This document shows, piece after piece, positions 1-64,000 of a stretch of 64,000 nt of DNA (position 1 is the stretch's first letter; every line of letters begins with the position of its first letter). Under the pieces are notes generated by a model, which saw nothing but the letters and a program-made list of their open reading frames with translations, was not told the origin of the DNA and made no database searches. Origin of the DNA: Caenorhabditis elegans (Eukaryota > Nematoda > Chromadorea > Rhabditida > Rhabditidae); assembly GCF_000002985.6 (NCBI RefSeq), contig NC_003279.8:11656001-11720000 (forward strand). Direction: 5' to 3'. Made by a program: the position numbers and the translations under genes.

Positions 1-456
<456 letters not shown>

Positions 457-902
457 TTAAGTTTGAGATATTTTATCAGGCGTTTTCTTCCCTAATTGTT
501 CCTTTTTCGAGCATCCTCCTACCCTTAATTTGTATCCTCGTGGCTCCGAAAATTGCCCATCTCCTCCCCTCCACTTACCATAAGCACCAGCACAATAACA
601 ACAAAGCAAGAAAGAGAGAGAGATTATCAAATTATTCCATCCTCCTCGTCTAATTTCTGAGAATTTATGTGTTTATTCTATGAAAGTCGCGGCGGAGACA
701 CAACAATTTACAGCCGTCTTCCCGTCTCAGATGTCTTAGGGAGATAACTGCATGCTCATTTCGACACTCGTTTGCAACATTGGGAGCTTTGAGCACAAAT
801 TGAGCATTTTTTGGTTTAATAAATATTTTTAAATGTCTGGAATTTTTAAGAAATCAGTTGAGGCTAGTTTATCCTCAAAATCGGAGCAAAAACTGTTGTC
901 AT
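457..902. other. Non-repetitive spacer, no gene seen
   Basis: Ordinary mixed sequence between two tandem arrays, with a short GA-rich run near 610-622. I see no coding exon or RNA gene. Confidence 0.5.
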
Positions 903-1804
903 TAGGCATGTAGACATGCAGGCATGTAGGCATGTAGGCATGTAGGCATGTGGCATGTAGGCATGTAGGCATGTAGGCATGTAGGCATGTAGGCATGTAG
1001 GCTTGTAGGCATGTAGGCATGTAGGCATGTAGGCATGTAGGCATGTAGGCATGTAAGCATGTAGGCATGTAGGCATGTAGGCATGTAGGCATGTAGGCAT
1101 GTAGGCATGTAAGCATGTAGGCATGTAGGCATGTAGGCATGTAGGCATGTAGGCATGTAGGCTTGTAGGCATGTAGGCATGTAGGCATGTAGGCATGTAG
1201 GCATGTAGGCATGTAAGCATGTAGGCATGTAGGCATGTAGGCATGTAGGCATGTAGGCATGTAGGCATGTAGGCATGTAGGCATGTAGGCTTGTAGGCAT
1301 GTAGGCATGTAGGCATGTAGGCATGTAGGCATGTAGGCATGTAGGCATCTAGGCATGTGGGCATGTGGGCATGTAGGCATGTAGGCATGTAGGCATGTAG
1401 GCATGTAGGCATGTAGGCATGTAGGCATGTAGGCATGTAGGCATGTAGGCATGTAGGCTTGTAGGCATGTAGGCATGTAGGCATGTAGGCATGTAGGCAT
1501 GTAGGCATGTAGGCATGTAGGCATGTAGGCATGTAGGCATGTAGGCATGTAAGCATGTAGGCATGTAGGCATGTAGGCATGTAGGCATGTAGGCATGTAG
1601 GCATGTAGGCATGTAGGCATGTAGGCATGTAGGCATGTAGGCATGTAGGCATCTAGGCATGTGGGCATGTAGGCATGTGGGCATGTAGGTATGTAGGCAT
1701 GCCGGCATGTAGGCATGTAGGCATGTAGGCATGTAGGCATGTAGGCATGTAGGCATGTAGGCATGTAGGTATGTAGGCATGTAGGCATGTAGGCATGTAG
1801 GCAC
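903..1804. repeat. GCATGTAG 8-base minisatellite
   Basis: Roughly 110 tandem copies of the 8-base unit GCATGTAG with point variants (GCTTGTAG, GCATGTAA, GCATCTAG, GCATGTGG). Since 8 is not a multiple of 3 and the minus-strand unit lacks stops, all three minus frames stay open and spell the same 8-residue period (MPTCLHAY). The long minus frames here are therefore repeat artefacts. The GTAGGC core is shared with looser repeats near 16000 and in the receptor introns near 40300 and 43800. Confidence 0.96.
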
Positions 1805-3603
1805 CCAAAAAATCCGAAAAATCTGCGAGCAAAAAATTATGGTCATTTTCCATTAAACTTTCAAACTTTTATAACTTGTCTGTTTCAATTTTTTTTCAAA
1901 TTTTAATTTTTTCCGGTACTTTTTAATATCAATCTTATCCCCTAGGTTCTCAATTTCCAATTGTCCCCCCCCCCCCCCCCTTAATTCAAATTGACACACT
2001 GCTCTCTCTCTCTCTCTTCAGACATTCATTTAGCTACAGTTCTCCTCCCCCTTCAACTGTCTGCGTCTCTCATCTTCTCGCACTATTTCCCTCTCCTTTT
2101 CACCCGTCATCCTATTGTCCACATTATAATAATAGGCATATAGAACTGCTGCAAAACTGACTGCCCGGCCAATGCCCACCACAACCACCAAAAAGTGCGA
2201 AACCACACAAACTGAGACTAGACAGGTTTTGCTGCTTCTTCTCACAGTTCCGTACTTCTTGTCTGTTTTCTTAGTTCCACATCTCATTTACACCGCCCGT
2301 TTTGTCCTTAAGCAAGCCGTTAAGACGGTTATGAGGGGCAGGGAGGGAGGTCAATGTGTTTTGGTGACCCGCCGATCCTTTTTAAAGATGGCGCAGGAGT
2401 CATAATGGGATCATCGTCAGATTCTGTGGTCACCGCATTCTGTTTTGTGCTAGTTTGGGCTTAGTTTGGTTTTTGCCTGCTACATTTTTTTTCAAAATCT
2501 TTTTTCTTGTACCGGAGGTAGATCAAGGGTAGTTCAGGATCTAGCAAAATGACCTACCTTCTCAGATTTAATTATTTTCAAGGAGCAAGAACCCAATTTG
2601 TTTAAGCAATTGGCGTTGACTTTTTGCCGATTGCCGGAAATTTCGAAAACCGGAAAATGCCGAAATTGCCGATTGCCGGAAATTTCCGATTGCTCCCGGT
2701 GCTCATCCGCATTTCTGCCACTTTGCCAACTTTTTGGTCAACATTTTGGCCAACTTTCTGTCGCTATTTGCTACCTTTCTCTCGCATTTTTTATTGCCCT
2801 CTGCCGTACTTCTGTTGCGCATTGCCAACCTTCTGACTTTGTCTAGAAAGCCCCCCAAAGTTTGAAAGCAAACTCTACCCCCCTAAAAAAACTAAAGTTC
2901 GTGTTTTCTGTTCCGTTCTCCTTTTTCAATTCGTTCACACCTCCTTGTCTGTCTACAATGTCGTTAAGAGGGAGGTCAATTGTATGCAGACCGCCTTTGA
3001 TGGGATCACTCTGTTTGTTATATTGGGCTTCCATGGGAGGCAGGCGCAGTTTCAGGGCCTGACGCCTGCCTCCAACTTGCCCCTCATTTCTACACTATGG
3101 CGAGAAGTCAACGGTTTGGTGATCACACCACATACCGCAAAATGTGTTTTTTGACGCGGCCGACACTTTTCGGGTCCCGCGCCGCACTACACAGGGGGTG
3201 TGGATCGAGGCGAGAGGCAGGCGGAGGTCGCCGCAAGGCTGGCGCGGTAGGCGTCTTGGCGTGAGCCAGGTTTGTCTGCTTTTGCACAAAAACCCAAAGA
3301 TTTCCGTCCGATAAACTTCCTAAAATGTTTTCTGATCATCATCATTATCCAACGGATTCTCTTCTTGACATATAATAGTAATAACGGCGTCCGACCACTA
3401 TTCCCGAATCAGAATACAAACGGGGGGAAGCGTGTCTGAAGCACTTTGCGCAGTAGAAGCGGCGCTGCGACAGATGGTCAATTCTTTTCCGGAAGGAGAT
3501 ATTTTCAAAGATTGCGAGGAGGAGAAGCGGGAAAATGCGTGTCGGAGAAAAGAAAACTGAGATTGTATGTTTAGTTTAGTCCCGAGAAGAAAAAGCGGTT
3601 TTC
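1805..3603. other. Intergenic, no gene recognised
   Basis: Mixed sequence with a run of 16 C (1965-1980), a CTGCGTCTCT motif at 2061-2070, a short CCGGAAATTT repeat patch at 2624-2692, and a GC-rich stretch at about 3150-3260 containing GCGGCCGACACTTTTCGGG-like sequence that resembles a motif clustered in a scramblase intron near 33850. Short open frames here show no family match that I recognise. Confidence 0.5.
1965..1980. repeat. Poly-C tract, C16
   Basis: Sixteen uninterrupted C, that is, a G16 run on the minus strand. Long G/C runs are known weak points in C. elegans because the DOG-1/FANCJ helicase is needed to replicate them faithfully. Confidence 0.95.
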
Positions 3604-4432
3604 CGCTACCACTCGCCATTGCCCGCTACCGCCCGCTGCCGCCCGCCGCTACCGCCCGCGCTACCGCCCGCCGCTACCGCCCGCCGCCACCGCCCGCGCT
3701 ACCGCCCGCGCTACCGCCCGCCGCTACCGCCCGCTGCTACCGCCCACCACTATTGCCCGTCCCTACCGCCCGCTACCGCTACCGCCCGCCGCTACCGCCC
3801 GCCGTTACCGCCCGCTACCGCCCGATATCGCCCGACGCTACCGCCCACCGCTACCGTCCGCCGTTACCGCCCGCTACCGCCCGATATCGCCCGACGCCAC
3901 CGCCCGCGCTACCGCCCGCGCTACCGCCCGCCGCTACCGCCCGCTGCTACCGCCCACCATTATTGCCCGTCCCTACCGCCCGCTACCGCTACCGCCCGCC
4001 GCTACCGCCCGCCGTTACCGCCCGCTACCGCCCGATATCGCCCGACGCCACCGCCCGCGCTACCGCCGCGCTACCGCCCGCCGCTACCGCCCGCTGCTAC
4101 CGCCCACCACTATTGCCCGTCCCTACCGCCCGCTACCGCTACCGCCCGCCGCTACCGCCCGCCGTTACCGCCCGCTACCGCCCGATATCGCCCGACGCTA
4201 CCGCCCACCGCTACCGTCCGCCGCTACCGTCCGCCGCTACAGCCGCCGCTACCACCCGCCGCTACCACCCACCACTATCGCCCGCCGCTACAGCCCGCCG
4301 CTACCACCCGCCGCTACAGCCCGCCGCTACCGCCCGCCGCTACAGCCCGCCGCTACCACCCGCCGCTACAGCCCGCCGCTACCACCCGCCGCTACAGCCC
4401 GCCGCTATAGCCCGCCGCTACCGCCTGCTAAA
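3604..4432. repeat. GC-rich CCGCCCGCTA minisatellite with higher-order units
   Basis: About 830 bases of imperfect 9-12-base units (CTACCGCCCGC and variants), far more GC-rich than the surroundings. A longer block containing TATTGCCCGTCCCTACC and then ATATCGCCCGACGC recurs at about 3747-3838, 3957-4047 and 4108-4198, so the array grew by copying multi-unit blocks. The 3' part shifts to CTACAGCCCGC and CTACCACCCGC units. Two + frames stay open across it (298 and 263 codons) and read Pro/Ala/Arg/Tyr. I treat both as repeat-driven, not genes. Confidence 0.93.
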
Positions 4433-6129
4433 CTGCCTGACGCCTCCTTATTGCCTCCTGTAGCCGTCAGTACTTCTGGATGCCTGTAATCCAGCACCCA
4501 TCATTGTTATTGCCATCCACTTGATCTACCGGACGCCATCCCCGGAATACTCCACATTTTTATTTGTTTGCTACATTTTGCCAGGCGCCCCTCAGGTGAA
4601 TGTTAGAATGGCAATTATCCTCCCCCTTCCATGCCTCCTTACCCGTGATCTTTTCTCTTCTTTTTCTTACTTCGCACCTCAATTTCGACCGCCACCCCCC
4701 ACAAACGCCACCACTTCAGAATATAGAGATTGCAAATGTTTCTGGTTTTTCTCGTGTTTGTATTCTTTTGCCGTCCATCTTTTGCTGTTTCTCGAAATGT
4801 ATGAGACATAAGGAGGAAAGTTTTTGGTTTTTGAATCGGTTAAAAAAGTTTTTTTTTTGAATTTTAGAGCGTCTAGGATGTACTTTAAAAGGTAGCATTT
4901 AAGTATGGTAAAAAGTTTTCAGACCTTTTTAGTCCACTGGGCCATAGGGCCAAAAGCCCAAACGAGACTACTGTGATCTGGCCTTGATCCCCACTTTTTT
5001 CTAGATTTCGTCCCCTTCTTCCCCAATTTTCCACCCAATAAACCCCAAAATTGTTCCTTCCTCAAAAACAAGAAGCAGACACCCCACCCCGATCTATCAT
5101 ACCCCCGTTTCCTTCCGTTTTTGGAGGCTGGACTCCAGCGTTCCATTTCTCAATGTCTGCGGCTCTTGGCTCATTTTCTACTCATTTTTGGCATTGGACA
5201 AGATTAAGCGGAGCTGAGCTTCAAAATTTGAACAAAATTTGAACAACGCGAAGGCTTAAATTCCATGTTTTCCCATTGCTCAGCTGTAATTGGTCGGACA
5301 CGCCTACTTTGACCAATCGCAACGTTTTGGTCAGTTTTCTCGAAGATTTATTTTTGAATTTTCATTAACTTGAATTTTCATAAACTTAAAATATGTTCAA
5401 ATAGTAAACGCACTCCAAATTTCAGTGCTCAGTGGTGATTGGTCGGACACGCCCACTTCTTAGAAAATCCACCAATCAGGATACTTTCCCGATTTTTTTT
5501 TCCCGAAAAAAATGTCGGAATTTTTCCAAAATTAAGAGTTGTAAAAAAAAAGAAAAATCTGAAAAAATTTTTTTTGATCTTTTTTAAAATCAAATTTTTT
5601 CTGATTTTTTTTCAAATTTTTATATTTAAAAAATTCAACAAATCTACATATATTCTTGGGGTCCAAAATGAGTAAAGCGGTCTCGACGTCGTTTCTTTTG
5701 GAGCAAAAGAAAAATGAAAAAAGATGAGAGTAGTCCCCCCCGACGCGGTTTTTGTGTTCTTTTTTTCCATTTTTCTCCCCGCTCAGTCAAATGTTATATA
5801 TTCTTTTGGCAAATTCTTTGGGTTTGGTGTTCCAGTATTCTTATTCTCAAACTCTTTTTTTTTCGTTTTTGGCCCAAAATTTCTGGAGAAAATTTGAATT
5901 CCCCCAGTTTTCCGACACTAAAAATTCCAAAATTTTTCAGATTGTGCTCCAAAATCTTGCGGCTCTTCTTGTCGGCTTTGTGCTCCGAAAATGCTCCTTT
6001 TTCTTCTTCACCGCCCTCATTAATCACACTCAAGTGCGGCCCTAGTTTTTCGGCCAAAAATTGCTGTTGGGCAACTTTTTTGCTTTTTTTCATGGTGCTA
6101 AGGATGTACATAGCCAGAAATTCAGTTTG
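4433..6129. other. Intergenic, no gene recognised
   Basis: AT-rich sequence. Two copies of an inverted motif (ATTGGTCGGACACGCC followed by a CCAATC reverse arm) lie at about 5288-5320 and 5438-5478. T-rich runs account for the short open frames at 5439-6145. Confidence 0.45.
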
Positions 6130-6690
6130 TTTCTTAGAAAACTAGGCTATCAATTTTCAAAAATAGGCCATCAATATCTAGAAAATCTAGGCCACAAATA
6201 TCTTCTAGAAAAGGCCATCAACTTACAAAGTCTAGGACAGAAACTTACAAAACCTAGGCTATTCATTGAAAAAACTAGGCCACCAATATCTAAAAATCTA
6301 GGCTATAAACTTACAAAACCTAGGCCATTTATTGAAAAAACTTGGCCACCAAATTTACAAAACCTAGGCCATAACCTCACAAAACCTAGGCCAGGAATTT
6401 ACAGAAACTAGGTCATCAACTTGAAAAAAACTAAGCCAACAACTTACAAAACCTAGGCCATCAACTTACGAATACTAGGCCACCAGTTTACAAAACCTAG
6501 GCCATCAACTTACGAAAACTAGGTTACCAGTTTACAAAACCTAGGCCATCAACTTATAAAACCTAGGTCATAAACTTACAAAACCTAGGCCACTAACTTA
6601 GAAACTAGGCCATCAACTAAAAAAGGGCCCAGTTCACTATAAAATGGCCTAAAAAACTCCGATCTGCAAGAACTTAGGCCACTTAGAAAT
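6130..6690. repeat. AGGCCA-type tandem repeat
   Basis: About 22 degenerate units of 22-26 bases built on AAAACTAGGCCATCAACTTAC. This is the densest patch of a dispersed family whose core, GGCCTAG or CTAGGCCA, recurs through the window in both orientations. It also lies in kpc-1 introns 2 and 3. Confidence 0.88.
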
Positions 6691-8039
6691 TTCAATGTTT
6701 TTTCGTCTAAAATATTCAAATTTCAAAGTATGTATCACATCATTTTACGACATTTTCTCTCTCTCTCTCATTCATCTCTACTTCCGACTTTATTGTTGTT
6801 CTCACATTGAAAAGCGCCGAGAGTATAGAGTATACTAGGAGACACAGAGAGTGTCACAAAACTTAGTACAACACGTCTTGTCTTGGACCCTTTCAATCGA
6901 ATGGACATTTGTCGAAAATAAAGAAGATGGATAACAAGTGTTTGTGTATGTGTTTGATTTTTCGCTGTTTGTTACGGAAATTGATTTTTTTATTGGTTTT
7001 TTTTGATGGCCTAAATTTCCAAAAGCCTGAAACTAGTTCAGGCAATTTCCTGTAGTTTTGAAAATTTTCTGGTCAAAATCTAAAAGTTATGACTTTGAAT
7101 ATAAATTTTTTTAATTTTTAAATTTGTGGTAAAAGTGCATGTAAATCTAAGCTTAATGACGGTGGCCTAGAAACCCAAAAATTCGAAAAATAGGCCACCA
7201 AAAAATTTTGGACAACAAAAAAAAAAGTTTCAAGTTAAAATCTTAAAAATTGACGGAATTATTTGACTTAAAAAAATGTGATTAGTTACTGAAAATTCAA
7301 AATTTTTTCGGTGGCCTAGAAACTCAAAAAGTTAGGCCACCAAAAGCAAAATTCTGCAGGAAATCATATTATTTTTGCAGCTAATAACCCTCCAATCGCT
7401 CCGATCAAAACACAACGATAATAAATTTTCCGCGATTGGGAGAATAAATTCACTTTCTATAAAAATTCTATAAAACCTCGGGACCGGAATTCTCACGTTA
7501 TTTCCTTGTTGTTGACATTTTAATAATAATTTTAAAGATTTCTCGATTTTTGCCGAAAAAATCATTGAAATTTGATTTTAAGAAACCTCGAAAACACGAA
7601 GATTTTATGATGGCCGAACTTCGTAACTCGGGGACTAGCTTTGTGATTTTCTAGGCCATCAAAATTTTTTCAACCTAACTTTTGTGTGTGGTCTAATTTT
7701 TGAATACAACTCCTAGGCCCCAGGAATTTAAATTTTTTTTCAATGCTTCGGAAGTTTTTTAGGCCAAGCTTAATTTAAGTATGGCCTAGAAAATCACAAA
7801 ACAAGTGGACTAGGCCATCGACCCAATTTTCAAATTCCCATGACTTAATATGAATTCCATTTTGCCATATTCCTCCAATCCTCCTCTCAAAACCGGAAAA
7901 AAGTGATGAGAAACACGGGAATTTCAATCATTTCTTGTGACTTGATTAGTTTGCCGATTTTCGTTAGAGAAACAATAAGGGAAAGGACTTGAAGAAGTCA
8001 TTCAACCATTTATTCATTTATACATTTTGTTTCTAGGTT
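6691..8039. other. Intergenic with scattered AGGCCA/GGCCTAGAAA copies
   Basis: A CT-rich, less AT-rich patch at 6745-6960 (TCTCTCTCTCTC and a GAGAGTGTCAC region) is followed by scattered members of the GGCCTAGAAA family at about 7005, 7165-7200, 7310-7345, 7640-7700 and 7780-7820. No coding exon is supported. Confidence 0.45.
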
Positions 8040-8830
8040 TTTTTTTTTGAAAAAATTATTATTTTAAATTTTGGAAAAATCAGAAATTTTTGACATCCGA
8101 AAACTCTCGAATTTTTACAATTAAAAAAAAATTAACTAAACTATTAATGAGGGTTCTAAAATAATGTGGAAAAATTTCAATTTTTTTTTTAGAAAAATGA
8201 AATTTTTTGAGCCAAATTAGTCATACGCTGGCTAGTAATTGGCATACTTTTTGTACGTGTTTTTAAACAACCAAATATTTGTCTATTTTTTGAGTCAGAA
8301 AAAAAAATATTAAAAATTGACTGAGATTGATAATTTGAAATTTATTATTTTTTTTTTAGAAAAATCGAGTTTTTTTCTAGTTGTAGTATGTCGTGAGTAA
8401 AATTTTGCAGTAATTTTATTGTTTGAAGTTGTTTAAACTCCCAAATTTTGCCTACATTTTAAGCTAATTTTCAGTATAAAATCTTAAAAATTGACGGAGA
8501 TATGATAATTTGAAAATTTTGATTTTCTAATTTTTTAAAAGAATATTTCATTTTTTCTAATCAAATATGTAATGGGAATAATTTTGCAGCAAACTTATTG
8601 TTAAAAATTTTTGAAAAACCCAAAATTTACCTCCATTTCAAGTCAATTTTCAGTTGAAAAAGTCGAAAATTGACTGAGCTAGGATAATTTGAAAATATCA
8701 CATGTGAAGTTTTCAAAAAATTTCATTTTTTAATTTTCAAAATTAGTTTTAGTTTTTTTTTGAATAAATTTGCTATAAAAAATTCAAAGAAACATTAAAA
8801 ATTGTTTACAAATTTTGAAAAAAAAACCTT
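8040..8830. repeat. Degenerate ~176-base AT-rich tandem repeat
   Basis: The phrase TTGACTGAGATTGATAATTTGA recurs in varied form near 8319, 8495 and 8671, a period of about 176 bases. Each unit holds an A-rich and a T-rich arm. It is non-coding. Confidence 0.7.
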
Positions 8831-9130
8831 AATTTTCCGCCAAAATTATCAGGCTCCGCGAGCCCGGAACACCTGAAAAGTGTCAATAGTGATCACACGT
8901 CATATTGTTACAAATAATTCTCGCACATTCTCGATAGATCCAGTGCTCGCGCGCGAGAGCAAACGTGTGCTCAATGAGCCCTGCGGGACGCTCTTCCCGT
9001 CGAGAGCCCCCACCACTACCACCTGTCATGCACATTTTCTCTGCGTCTCTCACTTCATCTACACTATTTTTAGTACTTTTTTCTGTATAACTGTCTATGT
9101 AGCGTCGAGAATTGGAATGGAATGGCTCAG
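8831..9130. promoter_or_regulatory. Less AT-rich island, possible regulatory DNA
   Basis: This stretch breaks the AT-rich repeat background. It contains GCTCGCGCGCGAG, a CG-rich near-palindrome (about 8946-8958), a CTGCGTCTCT motif at 9041-9050, and CACGTCA and GTGATCA words. No open frame looks like a protein I know. A distal element for kpc-1 is possible but unproven. Confidence 0.3.
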
Positions 9131-11260
9131 TAATTTTATCCATGAGATAATTTTTTTTGAGCTTTTTTTTTGTTTTTTTTTCCGGAATTTCTATTATTTT
9201 TCTTATAGAATATTCTAATATCCGAGAGCACGAGATAATCCGAAGATTATCAAAAATATTTTTATGACACATCTGCATAAAAATAGCGAATATAAAAATA
9301 AAAAAATTCGTATATTTTGGAGCAAAATTTTTTTTGGGTTTATTAATGAAAAATTTTATTTGAGTTTGATGTAAATATATTTTTTTTGATTGTCAGCAAA
9401 AAAATACGAAACATTGTGGAATTTTATCTTTAAAAGCAAAAAAAATTGAATTTTTAAACTTTAAAATAATTGGTAAAAGTTTAGAAAATAAATAGAAAAA
9501 ATGTTGAAACTACAAAAACTTAATTGAATTTTTATAATAATTTCTGCGTTTTTTTTTCAAATTTTTGGTCTTAAAATTGTTTGAAAAATTTTGATATTAG
9601 CAATTTTAAAAAATCAGAAAAAAAGATCAAAAAATTGTCTTTTTTTTAATTTTATAAATTTTTTAATCATTTTCAACAGAAAAATGAATTTTTTGAAATT
9701 ACAAATAATTGGTAAATATAGATCACGAAAAAAATCAAATTTTCAAAAAAAAAACAATTAATTGAGTTTATATAATAATTTGTGGCTTTTTTTTTCAAAA
9801 TTTAGGTCCAATTGTTTGTAAATTTTTTAATTTAAACAATTTAAAAAAATCAGAAAAAATGAACAAAAAATTGCCTAAAACTTTTTTTAAACGAATTTTT
9901 TTTAATTTCAAAAAATATCTTAGCTTGTTTTCATGATTTTATGTTTAAGCCAAAATTTTTGCGGCAACGTTTATAAAATATCAAAAGTTAAGAAACCTCA
10001 AATTCCCCCCCCCCCCCCCCCCCTGCAAGTCCTGCTATTTCCCATCATTTCTTTAAAAAATAGTTCCCTTTTCCATAAATCCCCAAGGTATTAGTCATCA
10101 TGATGTTTCAGTATTTAAGGTCCTTTCTGTCTGCGTCTCTCTATCTCTAAACCTATTTTAAACTGATTTCGAAACATTTTCCCCATTTTCCCAGGGGTTC
10201 TTTCTCTCTGGTCTCTTTCTCATCACTTAAGTGTGATGTTTACCAGTTCCTTCATTCATTCATTATTTTAACCAACGTCACTTTTTTACTCTCACGGCTT
10301 TCAATTTCAACGTTGAAAATTTTTAAAATTAGAAAATTAAATTTTTTTTTTTTTTAATTTTTCTAATTGTTTTTCTAGGCCAGTAAAACCGACTTTTTGT
10401 AAAGTTTACTTTAGAAATTAGAATTTGGCTTACCCAGAGCTTTGATTTGAGTATAATCATGCCTAGGTTCTGATAATTTTGGGTCCCACAACGAAAACTA
10501 CAGTAACCCACGGAGAGACTCAACATAGTCCAAAATATGCCGTGGTGGGTGTCATTTTGAAGATCTAAGTGCATTGAATCCAAGTTTAATATCAAAGTTT
10601 GCATATGATAGCAAGTTTGGAAAAAAATTTATAATATTCCAAAAAAAAATTGTTTTCGAAAATTTTAGAAAATTTCCAGAACTTTCTCGAAATCATCTTT
10701 ATAATTAAAAGTATAAAAATTTGATATATAACACCTGTCAAAAGGTCATTTATCTTCCTGAGAAGAGGTGAGACACCTGCTGTCATCACTTCATCACTCA
10801 TTCTGCCACCCCTCCTGGCCTCCCATTATTCCCCCCACTTTTTTCCAATTTACTTATTTATTCTAGGTTAATTGCGGAGTATTTATGTTGAAAAATTGGT
10901 TTTTAAATCAATACTGGCTCTGCCAATTTACAGAGAAAAAATAAATAAAAAATTCCAAAAAAATTGTTTTTTTTTGGATTTTTTTTTTGGATTTTCCATA
11001 TTTTTTTGAAAAAAAAATCCAACAACTTGAAATTAACAAAGTTAGTAAAATATACCTCAAATCTCGTTTTTTACATTTTAAGTAATTAAGCTAGCTAGAA
11101 AAATATAAAAATTCGATTAAAAATGACATTATATTTTTTTTTAGAAAATTTAAAACTATTTTTTTCAAAAATTAACAAAAAATTTTAATTGTTCTGTATT
11201 GTGTTAAAACTTAAAATGTATGAAGATGAAGTATTTTTCTAAATTTTGAGTCAAAAAATT
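9131..11260. other. AT-rich intergenic DNA
   Basis: Mostly poly-A/poly-T mixed runs. A roughly 240-base motif containing AATTGGTAAA and TATAATAATTT occurs twice (about 9465-9700 and 9705-9940). A C19 run is at 10005-10023 and a CTGCGTCTCT motif at 10131-10140. No gene recognised. Confidence 0.45.
10005..10023. repeat. Poly-C tract, C19
   Basis: Nineteen uninterrupted C, the longest of three such runs in the window, in otherwise AT-rich DNA. Confidence 0.95.
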
Positions 11261-14149
11261 CAGAAAAATCTCAAAAATTGACTGAACCACGGGGGTTTTT
11301 TGTGTCAAACTCAATTTTTTCGAAATTTTTTAAATATTTTTCAAAGTCTCCAAAAGTTTATTTTCCAACAAAATCTGCAAGTACACGTGTATACACATAC
11401 ACACAGGAGACTCTTTACATATTCGATTTCATGTATTTTAATGGTAATTTGAGATCCCCCGGTGTCTGCGTCTCTCCTGCTCTCTCACTCTCACCCACTC
11501 TTCCAACACCACTTCACCCCCACTTATTTCCACTTTTTTTTGCTTTTTTTCCTGTTGGTTTTTTAGTTTTTTGTGCTGCTTCGCCGACAATTGCTCGCCG
11601 TTTTGCAAGGATTTATGTCTATTTTTGGGGCTTGTTCAGGCCTGTCAGCACGAAAATCGACTTGAAGCTCCGCTTTGAGCCTGTTCCCAAAATTTTCTGA
11701 TTTACAATTAACAGTCATATGAAAACGTAAAAAATTTGAAGTAGAATGGATTTTTTTTAATTTCAAAAATGGTAATTTTAAGCCAAGCTATGGACATTTG
11801 AAGGGTGGCCTAGAAAACCTAAAACTAGGCCACGTCCACGAACTTTATTTAATTTTTGTAAGCGAACCTATAAACCATTATGCCGTAATTTTCAAGTTAT
11901 AAAAACATCAATTTTGAGCCTAGTTATGAATCTTCGAAGTTGGTGGCCTAGAAACCCAAAACTAGGCCACCGACAGGACTTTTCGAAGAAAGTTTTTTGA
12001 AATCCAATTTTTTCAAAAGCCTAAAATTTTTAAAGTCAAACTGATTTTTGAATTTCAAATATCTTGATTTTCAGCTAAGTTACAGACATTTAAAGTCTGT
12101 GGCCTAGTTTTGGAATTCTAGGCCACCAACTTTAAAAGCTCATAACTCGGCTAAAAACCAATATTTTTTGAAATTTTAAACTGGAATGTGTTTGTTTTTT
12201 AATTTAATTCCTTTTTACTCATTCAACTTTTGATGGCCTAGAAATCCAAAGTTCGGCTACCAACTTCAAATACCCATAACTCGGCGGAAAAGTAACATTT
12301 TTGAGTATTTAAGAAACCATTGGATTTCTAAATATTCGCGCAATAATCCAATAACGTACCAAATCCAAAGTCTTGGTTTTCAGCCAGTTTACAGACATTT
12401 AAAGTTTGTGGCCTAGTTTTGGAATTCTAGGGCACCAAATTTCTGTCACTTGACTGAAAATCAACATTTTCGACTTTTTAATTTTTATTTATTCTTTCTG
12501 CGAAACTTTATCGCCTTGTTTTTCTACTTGGTCTTGAAACAATTTTTGTTGGCCGTGGCCTAACTTATGAAACATTATAGGCCACCAACCAAAATTGTCC
12601 AAACCATGGCAATATGGGTGTCAAATGAAAGCTGAGAGTTCAAAAATTATATTTTCATTGATCTCACCACGAAGACAACCAAGCTACTGTAGTAAAGAAA
12701 AAATTTTGCATGAGTTTTTCATGATTCTCGGATTATTTTCTTTTCCGATATTTCTGGTTATCAAGCAATTTTTCAAGTGGAAAGGGTTTAACACCTATTG
12801 CTTCCACAAATTCAACATTTGACCCTTATCACCTATCCCTTATCACCAGTGCTCTTTCATACCCACTTCTCAGTTTTTCTTTTTCTGCCCCCGTTTTTTT
12901 CATAACCTTTTTCAAACTTCTCCCTTACGCTTTTTCTTACCTGATTTTTGTTGTTTAACTCAAATTTTTTTCCAAATTTTCAGATTCTACTGCCTCAACC
13001 TAAGAGTTCCAGCAATTTCCTGCATATTTTAGATTTCTCCTGAGAATTTTAGCCAAGTTAGGTTGAAGCTTGAGAAGCTCTCTTTTTAACGCTAACTTGG
13101 GGGTATTTCTTTTTTTTTTAACTGAAAAAGCTATGAAAACCTGAAAAATCTCTAAATTAGATGTATTTATCGGAAATTGAAAAAAAAATTTCAAAAAAAA
13201 TTTTTCGAAAAAAAAATTTCAAAAAAAATTTTCGAAAAAAAATTTCAAAAAAAAATTTCGAAAAAAAATTCAAAATTTTTTTGTCAAAATAACTTTAACT
13301 CAGGCTAATTTTTGTAGTCCTATGTCCTATAATGACGTGTAATCTTCTTGATCTGTCACTACTATCCACTCCCATCATATCTGCCACACATTAGTGTAAT
13401 TATACCCTTTGGGACCCTGACCTACTTCCAATTTAACATTCTGTATGTTTTTGTGGTTTCCAATAAGTTTTACTTATATAAAACTTATTTAAACATATAA
13501 TTTCAAAGTGAAAATACTGAAAAATTTAGCTTTTTAAAAAAGATTTTAAAAATTTTTCGAACGTTTTTATTCCATCAAATTTTTCAAAAATAATTCCAAA
13601 ACTCAATTCTCTCTTTCTCTAAATATTAAGCATACTGTTAAACTATAGAAATAGCTCCAAACTTCATATTTAACCATTCGAAAGATAAGAAACTTGGCGC
13701 CAATTTTGATCTTTTCCACCTCGAAATTTGTTCTTTTTACTTTCCTATTTAAGTTTTTTTTGTCCTCAAAATTTCCAACTTTGCCCATTTGTCTATATTA
13801 AACAATCTTTTAATTTAATTTTTACTTAATAATTCGCAAAATTTGCAAAAAAATTGATTTTTGCCCAAGTTTTGACCATTTGAAGTTGGTGGCCTAGAAA
13901 CCTAAATCTAGGCCACGGTTAAAATTTTTTTATTTTGTATGAAAGAGCTTAAAAATCAATATATGGTAGTCTTTGAATTTTCTAAAAATATTGATTTTAA
14001 CCCAAGTTATGGTCATTTAAAGTTGGTGGCCTAGAAACTCACGATCATAGTTTTCTAGGCCACAAACTTCAAACTGCTGTAACTTCGCTTAAAATCAATA
14101 TTTTCAAATAATTCAAAAACCATTTTTTTACCCTAATTTTGCACTATTC

Positions 14150-14460
14150 TCTTAAACTCTCACTGTCCCACTCTGCACCAAAAATTTTCGTGTCGGGACC
14201 CTCAAAGAGCGGCGGCGGCCGTCCCCCCAAGGGCACCCTATCAACAAACTCTCAAGTGGAATTTCTAGAGGAGTGGGGGAAGAAGGGGGTACTCTAGATT
14301 TGTCGGATTTGTGCATTGTCACCACCACCACTATAGGGTCCTTTTGGTGTGTCGTCGGGGGGTAGGAGGGTCCACTTGAGTGAACCCCCCTTATTCTTTT
14401 TGTGTACATACTTCTGAGCAGGAGAGCACTCTTACTTAGTCAGGAAAAGGGCGGAGCCTA
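14150..14460. promoter_or_regulatory. G-rich island, possible regulatory DNA
   Basis: About 310 bases of balanced composition inside an AT-rich repeat field. It holds G-runs on the + strand (14355-14372) and GGGCGGAGCC near 14450. The minus frame of 85 codons is proline- and serine-rich and matches nothing I know. A kpc-1 control element is only one possibility. Confidence 0.25.
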
Positions 14461-15949
14461 ATTAGATTCAATTAAATGAGTCATCATGGGTTTTGGTAGT
14501 TTTTGGATTTCAAAATGTTGATGGCCTAGTTTTGGGTTTCTAGGCCACTTTTTAAAGGTGGCCTAGAAATCCAAAATAAAATAAAAAGATCACAATGAAA
14601 ACCCAGCGCATTGTTAATTTTTAGAAATGTTCAAAAATGACAATTTTCCGACAAATTGGTGGCCGAATTTTAATTTTCTAGGCCACATTTTCAGTGGCCT
14701 AGAATTAATTTTTTTAGGCCACGTTTTCAGCGGACTAGAAATCTTAGGTATATCAGAACTAGGTCACCTCTAGAAAATCCCCTTAATTAAATAGATTTTG
14801 GTTTCAGAAAAATTCCAAAAATACTAATTTTCCACCATATACAACAATTCAAAGTTGATGGCCTAGTTTTGGTTTTCTAGGCCATATTTCAAGTGGCTTA
14901 AAACATTAAAATTTGCCAAAACTAGGCCACGTCAAAAAAATCTCCTGAATTGAATTTATTTTTGTTTTGCAACAATTAAAAAATAGCAATTTGACCATTT
15001 AAAAAAAGTTGGTGGCCGAACTTTGCACTTCTAGGCCATACCCTCCTCGGCCTAGAAATCTAACTTTTGTGAAAAAGACTCATTAATTTCAGTTAAGGGA
15101 AACTTCAAAAATATCAATTTTAAGCCAAATTACTGTCATTGAAAGTTGATGGCCGAATTTTTTGATTTCTAGGTGTCCACTTTTGTGGCTCACCGTTAAC
15201 GACATAACTTTCCCAAGCTGGTCTAGAAATTTTAGTTAACATCTTTTAGATCTTTTTTGCGGCCCAGTCTTAGTCTTCTAGGCCATATTCCTGATGGCCT
15301 AGAAATCCAAACCCAGCCATGACTATACTCAAATTGAAGCTCTTGACCTCCTGAACTCAAATTTAATAAAATTTTCCCAACTTTATCCCAAATTTCCTAG
15401 AATTTTAGACCAAAATCATGCGGAGGAAAGCATTGATTGAGTAAAGTGGGCCTTCCATGTTTGTTTGGACGTCCACTCCTTGCCCCTTGCCTTCTCAGAA
15501 AGACGGACGGCGCTTAATTAAATTAATGAAGTCTGACGAGTCCTCCTCCCCCAGAACCCTCTTTTCTCAAGCACACACTGCTTTTGGAGCACACCACCAC
15601 CACATTTTTGCGATTTTTTCGCGCCGTTTTTTCAAGTTTTTTGGATGAAAGTATGACTAAAATTTGTTGCTTCAATCAGATTTTTTCATTATTTTAAGGT
15701 ATGATTGAGCAATTTTTGCTCAATTTGCTGGTCCAATTTTCATAAAATTCTCCAATTCTCCTGTGACTGAAAATTAGATTTTCCCGCATTTCCCTGAAAT
15801 TTCCATTAAGTGGAACATAGCGAGGTGTAGAAATTGATGTGGAAAATCCAATTAATCTCGAACGGAGCATTTTCTTTCAACTCTCCACTTTGCGGAAAAT
15901 GCTCCAAACTACTGAAGCTTAATCTAAAATTCGAGTTTTTAGTCCTTAA

Positions 15950-16200
15950 ATGCCTATTTTTTCAAAAAGTACCTATGCCTACCTTGTCTATTTATACCTT
16001 TGCCTACCACTGCCTGCCTTTGCATCTATGCCTATGCCTACCTACTCTCTCGGTGATCTATGCCTACTTTTTTCCTACCTACCTACGTGCCTTCTTAACT
16101 TATCCAACCTTGTGCCTACCTTCCTACCATCAATCTGCTTTCCTATTTTATGCGATTTATCCTTAAATTTCAAGGAGGCGTAGGCAGGCAGGCAAGGCTT
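15950..16200. repeat. CTATGCCTACC-type degenerate repeat
   Basis: Loose repeats of TGCCTACC and ATGCCTATGCCTACC, ending in the opposite orientation as GTAGGCAGGCAGGCAAGG (16180-16197). This is the same GTAGGC core as the array at 903-1804 and the receptor introns. Confidence 0.7.
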
Positions 16201-16499
16201 TGAAAAACTCAAAAATAAAAAATAAATCCCAAATTTTCTTCGTACTCCCGAACCCTCCCTTCTCCCGAATTTTGATGAATGAATTGGCTAGTGACCAAGG
16301 CCATTCCGATTCCAGCGGTGTTTTTTCCCTTTGAAGACGTTTCGGCCACTCTTATGATGGATTGATGAACAGTTTTTCACTCTTTCCTTTGCTTTTTTTT
16401 GGCGCTTTTTTGCTGGTTTTGACCAGACGAAATTTCGCTCCGCAAAGTATTCTTCCAATTTTCTGAGTAGGTTTTGACTAGGTTTTGCTCCGCGGAGAG

Positions 16500-16800
16500 T
16501 TGAGCTAGAAAAATACTTTTAACTGGAAAAACGTAGCAAATTTTATGCTGAATATTTTGCTAGTTGGCAACTTTTTAATATCTTAACCTTGCGCGGAGTT
16601 ATACACGTTCAAACTTTGACTCACGTTGTGTGCGCCTTTTATATTTTTTTAACGGATATATCTCCTTGGAGAGTTGAGCTATAAAAAATTTCCCAATTAA
16701 CAAAATATTGCAAATTTTATGCTGAATATTTTGATAGTTGATAACTTTTTAATATCTTAACTGTGAACGGAGTTATACACTTTTAAACATTGGAGGGAGC
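16500..16800. repeat. Tandem duplicate of ~170-base repeat
   Basis: The sequence GAGTTGAGCTA, an AAAATATT-rich stretch, GCAAATTTTATGCTGAATATTTT and then GGAGTTATACAC occurs twice (about 16497-16610 and 16669-16780). A related copy (GAACATTTTGCTAGTTGAAAG) lies at 37945-38020, next to an inverted partner. Confidence 0.8.
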
Positions 16801-17599
16801 ACCGTCTGCGTCTATTATCCTAAAAATTAGCATGAAGCCTAAAAAAAAGCATAAAGCCTAAAAATCACTTTTTGATTTTCCGAGCCTTCCGCCGGAACAA
16901 ATTTCAAAAGTATCATGCAAAAAGGGGGATCGATTTCAAACTAAAAACCGGAAGTTGTCACATTCCTATCTCTCTCTCTCTCTCTTCTTTCGGTTTTTCT
17001 GCTTTTTTGCTCATACATAGTTCCAATGAAAAAAGATACATTTTTCCTGCGTGTATTGAATTATGGGACACAACCCTTTTTTGAGCCTTAGGGAGTTTGA
17101 GGTGTCAGTTTTGTATGCTTTAGAGGAGAACGAAATATCAGTTTAAAAAAAGCTCTTCTGTAAATATCGAGTTAAACTCAAAACTCACAACTCTCAAAAA
17201 TTCAAGTTTTAGGAAAGTTGAGAGGGCGCAGACAACGAGAGTACTCTCTTTCTCTGCGCTCTCTCTTCAAATGTGAAATCAAAAAAAAATTGACATATTT
17301 TTCATTATTGATGCTCTCTGTGTATTGTGGCTTCTGACAGGTGATATCCTTTCATCCAGCAGCCCAAACAAGGTGTCATCTTCCCCCGCTTGGGGGTTTC
17401 CATTTTCGGGGTCATCCGTATTTGCTCTCTCACCCCCGAAACCATCAAAGCTTTCTCTCTCTCTCCGTTTATGTACATTTTTGTGTGTTATACCTGAACA
17501 ACACAAACATACGCTCTCACTTTCCACTCAAAGGCTCCTTAGACATTTTGGACGAGGTCGAAATTGAAAGTGTTGATCTTTTATAACGGAGTTTGCTTT
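16801..17599. other. Intergenic, no gene recognised
   Basis: Contains CT-rich microsatellite (TCTCTCTCTCTC near 16971-16985) and CTCTCTTTCTCTGCGCTCTCTC near 17247-17267. The frames at 17279-17586 on both strands overlap each other and show no conserved pattern that I recognise. Confidence 0.4.
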
Positions 17600-18330
17600 T
17601 TTTCTTCTTTTTTGGAAGTTTTGAAAATTTTCTAAATTTTGGAAAGGTTTAGAAAGGTCCAGAAAATTCTAGAAAGTCGTAGAGAATTTTCAACAAAATT
17701 CTAGGGGTACTAAGATGTTTTATAATTTTTTTGAAAGTTCTGAACAGATGTGGATAACTTTAAAAATGTTCTAGAAGGTTCTAACAAATTTTAAAAAATT
17801 CTAGAAAAATTTTAGAATTTTTGAAAAATGTATAGAAAACTTCTAAAGGTTTCCAGAAAATTCTAGAAAATTTTTAACAATTTTTGGATAACTCTAGAAA
17901 AATCTTGAAAGTTTTTAAAAGTTTCAAAACGTTTTAGAAGGTTCTAGAAAATTTTAGAAAACTCTTGAAAATTCTTTTAAATATTCTAAAAATTCTGAGA
18001 ATGTTCTAAAAGGTTCTATACAATTTTTGGAAAATTCTAAAATTATAGAAAGCTCCAAAATTTCTTGAAAGTTGTAGAAAAATTCAGAAAATTTTTTAAA
18101 AGTTCCAAAAAAGTCTAGAAAGTTAAATAAATTTCTTAAGATTTCCAGAAAGTTCTAGAAAAATTATAGGCAAATTTAGAACATTCCAAAAAGTTCTAGG
18201 CAACTCTAAAAAATTGTAGAAAGTTCAAGAAAATTTTTAAAAAAATTTAGAAACATTAAAAAACGTTTTGGCTATTCTAGGAAGTCTCTAAAATATTCTA
18301 GAATCGTCTGATCCATAAATATTTCTAGAA
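17600..18330. repeat. TTCTAGAA-type degenerate repeat block
   Basis: About 730 bases of imperfect units such as GTTCTAGAAAATTTTAGAA. The palindromic TTCTAGAA core makes the block partly self-complementary. The same family fills kpc-1 intron 4 (23465-23925). Confidence 0.88.
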
Positions 18331-19110
18331 TATTCTATTTTTTCTTCCAATTGGTCAACAATATTCAGACCTGAACATTACCCTATGTAATCCGATAATA
18401 ATCAGCTGACACGGGTCACATAGTGTGCACAAACAAGCACTTTTTCCATTCTTATCTTATCTCTCTGCGTATTTCTCTCTAGATGTCAGCAGTTTTCCTT
18501 AATTATTACTTTGTGTGACAGATATGAGGTTTGATTTTTTTGTACCAAAGTTTTTTTAAAAGTACAATTTTTACTTTTTTTCCAGCTGCGCAAATCTTTC
18601 ATGGGTTGTGCTGTGAGCCCACTAAAACCGCTTTAAAATCGGAGCATCATTCAGACTTTAATTCCCAATGGACCGGAGCAGCAGCTGCTCTTGCTCTTTT
18701 TGGTGCTCTTTTGAAAGCGCAAAGATTTTAGGATAATTTTGAATAAAAACTGTACTTTTTTCAATGTTTTTTTGGTGCTTTAAAATTCAAATTTCTGAAA
18801 AAATTTAAATTTTACAGAAAAAAAATATTACAAAATTTATTTTTTTTCGAAATTTTCAATAAATTTTTTTTTGTAATTTTGTTTCAACCGCATCACTAGA
18901 TAAGTCCTACTAATTTTTTTTAAATTTTCCCGTTTTCTTTTCAATGTCCATCATTTTGGCGCTTGGCTCACACGCGATAACTGAATAAATTTGAAGCCTA
19001 GCTCCCTCTGCCTCTGGGCTCCGAGAGCACACACTTTAGCCGTCTAACTCTCTGTCTCTATATGTGCATATTTCCGTTTTATTTTCAGATTCCCAGTGAC
19101 TCACTGGAAT
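18331..19110. promoter_or_regulatory. Kpc-1 upstream islands, possible control elements
   Basis: Two less AT-rich patches interrupt the repeats about 1-1.7 kb before the kpc-1 start: 18360-18520 (with CAGCTG E-box at about 18413 and TCTCTCTGCGTATTTCTCTC) and 18590-18730 (GGAGCAGCAGCTGCTC, containing a second CAGCTG). A third at 18945-19090 carries GGCTCCGAGAGCACAC. None looks coding. Position suggests promoter or enhancer function for kpc-1. Confidence 0.35.
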
Positions 19111-19309
19111 CAGTCGGAATTTGTTATTTATTCAGTTGGAAGGAATTATTCATTTTTTGGGGGAAAAAATTATTATTGGTTTTGGTTTTTGTTGGGCTTT
19201 TGAATTTTTTTCAGTAAAAAAAATGTCTATTTTTTCAATTCGGTTCAATTTTCAGACAATTTTAGGTAATTTGTCATACAACAATTTTCCCATTTATTAC
19301 AAATTTTAG

Positions 19310-19925
19310 TCAGTTTTTCCCTAACTTTTCCTGTTTCTCTCTTTTTTCTATTTTTTTCTGTTTTTCTTTTTTCCTTCTCTTCCTCCTTTTTTAATATTTT
19401 TTCTTCCCTGGCCTTTCCTTTTCCTCCTTTTTTCCTCTTTATTCCTTTCTTTTTCCGATACTTTTTTATATCTTTCTTTCTGTTTTTCTTTCTTTTTTTT
19501 CTTATCTTCCTCATTTTCCTCCTTTTTCCTACCCGGTTTCTCTCACTTTTTTCCTTTTCTTTCCTGTTTTTGCCTCTTGTTTCTTTTTCCCTTCTCTTCC
19601 TCCATTTTTACTATTTTTTCTTCCCTGACCTCTTCTTTTTTTCTTTTTTTTATCATCTTTTTCTTCTTTTTTTCCTTCTTTTCCTCCTCTTTTTTCTTTA
19701 TTTTCTCCTTTTTCTTTCTTTTTCCTTCTTTTTTTTTCTGTTGTTCCTACTCTTGCTCATTTTCCTATCTTCTTTTTTTCCTCCTTTTTTCCTATTTTCC
19801 TCCCTAGTTTCTCTTTTTTTCTTTCTCTTTCCTCTTTTTTCTCTTCATTCTTTTTCCCTCCTTTTTCCTTTCTTTTTCCTCTCCTTTTTCTCCTTTTTAT
19901 TTTTTTTATTTTTTCTACTTCTGCC
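19310..19925. repeat. Polypyrimidine tract upstream of kpc-1
   Basis: About 615 bases almost purely of T and C on the + strand (TTTTTCCTCC-type runs), ending about 20 bases before the likely splice acceptor for the kpc-1 leader. Purines are rare. If the gene starts upstream, the outron carries this tract, so it might influence splice-site choice or form a triplex-prone region. The + and minus frames across it (Phe/Ser/Leu-rich; Lys/Glu/Arg-rich) are composition artefacts. Confidence 0.9.
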
Positions 19926-19927
19926 AA

Positions 19928-19944
19928 CTTTTCAATATTTTCAG
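19928..19944 (+). promoter_or_regulatory. Probable splice-leader acceptor for kpc-1
   Basis: TTTTCAATATTTTCAG followed by AAACCCCCG fits the worm acceptor consensus. No donor or upstream exon is evident, so this is a candidate trans-splice site giving a 100-base leader before the ATG at 20045. The leader contains a two-codon upstream frame (ATG CGA TAA, 19991-19999). Confidence 0.55.
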
Positions 19945-20044
19945 AAACCCCCGAATCATCTGAAAATTCATCAAAATATTCAAGAAAATCATGCGATAAA
20001 CATCGGCGACGGGGGAATATATTCCAAAAAGAAAATTTGCAAAA

Positions 20045-23000
20045 ATGTCAAATATCAGTTGGTACCGTCATTGTTCGGTTCGGCTTCAACTCGTCACACT
20101 TGCACTTTTCCTTTTATTAGGCTCCGCCTCTTTAGGCTCCGCCCACATTGATGAAGAGTTCGAAGATGACGTCACGACGACAATATCATCGATTGCGTCA
20201 CCGATGAGGCGGACGTACACAAATGAGTGGGCGGTGCGGATAGCGGGTGGGAAGGTTGAAGAAGCGAACCGACTGGCGAACAAATACGGGTACACGAATT
20301 TGGGTCCGGTTAGTTTTATTTTTGAATATTTCAAAAAAATTTCCATAATTTTGATTTTAAATCGTGGAAAAATATTAATTTTGAGCAAAATTGGGTCTCG
20401 CCTGCAAAGCTACAGTAACCGACCCACGGATTTTCAAAACAGTTATTGTTATAAATTTTTAACAAATTAAAAGAAACATAAAAACATTTTAGATCGTCAA
20501 AAAATAATTATTTTAAGCAAAGTTAGAAAATTTTCAAAAAAAAATCAAGGTCCCGCCACGAAAACTAGAGTACTCAAAAACTTTTGCTGTTTTAGAAAAG
20601 TTTATGTTAACAGTATTGAATATTATTAAATTTCAAAAATTTCGCTTTTCAGATTGTCAAAAAATATTGATTTTGAGGGAAGTTAGAAGATTTTGAAAAT
20701 TTTGAAATAAATCCAAACAAAATTTTTTTTCGAAATTTTATATTTTTACGGAAAATCTATATATTTTTAAAATTCAAGAAAAATTATTTTCCAGATAATT
20801 CCGGGTGACGAGTACTATTTATTCCGTGACGATCGAAAAAAGAGTCGATCGTCGCGAAAAACGCGAAGCTTATCAGCAAATCAGCTTCAACACGAGGAAG
20901 ATGTCATGTGGATGGAACAGCAAGTGGCGAAGCGGAGAGTGAAAAGAGGATATCGAAGGATTCGACGACATACTGATGATAATGATATTTTTGAAGAGGA
21001 TGATGATGGTACTCAAATTAGCAAGTCGAGAAATAGAAAACATCCGGATCCGAACGATCCGTTGTGGACTGATATGTGGTATTTGGTAGGTTATTGAATT
21101 ATTGAGCAAAAAATTAGAAATTCAATGGTTTTTAAATTATTCCAAAAAATTGATTTTCCGCCGAGTTATGAGCATTTATAGTTGGTGGCCGAACTTTGAT
21201 ATTCTAGGCCACTTAAAATTAAATAAGTGAAAAAGATGCAGAATTTTCAGATCACTTATAAAAATTTTGAATCATCGAAAAATATTGATTTTCCGCCGAG
21301 TTATGAGCACTTAAAGTTGGTGGCCTAACTTTGGGTTTCTAGGTCACCAAAAATTAAATAAGTCAAAAAATACAAAACTTTCAGATCAATTCTATGCATT
21401 TTGAATCATCGAAAAATATTGATTTTCCGCCGAGTTATGGGAATTTGAATTTGGTGGCCGAACTTTGATTTTCTAGGCCATCAAAAGTTAGATAAACAAA
21501 AAAGATGCAGAACTTTCCGATCAGTTTTGTACATTTTGAATCATCGGAAAATATTAATTTTTAGCCGAGTTACGAGGTTATAAAGTTGGTGGCCTAGGAA
21601 TCCAAAGTTCGGCCATCAACTTCAAATGCCCATAACTCGACGAAAAATCAATATTTTTCAATGATTCAAAATGTACAGAATTTACCTTAAAATTCTGCAT
21701 CTTTTTCGCATATCTAACTTCTCATGGCCTAGAAATTCAAAGTTCGGCCACCAACTTTAAATGCCCATAACTCGGCGGTGATTGAATATTTTTCAATTTT
21801 TCAAAAACCATTTTTAAATTAACTCTCTAAACTTTTCAGAATCGAGGTGAACATCATTCTGACTCAACAACCCGTATGGATCACAATGTAAAAGAAGCCT
21901 GGGACCTCGGGTACACAGGAAAAGGAGTCGTCGTCACGATTCTTGACGACGGTTTGGAAAGAACTCACCCAGATATTTCTCCGAATTACGATGAACGTGC
22001 TTCATATGACGTCAACGATCGAGATAATGACCCGATGCCAAGATACGAATTTTCGGATGAAAATCGACATGGAACTCGGTGTGCTGGAGAAGTTGCGGCG
22101 ATTTTTAATAATAGTTTATGTATTGTTGGAATAGCTTACAATGCAAATATCGGTGGAATCAGAATGCTCGATGGTGACGTCACAGATGCCGTCGAAGCCG
22201 CTTCCGTTGGGCATAATGCAGATTACATTGATATTTATAGGTATGGGCATTATTTCAGAATTGAGCCAAAATTTACAATTTCATCAGCTTCAATCAAAAA
22301 TATTGATTTTGAGCCAAGTTATGGACCTTGGAAGTTGGTGGCCTAACTTTGGATTTCTAGGCCACCAAAAATTAAATAAGTCAAAAAGATGCAGAATTCC
22401 AAAGCGGAGCGAACAGTTTTTAAATTATTCAAAAATATTCAGTATTAATCGAGTTATGGGCATTTGAAATTGGTGTCCTAACTTTGAATTTCTAGGCCAC
22501 CAACTTTAAAAGCTCATAACTTTGTTCAAATTCAATATTTTTCGAAATCTTCAACGGGTTAGAGTTAGACCTGGATTACGCATCTTCCCAGTTTAATTGA
22601 TTGCTGATGGCCTAGAAAACCAAAGTTCGGCCAACCAAAGTTCGGCCACCTGCATATTTTTATTCTTTTCAATTTGTTCTGGCCTAGAAAATCAAAAATA
22701 ATCCAAAGTCAGGCCACCAACTTCAAACGCCTATAACTCAAAATTAATGTTTTGAAAGATTTAAAAACTATTGTAATCGTCAGTTCTTTCTCTTTCTGTT
22801 GGTTATTTTTTCGAAAAACAAAAAAAACTCTTCCAGCGCATCCTGGGGACCGGATGACGATGGCCGAACCGTCGACGGCCCCGCAAAACTCACAAGAAGT
22901 GCCTTCGAAAAAGGAATCACCATGGGTCGAAAAGGAAAAGGCTCAATTTTTGTATGGGCATCAGGAAATGGAGGAAAAGACGCGGATTCGTGTAATTGTG

Positions 23001-24632
23001 ATGGGTACACCAACTCCATATACACGTTATCCATATCAAGTGCCACTGAAAATGGAAATATCCCATGGTACTCTGAAGCTTGCAGTAGTACCCTTGCGAC
23101 TACCTACTCTAGTGGAGCAACTGGCGAAAAGATGATCCTAACCACAGATCTACACCACGCGTGCACAAATATGCACACGGGGACCAGTGCAAGTGCTCCG
23201 TTGGCTGCTGGAATTGTTGCTCTTGCTCTAGAAGCCAACCCGAATCTCACGTGGCGAGACCTTCAACATATTGTGATACGAACTGCAAAGCCTATCAATT
23301 TAAGAGCAGGAGATTGGACTACAAATGGGGTTGGGAGAAATGTGTCCCATAGTTTTGGTTATGGGTTGATGGATGCTGGAGCCATGGTGAAGCTGGCAAA
23401 GATCTGGAAGAAGGTTGATGAGCAGCATCGGTGCAGGCAGTTTTATCCGTCGAGATATAAGTGAGTAGTTATCACCCAAATTTATGAAAAATTCCAGAAG
23501 TTTCTCGAATTTTGCAAAAGTTTTCAAAAGTTTCTAAACATTTCTAAAACTTTCCTGCTGTTTTCAGAATTTTTAAGAATTTTCCGTTTTCAGGAGCTAT
23601 TAAAATTTTTTTAGACTTTCTAGAAGTTTGTCAAACATTTAAAAATGTTTCCTAATACTCGAGAAAATTTTAAAAATTTACTGAAAATCCCTGAGATCTT
23701 CAAAAATTTTTGACAAGTTTCTAGACGTTTCTCAAATCTTCCAGAAGTTTATAGAAGTCTACAGAAATTTCCAAAAATTTCTCGATTTTTCCAGAAGTTT
23801 CTAGAAGTTTCAGAAGTTCACACAATTTTCCAGAAATTTCCAGGGACTTCTACGCGTTTTCAGAAGTTTCCGAAAATTCTAGAAATTGAGAAAATGTTTA
23901 GAAATTCCAAAAAACTCCAAGTTTTTAGAAATATCCCCAACGGAAACCGCCTTCAACTCCAACTTTACTCCGACGGATGTTATGGTGGAGCCGATGAGAA
24001 TAAGGTGTCTTATGTGGAGCACGTGCAGGCAATCGTCACATTGAAAGCTCCAAAACGTGGAGATTTGCAAATCTACTTGACTTCTCCGTCAGGTAATGAT
24101 TTTGAAAATAAATTTAGGATGTAAAACTGACTTTTTTTAAACCTTCATAACTTTTTTTGACGAAAAGCTAGAACATTGGCTCAAAAAGCGAAAATGCTCA
24201 GCTGCAAATTTCAAATTTAAAAAAATTTAAAACGTTCAGGCACAAAATCCACGTTGCTCACAAAAAGAGCACGCGACACATCACGAAGTGGCTTCACAGA
24301 TTGGGCTTTCATGACGACCCATAACTGGGGGGAGCAGGCCGCCGGGCTGTGGATTCTGGAAATCGATAATGATGGATGGGATGGTGAGTATTGATTTCTG
24401 AAAATTCATTGATTTTTAGGAGTGATTATCGATTTTTGCAGACGCCGAGCTTGTAAAATGGGAACTCGTGCTCTACGGAACTGATCGGGAAACCGGCGAC
24501 TTTGGAGGCCAACATGCTTCACCGTTAGCCGTCAGAAGTGTCCAGATGGAAGCCACGTCATCCGGCACCCAATATTCAATTTTCCACGTCATCACTCTTG
24601 TCATATTAACATTTTCCCAGATTTTATATTAA
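20045..24632 (+). CDS. kpc-1: KPC-1, furin-type proprotein convertase
   Basis: Secretory-pathway serine protease that cuts proproteins after dibasic sites. Seven exons: 20045-20308, 20795-21085, 21840-22240, 22837-23460, 23929-24092, 24240-24383 and 24442-24632; 2079 bases, 692 residues, every junction in frame with GT/AG. Signal peptide about residues 1-33. The prodomain has Arg/Lys-rich cleavage candidates RRVKR (135-139) and RIRR (143-146), or KSRNRK (165-170). The peptidase domain shows D221 (LDDG), H262 (RHGTRC), oxyanion N363 (ASGNGG) and S436 (HTGTSASAP). The P domain spans roughly 460-600. The last 20 residues are hydrophobic, so a membrane or lipid anchor is possible. In worms KPC-1 acts in dendrite branching and peptide processing (family knowledge). 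Introns 2-4 are repeat-filled. Confidence 0.96.
21170..21790. repeat. Tandem GGCCGAACTTT repeat in kpc-1 intron 2
   Basis: Four to six units of about 120 bases: CCGCCGAGTTATG, AAGTTGGTGGCC, TTTCTAGGCCA, then a spacer with ATGCAGAA. The first units run one way and the last two (from about 21590) run the other way, so the intron RNA can fold into a large hairpin. A similar inverted arrangement lies in intron 3 (22310-22740). Confidence 0.85.
23465..23925. repeat. TTTCTAGAAGTTT repeats in kpc-1 intron 4
   Basis: Degenerate units such as CCAGAAGTTTCTAGAAG fill this intron. They belong to the family seen at 17600-18330 upstream of the gene. Confidence 0.8.
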
Positions 24633-24940
24633 CTTCATTTGTTTTTAAAAAATCTGATTTCCAATTCAAAAAGTCTCAAAATCGATCGATCTCCTGTCAT
24701 ATCTTTAATTTAGATTATTGATTGAATTTTTCCGAAAAAAATAGTGAACTTTTCTCGTCTCTTGTTACGGTACAATTTCGGTTTCTGTACATTCCGCTAA
24801 TATTGATTTTTTTCTAGAATTTTCTTCCCCCCAATTTTCACTTTTCCCCACTCCCGCCCGTTTGACAACGATTTTTTTTCGTCAGAATTTTAAAACCTAT
24901 TTCCGATGGTGCTAGAACATTTTTTTATTGATTTTACTAA

Positions 24941-24946
24941 AATAAA
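24941..24946 (+). terminator. Candidate poly(A) signal of kpc-1
   Basis: AATAAA about 310 bases after the kpc-1 stop, in an A-rich context. It is the clearest hexamer before the convergent scramblase gene that ends at 25074. Confidence 0.5.
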
Positions 24947-25073
24947 AAAACAAAATAATAAAAAGTTTGAATTTCAACATTTTTAAGTAAAAAAAATAGA
25001 AAAAAAAACAATTGCAGGCAGAATGTTTGTGACTAACAAATGGGGCAGCACCGGACATACGATGAACCTAAAA

Positions 25074-26364
25074 TTAAAATAAAATTAGTTGCATGCTTGT
25101 TTTAAACATCAGGAAACACAAACCTCCACAACCGATCGTGGATTCGTCGACATCGTGGATTTGTTGGAACTCCAGAAAGTTCTAAAATTAAATTGCTTTA
25201 AACTTTTGGTAGTAACTAAACTTACATTCACAATCAAAAATGTTGCTCCCATCAGTACTGCTTTGAGCTTCACATCCAGGTCGGTAGGAACTGCAAACTG
25301 ATGGTTTTTTAGATATTAATGAAAAAACCCTACAATTTATTGTATATTTTTTGAAAACGATGGGTTCGCCAGCCAAACGTGCCGTCTTTCTGATGATCTT
25401 GCCAATTTCTGTGCCATCATCGATGTTTTTGATCTGGAATTATTGAGGAATCTAAGGGAAGCAGCGGACATTTTATTGTGAAATTGCAAGTTGCACCCGA
25501 CGCTCTACGGGTTTGGCCCGGTGAGTAACAACCGACGTCTCATGCTAAACCCGAAATGTGTCGGCTGCACGAAACTAGCCAAAGATTCGAGCAGCCGACA
25601 CTTTATGGGCTTGTGTTGACTTACCGAAAACTCCTTATCCTGAAATCCCATCAACTTCCAGAATGGAATCTCAATTCGGAAGATTCGGGCCCCTTTTCCA
25701 TCCATAACGTCAAAACTAGTAGTCAGAAATCCAAACCGCTGGCGAATAGTACCTAGCGTCCCCAGAGTTGGGGATTCAACGACGCAATCGTGCTGACAGC
25801 AACCGACACATGCACAACAGCCATAGCAGCAGCCTCCACAACATCGGAACTCACGCTTGACGGTCAGAACTTCCTGGAAAACTGAATTTTTGATATTTTT
25901 CTCCTAGTTTCTTAAGTGATTAGTCAAGAAATCCCAATATTCATCACGGGGATTTTGCAAGACAAAAATGATCAGAAATCTATGTAGTTTTAAAACAGTT
26001 TTGAAAGAAATTTCGGCACCTTTCTGCCAGAGCTCGCGGAGCATTAGACCAAATTTCAGCTACTACAAATGCTCTAAGAGCTGCCTACCGCTTTCAATGC
26101 ATTGTTAATATGCATTACAAATCCACGTTGTGAACCACAGAACCTTCTTTCACTACCATCGGACTCTTCGAGCACATCATAACACTGTTCTCCATTTTCA
26201 TTTCTAATCTGGTATCGTTTTGCGGTCCCCCAATCCGCCAAAATCTCCACAGGTTGCATGATTTCATGCACCTCGACTTTGCTCAAACTTGTGAGCAGTT
26301 GTAGAACTGTCGTCGGGGGTTGTTCTGGTATTAAGGGTTGCTGAGATATTATGGGTAATTCCAT
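25074..26364 (-). CDS. Phospholipid scramblase family protein (copy A)
   Basis: Membrane protein of the scramblase (PLSCR/LOR) family, which in animals moves phospholipids between leaflets. Five exons, read downward: 26364-26089, 25873-25625, 25433-25334, 25290-25226 and 25181-25074; 798 bases, 265 residues, no stops. It lacks the Gln/Pro-rich N-terminus of copy B (33337-34821) but keeps the Cys-rich palmitoylation-type segment in exon 2, the GTIRQRFG segment and the single hydrophobic C-terminal helix (LKAVLMGATFLI). Exon 4 could end at either of two donors six bases apart (GTGAAT or GTAAGT); I chose GTAAGT, which adds Val-Asn. The C-terminus differs from copy B. A splice acceptor at 26421 lies 57 bases before the ATG. 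The exon pattern equals that of copy B, so they are duplicates. Confidence 0.85.
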
Positions 26365-26464
26365 TGTGTTTCTGAATAAGTATGGGGTTTTTGTAGAAAG
26401 TTGATTGTAAAGGGGCTGAACTGAAAGAAAATAAAAATTATTAAAATTAGAGTTTTTAAGCAAA

Positions 26465-27356
26465 AGTTCAAAGCTCGCGGAGCATTCCTACAAACCAAAA
26501 ACTTTTAAAATAAAGTTTTTATGGGATCGCGGAGCACCAGGCGCTGAATTCAGCTCCACAATCTGGTAATCATAGTGGTTTACGTGACGTCAAAAAAAAA
26601 GATGCTTCGTGAGCTTGCACAAAAATGTTTTCGAATTTGATCTAAATTTACAAATTTTCAGCTTCTAAGCTCCCAGCTCGCGGAGCACAAAGTTAGCTCA
26701 ACCTTAAACATCTCTAAAACTAGAAAATATGGCTCTCAAGCTCCCAAGAAGCTGAAATCAAATTTTATAATAAAAAGCTTTATATCAAAAGTTCAATGAC
26801 GTCATACAACTAGAGGGAAATAAGAAAAAAAAATTGTGCACGGCACAAACAATTTTAAATCTGATTAATATGAAAAAAGTTTCTAGTTCTGGCTCCCGGA
26901 TCACCGAAATTAAATGTGGGCTCAATTTAGCTAGATTCAGCTCAGCTGGCTGAGAGCTTCAATTTAACACCCATCATGCCTACATTCCCACAGTTTTGAT
27001 GTAGGGCTCTGTGAGCATTTAGAGTTGCTCCGTTAGCACAGAACACTCCAAATTGTAAATATTCGTGCTCAATTAACCAAAAATTTTAAAACTTTACATC
27101 CACATTGTTTAGATTATTTTAGTTTTAAAATTTCAGCTTTCAAGCTCGTGGAGCACCCAGGTGCTCGGTGAGCTCAATATAAAAATATTGAAACCTAGGC
27201 AATATGGGGCTCAAATTGACGCTCTAAGGGAGCTGAACTTATAATAACAATTTTATAATAAAAATGAACAATGACGTCATTTTTTTTAAACAAAAAATTG
27301 CGGAGCACCAAAATGCTCCGTGAGCTCAATATGGAAAACATTGAAACCTAGGCAAT
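26465..27356. repeat. Scramblase flank duplicate, copy 1
   Basis: Non-coding 5' flank of scramblase copy A. Phrases such as GCGGAGCACCAAAATGCTCC, TTTTCGAATTTGATCTAAATTTAC and AAATTGTGCACGGCAC recur in the same order at 34920-35760 beside copy B. The flank is rich in the words GCTCGCGGAGCA and GCTCCGTGAGC, which are inverted versions of each other. Confidence 0.88.
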
Positions 27357-28511
27357 ATATTATCAGAAGTTCCACTAAAAAGTAGATACTAAGAATGGCT
27401 TTTCAATGAAAAAATGGCCGAAACATTTTCACCAGTTTTCCAACAAAATCGTAGTCAGCCAGCTAACAACCAAACAAAACTACACTCTACTCTACAAACA
27501 AAAGGGTTGCATGGCCGGAATACGGAAAAGATCAAAAAATTACGGGAGACGCAGAGAAATCAAAGATTTTCAGCTGTCTACAAACTATGAAATTCTAACA
27601 GAAAACAGTGGTGATTCAGCAAAGAGTGACGTCACTTTTTTCTATTGCGAAAGTTGCTCGGGGAGCTTATGATATCATTAGAAGTGGTCCTTAAAATCTA
27701 GAATTTCCAGCGCAAAAATTGAGAACTTGAAAAAATTGAAAATTCGAAAAATAAATTGCAAAAAAATTTTATAAAATCGAATTATGAAAAATTTTCCAGT
27801 GGAAAAAATTATTATTTCCCAGAAGATTTATTTATTTTTTTCGATGTTTAAAGCTTTTTCTGTGTACAAAGGTTATACAGGCTCAATTGGATTTTCTGGA
27901 AAATTTTAAAAAAAGGAATTAAAAAACAATTTCTTGACTTTTTTCAGGATTTTTAAAAAATAAATTAAATTTTGTGAAATTTGAAAATATTTCCACTTAT
28001 AAAAATATTTTAGAAAGTTATTTGTATTTTTGGAATTTTAAAAAATTTTTGAAAAAAAATATCTGGAAGTTTTCTGGAATATTTTTTCAGGGAAAGAAGT
28101 TATTTTCCAGGTGGGGGTTTTAGAACTTTTTAGAACTTTTTTATAGTGTTTTTGTGCAAATGAAATTTTTTCTCTAACCAATAAATGTTTCACAATTAAT
28201 GGTTTTTTTTGAGAAACACTTCTTTGAGCCTTTTTTTTCAAATGTCAGAACTTACATAGATTTTCTATGGTTTCTAACCCATAATAATAATTTGCACGTA
28301 TAATTTGAGTTTTCCAAACATTCTCTGCTAGATATAATATTTTTCAAACGTTAACTGGGATTTTTGGAATAATAAAAATGTTTTGAAAACAAAATTCTGG
28401 AAAAAAATGTTCACTAATTTTTTTTTCAAAAACAAATAATGTCTAGACACACGTACACGGGTACATGTGTTGTTCTTAGTATCTACTTTTTAGTGGAACT
28501 GCTGATAATAT
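27357..28511. mobile_element. 1.15-kb element with 39-base inverted ends
   Basis: The left end (27357-27395, starting ATATTATCAGAAGTTCC) and right end (28473-28511, ending GGAACTGCTGATAATAT) are near-perfect inverted repeats with one mismatch. The interior has no transposase-like frame; the 88-codon + frame at 27406 matches nothing I know. It fits a non-autonomous DNA transposon. A second copy begins at 36186 beside scramblase copy B, but its right end is missing, so the element probably predates the duplication. Confidence 0.75.
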
Positions 28512-30378
28512 GAAAACGTTTTTTTTGACCACGTGTGGCTTTTTCGGCATTTTTCCTGGATTTCCGGCAATTTCTGAGTGAGAAATGAGATTATTACGAG
28601 TTTTCAGTGGAAAGAAACGTAAAATACACGGAAAGATTAAAAGTAATCACGGAAAAATGCGAAAACGTGGGAAAAAACGAAAGAAATCAACCAAAATACC
28701 AGAGAAAATTTTGGGACTTCATTTCGTAATTTCGAGTCTGCATTTTGCGCGTCGCGGTGTTTGCACCGAAACGCTTACCGTACTCCTCGTCATTTGTAAA
28801 TTCCCGATTTGAATTTTAGAGAGGATGGTTCAGTGGAAACGACGGTTTTTTCGGGAATTTTGACAATTACATGAAATATTGGGCTAAAAATAGTGATTTT
28901 CAGCGGAATTTTCCAGATATGCGTCACGAAGGGCAGAAATGTGCGATTTCACGTGGGAAATGCACAAAACTTCGGACAAGAGGCTAGCCACGCGGATTTT
29001 CTAGAGAGAAAACTTGCTCTTGAGCACATCTAATGGAAAATACAATATTTCAGTAATTTTTGCGACTCAGAATTCGTCTCCAGCATGACTGTCGACACAA
29101 AAACGACGTTTTTACGATCGGATCGTGGGAAAAACGCGTTTTCGGAGAGAAAATTCGACTCTCTGACCTTTGCAGGGAAAACTGAGCGCATATTCGACGA
29201 GTAAAGACTCTGGGGACGGAAAGGAAGCCGTGCCAGTGGATATTTCAGGTCAGGAGAGTGTCGACTGACTTGAAATCACACGGAAATCGAATATTTAACA
29301 GGAAAGGATGCTCGTGGGCAATCTACTGACCTGATTTTGCAGATAATCGATATTCTACGGGCAGGAGAGCTCGTGGGCTCTACACCGCCTGATTTCTAGG
29401 GAAATCAACCGTTCTGGGTGTTTTTATGTGGAAAAACACCCGTACTACACAGCGCATTTTTTACTACATTGTCGTCAATTTTTTCAAGATTGTGCATGCA
29501 AAAGTGCGTCGCGGTGTTTGCGTCCAATGCGCACACATTGTCGATCGTAGTCGACATTTTCAAGTAGATTTTCTCACAGAAACGTGAATTTCAATGATTT
29601 TCATCGAGTGCAATGAAAAAAAACTCATAGAATCTCAATGAAATATTTATTGTTTGATTAATTAGACTAGAAAATATAAATAAAACTCATTTTTCACAGA
29701 AATTGGGAAAATGGTGCAGTTGACGCGGAAAATGGCAATTTTTTTGGCTAAAATTTGATTTTAACATAAGTTCATGAAGACAAGGAAAGAATAAAAGATA
29801 AGAAGTGAGAAAATAAACATTAAACTTACATTTGGAGACGATTTTTTTCCGATTTTGAACATTCTAGGCTTAAAATGCGACAAAAATACAAATTTTTACT
29901 AGAAATTCTTCACTTCCATAACGCTTGCCTCTCAATTAGTTTATTTCGAGTTGTCAGAACTTGAGCAACTGCCGACCGTTTTTCATTTCATCCACATTAA
30001 CCGGAAACCACCATCATCATTGTGGAGCAGACATTTTTAAGTCGCTTTTTCACAAAAATGTGACTTTCAATGGTAAATTTTTATGAAATTAATAGAATAT
30101 GAACAAAATATTTATTATTTGGATACTTTCAAAAAATAATAGAGGTTTAATTTAGATTTTGATAATTTTTCGCTGGAATATCCATTGATTCTTTGAATTA
30201 TTGACAAATTGATGAACCATCCAGCTCAAAAACAGCATGTGAAGGTGATGGCTCGGAGTTCTGAAAAATTTTATTATAAAATATAAACAAATTTAAGTCA
30301 AGAAAACTCTATATAATGTTCGATATAATTATTTCAAGTGAGTCGATTGTAGTACCTCGTGCTGACACATCCGGTTTT
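28512..30378. other. Spacer between scramblase copies, no gene recognised
   Basis: Unique-looking sequence. The word GCGTCGCGGTGTTTGC appears at about 28749 and 29509, and as a related reverse complement at about 31090. The + frame at 28585-28812 (75 codons, basic) has no recognised homologue. A low-confidence hypothetical exon cannot be excluded. Confidence 0.4.
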
Positions 30379-30845
30379 CGGATTTTCACTGTATTTTCGA
30401 TATTTTTGCAGAATAAAAATAGACTGAGATAATAACCGAAGGTTTCGAGTGTTTTAAATCGATTAGTAGGTCCGTACCGACGATTTAATAAAGAAATTAG
30501 AAACTTTTTCGAGAAAAAATCAATTTTTTTTCAAAAAACCTCGGATTTTCACTGTATTTTCGATATTTTTGCAGAATAAAAATAGACTGAGATAATAACC
30601 GAAGGTTTCGAGTGTTTTAAATCGATTAGTAGGTCCGTACCGACGATTTAATAAAGAAATTAGAAACTTCTTCGAGAAAAAATCAATTTTTTTTCAAAAA
30701 ACCTCGGATTTTCACTGTATTTTCGATATTTTTGCAGAATAAAAATAGACTGAGATAATAACCGAAGGTTTCGAGTGTTTTAAATCGATTAGTAGGTCCG
30801 TACCGACGATTTAATAAAGAAATTAGAAACTTCTTCGAGAAAAAA
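30379..30845. repeat. 163-base tandem triplication
   Basis: Copies start at 30379, 30542 and 30705, each beginning CGGATTTTCACTGTATTTTCG and ending in a GAGAAAAAATCAATTTTTTTTC stretch. They are almost identical, so the expansion is recent. The third copy diverges near 30845. Confidence 0.93.
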
Positions 30846-31259
30846 AATGGGGTTTTCTTTTAAAAAAACATACCTTTTTCGACTTTTTCCATTCGATCGT
30901 GTCGATCTTAGCTTTCTTGGATGTTCCAAAGTGACAATTGTACTCTGTAAATCAGAAATTATGTTTATTTCAATTTTTTCACAAAAAAGACAAAAAAAAC
31001 AAGAAAAAGGCAAAAAAAACATTAAAAATAACAGCGAAAAATAATTAAAAAATACTATGTTCAGTGGAGCGCACTTACGGAGTCCGTAAACACCACGACG
31101 CGCAATCACATACTCTGTTCCGGATTTTGTAGTAAAAAATGCACTGTGTACTAACTCTACACGCACGCTACCGCGCCGCGTGTCTCCGCCTGACTCCAGA
31201 TTCTTAATACAGCTCGATTTTTTAGTGAAAATCAAGAGCTGCAACGGTCGATGCACCAA
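30846..31259. other. Unassigned sequence, long minus frame
   Basis: A minus frame runs 31268-30789 (159 codons) through Arg-rich then Phe-rich segments, partly across the third copy of the 163-base repeat. The composition and the overlap with the repeat argue against a real protein. A CACGACGCGC motif is at about 31090. Confidence 0.35.
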
Positions 31260-31809
31260 TGTTGACACTCGGGACCAGTAGAGGGGAGTCAGTCACCCTA
31301 CCGAGCGTATTCTGATACGCGCGGAGAGACACGGAGCAATGTTCGAGCGGCATTGGTGATAAGCGGTGCGGAGAGAATAACAGTACACAGTTTCAGACGA
31401 ATTCCAGTTTATTCAGAGGATATAAATAGGAATTAAAGTGATTATCAGGATGGAAATGGTGAAGAAAGGTCCTGAATCACAGTGTCTGCGGATGGGTAGC
31501 CGCTGACTCGTCTGGTGAAGGTAGAACAGAATGAACGATTGGCCTAAAAGTAGGATAGAATTATTGTGTGGATTTACGGAGCTACGACGCTCCGGAGTAA
31601 CGGGAGGTCTCGGAGGAGCGCGCTTGCATCGGGAAATACGCAAATGGCGGTAATTCAAAAGGGAATTATTATTAATAGATAATAAACGGAAAAGGACAAC
31701 GGAGAGTGAATGTATTCGCGGATAATGAGTGGTGGCGAGTGGGTGAGCCTGACCGGTCATATATCTGCAAAGTTGGGACGCAGGGGAAGCGTTAGGCCCA
31801 AGTCACAAC
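31260..31809. mobile_element. Possible solo LTR next to scramblase pseudogene
   Basis: A 550-base stretch more GC-rich than its flanks starts TGTTGACAC and ends GTCACAACA, so its tips are TGTTG...CAACA as in many LTRs. A TATAAAT word lies at about 31422. Scramblase homology starts immediately after it (31810). I found no flanking target-site duplication and no protease or polymerase frames, so this is tentative. Confidence 0.3.
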
Positions 31810-32270
31810 AGGAGGTGTCTTCTGTGGATCATTTGAATGTAGTCAACACGAATGTACTATTGAATCTCCTTCAATAGGTCTTCTGGGTACAGTCCGTCAA
31901 CGACATGGTTGTGTATCCACTAACTATAATGTTTTGGACAAGGATGGAAATGTGATTTTCCTAATTGATGGGCCGGACTGTTGTACACAATGCTTTTGTG
32001 AAGATTAGGATTTTATGGTGAATCTTCAGCAGGAAAATGGCCACTTGCGTAGACAATTCCAGATTAAAACTGCCGATAACTATGAGCTCATCGGTTCAAT
32101 CACCAAAAAGTGGGGTGGTGTACTTCGTGAGGCGTTCACTGACGCGGACACTTTTGCCGTCTTATGTAGGTTTAATTGAAAAAAGCTAAAATAACCCCTG
32201 GCTATTATCAGTCCCCGCCGACTTTGATGTCAAGCTCAAGGCTGTGCTCCTTGGAGCCACGTTTTTGATT
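31810..32270 (+). pseudogene. Scramblase pseudogene, C-terminal piece (+ strand)
   Basis: Reading along + there are three scramblase-like exons matching exons 2-4 of the intact copies: 31810-32017, 32063-32165 and 32212-32270. The last two have exactly the same lengths (103 and 59 bases) as in copy B, with usable GT/AG sites. Exon 2 starts abruptly in the Cys-rich region and has an in-frame TAG at 32006-32008, where the intact copies have a lysine codon. The N-terminal exon is absent here; it lies just downstream on the other strand. Broken gene. Confidence 0.88.
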
Positions 32271-32299
32271 GTGAGTTTTTTTGGTTTTTAGGGCAGCCG

Positions 32300-32520
32300 G
32301 TAAATATTTCAAACATCTCTTTCACTTGGTACACCATGATCTCATCTAAGTATGCAAGGTACTCTAGGCCGGCGGGAACCCCTTCAATTGCTGGGAGCGC
32401 TTCCATTCAGATGGATCCTGGAGCCGCTTGTATCGGAGCTCCCGGTTGAGTTGTAATAACAGCTCGGTCTTGCAGTTCAACGTAAACCGGTGGAGCAGGG
32501 TTAAGAAGTTCTTGCTCCAT
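32300..32520 (-). pseudogene. Scramblase pseudogene, N-terminal piece (- strand)
   Basis: On the minus strand from ATG at 32520 this matches scramblase exon 1 (TTQPGAPIQAAPGS, then GVPAGLEYLAYLDEIM and a QVKEM-type segment). A TGA at 32409-32407 replaces the tryptophan codon seen in copy B. A splice-acceptor-like TTTTCAG lies upstream, as in copy B. Homology stops near 32300, about 30 bases from where the + strand piece stops, which places an inversion breakpoint at about 32271-32300. Confidence 0.85.
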
Positions 32521-32904
32521 TTTTTCAACCTGAAAATTTTGCAAATAGAGCTGATCCTGTAGCAAAGGGCTCGCGGAGCAAAGCGTTTTGGAGCACATTT
32601 CATAGTGAGCAAAAATACACATTTCGTGAATTTTACACTTTAAATAATCAATATATGTAGTAAACTATTTGAATTATCGATTTTTCAAAAACAATTTATT
32701 TTTGATATATAATTTTGTGAGAAAAAAGTGGGTGGGACAGACACTGAAAACTAGAAGAAATGGGCGGGGCTTGGAGACCTGAGAGTGGGCGGGGCTTAAC
32801 AAGGAAATGTGGGCGGAGTCTGAAGGAAAGTGACGTCATACATATATTGGAAGAATGCGTTGGAATAATAAGAAAAACGTTTTTAAAAAAGTTGGCTTTT
32901 AACA

Positions 32905-32992
32905 ATTACAGTCACAATTGCAATCACAACCATCGGGGCAGCAGCATGCGGAGCTTGCTGTACCTTTAAGAAGAACTGTAATAGGCTCCTGG
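32905..32992 (-). pseudogene. Possible scramblase exon-2 fragment, Cys-rich
   Basis: On the minus strand an acceptor-like CCAG is followed by GAGCCTATTACAGTTC, which parallels the start of scramblase exon 2 (GAAGTTCTGACC). It reads into a Cys-rich tail ending in TAA. It may be another scrap of the broken scramblase, or chance. Confidence 0.3.
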
Positions 32993-33336
32993 AATTAAAA
33001 AAAGGTCAATTGACAAAAAACCGGGATTGCATACCAAATTATGCTCTAATCACCGAAAAACACAGCAAAAATGTAAAGCAAATGGTAGAGGGTTAAGCAG
33101 ACGGACGGTTAGACTGAAAAAGCAAAAAAAAATTGATAATTCAAGCGAAAATCCATAATTATCCCAAAAATCAATAATTTGGACGAAAATTCATATTTTA
33201 GGGAAGACACCAATCCTTTTTCAATATTCGATAATTTTCACATAAATCAATAGTTTTTTTTAGACAAAAGTTGATAATTTAAGCAAAAATCAATAATTTC
33301 CACAACAAAAAAACTTCTGTTAGCAAAAAGCGATAA
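32993..33336. other. Spacer, no gene seen
   Basis: AT-rich, with four or five loose copies of AAAATCAATAATTT-type words between 33120 and 33300. It lies just downstream of scramblase copy B. Confidence 0.4.
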
Positions 33337-34821
33337 TCACAAACCTCCGTTATTGCGGTTTTGGCTCTGTTGCTCAAACTCCATGAAATCCTGAAAAATT
33401 AGCAAAGTTACAGTAATTCTACAGCAACCAAACTTACAATCAAAAACGTGGCTCCTATCAGTACTCCTTTGAGTTTGACGTCCAGGTCGCCGGGGACTGA
33501 AAATTGCAAGAATTATTGATTGTATGGACGGGGGCGACTTACAGTTGACGGCGAACGTGTCGGCGTCGGTGAACGCCTCTCGGAAGCAACCTCCCCATTT
33601 TTTGGTGATCGCGCCGACAACTGTGCCGTTGTTGGCGGTTTTGATCTGAAAATTTTGAGGGTATTGAAGCAGCGGACATTTTAGGGGGATAGGATCTTCA
33701 GCCGGTAGCTCACTGGCTTCCCGACAGACCCGCAAAGTGTCGGCTGCTCGGCAACCGCTGTTTCTTGGGTTATTCGACAAAGCCGCTAGGTGTCGGCTGC
33801 ACAGCACAAGTCAGCAAAGCAGGTGGTTCAAGCAGCCGACACTTTACGGGTGGCCAGTAATCCTAGTAAATTGCGGCCGACGCCTCACTGGCAAAACCTC
33901 AGATAAAGGGCCGGTGAAAATTTTGGGATTTTCAATACATTCACAGCCTCAGGTAATATTTAGCGGCCGACATTTCACAGCACCTTGCAATCAGACAAGC
34001 TAGCATGTACCTTGCAGCCGACACCTCTCAGGACCCTAGAACTTCACCTACCGGAAACTCCTTATCCTGACATCCGCAAAGCATGCAACAGCATGGACCA
34101 TCAATCTGGAAGATCACATTTCCATCTCCATCCATAATATCATAATTCGACGACATGCATCCACACCGCTGACGGATGATACCCAGAACACCCATCGATG
34201 GGGTCTCGATGATACATTCCTGCTGGCAGCATCCGATGCATGCCAAGCATCCACAGCAACCACCTCCGCAACACTTGAACTCACGCTTGATGGTCAGAAC
34301 TTCCTGGAAAATTTGAAATTTCAGAGCATGTGGATCAATTTTGGCTTGGTAGGCCTGAAAATTTGGGCTCAGGATTGCTCCGCGAGCTTGTTGAACCAGA
34401 TGCTCCGTGAGCTTACCCTCTTAAAGTTATCCACAATATGCATGACGAATCCACGTTGCGGTCCACAGCACTGTCTCTCACAGCATCCGGACTCCTCGAA
34501 CGCGTAGTAACACTGTTCTCCATTTGCATTCTTGAGCACGTACTTGTTCTTGGTCTCCCAGTCCGTCACAATCTCGATGAGCTCCTTGATTTGATGCACC
34601 ATGATTGTATCCAAGTAGGTAAGATACTCCAGGCCTGTAGGCACACCTTGGATTGCTGGTGGCATTGGCATCCACACGGAGCCAGGAGCCGGCTGCACAA
34701 AGACACCTGGCTGAGTTGTGATTGCTTGTTGGTGCTGCTGCTGATGCATTTCGAATTGTTGCACTGGATTCATACCCTGTGGGTTGTAGCCCGGTTGTTG
34801 GTTTATTACTGGTTGCTGCAT
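33337..34821 (-). CDS. Phospholipid scramblase family protein (copy B)
   Basis: Intact scramblase family gene. Exons, read downward: 34821-34417, 34303-34052, 33645-33543, 33496-33438 and 33390-33337; 873 bases, 290 residues, all junctions in frame. Residues 1-60 are Gln/Pro/Met-rich, as in the proline-rich N-terminus of animal scramblases. Exon 2 opens with a Cys cluster (about 146-161, CCGGGCCGC) suited to palmitoylation, followed by a second Cys-rich stretch near 206-213. A single hydrophobic helix (about 262-273) sits near the C-terminus, giving a type II tail topology. An acceptor (TTTTTTTTCAG) ends nine bases before the ATG, so the mRNA is probably trans-spliced. A paralogue of copy A; C. 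elegans names this family scrm, but I cannot say which member. Confidence 0.92.
33680..34030. repeat. GCAGCCGACACTTT motif cluster in scramblase intron
   Basis: Intron 2 of copy B has at least six imperfect copies of GCAGCCGACACTTT in both orientations, each followed by ACGGG, ACAGC or similar (for example near 33735, 33793, 33830, 33873, 33963 and 34015). The matching intron of copy A has two (about 25556 and 25592). Confidence 0.8.
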
Positions 34822-34919
34822 GGTTATTTTCTGAAAAAAAAACACTTGAAAAATGAACAAAGCACAGTAGATTTAGAAAAAATTTCAAGATAAAAATCAG
34901 CAGGAGGAAAGTTCTGGGG

Positions 34920-35710
34920 CACCTAGACTTTTTGTAGAATCAAATAGTAAAGTTTTTATGGGCTCGCGGAGCAACAGGAACTGATACAATTCAGCGCTAC
35001 AATCTGGTAAGCATAGTGATTCACGTGACGTGAAAAAAAAGATGCTCCGTGAGCTTGCACAAAAATGTTTTCGAATTTGATCTAAATTTACAAAACTTCA
35101 GCTTTAAAGCTTTCAGCTCGCGGAGCACCAATTGAGCTCAGTCTTAAACATTCTTAAAATTAGAAAATATGGCTCTCAAGCTCCTGAAAGCTGAAATCAA
35201 ATTTCATAATAAAAAGCTTTACATATCAAAAGTTCAATGACGCCATACAACTCAATGATTAGAGGGGAATAAGGAGAAGCAATTTGTGCACGGCACAGAC
35301 AATTTTAAATCTGATTAAAACAACCTCTATTTCTGGCTCTCAGAGCACCAAATTCAGATGTGGGCTCAATCTTGCTAGATTCAGCTAGCTGAAAGCTTTA
35401 GTTTGACACCCATAATGCCTATGCTACCTCAAACTTAATGTAGGGCTCTGTTGCTCCGTGAGCACAGAACACTCCAAATCGTAATTAATCCTGCTGCTCA
35501 ATTCACTAAAAATTTGAAAACTTGGCATCCATATTGTATAGATTACTTTAGTTTGAAAATTTCCGCTTTCATGCTTCCGTGGAGCACCAAAATGCTTCGC
35601 GAGCTCAACGTGAAAAATATTGAAACCTAGGCAATATGGGGCTTGAATTGACGCTCTAAGGGAGCTGAACTTATAATAAAAATTTTATGATAAAAATTAA
35701 CAATGGCGTT
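34920..35710. repeat. Scramblase flank duplicate, copy 2
   Basis: Matches 26510-27290 in the same order and orientation, with scattered substitutions and small gaps. With the two genes it defines a direct segmental duplication of at least 3 kb. Confidence 0.88.
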
Positions 35711-36128
35711 ATTTTTTTAAACAAAAAATTGCGGAGCACCAAAATGCTCCGTGAGCTCAATATGGAAAACACTGAAACCTAGGCAATATGGGGCTTAAAT
35801 CAAAGCTCTTAAAAAGCTGAACTCAAATTCGTATTAAAAAAAAAATTTAGTGATTGTGAATAAAATAGAAAATAATGTGGGTAATTTCAGACAACGTTTT
35901 TGGAATTATGTATACCCTTAGGGTTTTAGTTAAAATATACCCATTTTGTCTGAAATTACCCACATTATTTTCTATTTTATTCACAATCACTAAATTTTTT
36001 TTTAATACGAATTTGAGTTCAGCTTTTTAAGAGCTTTGATTTAAGCCCCATATTGCCTAGGTTTCAGTGTTTTCCATATTGAGCTCACGGAGCATTTTGG
36101 TGCTTCGCAATTTTTTGTTTAAAAAAAT
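35711..36128. repeat. 184-base-arm palindrome with 51-base loop
   Basis: The left arm 35711-35894 is the near-perfect reverse complement of the right arm 35946-36128. The loop (35895-35945, around GTATACCCTTAGGG) reappears as part of a 55-base direct repeat just after the right arm (35893-35947 and 36129-36183). Only the left arm has a counterpart in the duplicate at 27270-27356, so the right arm and second loop were added after the duplication. Confidence 0.94.
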
Positions 36129-36185
36129 AACGTTTTTGGAATTATGTATACCCTTAGGGTTTTAGTTAAAATATACCCATTTTAT

Positions 36186-37250
36186 CATATTATCAGAGGT
36201 TCCACTAAAAAGTAGATACTAAGAATGGTTTTTCAATGAAAAAATGGGCGAAACATTTTCACCAGTTTTCCAAAAAATCATAAGTCAGCCAGCTAACTAC
36301 ACAAACAAAAGGGTTGCGTGGCCGGAATACGGAAAAGATCAAAAAATTAGGAGAGACGCAGAGAAATCAAAGATTTTCAGCTGTCTACTTGCGATAGCTA
36401 CCATGGTAACCATTTAATACATATGATTAAGGCCAAACAACACTTTTTTTCGCTTTTTTTGTTGAATTAAAAAACGTGTTTGAATCATAGAGAAAGTAGG
36501 GGAGAGAAATGGAAAAACGTGAAAAATGAAAGAGAAAAAAAAACCAATGAAATTTGAACAGAAAACAGTGGTGATTCAGCAAATATACAAAATACAAAAC
36601 TACTTTTTTTTGAGTGACGTCACTTTTTATTGCGAAAGTTGCTCGGAAAGCTCAGAAATAATATCATAGAAGTTTTTGAGAACTTGAAAAAATTCGAAAA
36701 TTAGAAAATTAAATTGAAAAAAAAAAATTTTTCATAAAATTTTTAAAATTTTCTAATGGAAAATAATATATTTTTCAAAGGGTTTCTTAATTTTTTTTTG
36801 GAAATTTTTAGAGTTTTTTCCGTGTACAAAGGTTTTACAGGCTCAATTGGATTTTCTGAAAATTTCGAACAAAATTCATTTTTAATTTTTTTTTGTGTAA
36901 TTTGAAAATATTCCAATATTAAAAAAATATTTTAGAAGGTTTCTTGTATTTTCGGAGTTTTAAAGCATTTTTGAGAGAAAAAAATTGGAAATTTTCTGGA
37001 ATTTTTTTTCAGGGAAACAGGTTATTTTTCAGAGTAGATTTTTAGAAATTTAAAGAAATTTAACTATTTTCGTGCAATTTAAATTTTTTTCTTTAACTAA
37101 TATATTTTTAACAGAGCTTTTTTTCCATTTTGAGAATTTTATAGATTTTATGAGAAACACTTTTTTTTAGAAACACAAAACAAGTTTTTTTTCACTAATT
37201 TTTTTCCGAAACAAATATTGTCTAGACACAGGTACGCGGGTACCCATGAC
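36186..37250. repeat. Second, truncated copy of the 27357 element and flank
   Basis: Starts with the same inverted-repeat end (ATATTATCAGAGGTTCC), continues with ATGGTTTTTCAATGAAAAAATGG and TGAGTGACGTCACTTTTT, and matches 27357-28450 in order. Relative to copy 1 it has an added stretch at about 36385-36545. The right inverted end is not found before about 37250. Confidence 0.8.
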
Positions 37251-38660
37251 GAACAAAAACAACCCGATCAGATGCGATTTTTGACCCATCGCTAATTGGG
37301 CAATTTTTCTGCGGAACCGGTTTCAATTCTGTGGGGTAAATCTTTGCCTCTTTTTAATCTAAATAACAATTTAATTTTGGCAACACTTTTCTTTTTTTTG
37401 GATTAATTTTCATGTAAAATTTACAATTTAGGATTTAATTTTAATATTATTTTTTAAGAAAAAAATTGCAATGTTTTTGTATTTTTTCAGTCCGAAATTT
37501 GCAGAAAAAAATTCATTTTGAAAGTTAAAAAATCCTAACAAATCAGGAGAAAACAAATTAAAAACACTCGGAAGTTGAAAAACTAAAGAAAATAAATTCC
37601 ACAAAAAACTGGTCGAAAATGAGAAACATTTGTTTTGTTGTGGCTAAAAGAGCGTGAAACAAAGAGAGAGGGAGAGGACGCAGAGATAAAAAGGCACCTA
37701 GAGAGTGTTGGGGTGGTGAGAGACGCAGAGATGAAGAGGGAAAGGGAGGAGACTAGACACAAACATATGAGGAACACACGTTGCAGGGGTGTGTTCTGGT
37801 GTACTAAACCAAACGGGAAATTATTTTTTCAAGGTTTTTAATTAAAAGTAGACAAATGATATCTGCGCATTTCTGAGCATTTACCTTACTTGAGCCAGCA
37901 GAAATTTCAGAAAACAAATTTTTTTCCGATGCAAAATTTAACACTGAACATTTTGCTAGTTGAAAGTTTTTTGATATCTTTAGCCGTTTTTGAGATAATT
38001 TGGTTCAAAGTTTGAGGTGGAAGAGAGTGTGGGAGAGAGGAGACGCAGAGGGTTAGACACACTGCGTCTCCCCTCCCTCCACGCTATCTCGCGCTAAACT
38101 TTAAAACATTGTATCTCTGATACCGCTGAAGATATTTAAATTCTTTCAACTGAGGAAATACTTTAAAACTTATGAGCTTCACATTTTCAAAAGCAAAATA
38201 AAATAACACTTTGATAAAATAGTAGGATTTAGGGAAAATGCGGCAGACACTACTTGTTAGTGAGCAAATATTGGCGAGCGCTCATTTTTTGATATGTTTT
38301 TTCTTGTTTTACTGATGCTTGTTTAGGCCCTGAGCAAGAAAATTTTGCTCTAAAAATGTTAAAAAATGACGCCAGTGGAAGTAGAACAATTTCGAAACAG
38401 GAAAACTAATTTGAAATTCTTTTCATACCTGAAACATTTAAAAACATGCTTTTGTTTTTTGGCTTAATTTAAATTTCAAATGAGTCTAAAGTACGTAAAG
38501 TGAAGACTGTCTAGTTTTGGCAAACGAAAAATAATTTTGCAAGGCTGAAAATAGGGTTTGTAATCCTTTAAAAAACTATTGTTAAAAACTTTTATTTTTA
38601 CAAAATATTTAAAAAAAAATCATAATTGAAAACCCGTGAATAAAATGTATGTCATAAAAA
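37251..38660. other. Intergenic, no gene recognised
   Basis: AT-rich, with GAGA-rich patches carrying GAGACGCAGAG-type motifs (about 37675, 37720, 38042). The region 37900-38200 is an imperfect inverted repeat: an AAATTTTGCTAGTTGAAAG arm, a GAGACGCAGAGGG...CTGCGTCTCCCC centre and the reverse arm with TTCAACTGAGGAAATA. It relates to the repeat at 16500-16800 and looks like a small foldback element. Confidence 0.5.
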
Positions 38661-39485
38661 TTATAAATTGAAAAATCCCAAAATTGTCTGCTTCAGCTTG
38701 GTTATTTCAGATATTTTCAGTTCAAATCCGTCTTGTTTTGAACTTGCTAAGAAGCTCAGCGGAGCATTCAATGGGGATTCCGGTAGAACACACCAGCAAC
38801 GATGTTGGAAGCATTTTGGGATTTCTTGGATCTGAAAATTTGCTTTTTTTTAGACATTTTTTTGCACATTTTTTGCACATTTTTCCACATTTTTTGCACT
38901 TTTTTTGGACATTTTTTGCACATTTTTTGCACACTTTTGCACATATTTTGCACATTTTTGCACATTTCTTGCACATTTTTTGCAAATTTATGCACATTTT
39001 TTGCACATTTTTTGCATTTCGCCCCAAAAATATTCAAAATTCCGAGAACAATAATTTTTAAAATAATTTTTGAACACTAACAGTAGATATTCAACATTTA
39101 AGGTTTTTAAAATTTCCTACCAAACAGTTTTTTTCTTATTTGAAAATATGAATGTCTTTCTGTAATTTTGTAGTTTTTTTTTTTGAATTTCGCGCATATT
39201 TTTGATTGAAAAATTAAATAAATTAAGAATAAAAATCAATGAAAATATTTAAAGTTCCGCAGAGACTTTTAAAATTTTCTGAAAGAATTTAAAGAACTTT
39301 TTGTGAAAATTTGCAAATTTTTAAAAATAAATGCTCACCTTTCCAATTTTATTGCACCAATCCTTGCACAAAATCTCCGTCTTACATTTTGGCCGATCTC
39401 CACGCTTCAGCGGACCAATTATAGCTCCAGAATATTCGAAAATAACTAGAAATATCAGAAAAAATAGATAAATGTGTCTAGACAT
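38661..39485 (-). CDS. Secreted Cys-rich peptide, defensin-like (CS-alpha-beta pattern)
   Basis: A two-exon gene on the minus strand: 39485-39339 (49 codons, ending in GTGAGC) and 38831-38661 (56 codons plus TAA, preceded by TTTTCAG); 105 residues. A hydrophobic signal peptide covers about residues 1-21. Six cysteines at about 34, 40, 44, 56, 61 and 63 follow the order C...CxxxC...C...CxC (CKDWC, then CFQHRCWC), the arrangement of the CS-alpha-beta fold of defensins. About 42 residues follow the last cysteine, an unusual tail. The intron is filled by a GCACATTTTTT repeat. The sequence shows no target or activity; antimicrobial or signalling roles are both open. The pattern could still be chance, but signal peptide, splice sites and frame all agree. 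Confidence 0.7.
38855..39020. repeat. TTTTTTGCACA tandem repeat in the peptide-gene intron
   Basis: About 14 units of 9-13 bases (GCACATTTTT with variable T runs). Open frames on both strands across it, reading Cys/Lys/Asn-rich or Phe/His-rich, are artefacts. Confidence 0.92.
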
Positions 39486-39680
39486 TTATCCGATCAATAA
39501 TGTGAATTGAGGAGGAGGGAGGTGGAAAGTGTAAAAAACAGCGTCTGCTCCATCATCAGCTGCCATCTGTTCACAATAGAAACGTGTCAATTTAGTGTTG
39601 CTTTGTGTTCTTTTTCTATTGAAAAATGAAAAAAAAAACTGTGATAATGCAGCAGGTAGAAGTCAGAAAGTTAGACGCTT

Positions 39681-41943
39681 TCAAGCTGTCGGAGCAGCGT
39701 TCGGAGCATTTTTCTGCACAAAACTATTAGTCCGCATACTGGCTTCAATCGACGACATGTGTGACTCCGGAGCCAGAAATTTCAGTCTAAAAATTAAGTT
39801 TTTTTTGCAAAAACTTTTCAATTCTAAAAAAAATAAATAAATAACCTGAAAGTTTTAGCCAATTTTTCTCTGAAAATTCGCCGATAAACTGAGTTGCTCA
39901 GAATCATTGTGGAGCATTGGCACATTGAATGGGAAGCCATTAGAAAGGTCATGTTGGTGGCAAGTTCTGAAACTCAGAGCACATTTGGAGCATTTTATGA
40001 GCGCCGCCTACCTTGAAGATGAGTAGCTTCACCAATCACAATGAACAACATAATATTTTTGGGGATCACAATGAGCCCACCGGGCAGAGCCATTTGCATG
40101 CTCAAGCTGAAAAGAGCCGCCCGGTGCATGTTATAGGTCTGGGAGGACATGTGCTGGCGGAGACGCTGTAGAATTATCATTGTGTGAACACCAAGGTACA
40201 CACAGTACCTGAAACATTTTTAGAGGTAGGTATGTAGGTAGGCACGAGACAGGCGCGAGACAGGTAAGCAATTAGTAGCAGGTGGCAAGGCATGTAGGCA
40301 TATTATAGGCAGGTAGGCAAGCAAAAACAGTTTTGTAGGCGAGCATCAATGCACGTAGGGATGTTACATCGAGGTTTGTAGGCAAGCATAACTGAAAGGC
40401 ACGAAGGCAGGCTGGCAGACAAACGGATAATTTGTGGAATGGCATATAGGAAGTTACATAGGCAGGTTTACAAGCGGCAGTCAAATGGGTAGGCAAAACA
40501 GGTTCGGAGGTATACAGAAACTGCAGGCAAGTAGGTAGGCACGAGGCAGGCGCATAATCAAGTAGGCAGGAAAGCTTGAGACAATCAGCTATGTAGGTAT
40601 GCTGGTAGGCATACATATGATAGGTACGTGAGCAGGGGAAAGCTTCTGGGACGGCATTAGGCAGACTTTAAAAGGAATATTGGCGAGCTGGCAAAAGGCG
40701 GATAGGCAGGCCTGTAGGCAAGCAGGTAAACAATGTCTACCTATCATGACAGCCTCAAAACTCACCAAACAATGAAAAACACCCAAATCAAAGCTCCGAT
40801 CCCTGTCACAAACATCCATGGATTCTGGTGTGGATCGTAGGCTTCAAACCCGTCAAAAGCCATCCAAAACAGACATTGTGGGTAGTTCTGAAAATTTGAA
40901 GCTCAGCAGAAAATTAATGTTCCACTGTTGCCTACTTTCTTCACAAAATCATATTTTTGCTGGTAGGTCAGACTCGAGTTCCACATGGAAATTGCGGTGA
41001 AAAATGGGAAAATGTGAGTTATGAATAACAGAAGCTTGTTGAAATGCATCTTGCTCGACTGGTTCTGCAATGATTTTCAGATAAAACTCGGGCTTATAGT
41101 CTTGAAAACTTGATTAATCTGGACAGCTGCATTGTGGCGATATACGAAGCATGTGAGCCCGGCGGAGAGCTCGAAACAAAAAATCCCAACCCAAATGGAC
41201 ATACTCATATGGGGACTTATGAATTGTCCAAAAAATTCTCCAGTATTGTATCCACCGACCATTGGAAAGAAATAGAAGGCTGGGCAAACCCAGGACATGT
41301 AGATTTCTGTTACGAAGGATGCGGTCTGGAATTTTAAATTTTTTGAAGTCGGGTCCCACCACGAAAACTACCGTACCCTTTTTTTTATTTTCCAACCTAT
41401 ACAACATGGATGTTAATTTCAAGCTTTTTGCGTTAAAGTTTAATTTAAAAAAAAACTGGATGCCATAATTTTAGTTACTGTACAAAAATAGGGTCTTACT
41501 AGGAAAGCAACTGTTCCTGTTTGCGGTGAGACCCGTAAATTATTAAACTCGAAAGGTTTTTGACATGGTGTCAAATCAAAGCACATGATTCTAAATTGTT
41601 TAAAATTTTAACATCCAGAGTGCTCAAATACTGAAGCAACGAAATTTTTCAACACACGGGTAATTTTTCAACAGCACGAAAAAAACGATTACTACAGTAA
41701 TCCAAAAATCAAATTTGTAATAATTGTTCACATTTTAAAGGTCATATTGTAGTAAATCCAATAAAATATTATTTTCCCTCAAACCTGCATATAACAAAGG
41801 CAATACTTGTACCCAAACATTCCCGGCGACTGAAACCAAACCATATAAAACCCGATAGCGTTTACTGGAAGCGAAATTGCTCCAATAATGTGCAAAGTTA
41901 GCGTATAATAGGCTGGAATTGTAGGGGGACACGGTGCGGACAT
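39681..41943 (-). CDS. Serpentine chemoreceptor, Str superfamily, probably SRI class (copy 1)
   Basis: Seven-transmembrane receptor of the nematode chemosensory type. Exons, read downward: 41943-41785, 41325-41110, 41064-40936, 40887-40766, 40208-40012, 39966-39846 and 39786-39681; 1050 bases, 349 residues with no stops. Early motif PCPPTIPAYY, then LHIIGAISLP, FFPMVGGYNTG in exon 2 and RLRQHMSSQT in the third loop region; the Ser/Thr-rich tail ends NAAPTA. Exon 2 ends CAA|GTTTTC, a weak donor but placed exactly as in the partner gene. Intron 4 is filled with GTAGGCA-type repeats. The gene is the inverted paralogue of 43169-45178; their starts face apart, 1.2 kb from each other. Class assignment (SRI versus SRH) is from general resemblance. 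Confidence 0.9.
40209..40765. repeat. GTAGGCA repeats in receptor copy 1 intron 4
   Basis: Loose repeats of GTAGGCA, AGGCAGG and GTAGGTAGGC on + (TGCCTACC on the coding strand). The same coding-strand sense appears in introns 2 and 4 of receptor copy 2. Confidence 0.85.
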
Positions 41944-43168
41944 TTTCGAGTTCTAGGAGCTCAAAAAGTAGGCAAATTGATTTTATTGTCTCTGGGTTTG
42001 AATTCAAGACTCTACAGCTGGAACCAACTGCCTGATGGTGAGCCACGTTAAAAAATAATTTGAAAGATTAACATTTAGCAGGTGAAACTTCTGGGGGATT
42101 TCAGCAGAAGTGTGATCTTTGAGTATTGGCCGGAAGATTTGTTGTCAACTTTTATCAAAAACATGGTGCATCGACATGGAGTTCTCCAATTTTTTCGGAT
42201 TTATTCAATTTTTAAAAACTTTATTCAAAAAAACTGTTCTTTTCAGATAATCCCAACAAACTTAGCATCCTCAAGAAAACTTAGCATGCTCGGAATGTGC
42301 TCCGACAAAAATCTAAATATTTTCTCAATGAAGCTAATTAATTTCTAAAAGTTTTTATACATACTATTACAGCAAACAAGAACATATTAAAAAAAAAGAT
42401 TTCCCATGTAGGCTGGCACGCCTTGGAAGCCTGCCGTGCCTGCGTTCTGCCTATCGACTGTAACCTGGAATATTTCTTATTTTACATTAAACATGTTTAG
42501 GGTCAGGCATGCTTGTAGGCACAAGGCAGGCGTGGTAGGTTGCCTTCAGACACGGTAAGCTTAGGCATTTGGAGAATGTGCTCGCAGAGCCAAAAACCAA
42601 TTATTTTGACAATGTGGTTGTCAAAATAATAAGGTTGTCGGCCCAAGACGGAAAACTGTCTGAAATCAAATAAAATCGAGACCTGGCGAAACAATGTGCT
42701 CGCGGAGTCAAAAAGTTAAAGCTATTGTAACCAGGTTTTTTTTCGAAGTCAAATCAAAACTAGGCAAACTCAAAGGTGCTCAACCTTTCTAGGTATCAAA
42801 CAATCAGATTTGAAGCCACGGTGCACGTGTCCACGGAGCCCATTACCAATTTTTTTTTCAGATTTAGCTTTTGGACTCAAATTAAAGCTAACAACTCGCT
42901 AAACTCATAAATATTTCTTCAAACTTCAAACGTTTCCTCGTGTGATATCATTTAAAAATCTAAAAATAAAGTGCATAAACCTACGTTTTCAGGTGAAAAA
43001 ACATTGATCAAAAAAGCAAGAACCACGGTCGAAATTAGGTATAAAAGAGCAGTTTTACAATAATTTCTCTGGAAAACTTCACCTGTTTAGTGGATACAGA
43101 AAACCTCCCATATTTTCCTGATTTTCCATAACTAGATTCAGTGAAAATTCCAATTTTTCAGCTTCAAA
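41944..43168. other. Intergenic between divergent receptors
   Basis: About 1.2 kb that should hold both promoters. It includes a 13-base-arm hairpin (ATTATTTTGACAA, 5-base loop, reverse arm) at 42600-42630, GCTCGCGGAGCC-type words near 42578 and 42697, and CCTGCCGTGCCTGCG near 42431. No exon seen. Confidence 0.5.
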
Positions 43169-45178
43169 ATGGTTGCACCATGTCCTGAAATTATACCATT
43201 TTACTATACAACTACGCTACACGTGATAGCCACAATTTCGGTGCCAATAAATTTAATCGGGCTTTATATGGTTTGGTTTCAGTCTCCTGGCATGCAAGGC
43301 TATAAGTATTGTCTTTGCTATATGCAGGTAAGAGTTAAACTGCATTTTTGACATTTTCGTGGTGGGATCAATTTTTTTAAATTATTTTGAACCGCCTAGT
43401 TTCTGATAGACAGAGCTTTCATTATAGGTTTTGTGGTGGGACCATACTCTTTTTAACTCTTTTTTTAAAGCTACAACAATTTCAAATTCTTCATTTCAGT
43501 ACATTAGTACTACATTTCAGACCGTATCCTTCCTGACAGAAATCCACATGTCCTGGATATGTCCCGGCTATTATTTCTTCCCAATGGTCGGCGGATACAA
43601 TACCGGAGAGTTTTTCGGTCAATTTATCAGCTCCCACCTGAGCATGTCACTTTGGGTTGGCGTTTTTTGTTTTGAGTTGGCGGCTGGTCTGACATGCTTT
43701 GTTTATCGACATAATGCAGCTGCACAGATTAATCAGGTTTGGAGACTATTTTAGTAGCGCCTACTTAGTGCCTGTATGCCTACGTGCCTACCTCATGCTA
43801 TTCTCCCAACCCAGTTTCCTCATGCCTGCCTAATTGCCTACTGCCTGCCTACCTCTACCTATTGCATATGTGCCTATTCCCCGCTTATACAAATGCCCAC
43901 TCGCCTTGCCTACTTGCCTACCTACCTACCCCATTCATATCTGCCTACTCGCCTACCTGATGCATCTGCCTACCTTGCACCTATTTTACTACAAGCCTAA
44001 TTTGTGATTGTTTGCCCTCCGGCCTACCTTATGCCAATCAACATCGTTTCTATCTGCCGCCTCCGCCCTACCAAGTCTAAACGCCTATTCTATGCCTGTT
44101 TACATAATCGCCTAACTCACGCCTATCTACATACCTTTTTATCTTTTTCAGACCTACTCCAGCAAGCTCTACCTCGACAAATTCCTGCTATTCTTAACCC
44201 ATCTGTTTCCATTTTTCACGGGAATTTCTATGTGGTACTCGAAATTGACGTACCAGCAAAAATTCGAATATGTGAGACAGGTACTGAATATCCGAATAAG
44301 CTTTTTAGTGGACAGACCTGAAAATTTCAGAACTTTCCGCAGTGTTTAAGCTGGCTGGCTTTTGATGGATTCGAGGTTTATGATTATCATTTGAACAAGA
44401 TGATGGCTGTAACTGGAGTTGGAGCATTCGCATACGTTTTTATAATTGCATGGTAAGATACCTACATACCTACACGTGCCTACCTCGTACCTATTTGCCT
44501 ACCTCATTTTTGAGTGCCTACCGGCCTGTCTACTCCTAAAGTTTTTCTCTCCGTGAACACTTTTCATACTACCAGTAATCCAAATCCAAGCCTATTAGTT
44601 ATGAGGTAGGTAAGTAGGCATGATGTAGGCCGGTAGGCACAAAACAGGCACCTAGGTAGAAAATTTCCAGGTACTGTTTCTACCTTGGTGTCCACACAAT
44701 GATTATTCTTCAACGACTCCGTCAACACATGTCATCTCAAACCTTCCAAATGCACCGGGCGGCTCTTATCAGTTTAGCCATGCAAATGGTCATCCCCGGC
44801 GTATTCATCATAGTCCCATTGGACATTTGTATGACTGTAGTGATCACCGAGACCGTCGCCTTGCAAGGTACCTACCTCAAGCTGCCGGTTACCGATTTCC
44901 AAGAACTTACAGAATTCGCTACGGATACCATGTTCATGGTGGGATCCCATTCCATGTGTCAGTGCAGTGTTATGCTGTTGAGCAATTCCACGTATCGGCG
45001 GGTGTTAAAGGAGAAGATTTTTCGAGTATTGAGGTCTGCCTGCCTACATGCCTACCTACCAAAAAATTATTTTTTCAGACTTGAAATAATTGCAAGTAGT
45101 CAATTGGTCAGTTCAGTGGACCCAAGCATGCGAACAAATAGCTTTGTCAGAGCACAAGCGGCTACTCCGGTCGCCTAG
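43169..45178 (+). CDS. Serpentine chemoreceptor, Str superfamily, probably SRI class (copy 2)
   Basis: Partner of the gene at 39681-41943. Exons: 43169-43327, 43521-43736, 44152-44280, 44331-44452, 44671-44867, 44913-45033 and 45079-45178; 1044 bases, 347 residues, no stops. Exons 1-6 have exactly the same lengths as in copy 1; only the last differs, by six bases. For exon 6 I chose the acceptor CTTACAG (44912) over the nearer AAG because it reproduces copy 1's length. The start MVAPCPEIIPFYY and the FFPMVGGYNTG block match copy 1 almost exactly. Hydrophobic segments account for seven membrane passes. Introns 2 (43737-44151) and 4 are filled with GCCTACC repeats. Expected role: chemosensory GPCR in sensory neurons, from family knowledge. 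Confidence 0.92.
43750..44145. repeat. GCCTACC repeats in receptor copy 2 intron 2
   Basis: About 400 bases of TGCCTACC, ACTTGCCTACC and CTATGCC units, with a smaller patch in intron 4 (44461-44530, plus the reverse sense at 44600-44660). Pyrimidine-rich on the coding strand. Frames across it are artefacts. Confidence 0.88.
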
Positions 45179-45189
45179 ACGGTGGAGAA

Positions 45190-45600
45190 ACCTGTCTGTA
45201 AAAAAGGAAAAAAGCTGGTGGAAGCTGTCAGAAATTGTAGGAAGTTGGCAAAAGTTGGAGAAATCTGGAGAAAGTTTGCAGAAACCTAAAGAAAGCAGGA
45301 GAACGTCGCCAAAGTTTATTGGAAAATGGCGAAAGTTGACGAAAACTTACAAAAAAGCTGAAGAAAGTTGCTGAAGACTGTTGAAAAATTGCAAAACTCG
45401 GAGAAATAGGACCAAGTTGGCGTCAGAAATAGTAAGAAGGTTGTAGGAAATATTGAAAGAACTGGCAAAAGTTTGGCAGAAGCTATTGAAAACTGTGAAG
45501 TTCTTGAAAGCACCCAAAAACTTCTGAAAATTAGCGGCAATTTCTGAAGACTGTCGGAAGCCGGCGAAAATTGTCAGAAGCTGGCAAAATTTGAAAAAAA
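45190..45600. repeat. GAAGTTGGCAAAAGTTGGAG purine-rich repeat
   Basis: Degenerate units of about 17-20 bases (GGAAGTTGGCAAAAG, GAAGCTGTCAGAAATTG) directly after receptor copy 2. Almost free of C on +. Confidence 0.82.
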
Positions 45601-45792
45601 AAACGCTACAGACAATTGAAAATAGGTAAAATGTTGCCAAGCCAAATTAACCAAAACTCAAAGCATATCACAAAAAAAAACGATGTCAGAATTTTTTTCT
45701 GTATTTTGTATTTCAACATTAAATACTTTTCGTTCCACACATTTATTGCTGAGTTAGACCAGACCATTATTATTATCGATCGTCAAGTCGTT

Positions 45793-45818
45793 AGTGATAA
45801 GATTGGCGTGTTATCAGT
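45793..45818. promoter_or_regulatory. Paired GATA sites upstream of pgrn-1
   Basis: AGTGATAAGA on + and ACTGATAA on the minus strand (reverse complement of TTATCAGT at 45811-45818) lie about 50-70 bases before the pgrn-1 ATG. ACTGATAA is the preferred site of intestinal GATA factors such as ELT-2 in C. elegans, and progranulin is known in the worm intestine. Binding is inferred. Confidence 0.6.
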
Positions 45819-45864
45819 GTGCCCCCTTCATTCTTCATTCTCGTTCATCTTTTCCATCAAAATC

Positions 45865-47593
45865 ATGCGGCTAATTTTACTATTTCTAGCAGTGTTTCTT
45901 TGTCGTGTGGTAAGGGGTTTTCAATTTCATAATTTTAGAAATTTTTAGAAATTAAATTTTAAAACTTTTTTGAAAATTTGTGCCTTATAGGGCGTTAAGA
46001 GCACAAGTAATTATTGAAAACTAATACATTTTTCATTTCCGATTGTCGTAAACATTATCAAATGTTGATGGCTAATCCAAGTCAAATCCAGTTGCTCACC
46101 AAGCTGGGAGCCCTACTCCATACGATGCCAACTTCAAATCTAACCTGAAATTCCAGACTGCTCACCAATGCGACGCAGAAACTGAGTGCTCGGACGATGA
46201 AACTTGCTGTAAGCTCGGAGACAACACGTGGGGATGCTGCCCGATGCCGAATGCCGTGTGCTGTGACGATAGGTCCCATTGCTGTCCAACAGGGACCACT
46301 TGTGATCCACAAGGAGCTAGATGCATTGGAGCTGACGAGAAGCATGTTCCAATGAAAAAGAAGAAGCCCGCCAGAAAAACTGTGGAGAGGAATCAGTTCA
46401 ATGAAGTCGTCTGCCCGGACAAGGCTAGCAAGTGCCCAGATGGTTCGACGTGCTGTCTGTTGGAGCAGGGAAGCTACGGATGTTGCCCGGTGCCGAATGC
46501 GGTGTGCTGCGCAGATATGTTGCACTGCTGTCCGAATGGATTTACGTGTCACGGGCAGTTTTGCTCGCAGAATGTGAGTTAAGACTAAGCCAATGTATTA
46601 AAAGGTTTTCTCTAGTGACTGGGTGTAGTTAGAGCAGAATTTTGGTACATAGACGTTCTTAGGACCGTCTATAGATTACCCTACATGAGATAAAAAGCAC
46701 CGACAGTCTCGGAAATTGATACCCGCCACGTGGTGTCAAAGTGTCTCATTTCGGTTTGATCTACGTTGATCTAGATTGATCTAGATCTACAAAAAATGCG
46801 GGAGAAGAGACGCAGAGTTTTCAATTGATTTTGCATGGTTAATGGCATTGGCATTTTTCGGGCAAAAACTTCCCGAATTTTTTGTAGATCAAACCGTAAT
46901 GGGACAACCTAACACTACGTGACCCGCACCATCGTTATAATCCATGATTCTTTGCAATCCCATCTCAAGGTCGTAGCCCGGGTCTCCCATCCTTGGCACG
47001 TACTGTACACCCATTCTTCCAGTTCGCCATGATCCCACACCTGCGGAAGTTCGCCTCCACCTCCATCCATCGCAAGCCAGCAGTGGAGTTCCTTTCCGAA
47101 GAAGAGGAGGATGATGATGATGAGGAATCCACGTCATCAGAGGATCCAGAAAGCGATGTGGACCCGATTGCCTGTGGAGTTGGAAAGACGTGTCCAGCAA
47201 AAACCACGTGCTGTAATGTCCGAGGAAAGAATGGGGAGCCGAAGACGATGTGTTGTCCATTGAGCAACGTGAGTTACCTTCGAGGCAGGCAGCTTCACCT
47301 ACAAGCTAGATCTAGGTAGTTTTATACTCTTATGAACCTTGTATGCGCTCAGGTAGGTTTCGGTCCCGATGTGACTTTTAATTCCTTGAATTTTATGGGA
47401 CTAACAGAAAGAAGCAGAGATCCTAGTCTGTATTAACATAACTACAGTTCAATTTCAGGCCATCTGCTGTGAGAACACTTGCTGCCCAGCCGGCTATCAC
47501 TGTGTTGATGGTGGAAAGTGCGAGAAGCACGCTAAAACTATGAGAACCCGATTCTGGAATGTGAAGGATGATGAGGATGAGGATCAGATTTAA
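45865..47593 (+). CDS. pgrn-1: Progranulin PGRN-1
   Basis: Secreted, lysosome-directed glycoprotein precursor cut into granulin peptides. Exons: 45865-45909, 46082-46573, 47023-47268 and 47459-47593; 918 bases, 305 residues. A signal peptide covers about residues 1-15. Three granulin domains are visible by paired cysteines: HQCDAETEC to about ARC, VVCPDKASKC to GQFC (both with the WGCCP- or YGCCP-type and HCCP motifs), and IACGVGKTC to GGKC, which is split by intron 3 and looser in spacing. An acidic Glu/Asp-rich linker (EEEEDDDDEE) precedes the third domain and an acidic tail ends the protein. The exon 2 acceptor is uncertain: I use CCAAG|TCAAATCC, which keeps frame with the strong GTAAGG donor. 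AATCCAG ten bases later would break frame. Confidence 0.95.
46733..46915. mobile_element. Small inverted-repeat element (MITE-like), copy 1
   Basis: Lies in pgrn-1 intron 2. Ends are GTGTCTCATTTCGGTTTGATC on the left and the reverse complement of the same form, GATCAAACCGTAATGGGACA, on the right; the centre has GAGACGCAGAG. A second copy in opposite orientation lies at 56818-56990. Confidence 0.8.
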
Positions 47594-47717
47594 TTTTACA
47601 CGTTTATTTTTTGATTTTATATTTACAATCATATCATAACAATCCATTACATTATATTACCCATGTATAATTTTAATACAATACTAAAGTTTTTCCATAG
47701 TTGACCATCATGGACCA

Positions 47718-50612
47718 TCATAATTTCGCACAAACATCCGTCCAAATGTGCCGAACTTTTTCCAATCCATGTGGTGAGATGTGTATCCCTGAGGTGAAGT
47801 ATTCAAATCCTCGCTCATCAAATAATTTGTAGGTTTTAGTAGCATTGTTATAGAATTCGAGCTTGTAATCCACAAGAGCACATCGTCCATTACACTCTTT
47901 CACTAGCTCCGCATATCTTTTTCGCGCCATTTCGTAGGTCGCCTGTTTGTACGGCTTGCCTACCTCATCACCCAAGCGTTTCTGAAATTTTTCTTGGTGA
48001 TATGAGGGTGTTAGAAATTTAGCTCATTACTCCGTACCTCAACTTCTAGAGGCTTCACTCCTTCTTTGAGCCATTTACCGATGTTCTTTGTCAAGTCCCA
48101 ATTGTGTGCTGGAATGACATTCAGGATGTAAACCATGTACTTGTATTCGACAGAAACCCAAGCAACTGAGCTTTCATAGATTTATAAATGGGGTCGTCTC
48201 GGAACTTTGTGACATTTTTCGGCATGGGATCACCGATGGAAATGTACCTGAAACCGAAGTGAAGCTTAAGTAAAGCTGACCAATTGTTTTCGACTACCTA
48301 AAAACTATGAACAGATAATCTGGCTTTTCCTTTTTAACGCGATCTTGGAAACTGTTGTAGTATTCTTTGCAGCGTTTTAGGTTTTCGGTGGGATAAATAA
48401 TTTCACATTCTTAAAAATTAAAGTGATTTCAAATTTTAAGTGACTTGACTCACTTGGGTAGGATCCTTGTATGATAGTTTTGGCTTTGTAACCACATTCT
48501 TTATGAAACAATGTGCCGTGATTTGCTGTCCAACTATTACCAATGATTATCAGCTTGTATTTTGAAGTCGCATTCAAACCCTAAACTTTGAGCCTAATGT
48601 GGTAGTTTTGAATCAATCCCAATACCGTGTGATTGCACCATCCAAATGGACCTTTCTGTTCATATTTACAATTTTTTACATACAGATTCCCAGTGTCTCC
48701 TCTATTCCAGTTGTTGTTCTGTCGGATTACATCGTCAATTGTAATATTGTCAGTCGACGTCAAGTTAGCTTTCTTTTGAATTGCGAATTGATCACGTTCT
48801 ACCAGAACTATATTCAGAGCGAATAGTAATACAACGAGTCGTGCAAGTTTTGTAGATGTTAGTTTGAGGTACCATTTCTCAACAGTTTCAAAAACAAGAA
48901 CAGCGAGGAAAATTGAGCAGAGCAATGCAGCAACAAGCACTGAAAGATAGATTGAACGTTTTACTATTGTTTTATCTAATCCTAAGCGTTTGTTACACGA
49001 CAAGGAGTTTCGTTATTGCCATTTAGACTTACATAGCTTGTTGCCTTCGTAAGTGAGCTTCCAGTAGGAATAAATAGGCCAATGAATTAGATAAAGTGAA
49101 TATGAGATATCTCCAATGTAGGTTAACACTCTATTTGACAAAACTGCATTATCTTCAGATATAAGCATTAAACATCCAGTCCCAATAGTCACAAGTGGTC
49201 TGCAAGTGTTTATATACATAGGACAGAATATTAACGAAATTAAACTTTCTTATTGCCAGAAATATTAAATTATACTGACGGCTGCTTAAGCCATGTACAA
49301 AACTATTAGAAAAAAGAGGTTGTACCTTATAACTGACGCATCTAATGAGGTTGGAAGTGAAGTTATGAGGACTAGGCCGGTTAATAGCAAATATGCGATG
49401 ATCGTTGTAGGATCACAACGCTCAGAATGCGTGTTGGATTTACTGCTAACATCTTTGTTGTCGTCATCAGTGAGCAAGCTCTCAAAAACTTCTGTCTCTT
49501 TTGTAAGCTCGACGTATTTCACACCTCTTTGCTGCTTAGAATAATCAAGTAGATACACATTATTCCTGAAAATTTCTACCTATCAAAAATTTTGGAAAAA
49601 AAACACCACTAACCAATTGAAAACTGCCAAATCCTCGCAAAAACGCTATTGAATGCTACCGATTGAGGGGATGAGAAGAAAAAAGAATATGACACGATTC
49701 CTGGAATTCAGCTTTGTTATAGAAGGTATAAGATTATATATAATATATAAGACTATAAATATATAAGACTAGTCTTGGCAAAAAAAAAAAAATAAAAATC
49801 TTGGATTTTCGGTAGAATTTTCATAGCATTCGATAGGAATTTTTTTAAATGTAATATTATGGGTACATTTTTGGACCTGGAAATTCAATTTCAGCCGCTT
49901 TTGAGGGTGCCTATATAAATATATAAAAGTATGTATAAGTATATATAAGTATATATATACTATATATAAGGTACCTATAAAACCAACCTATAAATGCGTA
50001 GTACCCATTTTCAAATTTTGATGGCAATTTTGTGGCTAACAGGAAAATGAAAGGAATTAAAAAGTAAAATTGAATTTCAACTGACAACGACCAGGTATGA
50101 GTGAATATGTCTATTGCTTTTGTGAGCTGGAATTATAGGATGTATCAATCAAATCGGAATTATATACCATCATAAAGTAATCCTGAGCTTCCGTTTTCGG
50201 GGTATTTGACACAAAAAATAAAGCCCTCAATGCAGATTCTTGATTTGTTTCAACTATGATTTCCGGAAAAAAATGCAAAGAGACAAATCATGGAGCAACA
50301 AATGACAAGTAGGTAAAGTGGTAGAATTCTTTTGAATCTTTTGGTATAGAATATAGTTATTAAAGTACATGGTGGCTCTTTTTCAGCTCTCTTCAAAAGC
50401 ATACACATCAGAAATCCAGATAGAACGAAGAATCTTAAAATTGACTAATTAGAAGTTTGAAAAAATTGGTAGACTTACTGATCGACACCTAAATATCCAT
50501 TTGGAAATGTGTCAGGGTAAAAATGGAAACCGAGAACTGCAATTATAGCCAAACCACGTATACCTTGTAGATCAAATCTTTTTTGTGATGGTTTTATTGG
50601 CGAGTAACCCAT
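47718..50612 (-). pseudogene. Acyltransferase-3/SGNH pseudogene (left copy)
   Basis: Same eleven-exon plan as the intact gene 51879-56197: ATG at 50612 directly after TTTTCAG; exon starts near 50433, 50126, 49700, 49565, 49199, 48939, 48580, 48409, 48247 and 47981. Three single-base shifts break it against its paralogues: an extra A in the A7 run 50267-50273 (exon 2), one base missing at the start of exon 5 (about 49558-49565), and one base missing in exon 10 (about 48144-48150). Elsewhere the GNSWTANHG motif and the HISPHG tail survive. It is convergent with pgrn-1, 125 bases between stops. Intron 3 holds a TATA-rich microsatellite (49728-49975). It may still be transcribed. Confidence 0.9.
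49728..49975. repeat. TATATAAG microsatellite
   Basis: Imperfect TATATAAG and AATATATAAGAC units in intron 3 of the left acyltransferase copy, in two patches at 49728-49775 and 49910-49975. Confidence 0.8.
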
Positions 50613-50639
50613 CTGAAATTTTCTATGTTGTTTTGAGAT

Positions 50640-51878
50640 GAAAATTGAAATTTAAGAAATTAAAAGTGAACACGGAAACTGAAACATATATTTTTGTGCC
50701 CTGAACTCACAATAAAACGAAACACAAATTGAATATACCTCCCTACATAAAAAAAAACGGAACATACATGTCTCTATAGAATCAGGTTGAGTTCCCTTTT
50801 AGAAATGGCTTCAGGAAATCATTTAAAAAAGTGATGACCGCGAGTTTGCAAGCATGTTTATTTTGAAAAATACATGATATTGCAAAATAAATAGCTGGAA
50901 GCATTATGAAATAAATATAAAATCGGAATAGGACAAATTCATTTATTCGAGACCATTTATTACACTACCCATATAAAATTTAATTTATTAAAATTCAGCT
51001 TATTGAAATTAAAATTCTAGCCTAAACTAAGAAAAACTTTTCATAAAAGTGGTCCAAGTTTACGCTATATTTGTTCATTTTTCAGTGACTGAAAATACTT
51101 TTTAAAACAAATGTAATGCTGCTTTTCAACGTTTATAGATTAAGGTTATACTATTAAAAAACCATAAAAATAATCGCAAAGAGCACCGCCCTACCAAAGA
51201 ATTCACTATTTTTCCATAGGTTCCTCTTTATAAGTGGAAAATGAGTCGTAAAAGTAAAGGAAGTGTTGTAGAAATGAACTACGTTTTAACTAATAGGCAT
51301 GGTTATGAATAAAAATAAAACGATCAGGATGACTTTACATGTTAACCAGCGTTGATAAAACAGCAGTGCAAATATTTCCAGTTGTTTTAAAACAAGAATT
51401 TTGAATTATACAATGTACTAACCATTCACCAGATTTAAATAAAAAGTAAAAATTTCATTCAGTTTCTTGAAAACCTTCACAATTGTTTCACAAATTTATA
51501 AAAATGCAATAAATGTTTCCTCTATCAATACACAAAATTTTTGTTTATACACATTTCACACCCTTTTAGAAATGCCTTCAGGTAACCATTCAAAACGGTG
51601 ATGACAACAAGTTTGCAAGCTTTTGAAAAGTATACAAAAACACGATGAAAGGATTATGAAATCAAAAAATCAAACAAAAATCCTGTGTTTTCGAGTTTGA
51701 AGTACTCTCAAGTTGAGATGTGGTTGCCATTAGCACCACTCAGATGATCTTCATGTGATTTGTTGTTCAAATCTGAATGTTCATTTTTCCAAGAAAATCA
51801 CTTCGTATATTTGAGACCATTTATTAATACTACCTATTACAAAGTTTAAATACTGAAAACTCTAATACTTCAGGATCA
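50640..51878. other. Spacer between acyltransferase copies with internal duplication
   Basis: About 1.2 kb. The stretch 50795-50990 (CCCTTTTAGAAATGGCTTCAGG ... GAGACCATTTATTA) recurs at 51564-51840 (CCCTTTTAGAAATGCCTTCAGG ... GAGACCATTTATTAA), so the downstream flank of the intact gene is partly doubled. No coding exon. Confidence 0.7.
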
Positions 51879-54800
51879 TCATAATTTCGCACAAACATCC
51901 GTCCAAATGTGCCGAACTTTTTCCAATCCATGTGGTGAGATGTGTATCCCTGAGGTGAAGTATTCAAATCCTCGCTCATCAAATAATTTGTAGGTTTTAG
52001 TAGCATTGTTATAGAATTCAAGCTTGTAATCCACCAGACCACATCGCCCATTGCACTCTTTCACTAGCTCCGCATATCTTTTCCGGGCTAATTCATAGGT
52101 TGCCTGTTTGAACGGCATGCCTGCCACATGACCTAAGCGTTTCTGAAAATTTTAATCTTGTACTATAAGTTCGGAGCTCAAGTTTCTTAAATTGCTCACC
52201 TCAACTTCAATAGGCGTTATCCCTTGTTTAAGCCATGGCATAATCTCTCTTGTCAATGGGTTATTGTGTGATGGCAAGGCATTCAGGATGTAAATCATGC
52301 GCTTTGTACCTGACAGAAATTCAAGAAGCTGAGATTTCATTGATTGATAGATTGGGTCATCATTAAACTCTGTGACATTCTTTGGCATCGGATCACCAAC
52401 CGTTAAATACCTGAAAATGTGGGTTTTCCAGGAGCCTAATATGTATAATTTATTACCGTATAACTATGAATAAGTAATCAGGTTTCTCTTTTTTTACGCG
52501 ATCTCGGAAACTTTTGTAATAATTTATGCATTCTTCTCGATTGAAAGTGGTATGAATCATTTCGCACTCTGAAAATTTGGAAAATTGGATTTTCAAACAA
52601 ATTGAAGCTGCAGCTCACCCGAAAAAGACCCCTGTATAATACTATTTGCTTTATAACCACATTCTTGATGAAACAAGGTACCGTGATTTGCTGTCCAACT
52701 ATTTCCAATGATCATTAACTTGTACTTTGAAGTTGCATTTAGACCCTGAACATGTTAAGACTTATTCTCCCGTTCTGTTCGGAATTTGGCTCAAGCTTCT
52801 TGCCCAAGTTTGGCCCAAAAAATATTACATTGGATTATTGGCCAAATTTGGGCAAAAGTTTGGCAAAAGTTGAATGAAACTTGGCTTAAACTTTGGTGCA
52901 GCCACGCTTTGCCAAAGTCTTGCCCAACTTTTTCCCAAGTTTACCAATGCCAACTCCGTTGAACTTTGTTCTTACATGGTTCCATCCCATCATTATGCTT
53001 TGTTTCATCCCAACCATTCGCTCCCGCCATTTTAGCTAGATAGACAAATGCCAATCCCCCGCTTTGAAATAGTATAAAAAGCGGGGAACAACCGACCCAA
53101 TCACACAATTTCCTTTTCATTTTCTTTTCATTATTTTTACCATATTTTTGCTCTTGTATCTTTTATGTTCTTTATTTATCTTTATATGAAATGGGTTAAT
53201 TACCCAAGTTTGAGGTCGAAACCCCCCCCCCCCCCCAGGCTAAAAATTTTCATAATTTTAAGCCAAACTTGGGTCAGAAGCTAGAGTCAAAAGCCGAGTG
53301 TATACCTGATGACTGCACCATGCAAGCGGGCCTTGTGTTTCATATTTGCAGTACGGGACGTTCAAGTTTTGAATATCATGAATGTTCCAGTCATTATTCA
53401 GTCGAATTGCATCATCAATAGTCATATCGTCGCTGACATTATGTATCAGCAAATGCCTTGTAACTGCATTTGAGGTGCGGTTTTGTCGGGTGTTGGTGTC
53501 ATTTCGGTTAATTTCCATTTGATTTGCAAATTCATCACGATTGACTAGAACCATATTGAGTGAGAATAGTAAAATGACGAGCAATGCAAGTTTTGAAGAA
53601 GTTAGTTTGAGGTACCATTTTTCGAATATTTCAAATACAAAAACCGCCAGAAGAATTGAATTGAGCAATGCCACAACTAGCACTGAAAGTTAGCACATTT
53701 TTCAAGTAACGTCATCTCAACTAACATGACTTATTGTCTTCATTAGTAAGCTTCCAGTAGGCATAAATAGGCCAATGAACTAGATAAAGTGAATATGAGA
53801 TATCACCAATGTAGGTTAACACTCTATTAGATAGAACTGCGTTGCCTTCAGATATAAGCATTAAACACCCAGTCCCAATAGTCAATAATGGTCTGAAAAA
53901 GGAGCAGTGGGATAGCAAAATTTAATGTGAAATATAAAAAAGCCTAATGATAGTTTAGTTGACCAGAATCATTAGCACCTACAGTTCCGGCCAAAAATAT
54001 ATGCCTTTTTGGTTTCTCAGGGATTATTTTAAAAAATGCAAACGAGTATAACTTTGAAACTAGACAGTTTTGCAATAAAAGCTCAACTAACAAATTGTTG
54101 CTCTTGATTTTTCATGCACGATGAAGTATTTTGCAATGCTTCACAAAAATAATGACAATATATACAGCGCCCGACATCTCGCCACACGTTTCCGTGAAAA
54201 AAATTTTAATAAAAAAAACCAAAAACGCATATACTTTTGGAAAACTGTTAATTCATTACAAATTATAATTTGAACGCCTGCCAAACGCGCTCCAGCACTT
54301 ATACTTTACCTTGCAATTGAAACATTCAATGGAATTGAAAGTGAAACTATGAGCACAAGACTGCTCATTAACAAATAGGCAATGCCTCTTGTAAAACCAG
54401 GATAGCTTGAAGATGGTTGCTTTTTCATATTTTTGCAGTCTTCATCAATGAGCAAGCTCTCAAATGCTTGAGTCTCTTTTCTGTTTTGCAGTTTTGAATA
54501 TTCAAGAAGGTACACAATTATGCCTGAAAAACTGTACATACCGTATATTCTCTATTAGTAAGGCGCCTCTATTAGTTGTGCATCTAAAATCACTCATCGA
54601 AAATTAGTTTTGCACCTCTAATAGTTTTGCACCCCATTTCATTTGTTCCCTATTTTTAGGAATTTAAAATTTGCATTATAAAATCGTTTTACAAATCAGG
54701 AAAATTCTTACAGACTTGGAATAACAAGTCAAAATTGGCAAAATATGAGTACAACTTGGACAGTTTTTGCGTATCAGCCTTAAAATTCGTCCATTTTGGT

Positions 54801-56197
54801 TCACAAGGTGTTACTGAAATTGATGATATTATGCCATAACTTAATGGAAAACATGAGAAAGAAACCAGTTTGAAAATTAGTTTTGCACCCTCTATTAGTT
54901 TTGCACGCCTTCTCGGCAAAACGTCGCAACTTCATAGCAAACTCCTGCAACTTAATAAAAACATTTATTTTTAACTTTGTATAACTTTGTAAAAAGCTGT
55001 TAAGAAGTTGCGAAAACCAACGGGATGAGCGAAATTTAGCTTTACATCTGCTAAGAAATTGCAAAAGTCGTCTGAAAAGCTGCAGAAGTTTGCTTAAAAG
55101 CTAAAATGCCTAATTGTTGTTAAGTAGTTGCAAGAGTATGCTATGAAGTTAGGCCGTTTTGCCGAGTTACTAATAAAGGATATACGGCAACTTAGCATTC
55201 GTTCATATTTTTTTAGAGCAGTTTTTTTTTTTGCTTTTTTCTGGTTTCCAAGCAGAGTTGTCTTTTTTTTTGTTTTTTTTTTGGAGGAACTAGATTCATT
55301 GTTCTTTTTTTTTAAGTCCAAATTTTAAACAAAAAATGTTACTCTTTGCTCGAAATTTTTTGTGGCGGACAGCTCTGTTTCCAAGGGTGACTAGAAACTT
55401 GTCTAGCCTCTTAACAACTTGCCTATTGAAAACTGCCATATCCTTGCAAAAACGCTATTGAAAGCTACCGATTGAGGTGATGAGAAGAAAAATGAAAATG
55501 AGACAATTCCTGAAATTCTGATATATTTTAAGAGTTAGAAAAATTGCACACCAACCTATAAATGCGTAGTACTTAATTTCAAATTTCGATGGAAGTTTGG
55601 CTGCTAGCAGGAAAATGAAGGGAATTAGGAAGTAGAATTGAACCTCAACAGACAATGACCAGGTATGTGTGAAGATGTCCATTGCTTTTGTTAGCTGGAA
55701 ACACCGAATATAGTACATATCAATAAAATGTAAACCCTCTTACATACTTTCATAAAATAGTTTTGCGCTTCAGTTTTTTGAGTGTTTGACACAAAAAATA
55801 AAGCCCTCAATGCAGACTTTTGATTTGTTTCAACTACGATTTCCGGGAAAAATGCATAGAGACAAATCATGGAGCAACAAATGACAAGTAGGTAAAGTGG
55901 TAGAATTCTTCTGAATCTTTTGGTATAGAATATTGTTATTAAAGTACATGGTGGCTCTTTTTTAGCTCTCTTCAAAAGCATACACATAAGAAATCCAGAT
56001 AGAACAAAGAATCTGAAAGTAATAACTATTGTTAGAGAAATTTTTTAAAAAATTGGTACTTACTGATCAACTCCAAGATATCCATTTGGGAAGGTGTCAG
56101 GGTAGAAGTGGAAGCCTAGAACTGCAATTATAGCAAGACCACGGATACCTTGTAGGTCTAGTCTTTTAGGGGATAGTTTTATCGGCAAGGAACCCAT
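51879..56197 (-). CDS. Acyltransferase-3 / SGNH membrane acyltransferase (intact copy)
   Basis: OAC-type O-acyltransferase: an N-terminal multipass acyltransferase-3 domain and a C-terminal SGNH domain, expected to move acyl groups across a membrane. Exons, read downward: 56197-56064, 56012-55748, 55694-55556, 55509-55423, 54523-54310, 53892-53726, 53682-53306, 52745-52619, 52568-52457, 52410-52200 and 52142-51879; 2097 bases, 698 residues. Exon 4 ends AATAG|GCAAGT, a GC donor. H30 (GFHFYP) and the TKRFRRILPLY segment are typical of the membrane half; GDISYSLYLVHWP marks its last helix. S477 in GNSWTANHG is the SGNH serine and H678 in SGIHISPHG the histidine, but the usual aspartate three residues earlier is Ser. 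TTTCAG abuts the ATG, suggesting trans-splicing. I cannot name the family member. Confidence 0.92.
52765..53275. other. Inserted sequence in intact-copy intron 7
   Basis: The intron is about 560 bases against about 190 in the right copy. It holds repeats of CCCAAGTTTGGC/CCAAACTTGGG type words, a CCCGCTTTGAAATAGTATAAAAAGCGGG near-palindrome (about 53055-53085) and a C15 run at 53222-53236. The outer 60 bases match the right copy; the middle is extra. Confidence 0.65.
53222..53236. repeat. Poly-C tract, C15
   Basis: Fifteen C in intron 7 of the intact acyltransferase; since the gene is on the minus strand, the pre-mRNA carries G15. Confidence 0.93.
53981..54248. mobile_element. Tc1/mariner-type MITE in intron 5
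   Basis: A 268-base element with inverted ends of about 33 bases: ACAGTTCCGGCCAAAAATAT on the left, and CATATACTTTTGGAAAACTGT on the right. TA flanks both sides (CCTACAGTT; ACTGTTAATT), as expected for Tc1/mariner insertion. No frame inside. Confidence 0.72.
54541..55187. mobile_element. Foldback element in intron 4 of the intact acyltransferase
   Basis: About 647 bases with inverted ends CCGTATATTCTCTATTAGT and ACTAATAAAGGATATACGG. Longer inner arms also pair (about 54911-54965 with 55110-55165; GGCAAAACG...CAACTTCATAGC). CTCTATTAGTTTTGCAC words recur near the left end (54568, 54615 and 54890). Non-autonomous; no transposase frame. Confidence 0.78.
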
Positions 56198-56289
56198 CTG
56201 AAACTTAAGTTTTTATAATAAAAAAGCTATTGATCAAATTCGAGAATAAAACAAACAATCGGAATTAACAGAAAATTTGAAAAAACGGG

Positions 56290-56770
56290 CCCCTGGTGTT
56301 TTGCAGTGCGTTCAGTGGTATTTTATATAAGTTAAACTAACAGTACACTTGGTGACTCTACAAGGATTTATTATAGACAACTAGTAACACTAATAGACAA
56401 GTAACGTAAGAACATAAAGTAAGAACTGATTCGGGAAGTCCCACCAAGGTTGGCCATGTGGTCCACGTGTCCAAGGTTGAGTTGTTCGTATTGGCGTGGC
56501 AAGGTCATGGCGTGAATGTTGTTGTTGTCATCCTCTGCTGCTCCTTGTGTGCATCCATCCGGAGTTCACGGCGTAAATGGTTCACGTGGTTGTTCCTTAT
56601 ATGTATCGACTGTACGGTTGTCCCTTGAGCAATGGTGATAGATGTGCTCGGTGTTGCTAGCGTCCATTGTAGAGTGCATAATTATGCAATAATTATGAAA
56701 GTCGTGATCGTTGGAGGCTCTTCTCCATCGTATTCGCGACACCTGGGCCCAAATTATGGCTGTTACAAGG
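56290..56770. other. GC-richer island, possible LTR remnant
   Basis: A 480-base stretch distinct in composition from both flanks. On the minus strand it starts TGTAACAGCC, has AATAAATCC near its far end (about 56370) and ends near AAACACCA, which fits a solo LTR. No target duplication is visible and no frames match reverse transcriptase or protease. Confidence 0.3.
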
Positions 56771-56817
56771 GGCAAAAAAAGTCGCCACCCCCATTAAAAT
56801 TGATATTAAACCCATAG

Positions 56818-56990
56818 AGGCTGTCCCATCACGGTTTGATCTACAATTAAAGCGGGAACTTTTTCCCTGAAAAAAAAATGTGACGTCAGCTCGTTCATAA
56901 CCATGAGAAATCAGTGGAGAACTCTGCGTCTCTTCTCCCGCATTTTTTGTAGATATACGTAGATCAAACCGAAATGGGACAGCTTGACAC
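56818..56990. mobile_element. Small inverted-repeat element (MITE-like), copy 2
   Basis: Inverted relative to the copy in pgrn-1 intron 2 (46733-46915): starts GCTGTCCCATCACGGTTTG and ends CAAACCGAAATGGGACAGC, with CTGCGTCTCT at 56924-56933 inside. Confidence 0.8.
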
Positions 56991-56999
56991 AGAGGTGCC

Positions 57000-57424
57000 T
57001 AAGAATATCAACTTTCCCAAAATTTTCCTAAAATATGCGCTTCTCTAACAAATCAAAATTTTTAGTTAAATAAACACGGCTGTAAAGCAAAAAAAAACCT
57101 TTTAGAGTATGCATAGCTTGGTGTCTCTCAAATATGCTGGTGGGTGGAGCCTCCTTTGTTGAGAAAGCGTGGCGGAAAATTCGAAATTCAGTTTTGATTT
57201 CTGAACTAACACAAATAAAAAGCAGGAAATTTAAGTGTTAAGTGGTGAGAGAAGCCAACGGACTTAATTTCGAATTTCTACAGATTTTGATTAATCGTTT
57301 TCAACAGTTTGAAGACATACAAAATGTTATCAAACATGCTGGTTTTTCACACGGTTGTGTATATTTATATTTTATCAGATGTCGTCGCGACATGACTCCT
57401 GATGAGTTGGTGTTGCCAATTTTT
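57000..57424. other. Unassigned, short + frame
   Basis: A 63-codon + frame from 57242 ends in IRCRRDMTPDELVLPIFF. No domain is recognised and no splice partners are apparent. Could be chance or a fragment. Confidence 0.25.
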
Positions 57425-58110
57425 TTTAATTGACAAAAATAACTAAAAGCTGCTTTTTAAAAGCTTCAAAAGTACCGTAAAATCATATGAAGCGCTTCTT
57501 TTTTTTCATCAACTGTTCAGCATAGTCAAAAATACCAGAAAATGCCAATAAAAGTATATCAGCTTGTACGGAAGTATTTTTTTTTAATTGATAAAAATAT
57601 ATAAAAGCTGATTTTTTGAAACTTCGAAAAGTACGATAAAATCATATGAAGTGCTTTTTTTTTCTTTCATAAAACTGTTAAGTATTGCCGAATATACCAG
57701 AAAATACCAAACTAAGTAGGCTAGCTTGTACGGAAGTAATTTTTTTTTAAATTGATAAAAATATATAAAAGCTGATTTTTTCAAAAATTCAAAAGTATGG
57801 GAAAATCATATGGAGTCATTCTTTTTTATTTCATAAAATTCTTCAGCATAGTCAAAAATACCAGAAAATGCCGATCAAAGTATATTAGCTTGTACGGAAG
57901 TAATTTTTTAAAATTGATAAAAATATATAAAAGCTGATTTTTTGAAACTTCGAAAAGTACGATAAAATCATATGAAGTGCTTTTTTTTCTTTCATAAAAC
58001 TGTTAAGTATTGCCGAATATACCAGAAAATACCAAACTAAGTAGGCTAGCTTGTGCGGAAGTATTTTTTTTAATTGACAGTATCCAAAAGCTGATTTTTT
58101 TTTAATTCAA
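57425..58110. repeat. 162-base tandem repeat, about four copies
   Basis: The phrase AGCTTGTACGGAAGTA occurs at 57561, 57723, 57887 and (as AGCTTGTGCGG) 58048, a period of 161-164 bases. Each unit also has TTGATAAAAATATATAAAAGC, ATCATATGAAG and ACCAGAAAAT. Confidence 0.93.
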
Positions 58111-58955
58111 AATGACGGAAAAATCTTCATTTTCATCTCATTTTTTAAGTTTATGCCTTCAAACATTAACTGTGTTCAAATTTTTAAAAAGTTTGAATTA
58201 ATTTTTTGCCAATATTTCGATAATTTTTCAAAGCTACCGACATCCGCTGTGCAGACAGTAATCTCTACCTTCCATCTCTGTTCCGAAATATTCCGAAATT
58301 CCGAAATGATACAATTTTTTACAATTTTTAATTTAATGTTCTTTTGGTATATCTTTATTGGATTTATGAAGAAAATAATGCAACAAATTTTTTTAAAAAC
58401 TTTAAATTTGAATTACAGCCAGAATAAAAAGTTGAATAAGGTATTATTATAGAATAGATAAAATTTTGGAATTCTTGCCAAAATAGTCTAAAACAAAAAA
58501 TTTGGAGAAGAAACTCTATTGAATTGGACATTCATGAAACTAATGCCCGAATTTTCAGCTCAGAATATTATTAAATTATTTGACATCTCCCAGAAGGAGT
58601 ATTTAATTAAATTTTCACAAATAAAACACCAATCATCATTTACTATATATAAAGCGCTTATTCCGTTTGTCCATAGTTTGTAGTCTATGTAGTCTTTGTA
58701 GTCTGTGACGTTTTGGCTTCTGGAGAGAAAGTGAGTTGGGCTTAGTGTAGGGATATAGTCGGGGTACTGTAGTGGTACAATAGTGGTACGGTAGGAGTAC
58801 TGTAGGATTACGGTAGCTTCAGAAAAATTAGTTTTCAGCTCCAGAAGTCGGGGGCCGCGCCGGAGGTGCGGACCACGGCTGGTTTACATATATAACATAA
58901 TTGATTTCACAACCCCGTATATAATTTAATATTTAATTTAATACAGAATAGTATA
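58111..58955. other. Spacer after the right acyltransferase copy
   Basis: AT-rich to 58630. Then 58680-58720 has TAGTCT repeats and 58755-58820 has GGTACTGTAG/GTGGTACAATAG units, followed by a GC-richer patch (58845-58880, GGGGGCCGCGCCGGAGG). No gene seen. Confidence 0.5.
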
Positions 58956-61616
58956 TTAAAATTTCGAACAAAGGTCCGTCCAAATGTGTCGAACTTTTTC
59001 CAGTCCATGTGGTGACAAGTGTAATCCAGAGGTGAAGTATTCGAATCCTCTGTCATCAAATAATTTGTAGGTGTCAGTGGCATTGTTATAGAATTCAAGC
59101 TTGTAGTCCACCAGAGCACACCGCCCATTACATTCTGTCACTAGTTCCGCATATCTTTTCCGGGCCATTTCGTAGGTCGCCTGTTTGTACGGCTTGCCTA
59201 CCTCATCACCCAAGCGCCTCTGAAACGGTTAATATAATTTTATATGTGTGAAGCTCAACAAGTATCTTGAATTGATTGGGTCTTACCTCAACTTCAACAG
59301 GATTTACCCCTTCTTTTAGCCATTTTCCAATATTCTCTGTCTGATTTAAATCGTGTGCTGGCAAGGCATTCAGAATGTAAACCATGTACTTGGTACTTGA
59401 TAGAAATGCAAGAAGCTGAGATTTCATAGATTGATAGATCGGATCATCACTCAATTTTGTCACATTTGTTGGTATCGGATCACCGATAGATATATACCTG
59501 AAAATGAAAACTTAGTTCCTATCAGGAGACTTCTGGTTACCTTGAGATTATAAATAAGTAATCAGGTTTTTCTTTTTCGACACGAATTCAGTAATTATGG
59601 TAGTCTCTTATGCATCCTCCCCGGTGTTCAGTAGGATAAATCATTTCACAAGCTGAAACAAGTTCTGAGAACAATACTTTACATTATTAGCTTACTTGGG
59701 TATGATCCCTGTATGATAGTGTTTGCTTTATAACCACATTCTTGATGAAACATGGTGCCATGATTTGCTGACCAACTATTTCCAATGATCATTAACTTGT
59801 ACTTTGAGGTTGCATTTAGACCCTGAAAAAGATAGATCAAGGGCTTATTCTGCTCAGAATTTGGCTCTAGAATATTGCTCAAGTTTGTTAAATTGGATCA
59901 GAAGTTGGCTAAACTTGGGCAAATCGTCGGCAAAGCTTGGATTCAGGCTAAAAATTTTCATAATTTTGGGCCAAACTTGGGTCAGAAGCTAGAGTCAAAA
60001 GCCGAGTGTATACCTGATGACTGCACCATGCAAGTGGGCCTGGAGTTTCATACTTGCAGTACGGTACATTTAAGTGTTCAATATCATGAATGTTCCAGTC
60101 ATTATTCAGTCGAATTGCGTCGTCAATATTGCTATCGTCGGTGACTTTATCCAATGACTTTGGATTGAAAAGCTTATCATATTTGATAAGAAGAATGTTT
60201 AGGAAGAATAGTATAATAACAAGCAGGGAAAGGTTTGTAGAAGTCAACGTGAGGTACCACTTTTCAAAAGTTTCAAAAACAAGAACAGCGAGAAGAATCG
60301 AGCTGATTAATGCGACTATTAGCACTGAAAGATATTAAGACTTGTTTTTTCCAAGTGACGTCATCTCAACTCACATGACATATTGTCTTTATAAGTAAGC
60401 TTCCAGTAGGCATAAATAGGCCAATGAATTAGATAAAGTGAATATGAGATATCTCCAATGTAGGTTAACACTCTATTCGACAGAACTGCATTATCTTCAG
60501 ATATAAGCATTAAACATCCCGTACCTATTGTGATTAGTGGTCTGAAATTGTTGCTACATAGAAAGTGCAATTGGCAGAGTATACCTTATAATTAAAGCAT
60601 CCAATGGAATAGGAAATGAAATTATGAGCAAAAGAACTATTATAAGTAAATATGCAATTACAGCTGTTAAATCCCAAAAGCTTGAAATTGCATTGGTTTC
60701 CATATCTATGCAGTCATCTTCAGTGAGCAAGCTCTTGATTTCCTCAGACTCGTTTGAAAGAAGCTCCTCATATATTAATGTACTCTGTTGCTTTGAATAT
60801 TCAAGGAGATGCACGATAATTCCTGAAAACTATATGTGAATTCTTTTGGAAAAACCAACTTAGTACCTATTAAAAACTGCCATTTCCTTGCAAAAACACT
60901 GTTGAAAGCTGCCGATTGAGGCGATGAGAAGAAAAATGAAAATGAGACAATTCCTGGAATTTAGCTTTGTTACAATAGGTATAAAGTTGTATACCAACCT
61001 ATAAATGCGTAGTACTTAATTTCAAATTTCGATGGAAGTTTGGCTGCTAGCAGGAAAATGAAAGGAATTAGGATATAAAATTGAATTTCCACAGACAGAG
61101 ACCAGGTATGAGTGAATATGTCTAGGGCTTTGGTCAGCTGGAATTATCGGATGTATCTATAAAATTGGAGTTCCATACCATCATAAAATAATCCTGAACT
61201 TCAGTTTTTGGAGTATTTGACACAAAAAATAAAGCCCTCAATGCAGATTCTTGATTTGTTTCGACTAGGATTTCGGGGAAAAATGAATAGAGACAAATCA
61301 TGGAGCAACAAATGACAAGTAGGTAAAGTGGTAGAATTCTTTTAAATCTTTTGGTATAGAATAGAGTGATTAAAGTCATTGGTGGCTCCTTCTCAGCTCT
61401 CTTTAAAAGCATACACATCAGAAATCCAGATAGTACAAAAAATCTGAAAAGTAACTAGTTGGAAGTGTGAAAAAGTTGGAAGACCTACTGATCAACACCA
61501 AGATATCCATTTGGAAATAAGTCAGGGTAAAAATGGAAACCGAGAACTGCAATTATAGCAAGACCACGAATGCCTTGTAGGTCTAGTCTTTTTGGTTTTA
61601 TTGGCAAGGAATTCAT
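58956..61616 (-). pseudogene. Acyltransferase-3/SGNH gene with in-frame stop (right copy)
   Basis: Full eleven-exon plan, read downward: 61616-61489, 61443-61179, 61137-60999, 60953-60867, 60822-60585, 60541-60375, 60324-60014, 59822-59696, 59652-59541, 59497-59287 and 59219-58956. Splice sites and phases are all good, but exon 9 has an in-frame TGA (59590-59588), where the paralogues read through; exon 9 of all three copies is 112 bases long. If translated it would end inside the SGNH domain after GNSWSANHG. The frame continues cleanly to the HLSPHG tail and TAA. So it is either a young pseudogene or a truncated membrane acyltransferase. TTTTCAG touches the ATG. Confidence 0.88.
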
Positions 61617-61619
61617 CTG

Positions 61620-62155
61620 AAAATTAAATTTTTAGTAGTTCAAAAGACCAATTGTCTAACAATAAGTAAGGCTTCAGAAATTTCAATTTTTCAAGCCAAA
61701 AATTGTTTTTAGTAGCTGTAGCCATGAACGCCAACAATAATAGCCTCATAATATGCAGATTCTAAAGCAATAACCTTAATAGGCCTGCAAAACGGATGTT
61801 TTCCCTCACCTAGATTATATCTGCAAAATATACCAGTGGGCGGAAAGGGAAAGGAAAGGAGAACATATGAAAAGGTAGGTAAAAAAAAGCGAGGGTTCGG
61901 AGAATCAAAAATTGAAATTCATAGAAAATTTGAGATGTTTCGATGGTTTTAATAGATTGTATTTTATTCCCTTTTTTCTATTTTTGCTGCAAAATTGCCG
62001 AAATTGTCTAATTTGCCAAGTTTCATACCTAATTATATTTTGGAAATGTTTTGTGATTTTCTAACAGAAAACGTTCAATCATTTTGGGCTTGAAAAAAGA
62101 AAATTGTTTAGTAGAATGCATGTTTTGGATCTTAAATCTACAAAAAGTATCAATT
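61620..62155. other. Intergenic, no gene seen
   Basis: Mixed AT-rich sequence with a GGAAAGGGAAAGGAAAGGAG purine patch (about 61843-61862). It lies upstream of the right acyltransferase copy and should include its promoter. Confidence 0.4.
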
Positions 62156-62712
62156 TCATATTTCCGGCAATTCTGATTTCTGGCAACCGGCAATTTCCGG
62201 CAACCGACATCTGCCGGTTTTTGAATTTTTTGGCAATTGGCAATTCCGGCAATTGCTGGTTTTGGAAATTTTCGGCAATTGGGAATTCCGGCAACCTGCG
62301 ATTCCGGTAACCGGCAATTCCGGCAATTGCTGGCTTTGGAAATTTTCGGCAACCGGCAGTTCTGGCAATCGAATCGCCGGATTTTGAAATGTTTGGCAAT
62401 TGCTGGTTTTGGAAATTTTCGGCAATTGGCAATTCCGGTAACCTGCAATTCCGGCAACCTGCAATTCCGGCAACCAAAAATTCCGGCAACCGGTAAATCC
62501 GGAAACCTGCAATTCCGGTAACCGGCGATTTCGGTAACCGGCAATTCCGGCAATTCCGGCAATTCCGGCAACCGGCAATTCCGGCAACCGGCAATTCCGG
62601 CAATCTACAATTCCGGCAACCGGTAAATCAGGCAACCGGCAATTCCGGCAACCTGCGATTTCGGCAATTGCCGGTTTTGGAAATTTCCGGCAATTCCGGC
62701 ATTTGCTGGATG
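62156..62712. repeat. TTCCGGCAACCGGCAA minisatellite
   Basis: About 45 units of 12 bases (CCGGCAATT, CCGGCAACC) with longer blocks containing TTTTGGAAATTTTCGGCAATT. Long minus frames (Pro/Glu/Leu/Cys/Arg) and + frames across it are artefacts. The family also appears in a small patch at 2624-2692. Confidence 0.92.
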
Positions 62713-62910
62713 TTTCTTGTATCATTACCATTTTTTCTATGTCTGTGCCACTTCCCTAGAAACATCGTTCCTGGGAAGTGCCATAAACCCGACAGCTGGT
62801 GAACTTCATAGATAGGAAGGGGCCTGAGAGAACCTGCAAAGACATACTGATCGATAATTCAGTCCCCTTTGTGTTCTCTGAGATAATCCATTACTCCTCC
62901 ATTCGTCAAC

Positions 62911-63790
62911 ATGGCCCCCTTCAATCTTCTCCGTCTTCCAACCCTCATCATTAGTGAAGTGATCAGATCAATGAATGCTCTGGAATTGTAAGTTTCCTTT
63001 TTTGTTCGGATTGAAAAATTGAAAAATTTCAGAGTTGGCCTCTCGGAAACATCCAAAAAATCGCAGATACTCGTTAAAACTCTCTTAAAGAATTCCCAAT
63101 TTCACATGAGAATTTGTGAGCACCCTGCAGCCATTGCAGTGTGCATAAATTCCAAAACATCTCAGTCGAGATTCGAATTGAGGCACAACCTTGATCTAGC
63201 ATTTCTCAGAATAAAGTTTTTCCTAGACATTTTCAATGTGACAACAGCTGGACTGTTGTTCTGTAACCCAACGGAGAAGAGTATCCGAGACACTTTAAGC
63301 CTCCTTGTCCCAATTAACCCAAAGTTTATCAGCTTATCGATTTCTGAAATGGAATCCATGTCTGAAAGTTTATTCGAGTACTTGTTAAGTATCAAGGCCT
63401 GTCGGTTCATTGTTAAATTGAATAGTTTTCACGAATTAACACCAAGCAATTCAAATTTGCTTCTAGATTGTGTTTATGTGAAGCTAAGAAATCTAGCTTT
63501 CCCAGATCAGAAAATGATTGAAGTACTCAAAACCTGGAAACTAGGATGTAATCTCAAGTCGCTGGAAATGTTTAGTTCAGATTATACATGCGATTTCAAT
63601 GAACTTGTGAAAGGATTGGATACACAAATGTAAGTTGTTTTGTTTCAAATAAGAAAAATGAACCAACTCCCTCGTTTTTTACAGAATTGATGCTGATTCT
63701 GAACTTAAGTGTCAAATCGAGCAAGCTAATGGAAGGATTGGACTTTTGACTTTTGAAATATGGGGACACCTTCACTTGAAAGTTATTTAA
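62911..63790 (+). CDS. F-box-type protein, likely FBXB-like
   Basis: Exons 62911-62987, 63033-63629 and 63685-63790; 780 bases, 259 residues, all junctions in frame. The N-terminus (FNLLRLPTLIISEVIRSMN, followed by LSETSKKSQILVKTL) is a worm F-box pattern: LRLP, a short helix, then a Ser/Lys-rich segment. The rest resembles the F-box-associated domains of the expanded FBXA/FBXB families, with Leu-rich segments but no catalytic motif. Such proteins act as substrate adaptors of SCF ubiquitin ligases (family knowledge). The short second domain and lack of a tail suggest a small family member. No obvious break. Confidence 0.75.
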
Positions 63791-63901
63791 TTGTTGTTAT
63801 AATTATTTAATCTTGCATTTAATTAAACAAAGAATATGTGTATACCAACAATACTTTTTTCGTAGCCTTATCACTATTACTTATAAAGATCCGAATCAAA
63901 A

Positions 63902-64000
63902 TCAAATTAATTGGCTCAACAGAATACCAATAAGAATCACAACAAGTTCAATAATTCCGATCCTATGTCCGACTCCATCCAAGAAATCCATACTAACCAC
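63902..64000 (-). CDS. C-terminal end of a minus-strand gene (partial)
   Basis: An open minus frame enters from the right edge and ends at TGA (63904-63902). The visible 32 residues have a charged stretch and then a hydrophobic tail (ELVVILIGILLSQLI), suiting a C-terminal membrane segment. Family not recognised. It converges with the F-box gene, 111 bases apart. Confidence 0.4.
   Translation of the reverse strand: MVSMDFLDGVGHRIGIIELVVILIGILLSQLI

Follow-up and report, generated by a model that had tools for sequence, protein, structure and literature searches.

A two-exon gene model for a secreted peptide with a CS-alpha-beta-type cysteine framework in Caenorhabditis elegans

The minus strand of the window (the whole stretch of 64,000 nucleotides of C. 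elegans DNA that was analysed) carries a two-exon gene model, 39485-39339 joined to 38831-38661, whose 105-residue product combines a signal peptide with six cysteines in the order C..CxxxC..C..CxC. The two-exon gene is very probably real. On balance, it is probably a single-copy gene for a small secreted peptide of the cysteine-stabilised alpha-beta (CS-alpha-beta) type, likely an extracellular defence effector, with an origin in the ABF lineage as the favoured one. The genetics of C. elegans is complete, and a six-cysteine CS-alpha-beta peptide whose core is split by a phase-0 intron would offer in this animal a directly testable case for the origin of nematode defence peptides and for changes in their disulphide number; the gene would also extend the list of candidate immune effectors by an unstudied one. 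Should it already be annotated, the novelty would lie in the framework only.

Exons, intron, and flanking sequence

Exon 1 (39339-39485, minus strand) comprises 49 codons, with an in-frame TAA directly 5' of the ATG at 39485, and encodes residues 1-49, among them a signal peptide at about residues 1-20, KR at residues 27-28, and C34, C40, and C44 (C-x5-C-x3-C). Its 3' end reads AAG/GTGAGC at 39339. Exon 2 (38661-38831, minus strand) encodes residues 50-105, with C56, C61, and C63 (C-x4-C-x-C) and a 42-residue C-terminal tail, and ends after these 56 residues in a TAA stop codon at 38663-38661. The intron between them (38832-39338, minus strand) is 507 nt long, runs GTGAGC...ATTTTCAG, is of phase 0, and cuts the peptide core five residues past the third cysteine. 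The initial annotation, which had proposed this secreted two-exon peptide and judged its reading frame, splice sites, and phase to fit, was borne out here: coordinates, frame, and phase are exact, both splice sites are strong, and joining the two segments yields the signal peptide and all six cysteines. An AATAAA on the minus strand at 38591-38596, ~65 nt 3' of the stop codon, is a likely if weakly supported poly(A) signal; AATAAA is to be expected often in DNA this rich in AT.

Within the intron lies an 11-base tandem repeat, TTTTTTGCACA, in ~16 copies (38846-39016). The repeat is common to many places in the genome, with at least 87 further matches falling within window positions 38822-39019, a few of which reach up to ~10 bases into exon 2.

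The gene had also been described as sitting beside a chemoreceptor, and a Sri chemoreceptor gene on the same strand (39681-42067, minus strand, outer limit approximate) indeed ends 195 nt 5' of the ATG, at 39681; two stretches of it were tested and matched Pfam Sri with E 7.5e-19 and 1.5e-21. As regards the question of an operon, the 195-nt interval between the two genes contains neither TTTCAG nor AATAAA. A related Sri gene at 43428-45178 is inverted with respect to 39681-42067 and shows 69-82% identity to it in four blastn pieces, and tblastn of the window found no second copy of the peptide at this gene.

Further features were observed in the window. The long ORFs at 829-1852, 3561-4489, and 62029-62802 are repetitive and open in several frames (MPTCLHAY-, PPAATARRY-, and CRNCRLPELP-like), and resemble minisatellites, not genes. 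A subtilisin-family gene at ~20000-24500, with a Peptidase_S8 exon at 22748-23464 and presumably of the proprotein convertase type, lies ~14 kb from the KR-bearing peptide, which is probably a coincidence. Granulin repeats are found at 46076-47319. A run of ORFs occupies the minus strand from 47718 to 61454, and the three stretches of it that were tested gave weak matches to Acyl_transf_3, SGNH, and PHTF1-2_N, each below the Pfam cut-off.

Cysteine framework and searches for relatives

The annotated signal peptide has a hydrophobic core at residues 5-16 with a mean hydropathy of 3.25, in keeping with a secretion signal. The six cysteines, at residues 34, 40, 44, 56, 61, and 63, stand in the annotated order with loop lengths of 5-3-11-4-1, and the long C-terminal tail noted initially extends for 42 residues after the last of them. 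Shuffling residues 29-105 (n=500,000) retained the cysteine order in 0.35% of cases when spacing was left free, and in 0.025% with plausible spacing. Residues 29-64 have a net charge of +4. Single-sequence AlphaFold2 models, which do not probe the core, were obtained for the half-peptides. Exon 1 alone was modelled with helices at residues 3-23 and 37-47 (mean pLDDT 71), the second of which spans CxxxC at a pLDDT of ~60-70, while the model of exon 2 alone, with a mean pLDDT of 61, has a helix spanning residues 86-103. The amphipathicity of this tail helix is not unusual, as 38% of its own shuffles score as high.

The available passages of PMC6435467 give the pattern of invertebrate CS-alpha-beta defensins as C-x4-15-C-x3-C-x8-11-C-x4-9-C-x-C, in which H precedes the third cysteine and a G stands two positions ahead of the fourth. 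The loops of the new peptide fall within the range given there, whereas W precedes its third cysteine and P stands two before its fourth. The GXC motif (gamma-core) before the fourth of six cysteines, which the available passages of PMC5116183 describe as general but not universal, is absent from the peptide, which has PKC at residues 54-56.

A profile search of the joined peptide against defensin and CS-alpha-beta models, proposed initially as a check, gave no match over the cut-off. The sole Pfam match of the peptide was PDGLE (E 0.15, 12.3 bits versus a cut-off of 27). Run over the genome, PF16839 (ABF) gave six matches, none of them at the locus: abf-2 and both exons of abf-1 account for the three above the cut-off, and the three below it were rejected as candidates, lying elsewhere in the genome. 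PF01097 (arthropod defensins) matched the genome once and PF00304 (plant-type defensins) eight times, in every case elsewhere. PF00451 (scorpion short toxins) had no match at the locus over the genome. A PF00451 match at C4:5159139-5159189 (24 bits versus a cut-off of 25.1) falls within a different cysteine-rich ORF that begins with a signal-like segment, but is not in the frame of that ORF, and was therefore taken as a chance match.

Up to E 10, a PDB search with the peptide returned only two matches, both scorpion neurotoxins and neither significant (E 0.07 and 0.54). In the better of the two, a toxin of CS-alpha-beta fold, cysteines 34, 56, 61, and 63 are in register and the CxxxC pair is unaligned. 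The core alone had no PDB match up to E 10. As a positive control, joined abf-1 found the ABF-2 (E 1.3e-16) and ASABF (E 2.2e-13) structures, so the PDB search works on joined worm exons. One scan of exon 2 against bacterial and archaeal genomes gave 149 pattern matches and one scan of exon 1 against viral contigs gave 109, none of which was confirmed; the lack of a bacterial, archaeal, or viral relative in these scans was as expected and fits an animal gene. Four fragments of the peptide had no occurrence in the literature searched, although other papers and databases may contain them, and the same holds for six cosmid-style names that genes of this region may carry.

The defensin-type assignment made initially stands in part: cysteine order and loop lengths agree with it, while the lack of a Pfam match over the cut-off and of a significant PDB match, the replacement of H and G by W and P, and a different phase and place of the intron do not. 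The peptide is read as an orphan secreted effector of CS-alpha-beta type, possibly of the ABF lineage.

Two other accounts of a real peptide have to be weighed against this. The secreted six-cysteine peptide may adopt another disulphide fold, or have a signalling or ligand role, with a cysteine order that is convergent with CS-alpha-beta. Such an account would suit the failure to link the sequence significantly to any CS-alpha-beta family that was tested, the missing GXC, the long tail, and the chemoreceptor gene 195 nt away, but it sits poorly with the helix predicted over CxxxC and with the fact that CxxxC followed by CxC with plausible loops was seen in so few shuffles (0.025%), and I consider it rather unlikely. 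An endogenous channel-modulating peptide, acting on the worm's own channels or on those of a competitor, is very unlikely. The five-residue first loop and the C-x4-C-x-C end are reminiscent of alpha-KTx toxins, and both PDB matches up to E 10 were scorpion neurotoxins; yet these matches (E 0.07 and 0.54) fall below significance, the scorpion short-toxin profile misses the locus, and C. elegans is not known to deliver venom.

Rarity of the gene model

The chance of finding such a gene was gauged in a 264-kb sample of this genome, consisting of the window and 20 × 10 kb. Scored with rough splice matrices, which were built from those 16 of the 27 candidate introns in the sample that end in CAG, only 0.19% of 24154 GT sites reach or exceed the score of the donor site, and only 0.26% of 26597 AG sites that of the acceptor site. 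The scan for two-exon models used filters written after the locus had been seen, so its figures are post hoc and are guides rather than clean probabilities: a signal peptide together with the six-cysteine order was found at the locus alone under all three splice rules, that is in 1 of 16 models with GTRAG/TTTCAG sites, 1 of 225 with looser sites, and 1 of 5205 when every GT and every CAG was allowed. Under the same rules, no model from four first-order Markov resamplings (~1.06 Mb) carried the signature (0/5, 0/174, and 0/5660). An earlier run of the scan had given 1/13 in the sample and 0/7 in the resampling.

The two halves of the gene were also counted separately. Under the strict splice rules, one exon-1-like half and one exon-2-like half occur in the 264 kb, and they are the two exons described here, which adjoin each other 507 nt apart and match in phase. 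When any GT and any CAG are permitted, the sample contains three exon-1-like halves (in two places) and six exon-2-like halves, and by my own arithmetic ~0.009 chance pairings of such loose-rule halves would be expected.

The coding bias of both exons is weak. The in-frame hexamer score is the best of the six frames for exon 1 and for exon 2, and is matched or exceeded by 8.1% and 12.1%, respectively, of 1180 background ORFs; among 85 long ORFs, the two exons lie at the ~16th and ~13th percentile. A whole-genome search with the peptide (100,286,401 bases, 7 contigs) for a second copy found nothing but the locus itself up to E 10. That the locus is a non-gene or a decaying gene, in which open stretches beside a chemoreceptor are paired by chance, would accord with the weak coding bias, the single copy, and the satellite repeat that makes up about one third of the intron, but is highly improbable in view of two frames open from end to end, strong splice sites, a signal peptide and a complete signature, no match in ~1.06 Mb of Markov-resampled sequence, and the absence of both halves from the rest of the 264-kb sample under strict rules.

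Proposed role and comparison with known peptides

For a secreted CS-alpha-beta effector, the favoured reading, the following course can be proposed. The signal peptide would be removed after about residue 20, and a short propeptide may be cleaved at KR 27-28. The cationic domain at residues 29-64 would then fold as a cysteine-stabilised alpha-beta core with the putative disulphides C34-C56, C40-C61, and C44-C63, in which the helix would bear CxxxC and the second strand CxC; the 42-residue tail would be an appended segment, perhaps a helix. The most likely role of the peptide would be that of an extracellular defence effector, with an antimicrobial action suggested by analogy to the ABF peptides. 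According to the available passages of PMC3409374, ABF-2 acts as a defence effector in vitro. In the literature passages at hand, the C. elegans CS-alpha-beta peptides that are named are the ABFs. As to its origin, the gene would be a diverged member of the ABF lineage without one of the four disulphides.

Scorpion short potassium-channel toxins (alpha-KTx) have loop lengths similar to 5-3-11-4-1, but the resemblance does not extend to a PF00451 match at the locus or to a significant PDB match. Six-cysteine defensins have a shorter tail than the new peptide, and their profiles PF01097 and PF00304 do not match the new locus. Six-cysteine invertebrate defensins of the traditional insect kind, including the C. 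remanei cremycins, share six cysteines and compatible loop lengths with the peptide. In the arthropod and mollusc defensins covered by the available passages of PMC6435467, the mature domain lies undivided in a single exon that follows a phase-1 intron, whereas the new gene has a phase-0 intron within the domain. The nematode drosomycin-type genes (cremycins) have two exons and one phase-1 intron in the available passages of PMC9751787, in contrast to phase 0 in the new gene.

The comparison with the ABFs is limited, as far as introns are concerned, to the genes found by the PF16839 profile search of the genome, abf-1 and abf-2 only. Two genes of this genome were taken as these, the deposited ABF-2 structure supporting the second name. 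The splice of abf-1 was deduced from the DNA sequence, and is supported by a joined product that matches ABF-2 ungapped across the junction. ABF-1 and ABF-2 share secretion, the CxxxC...CxC framework, and a C-terminal tail with the new peptide, but each contains eight cysteines instead of six, and their first loop spans 15 residues, compared with 5 in the new peptide. Unlike nematode ABF, the new peptide also has no PF16839 match and no GXC. BLASTP scored it at 16.5 bits against abf-2 and returned nothing for abf-1. A MAFFT alignment that combined the peptide, ABF-1, and ABF-2 was set aside, for it did not bring all cysteines into register, and no ABF homology is therefore claimed from alignment.

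It is in gene structure that the new gene comes nearest to abf-1, and for this reason a diverged ABF-lineage gene is favoured as its origin. Both have two coding exons and a phase-0 intron just past the third cysteine, at an offset of three residues in abf-1 and five in the new gene, while in abf-2 this domain is not interrupted by an intron. The phase-0 core intron is the sole positive hint of ABF ancestry, and chance could produce such an intron: by my own rough estimate, a phase-0 intron would fall between the third and fourth cysteine in 6-8% of cases. A fuller scenario, in which a six-cysteine CS-alpha-beta peptide emerged from the ABF lineage as the fourth disulphide was lost and the first loop became shorter, reached scorpion-toxin-like loops independently, and acquired a new tail, is speculative and decidedly unlikely. 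If true, such an ABF-derived peptide would link the nematode antibacterial factors to ion-channel-type cores within one model genome.
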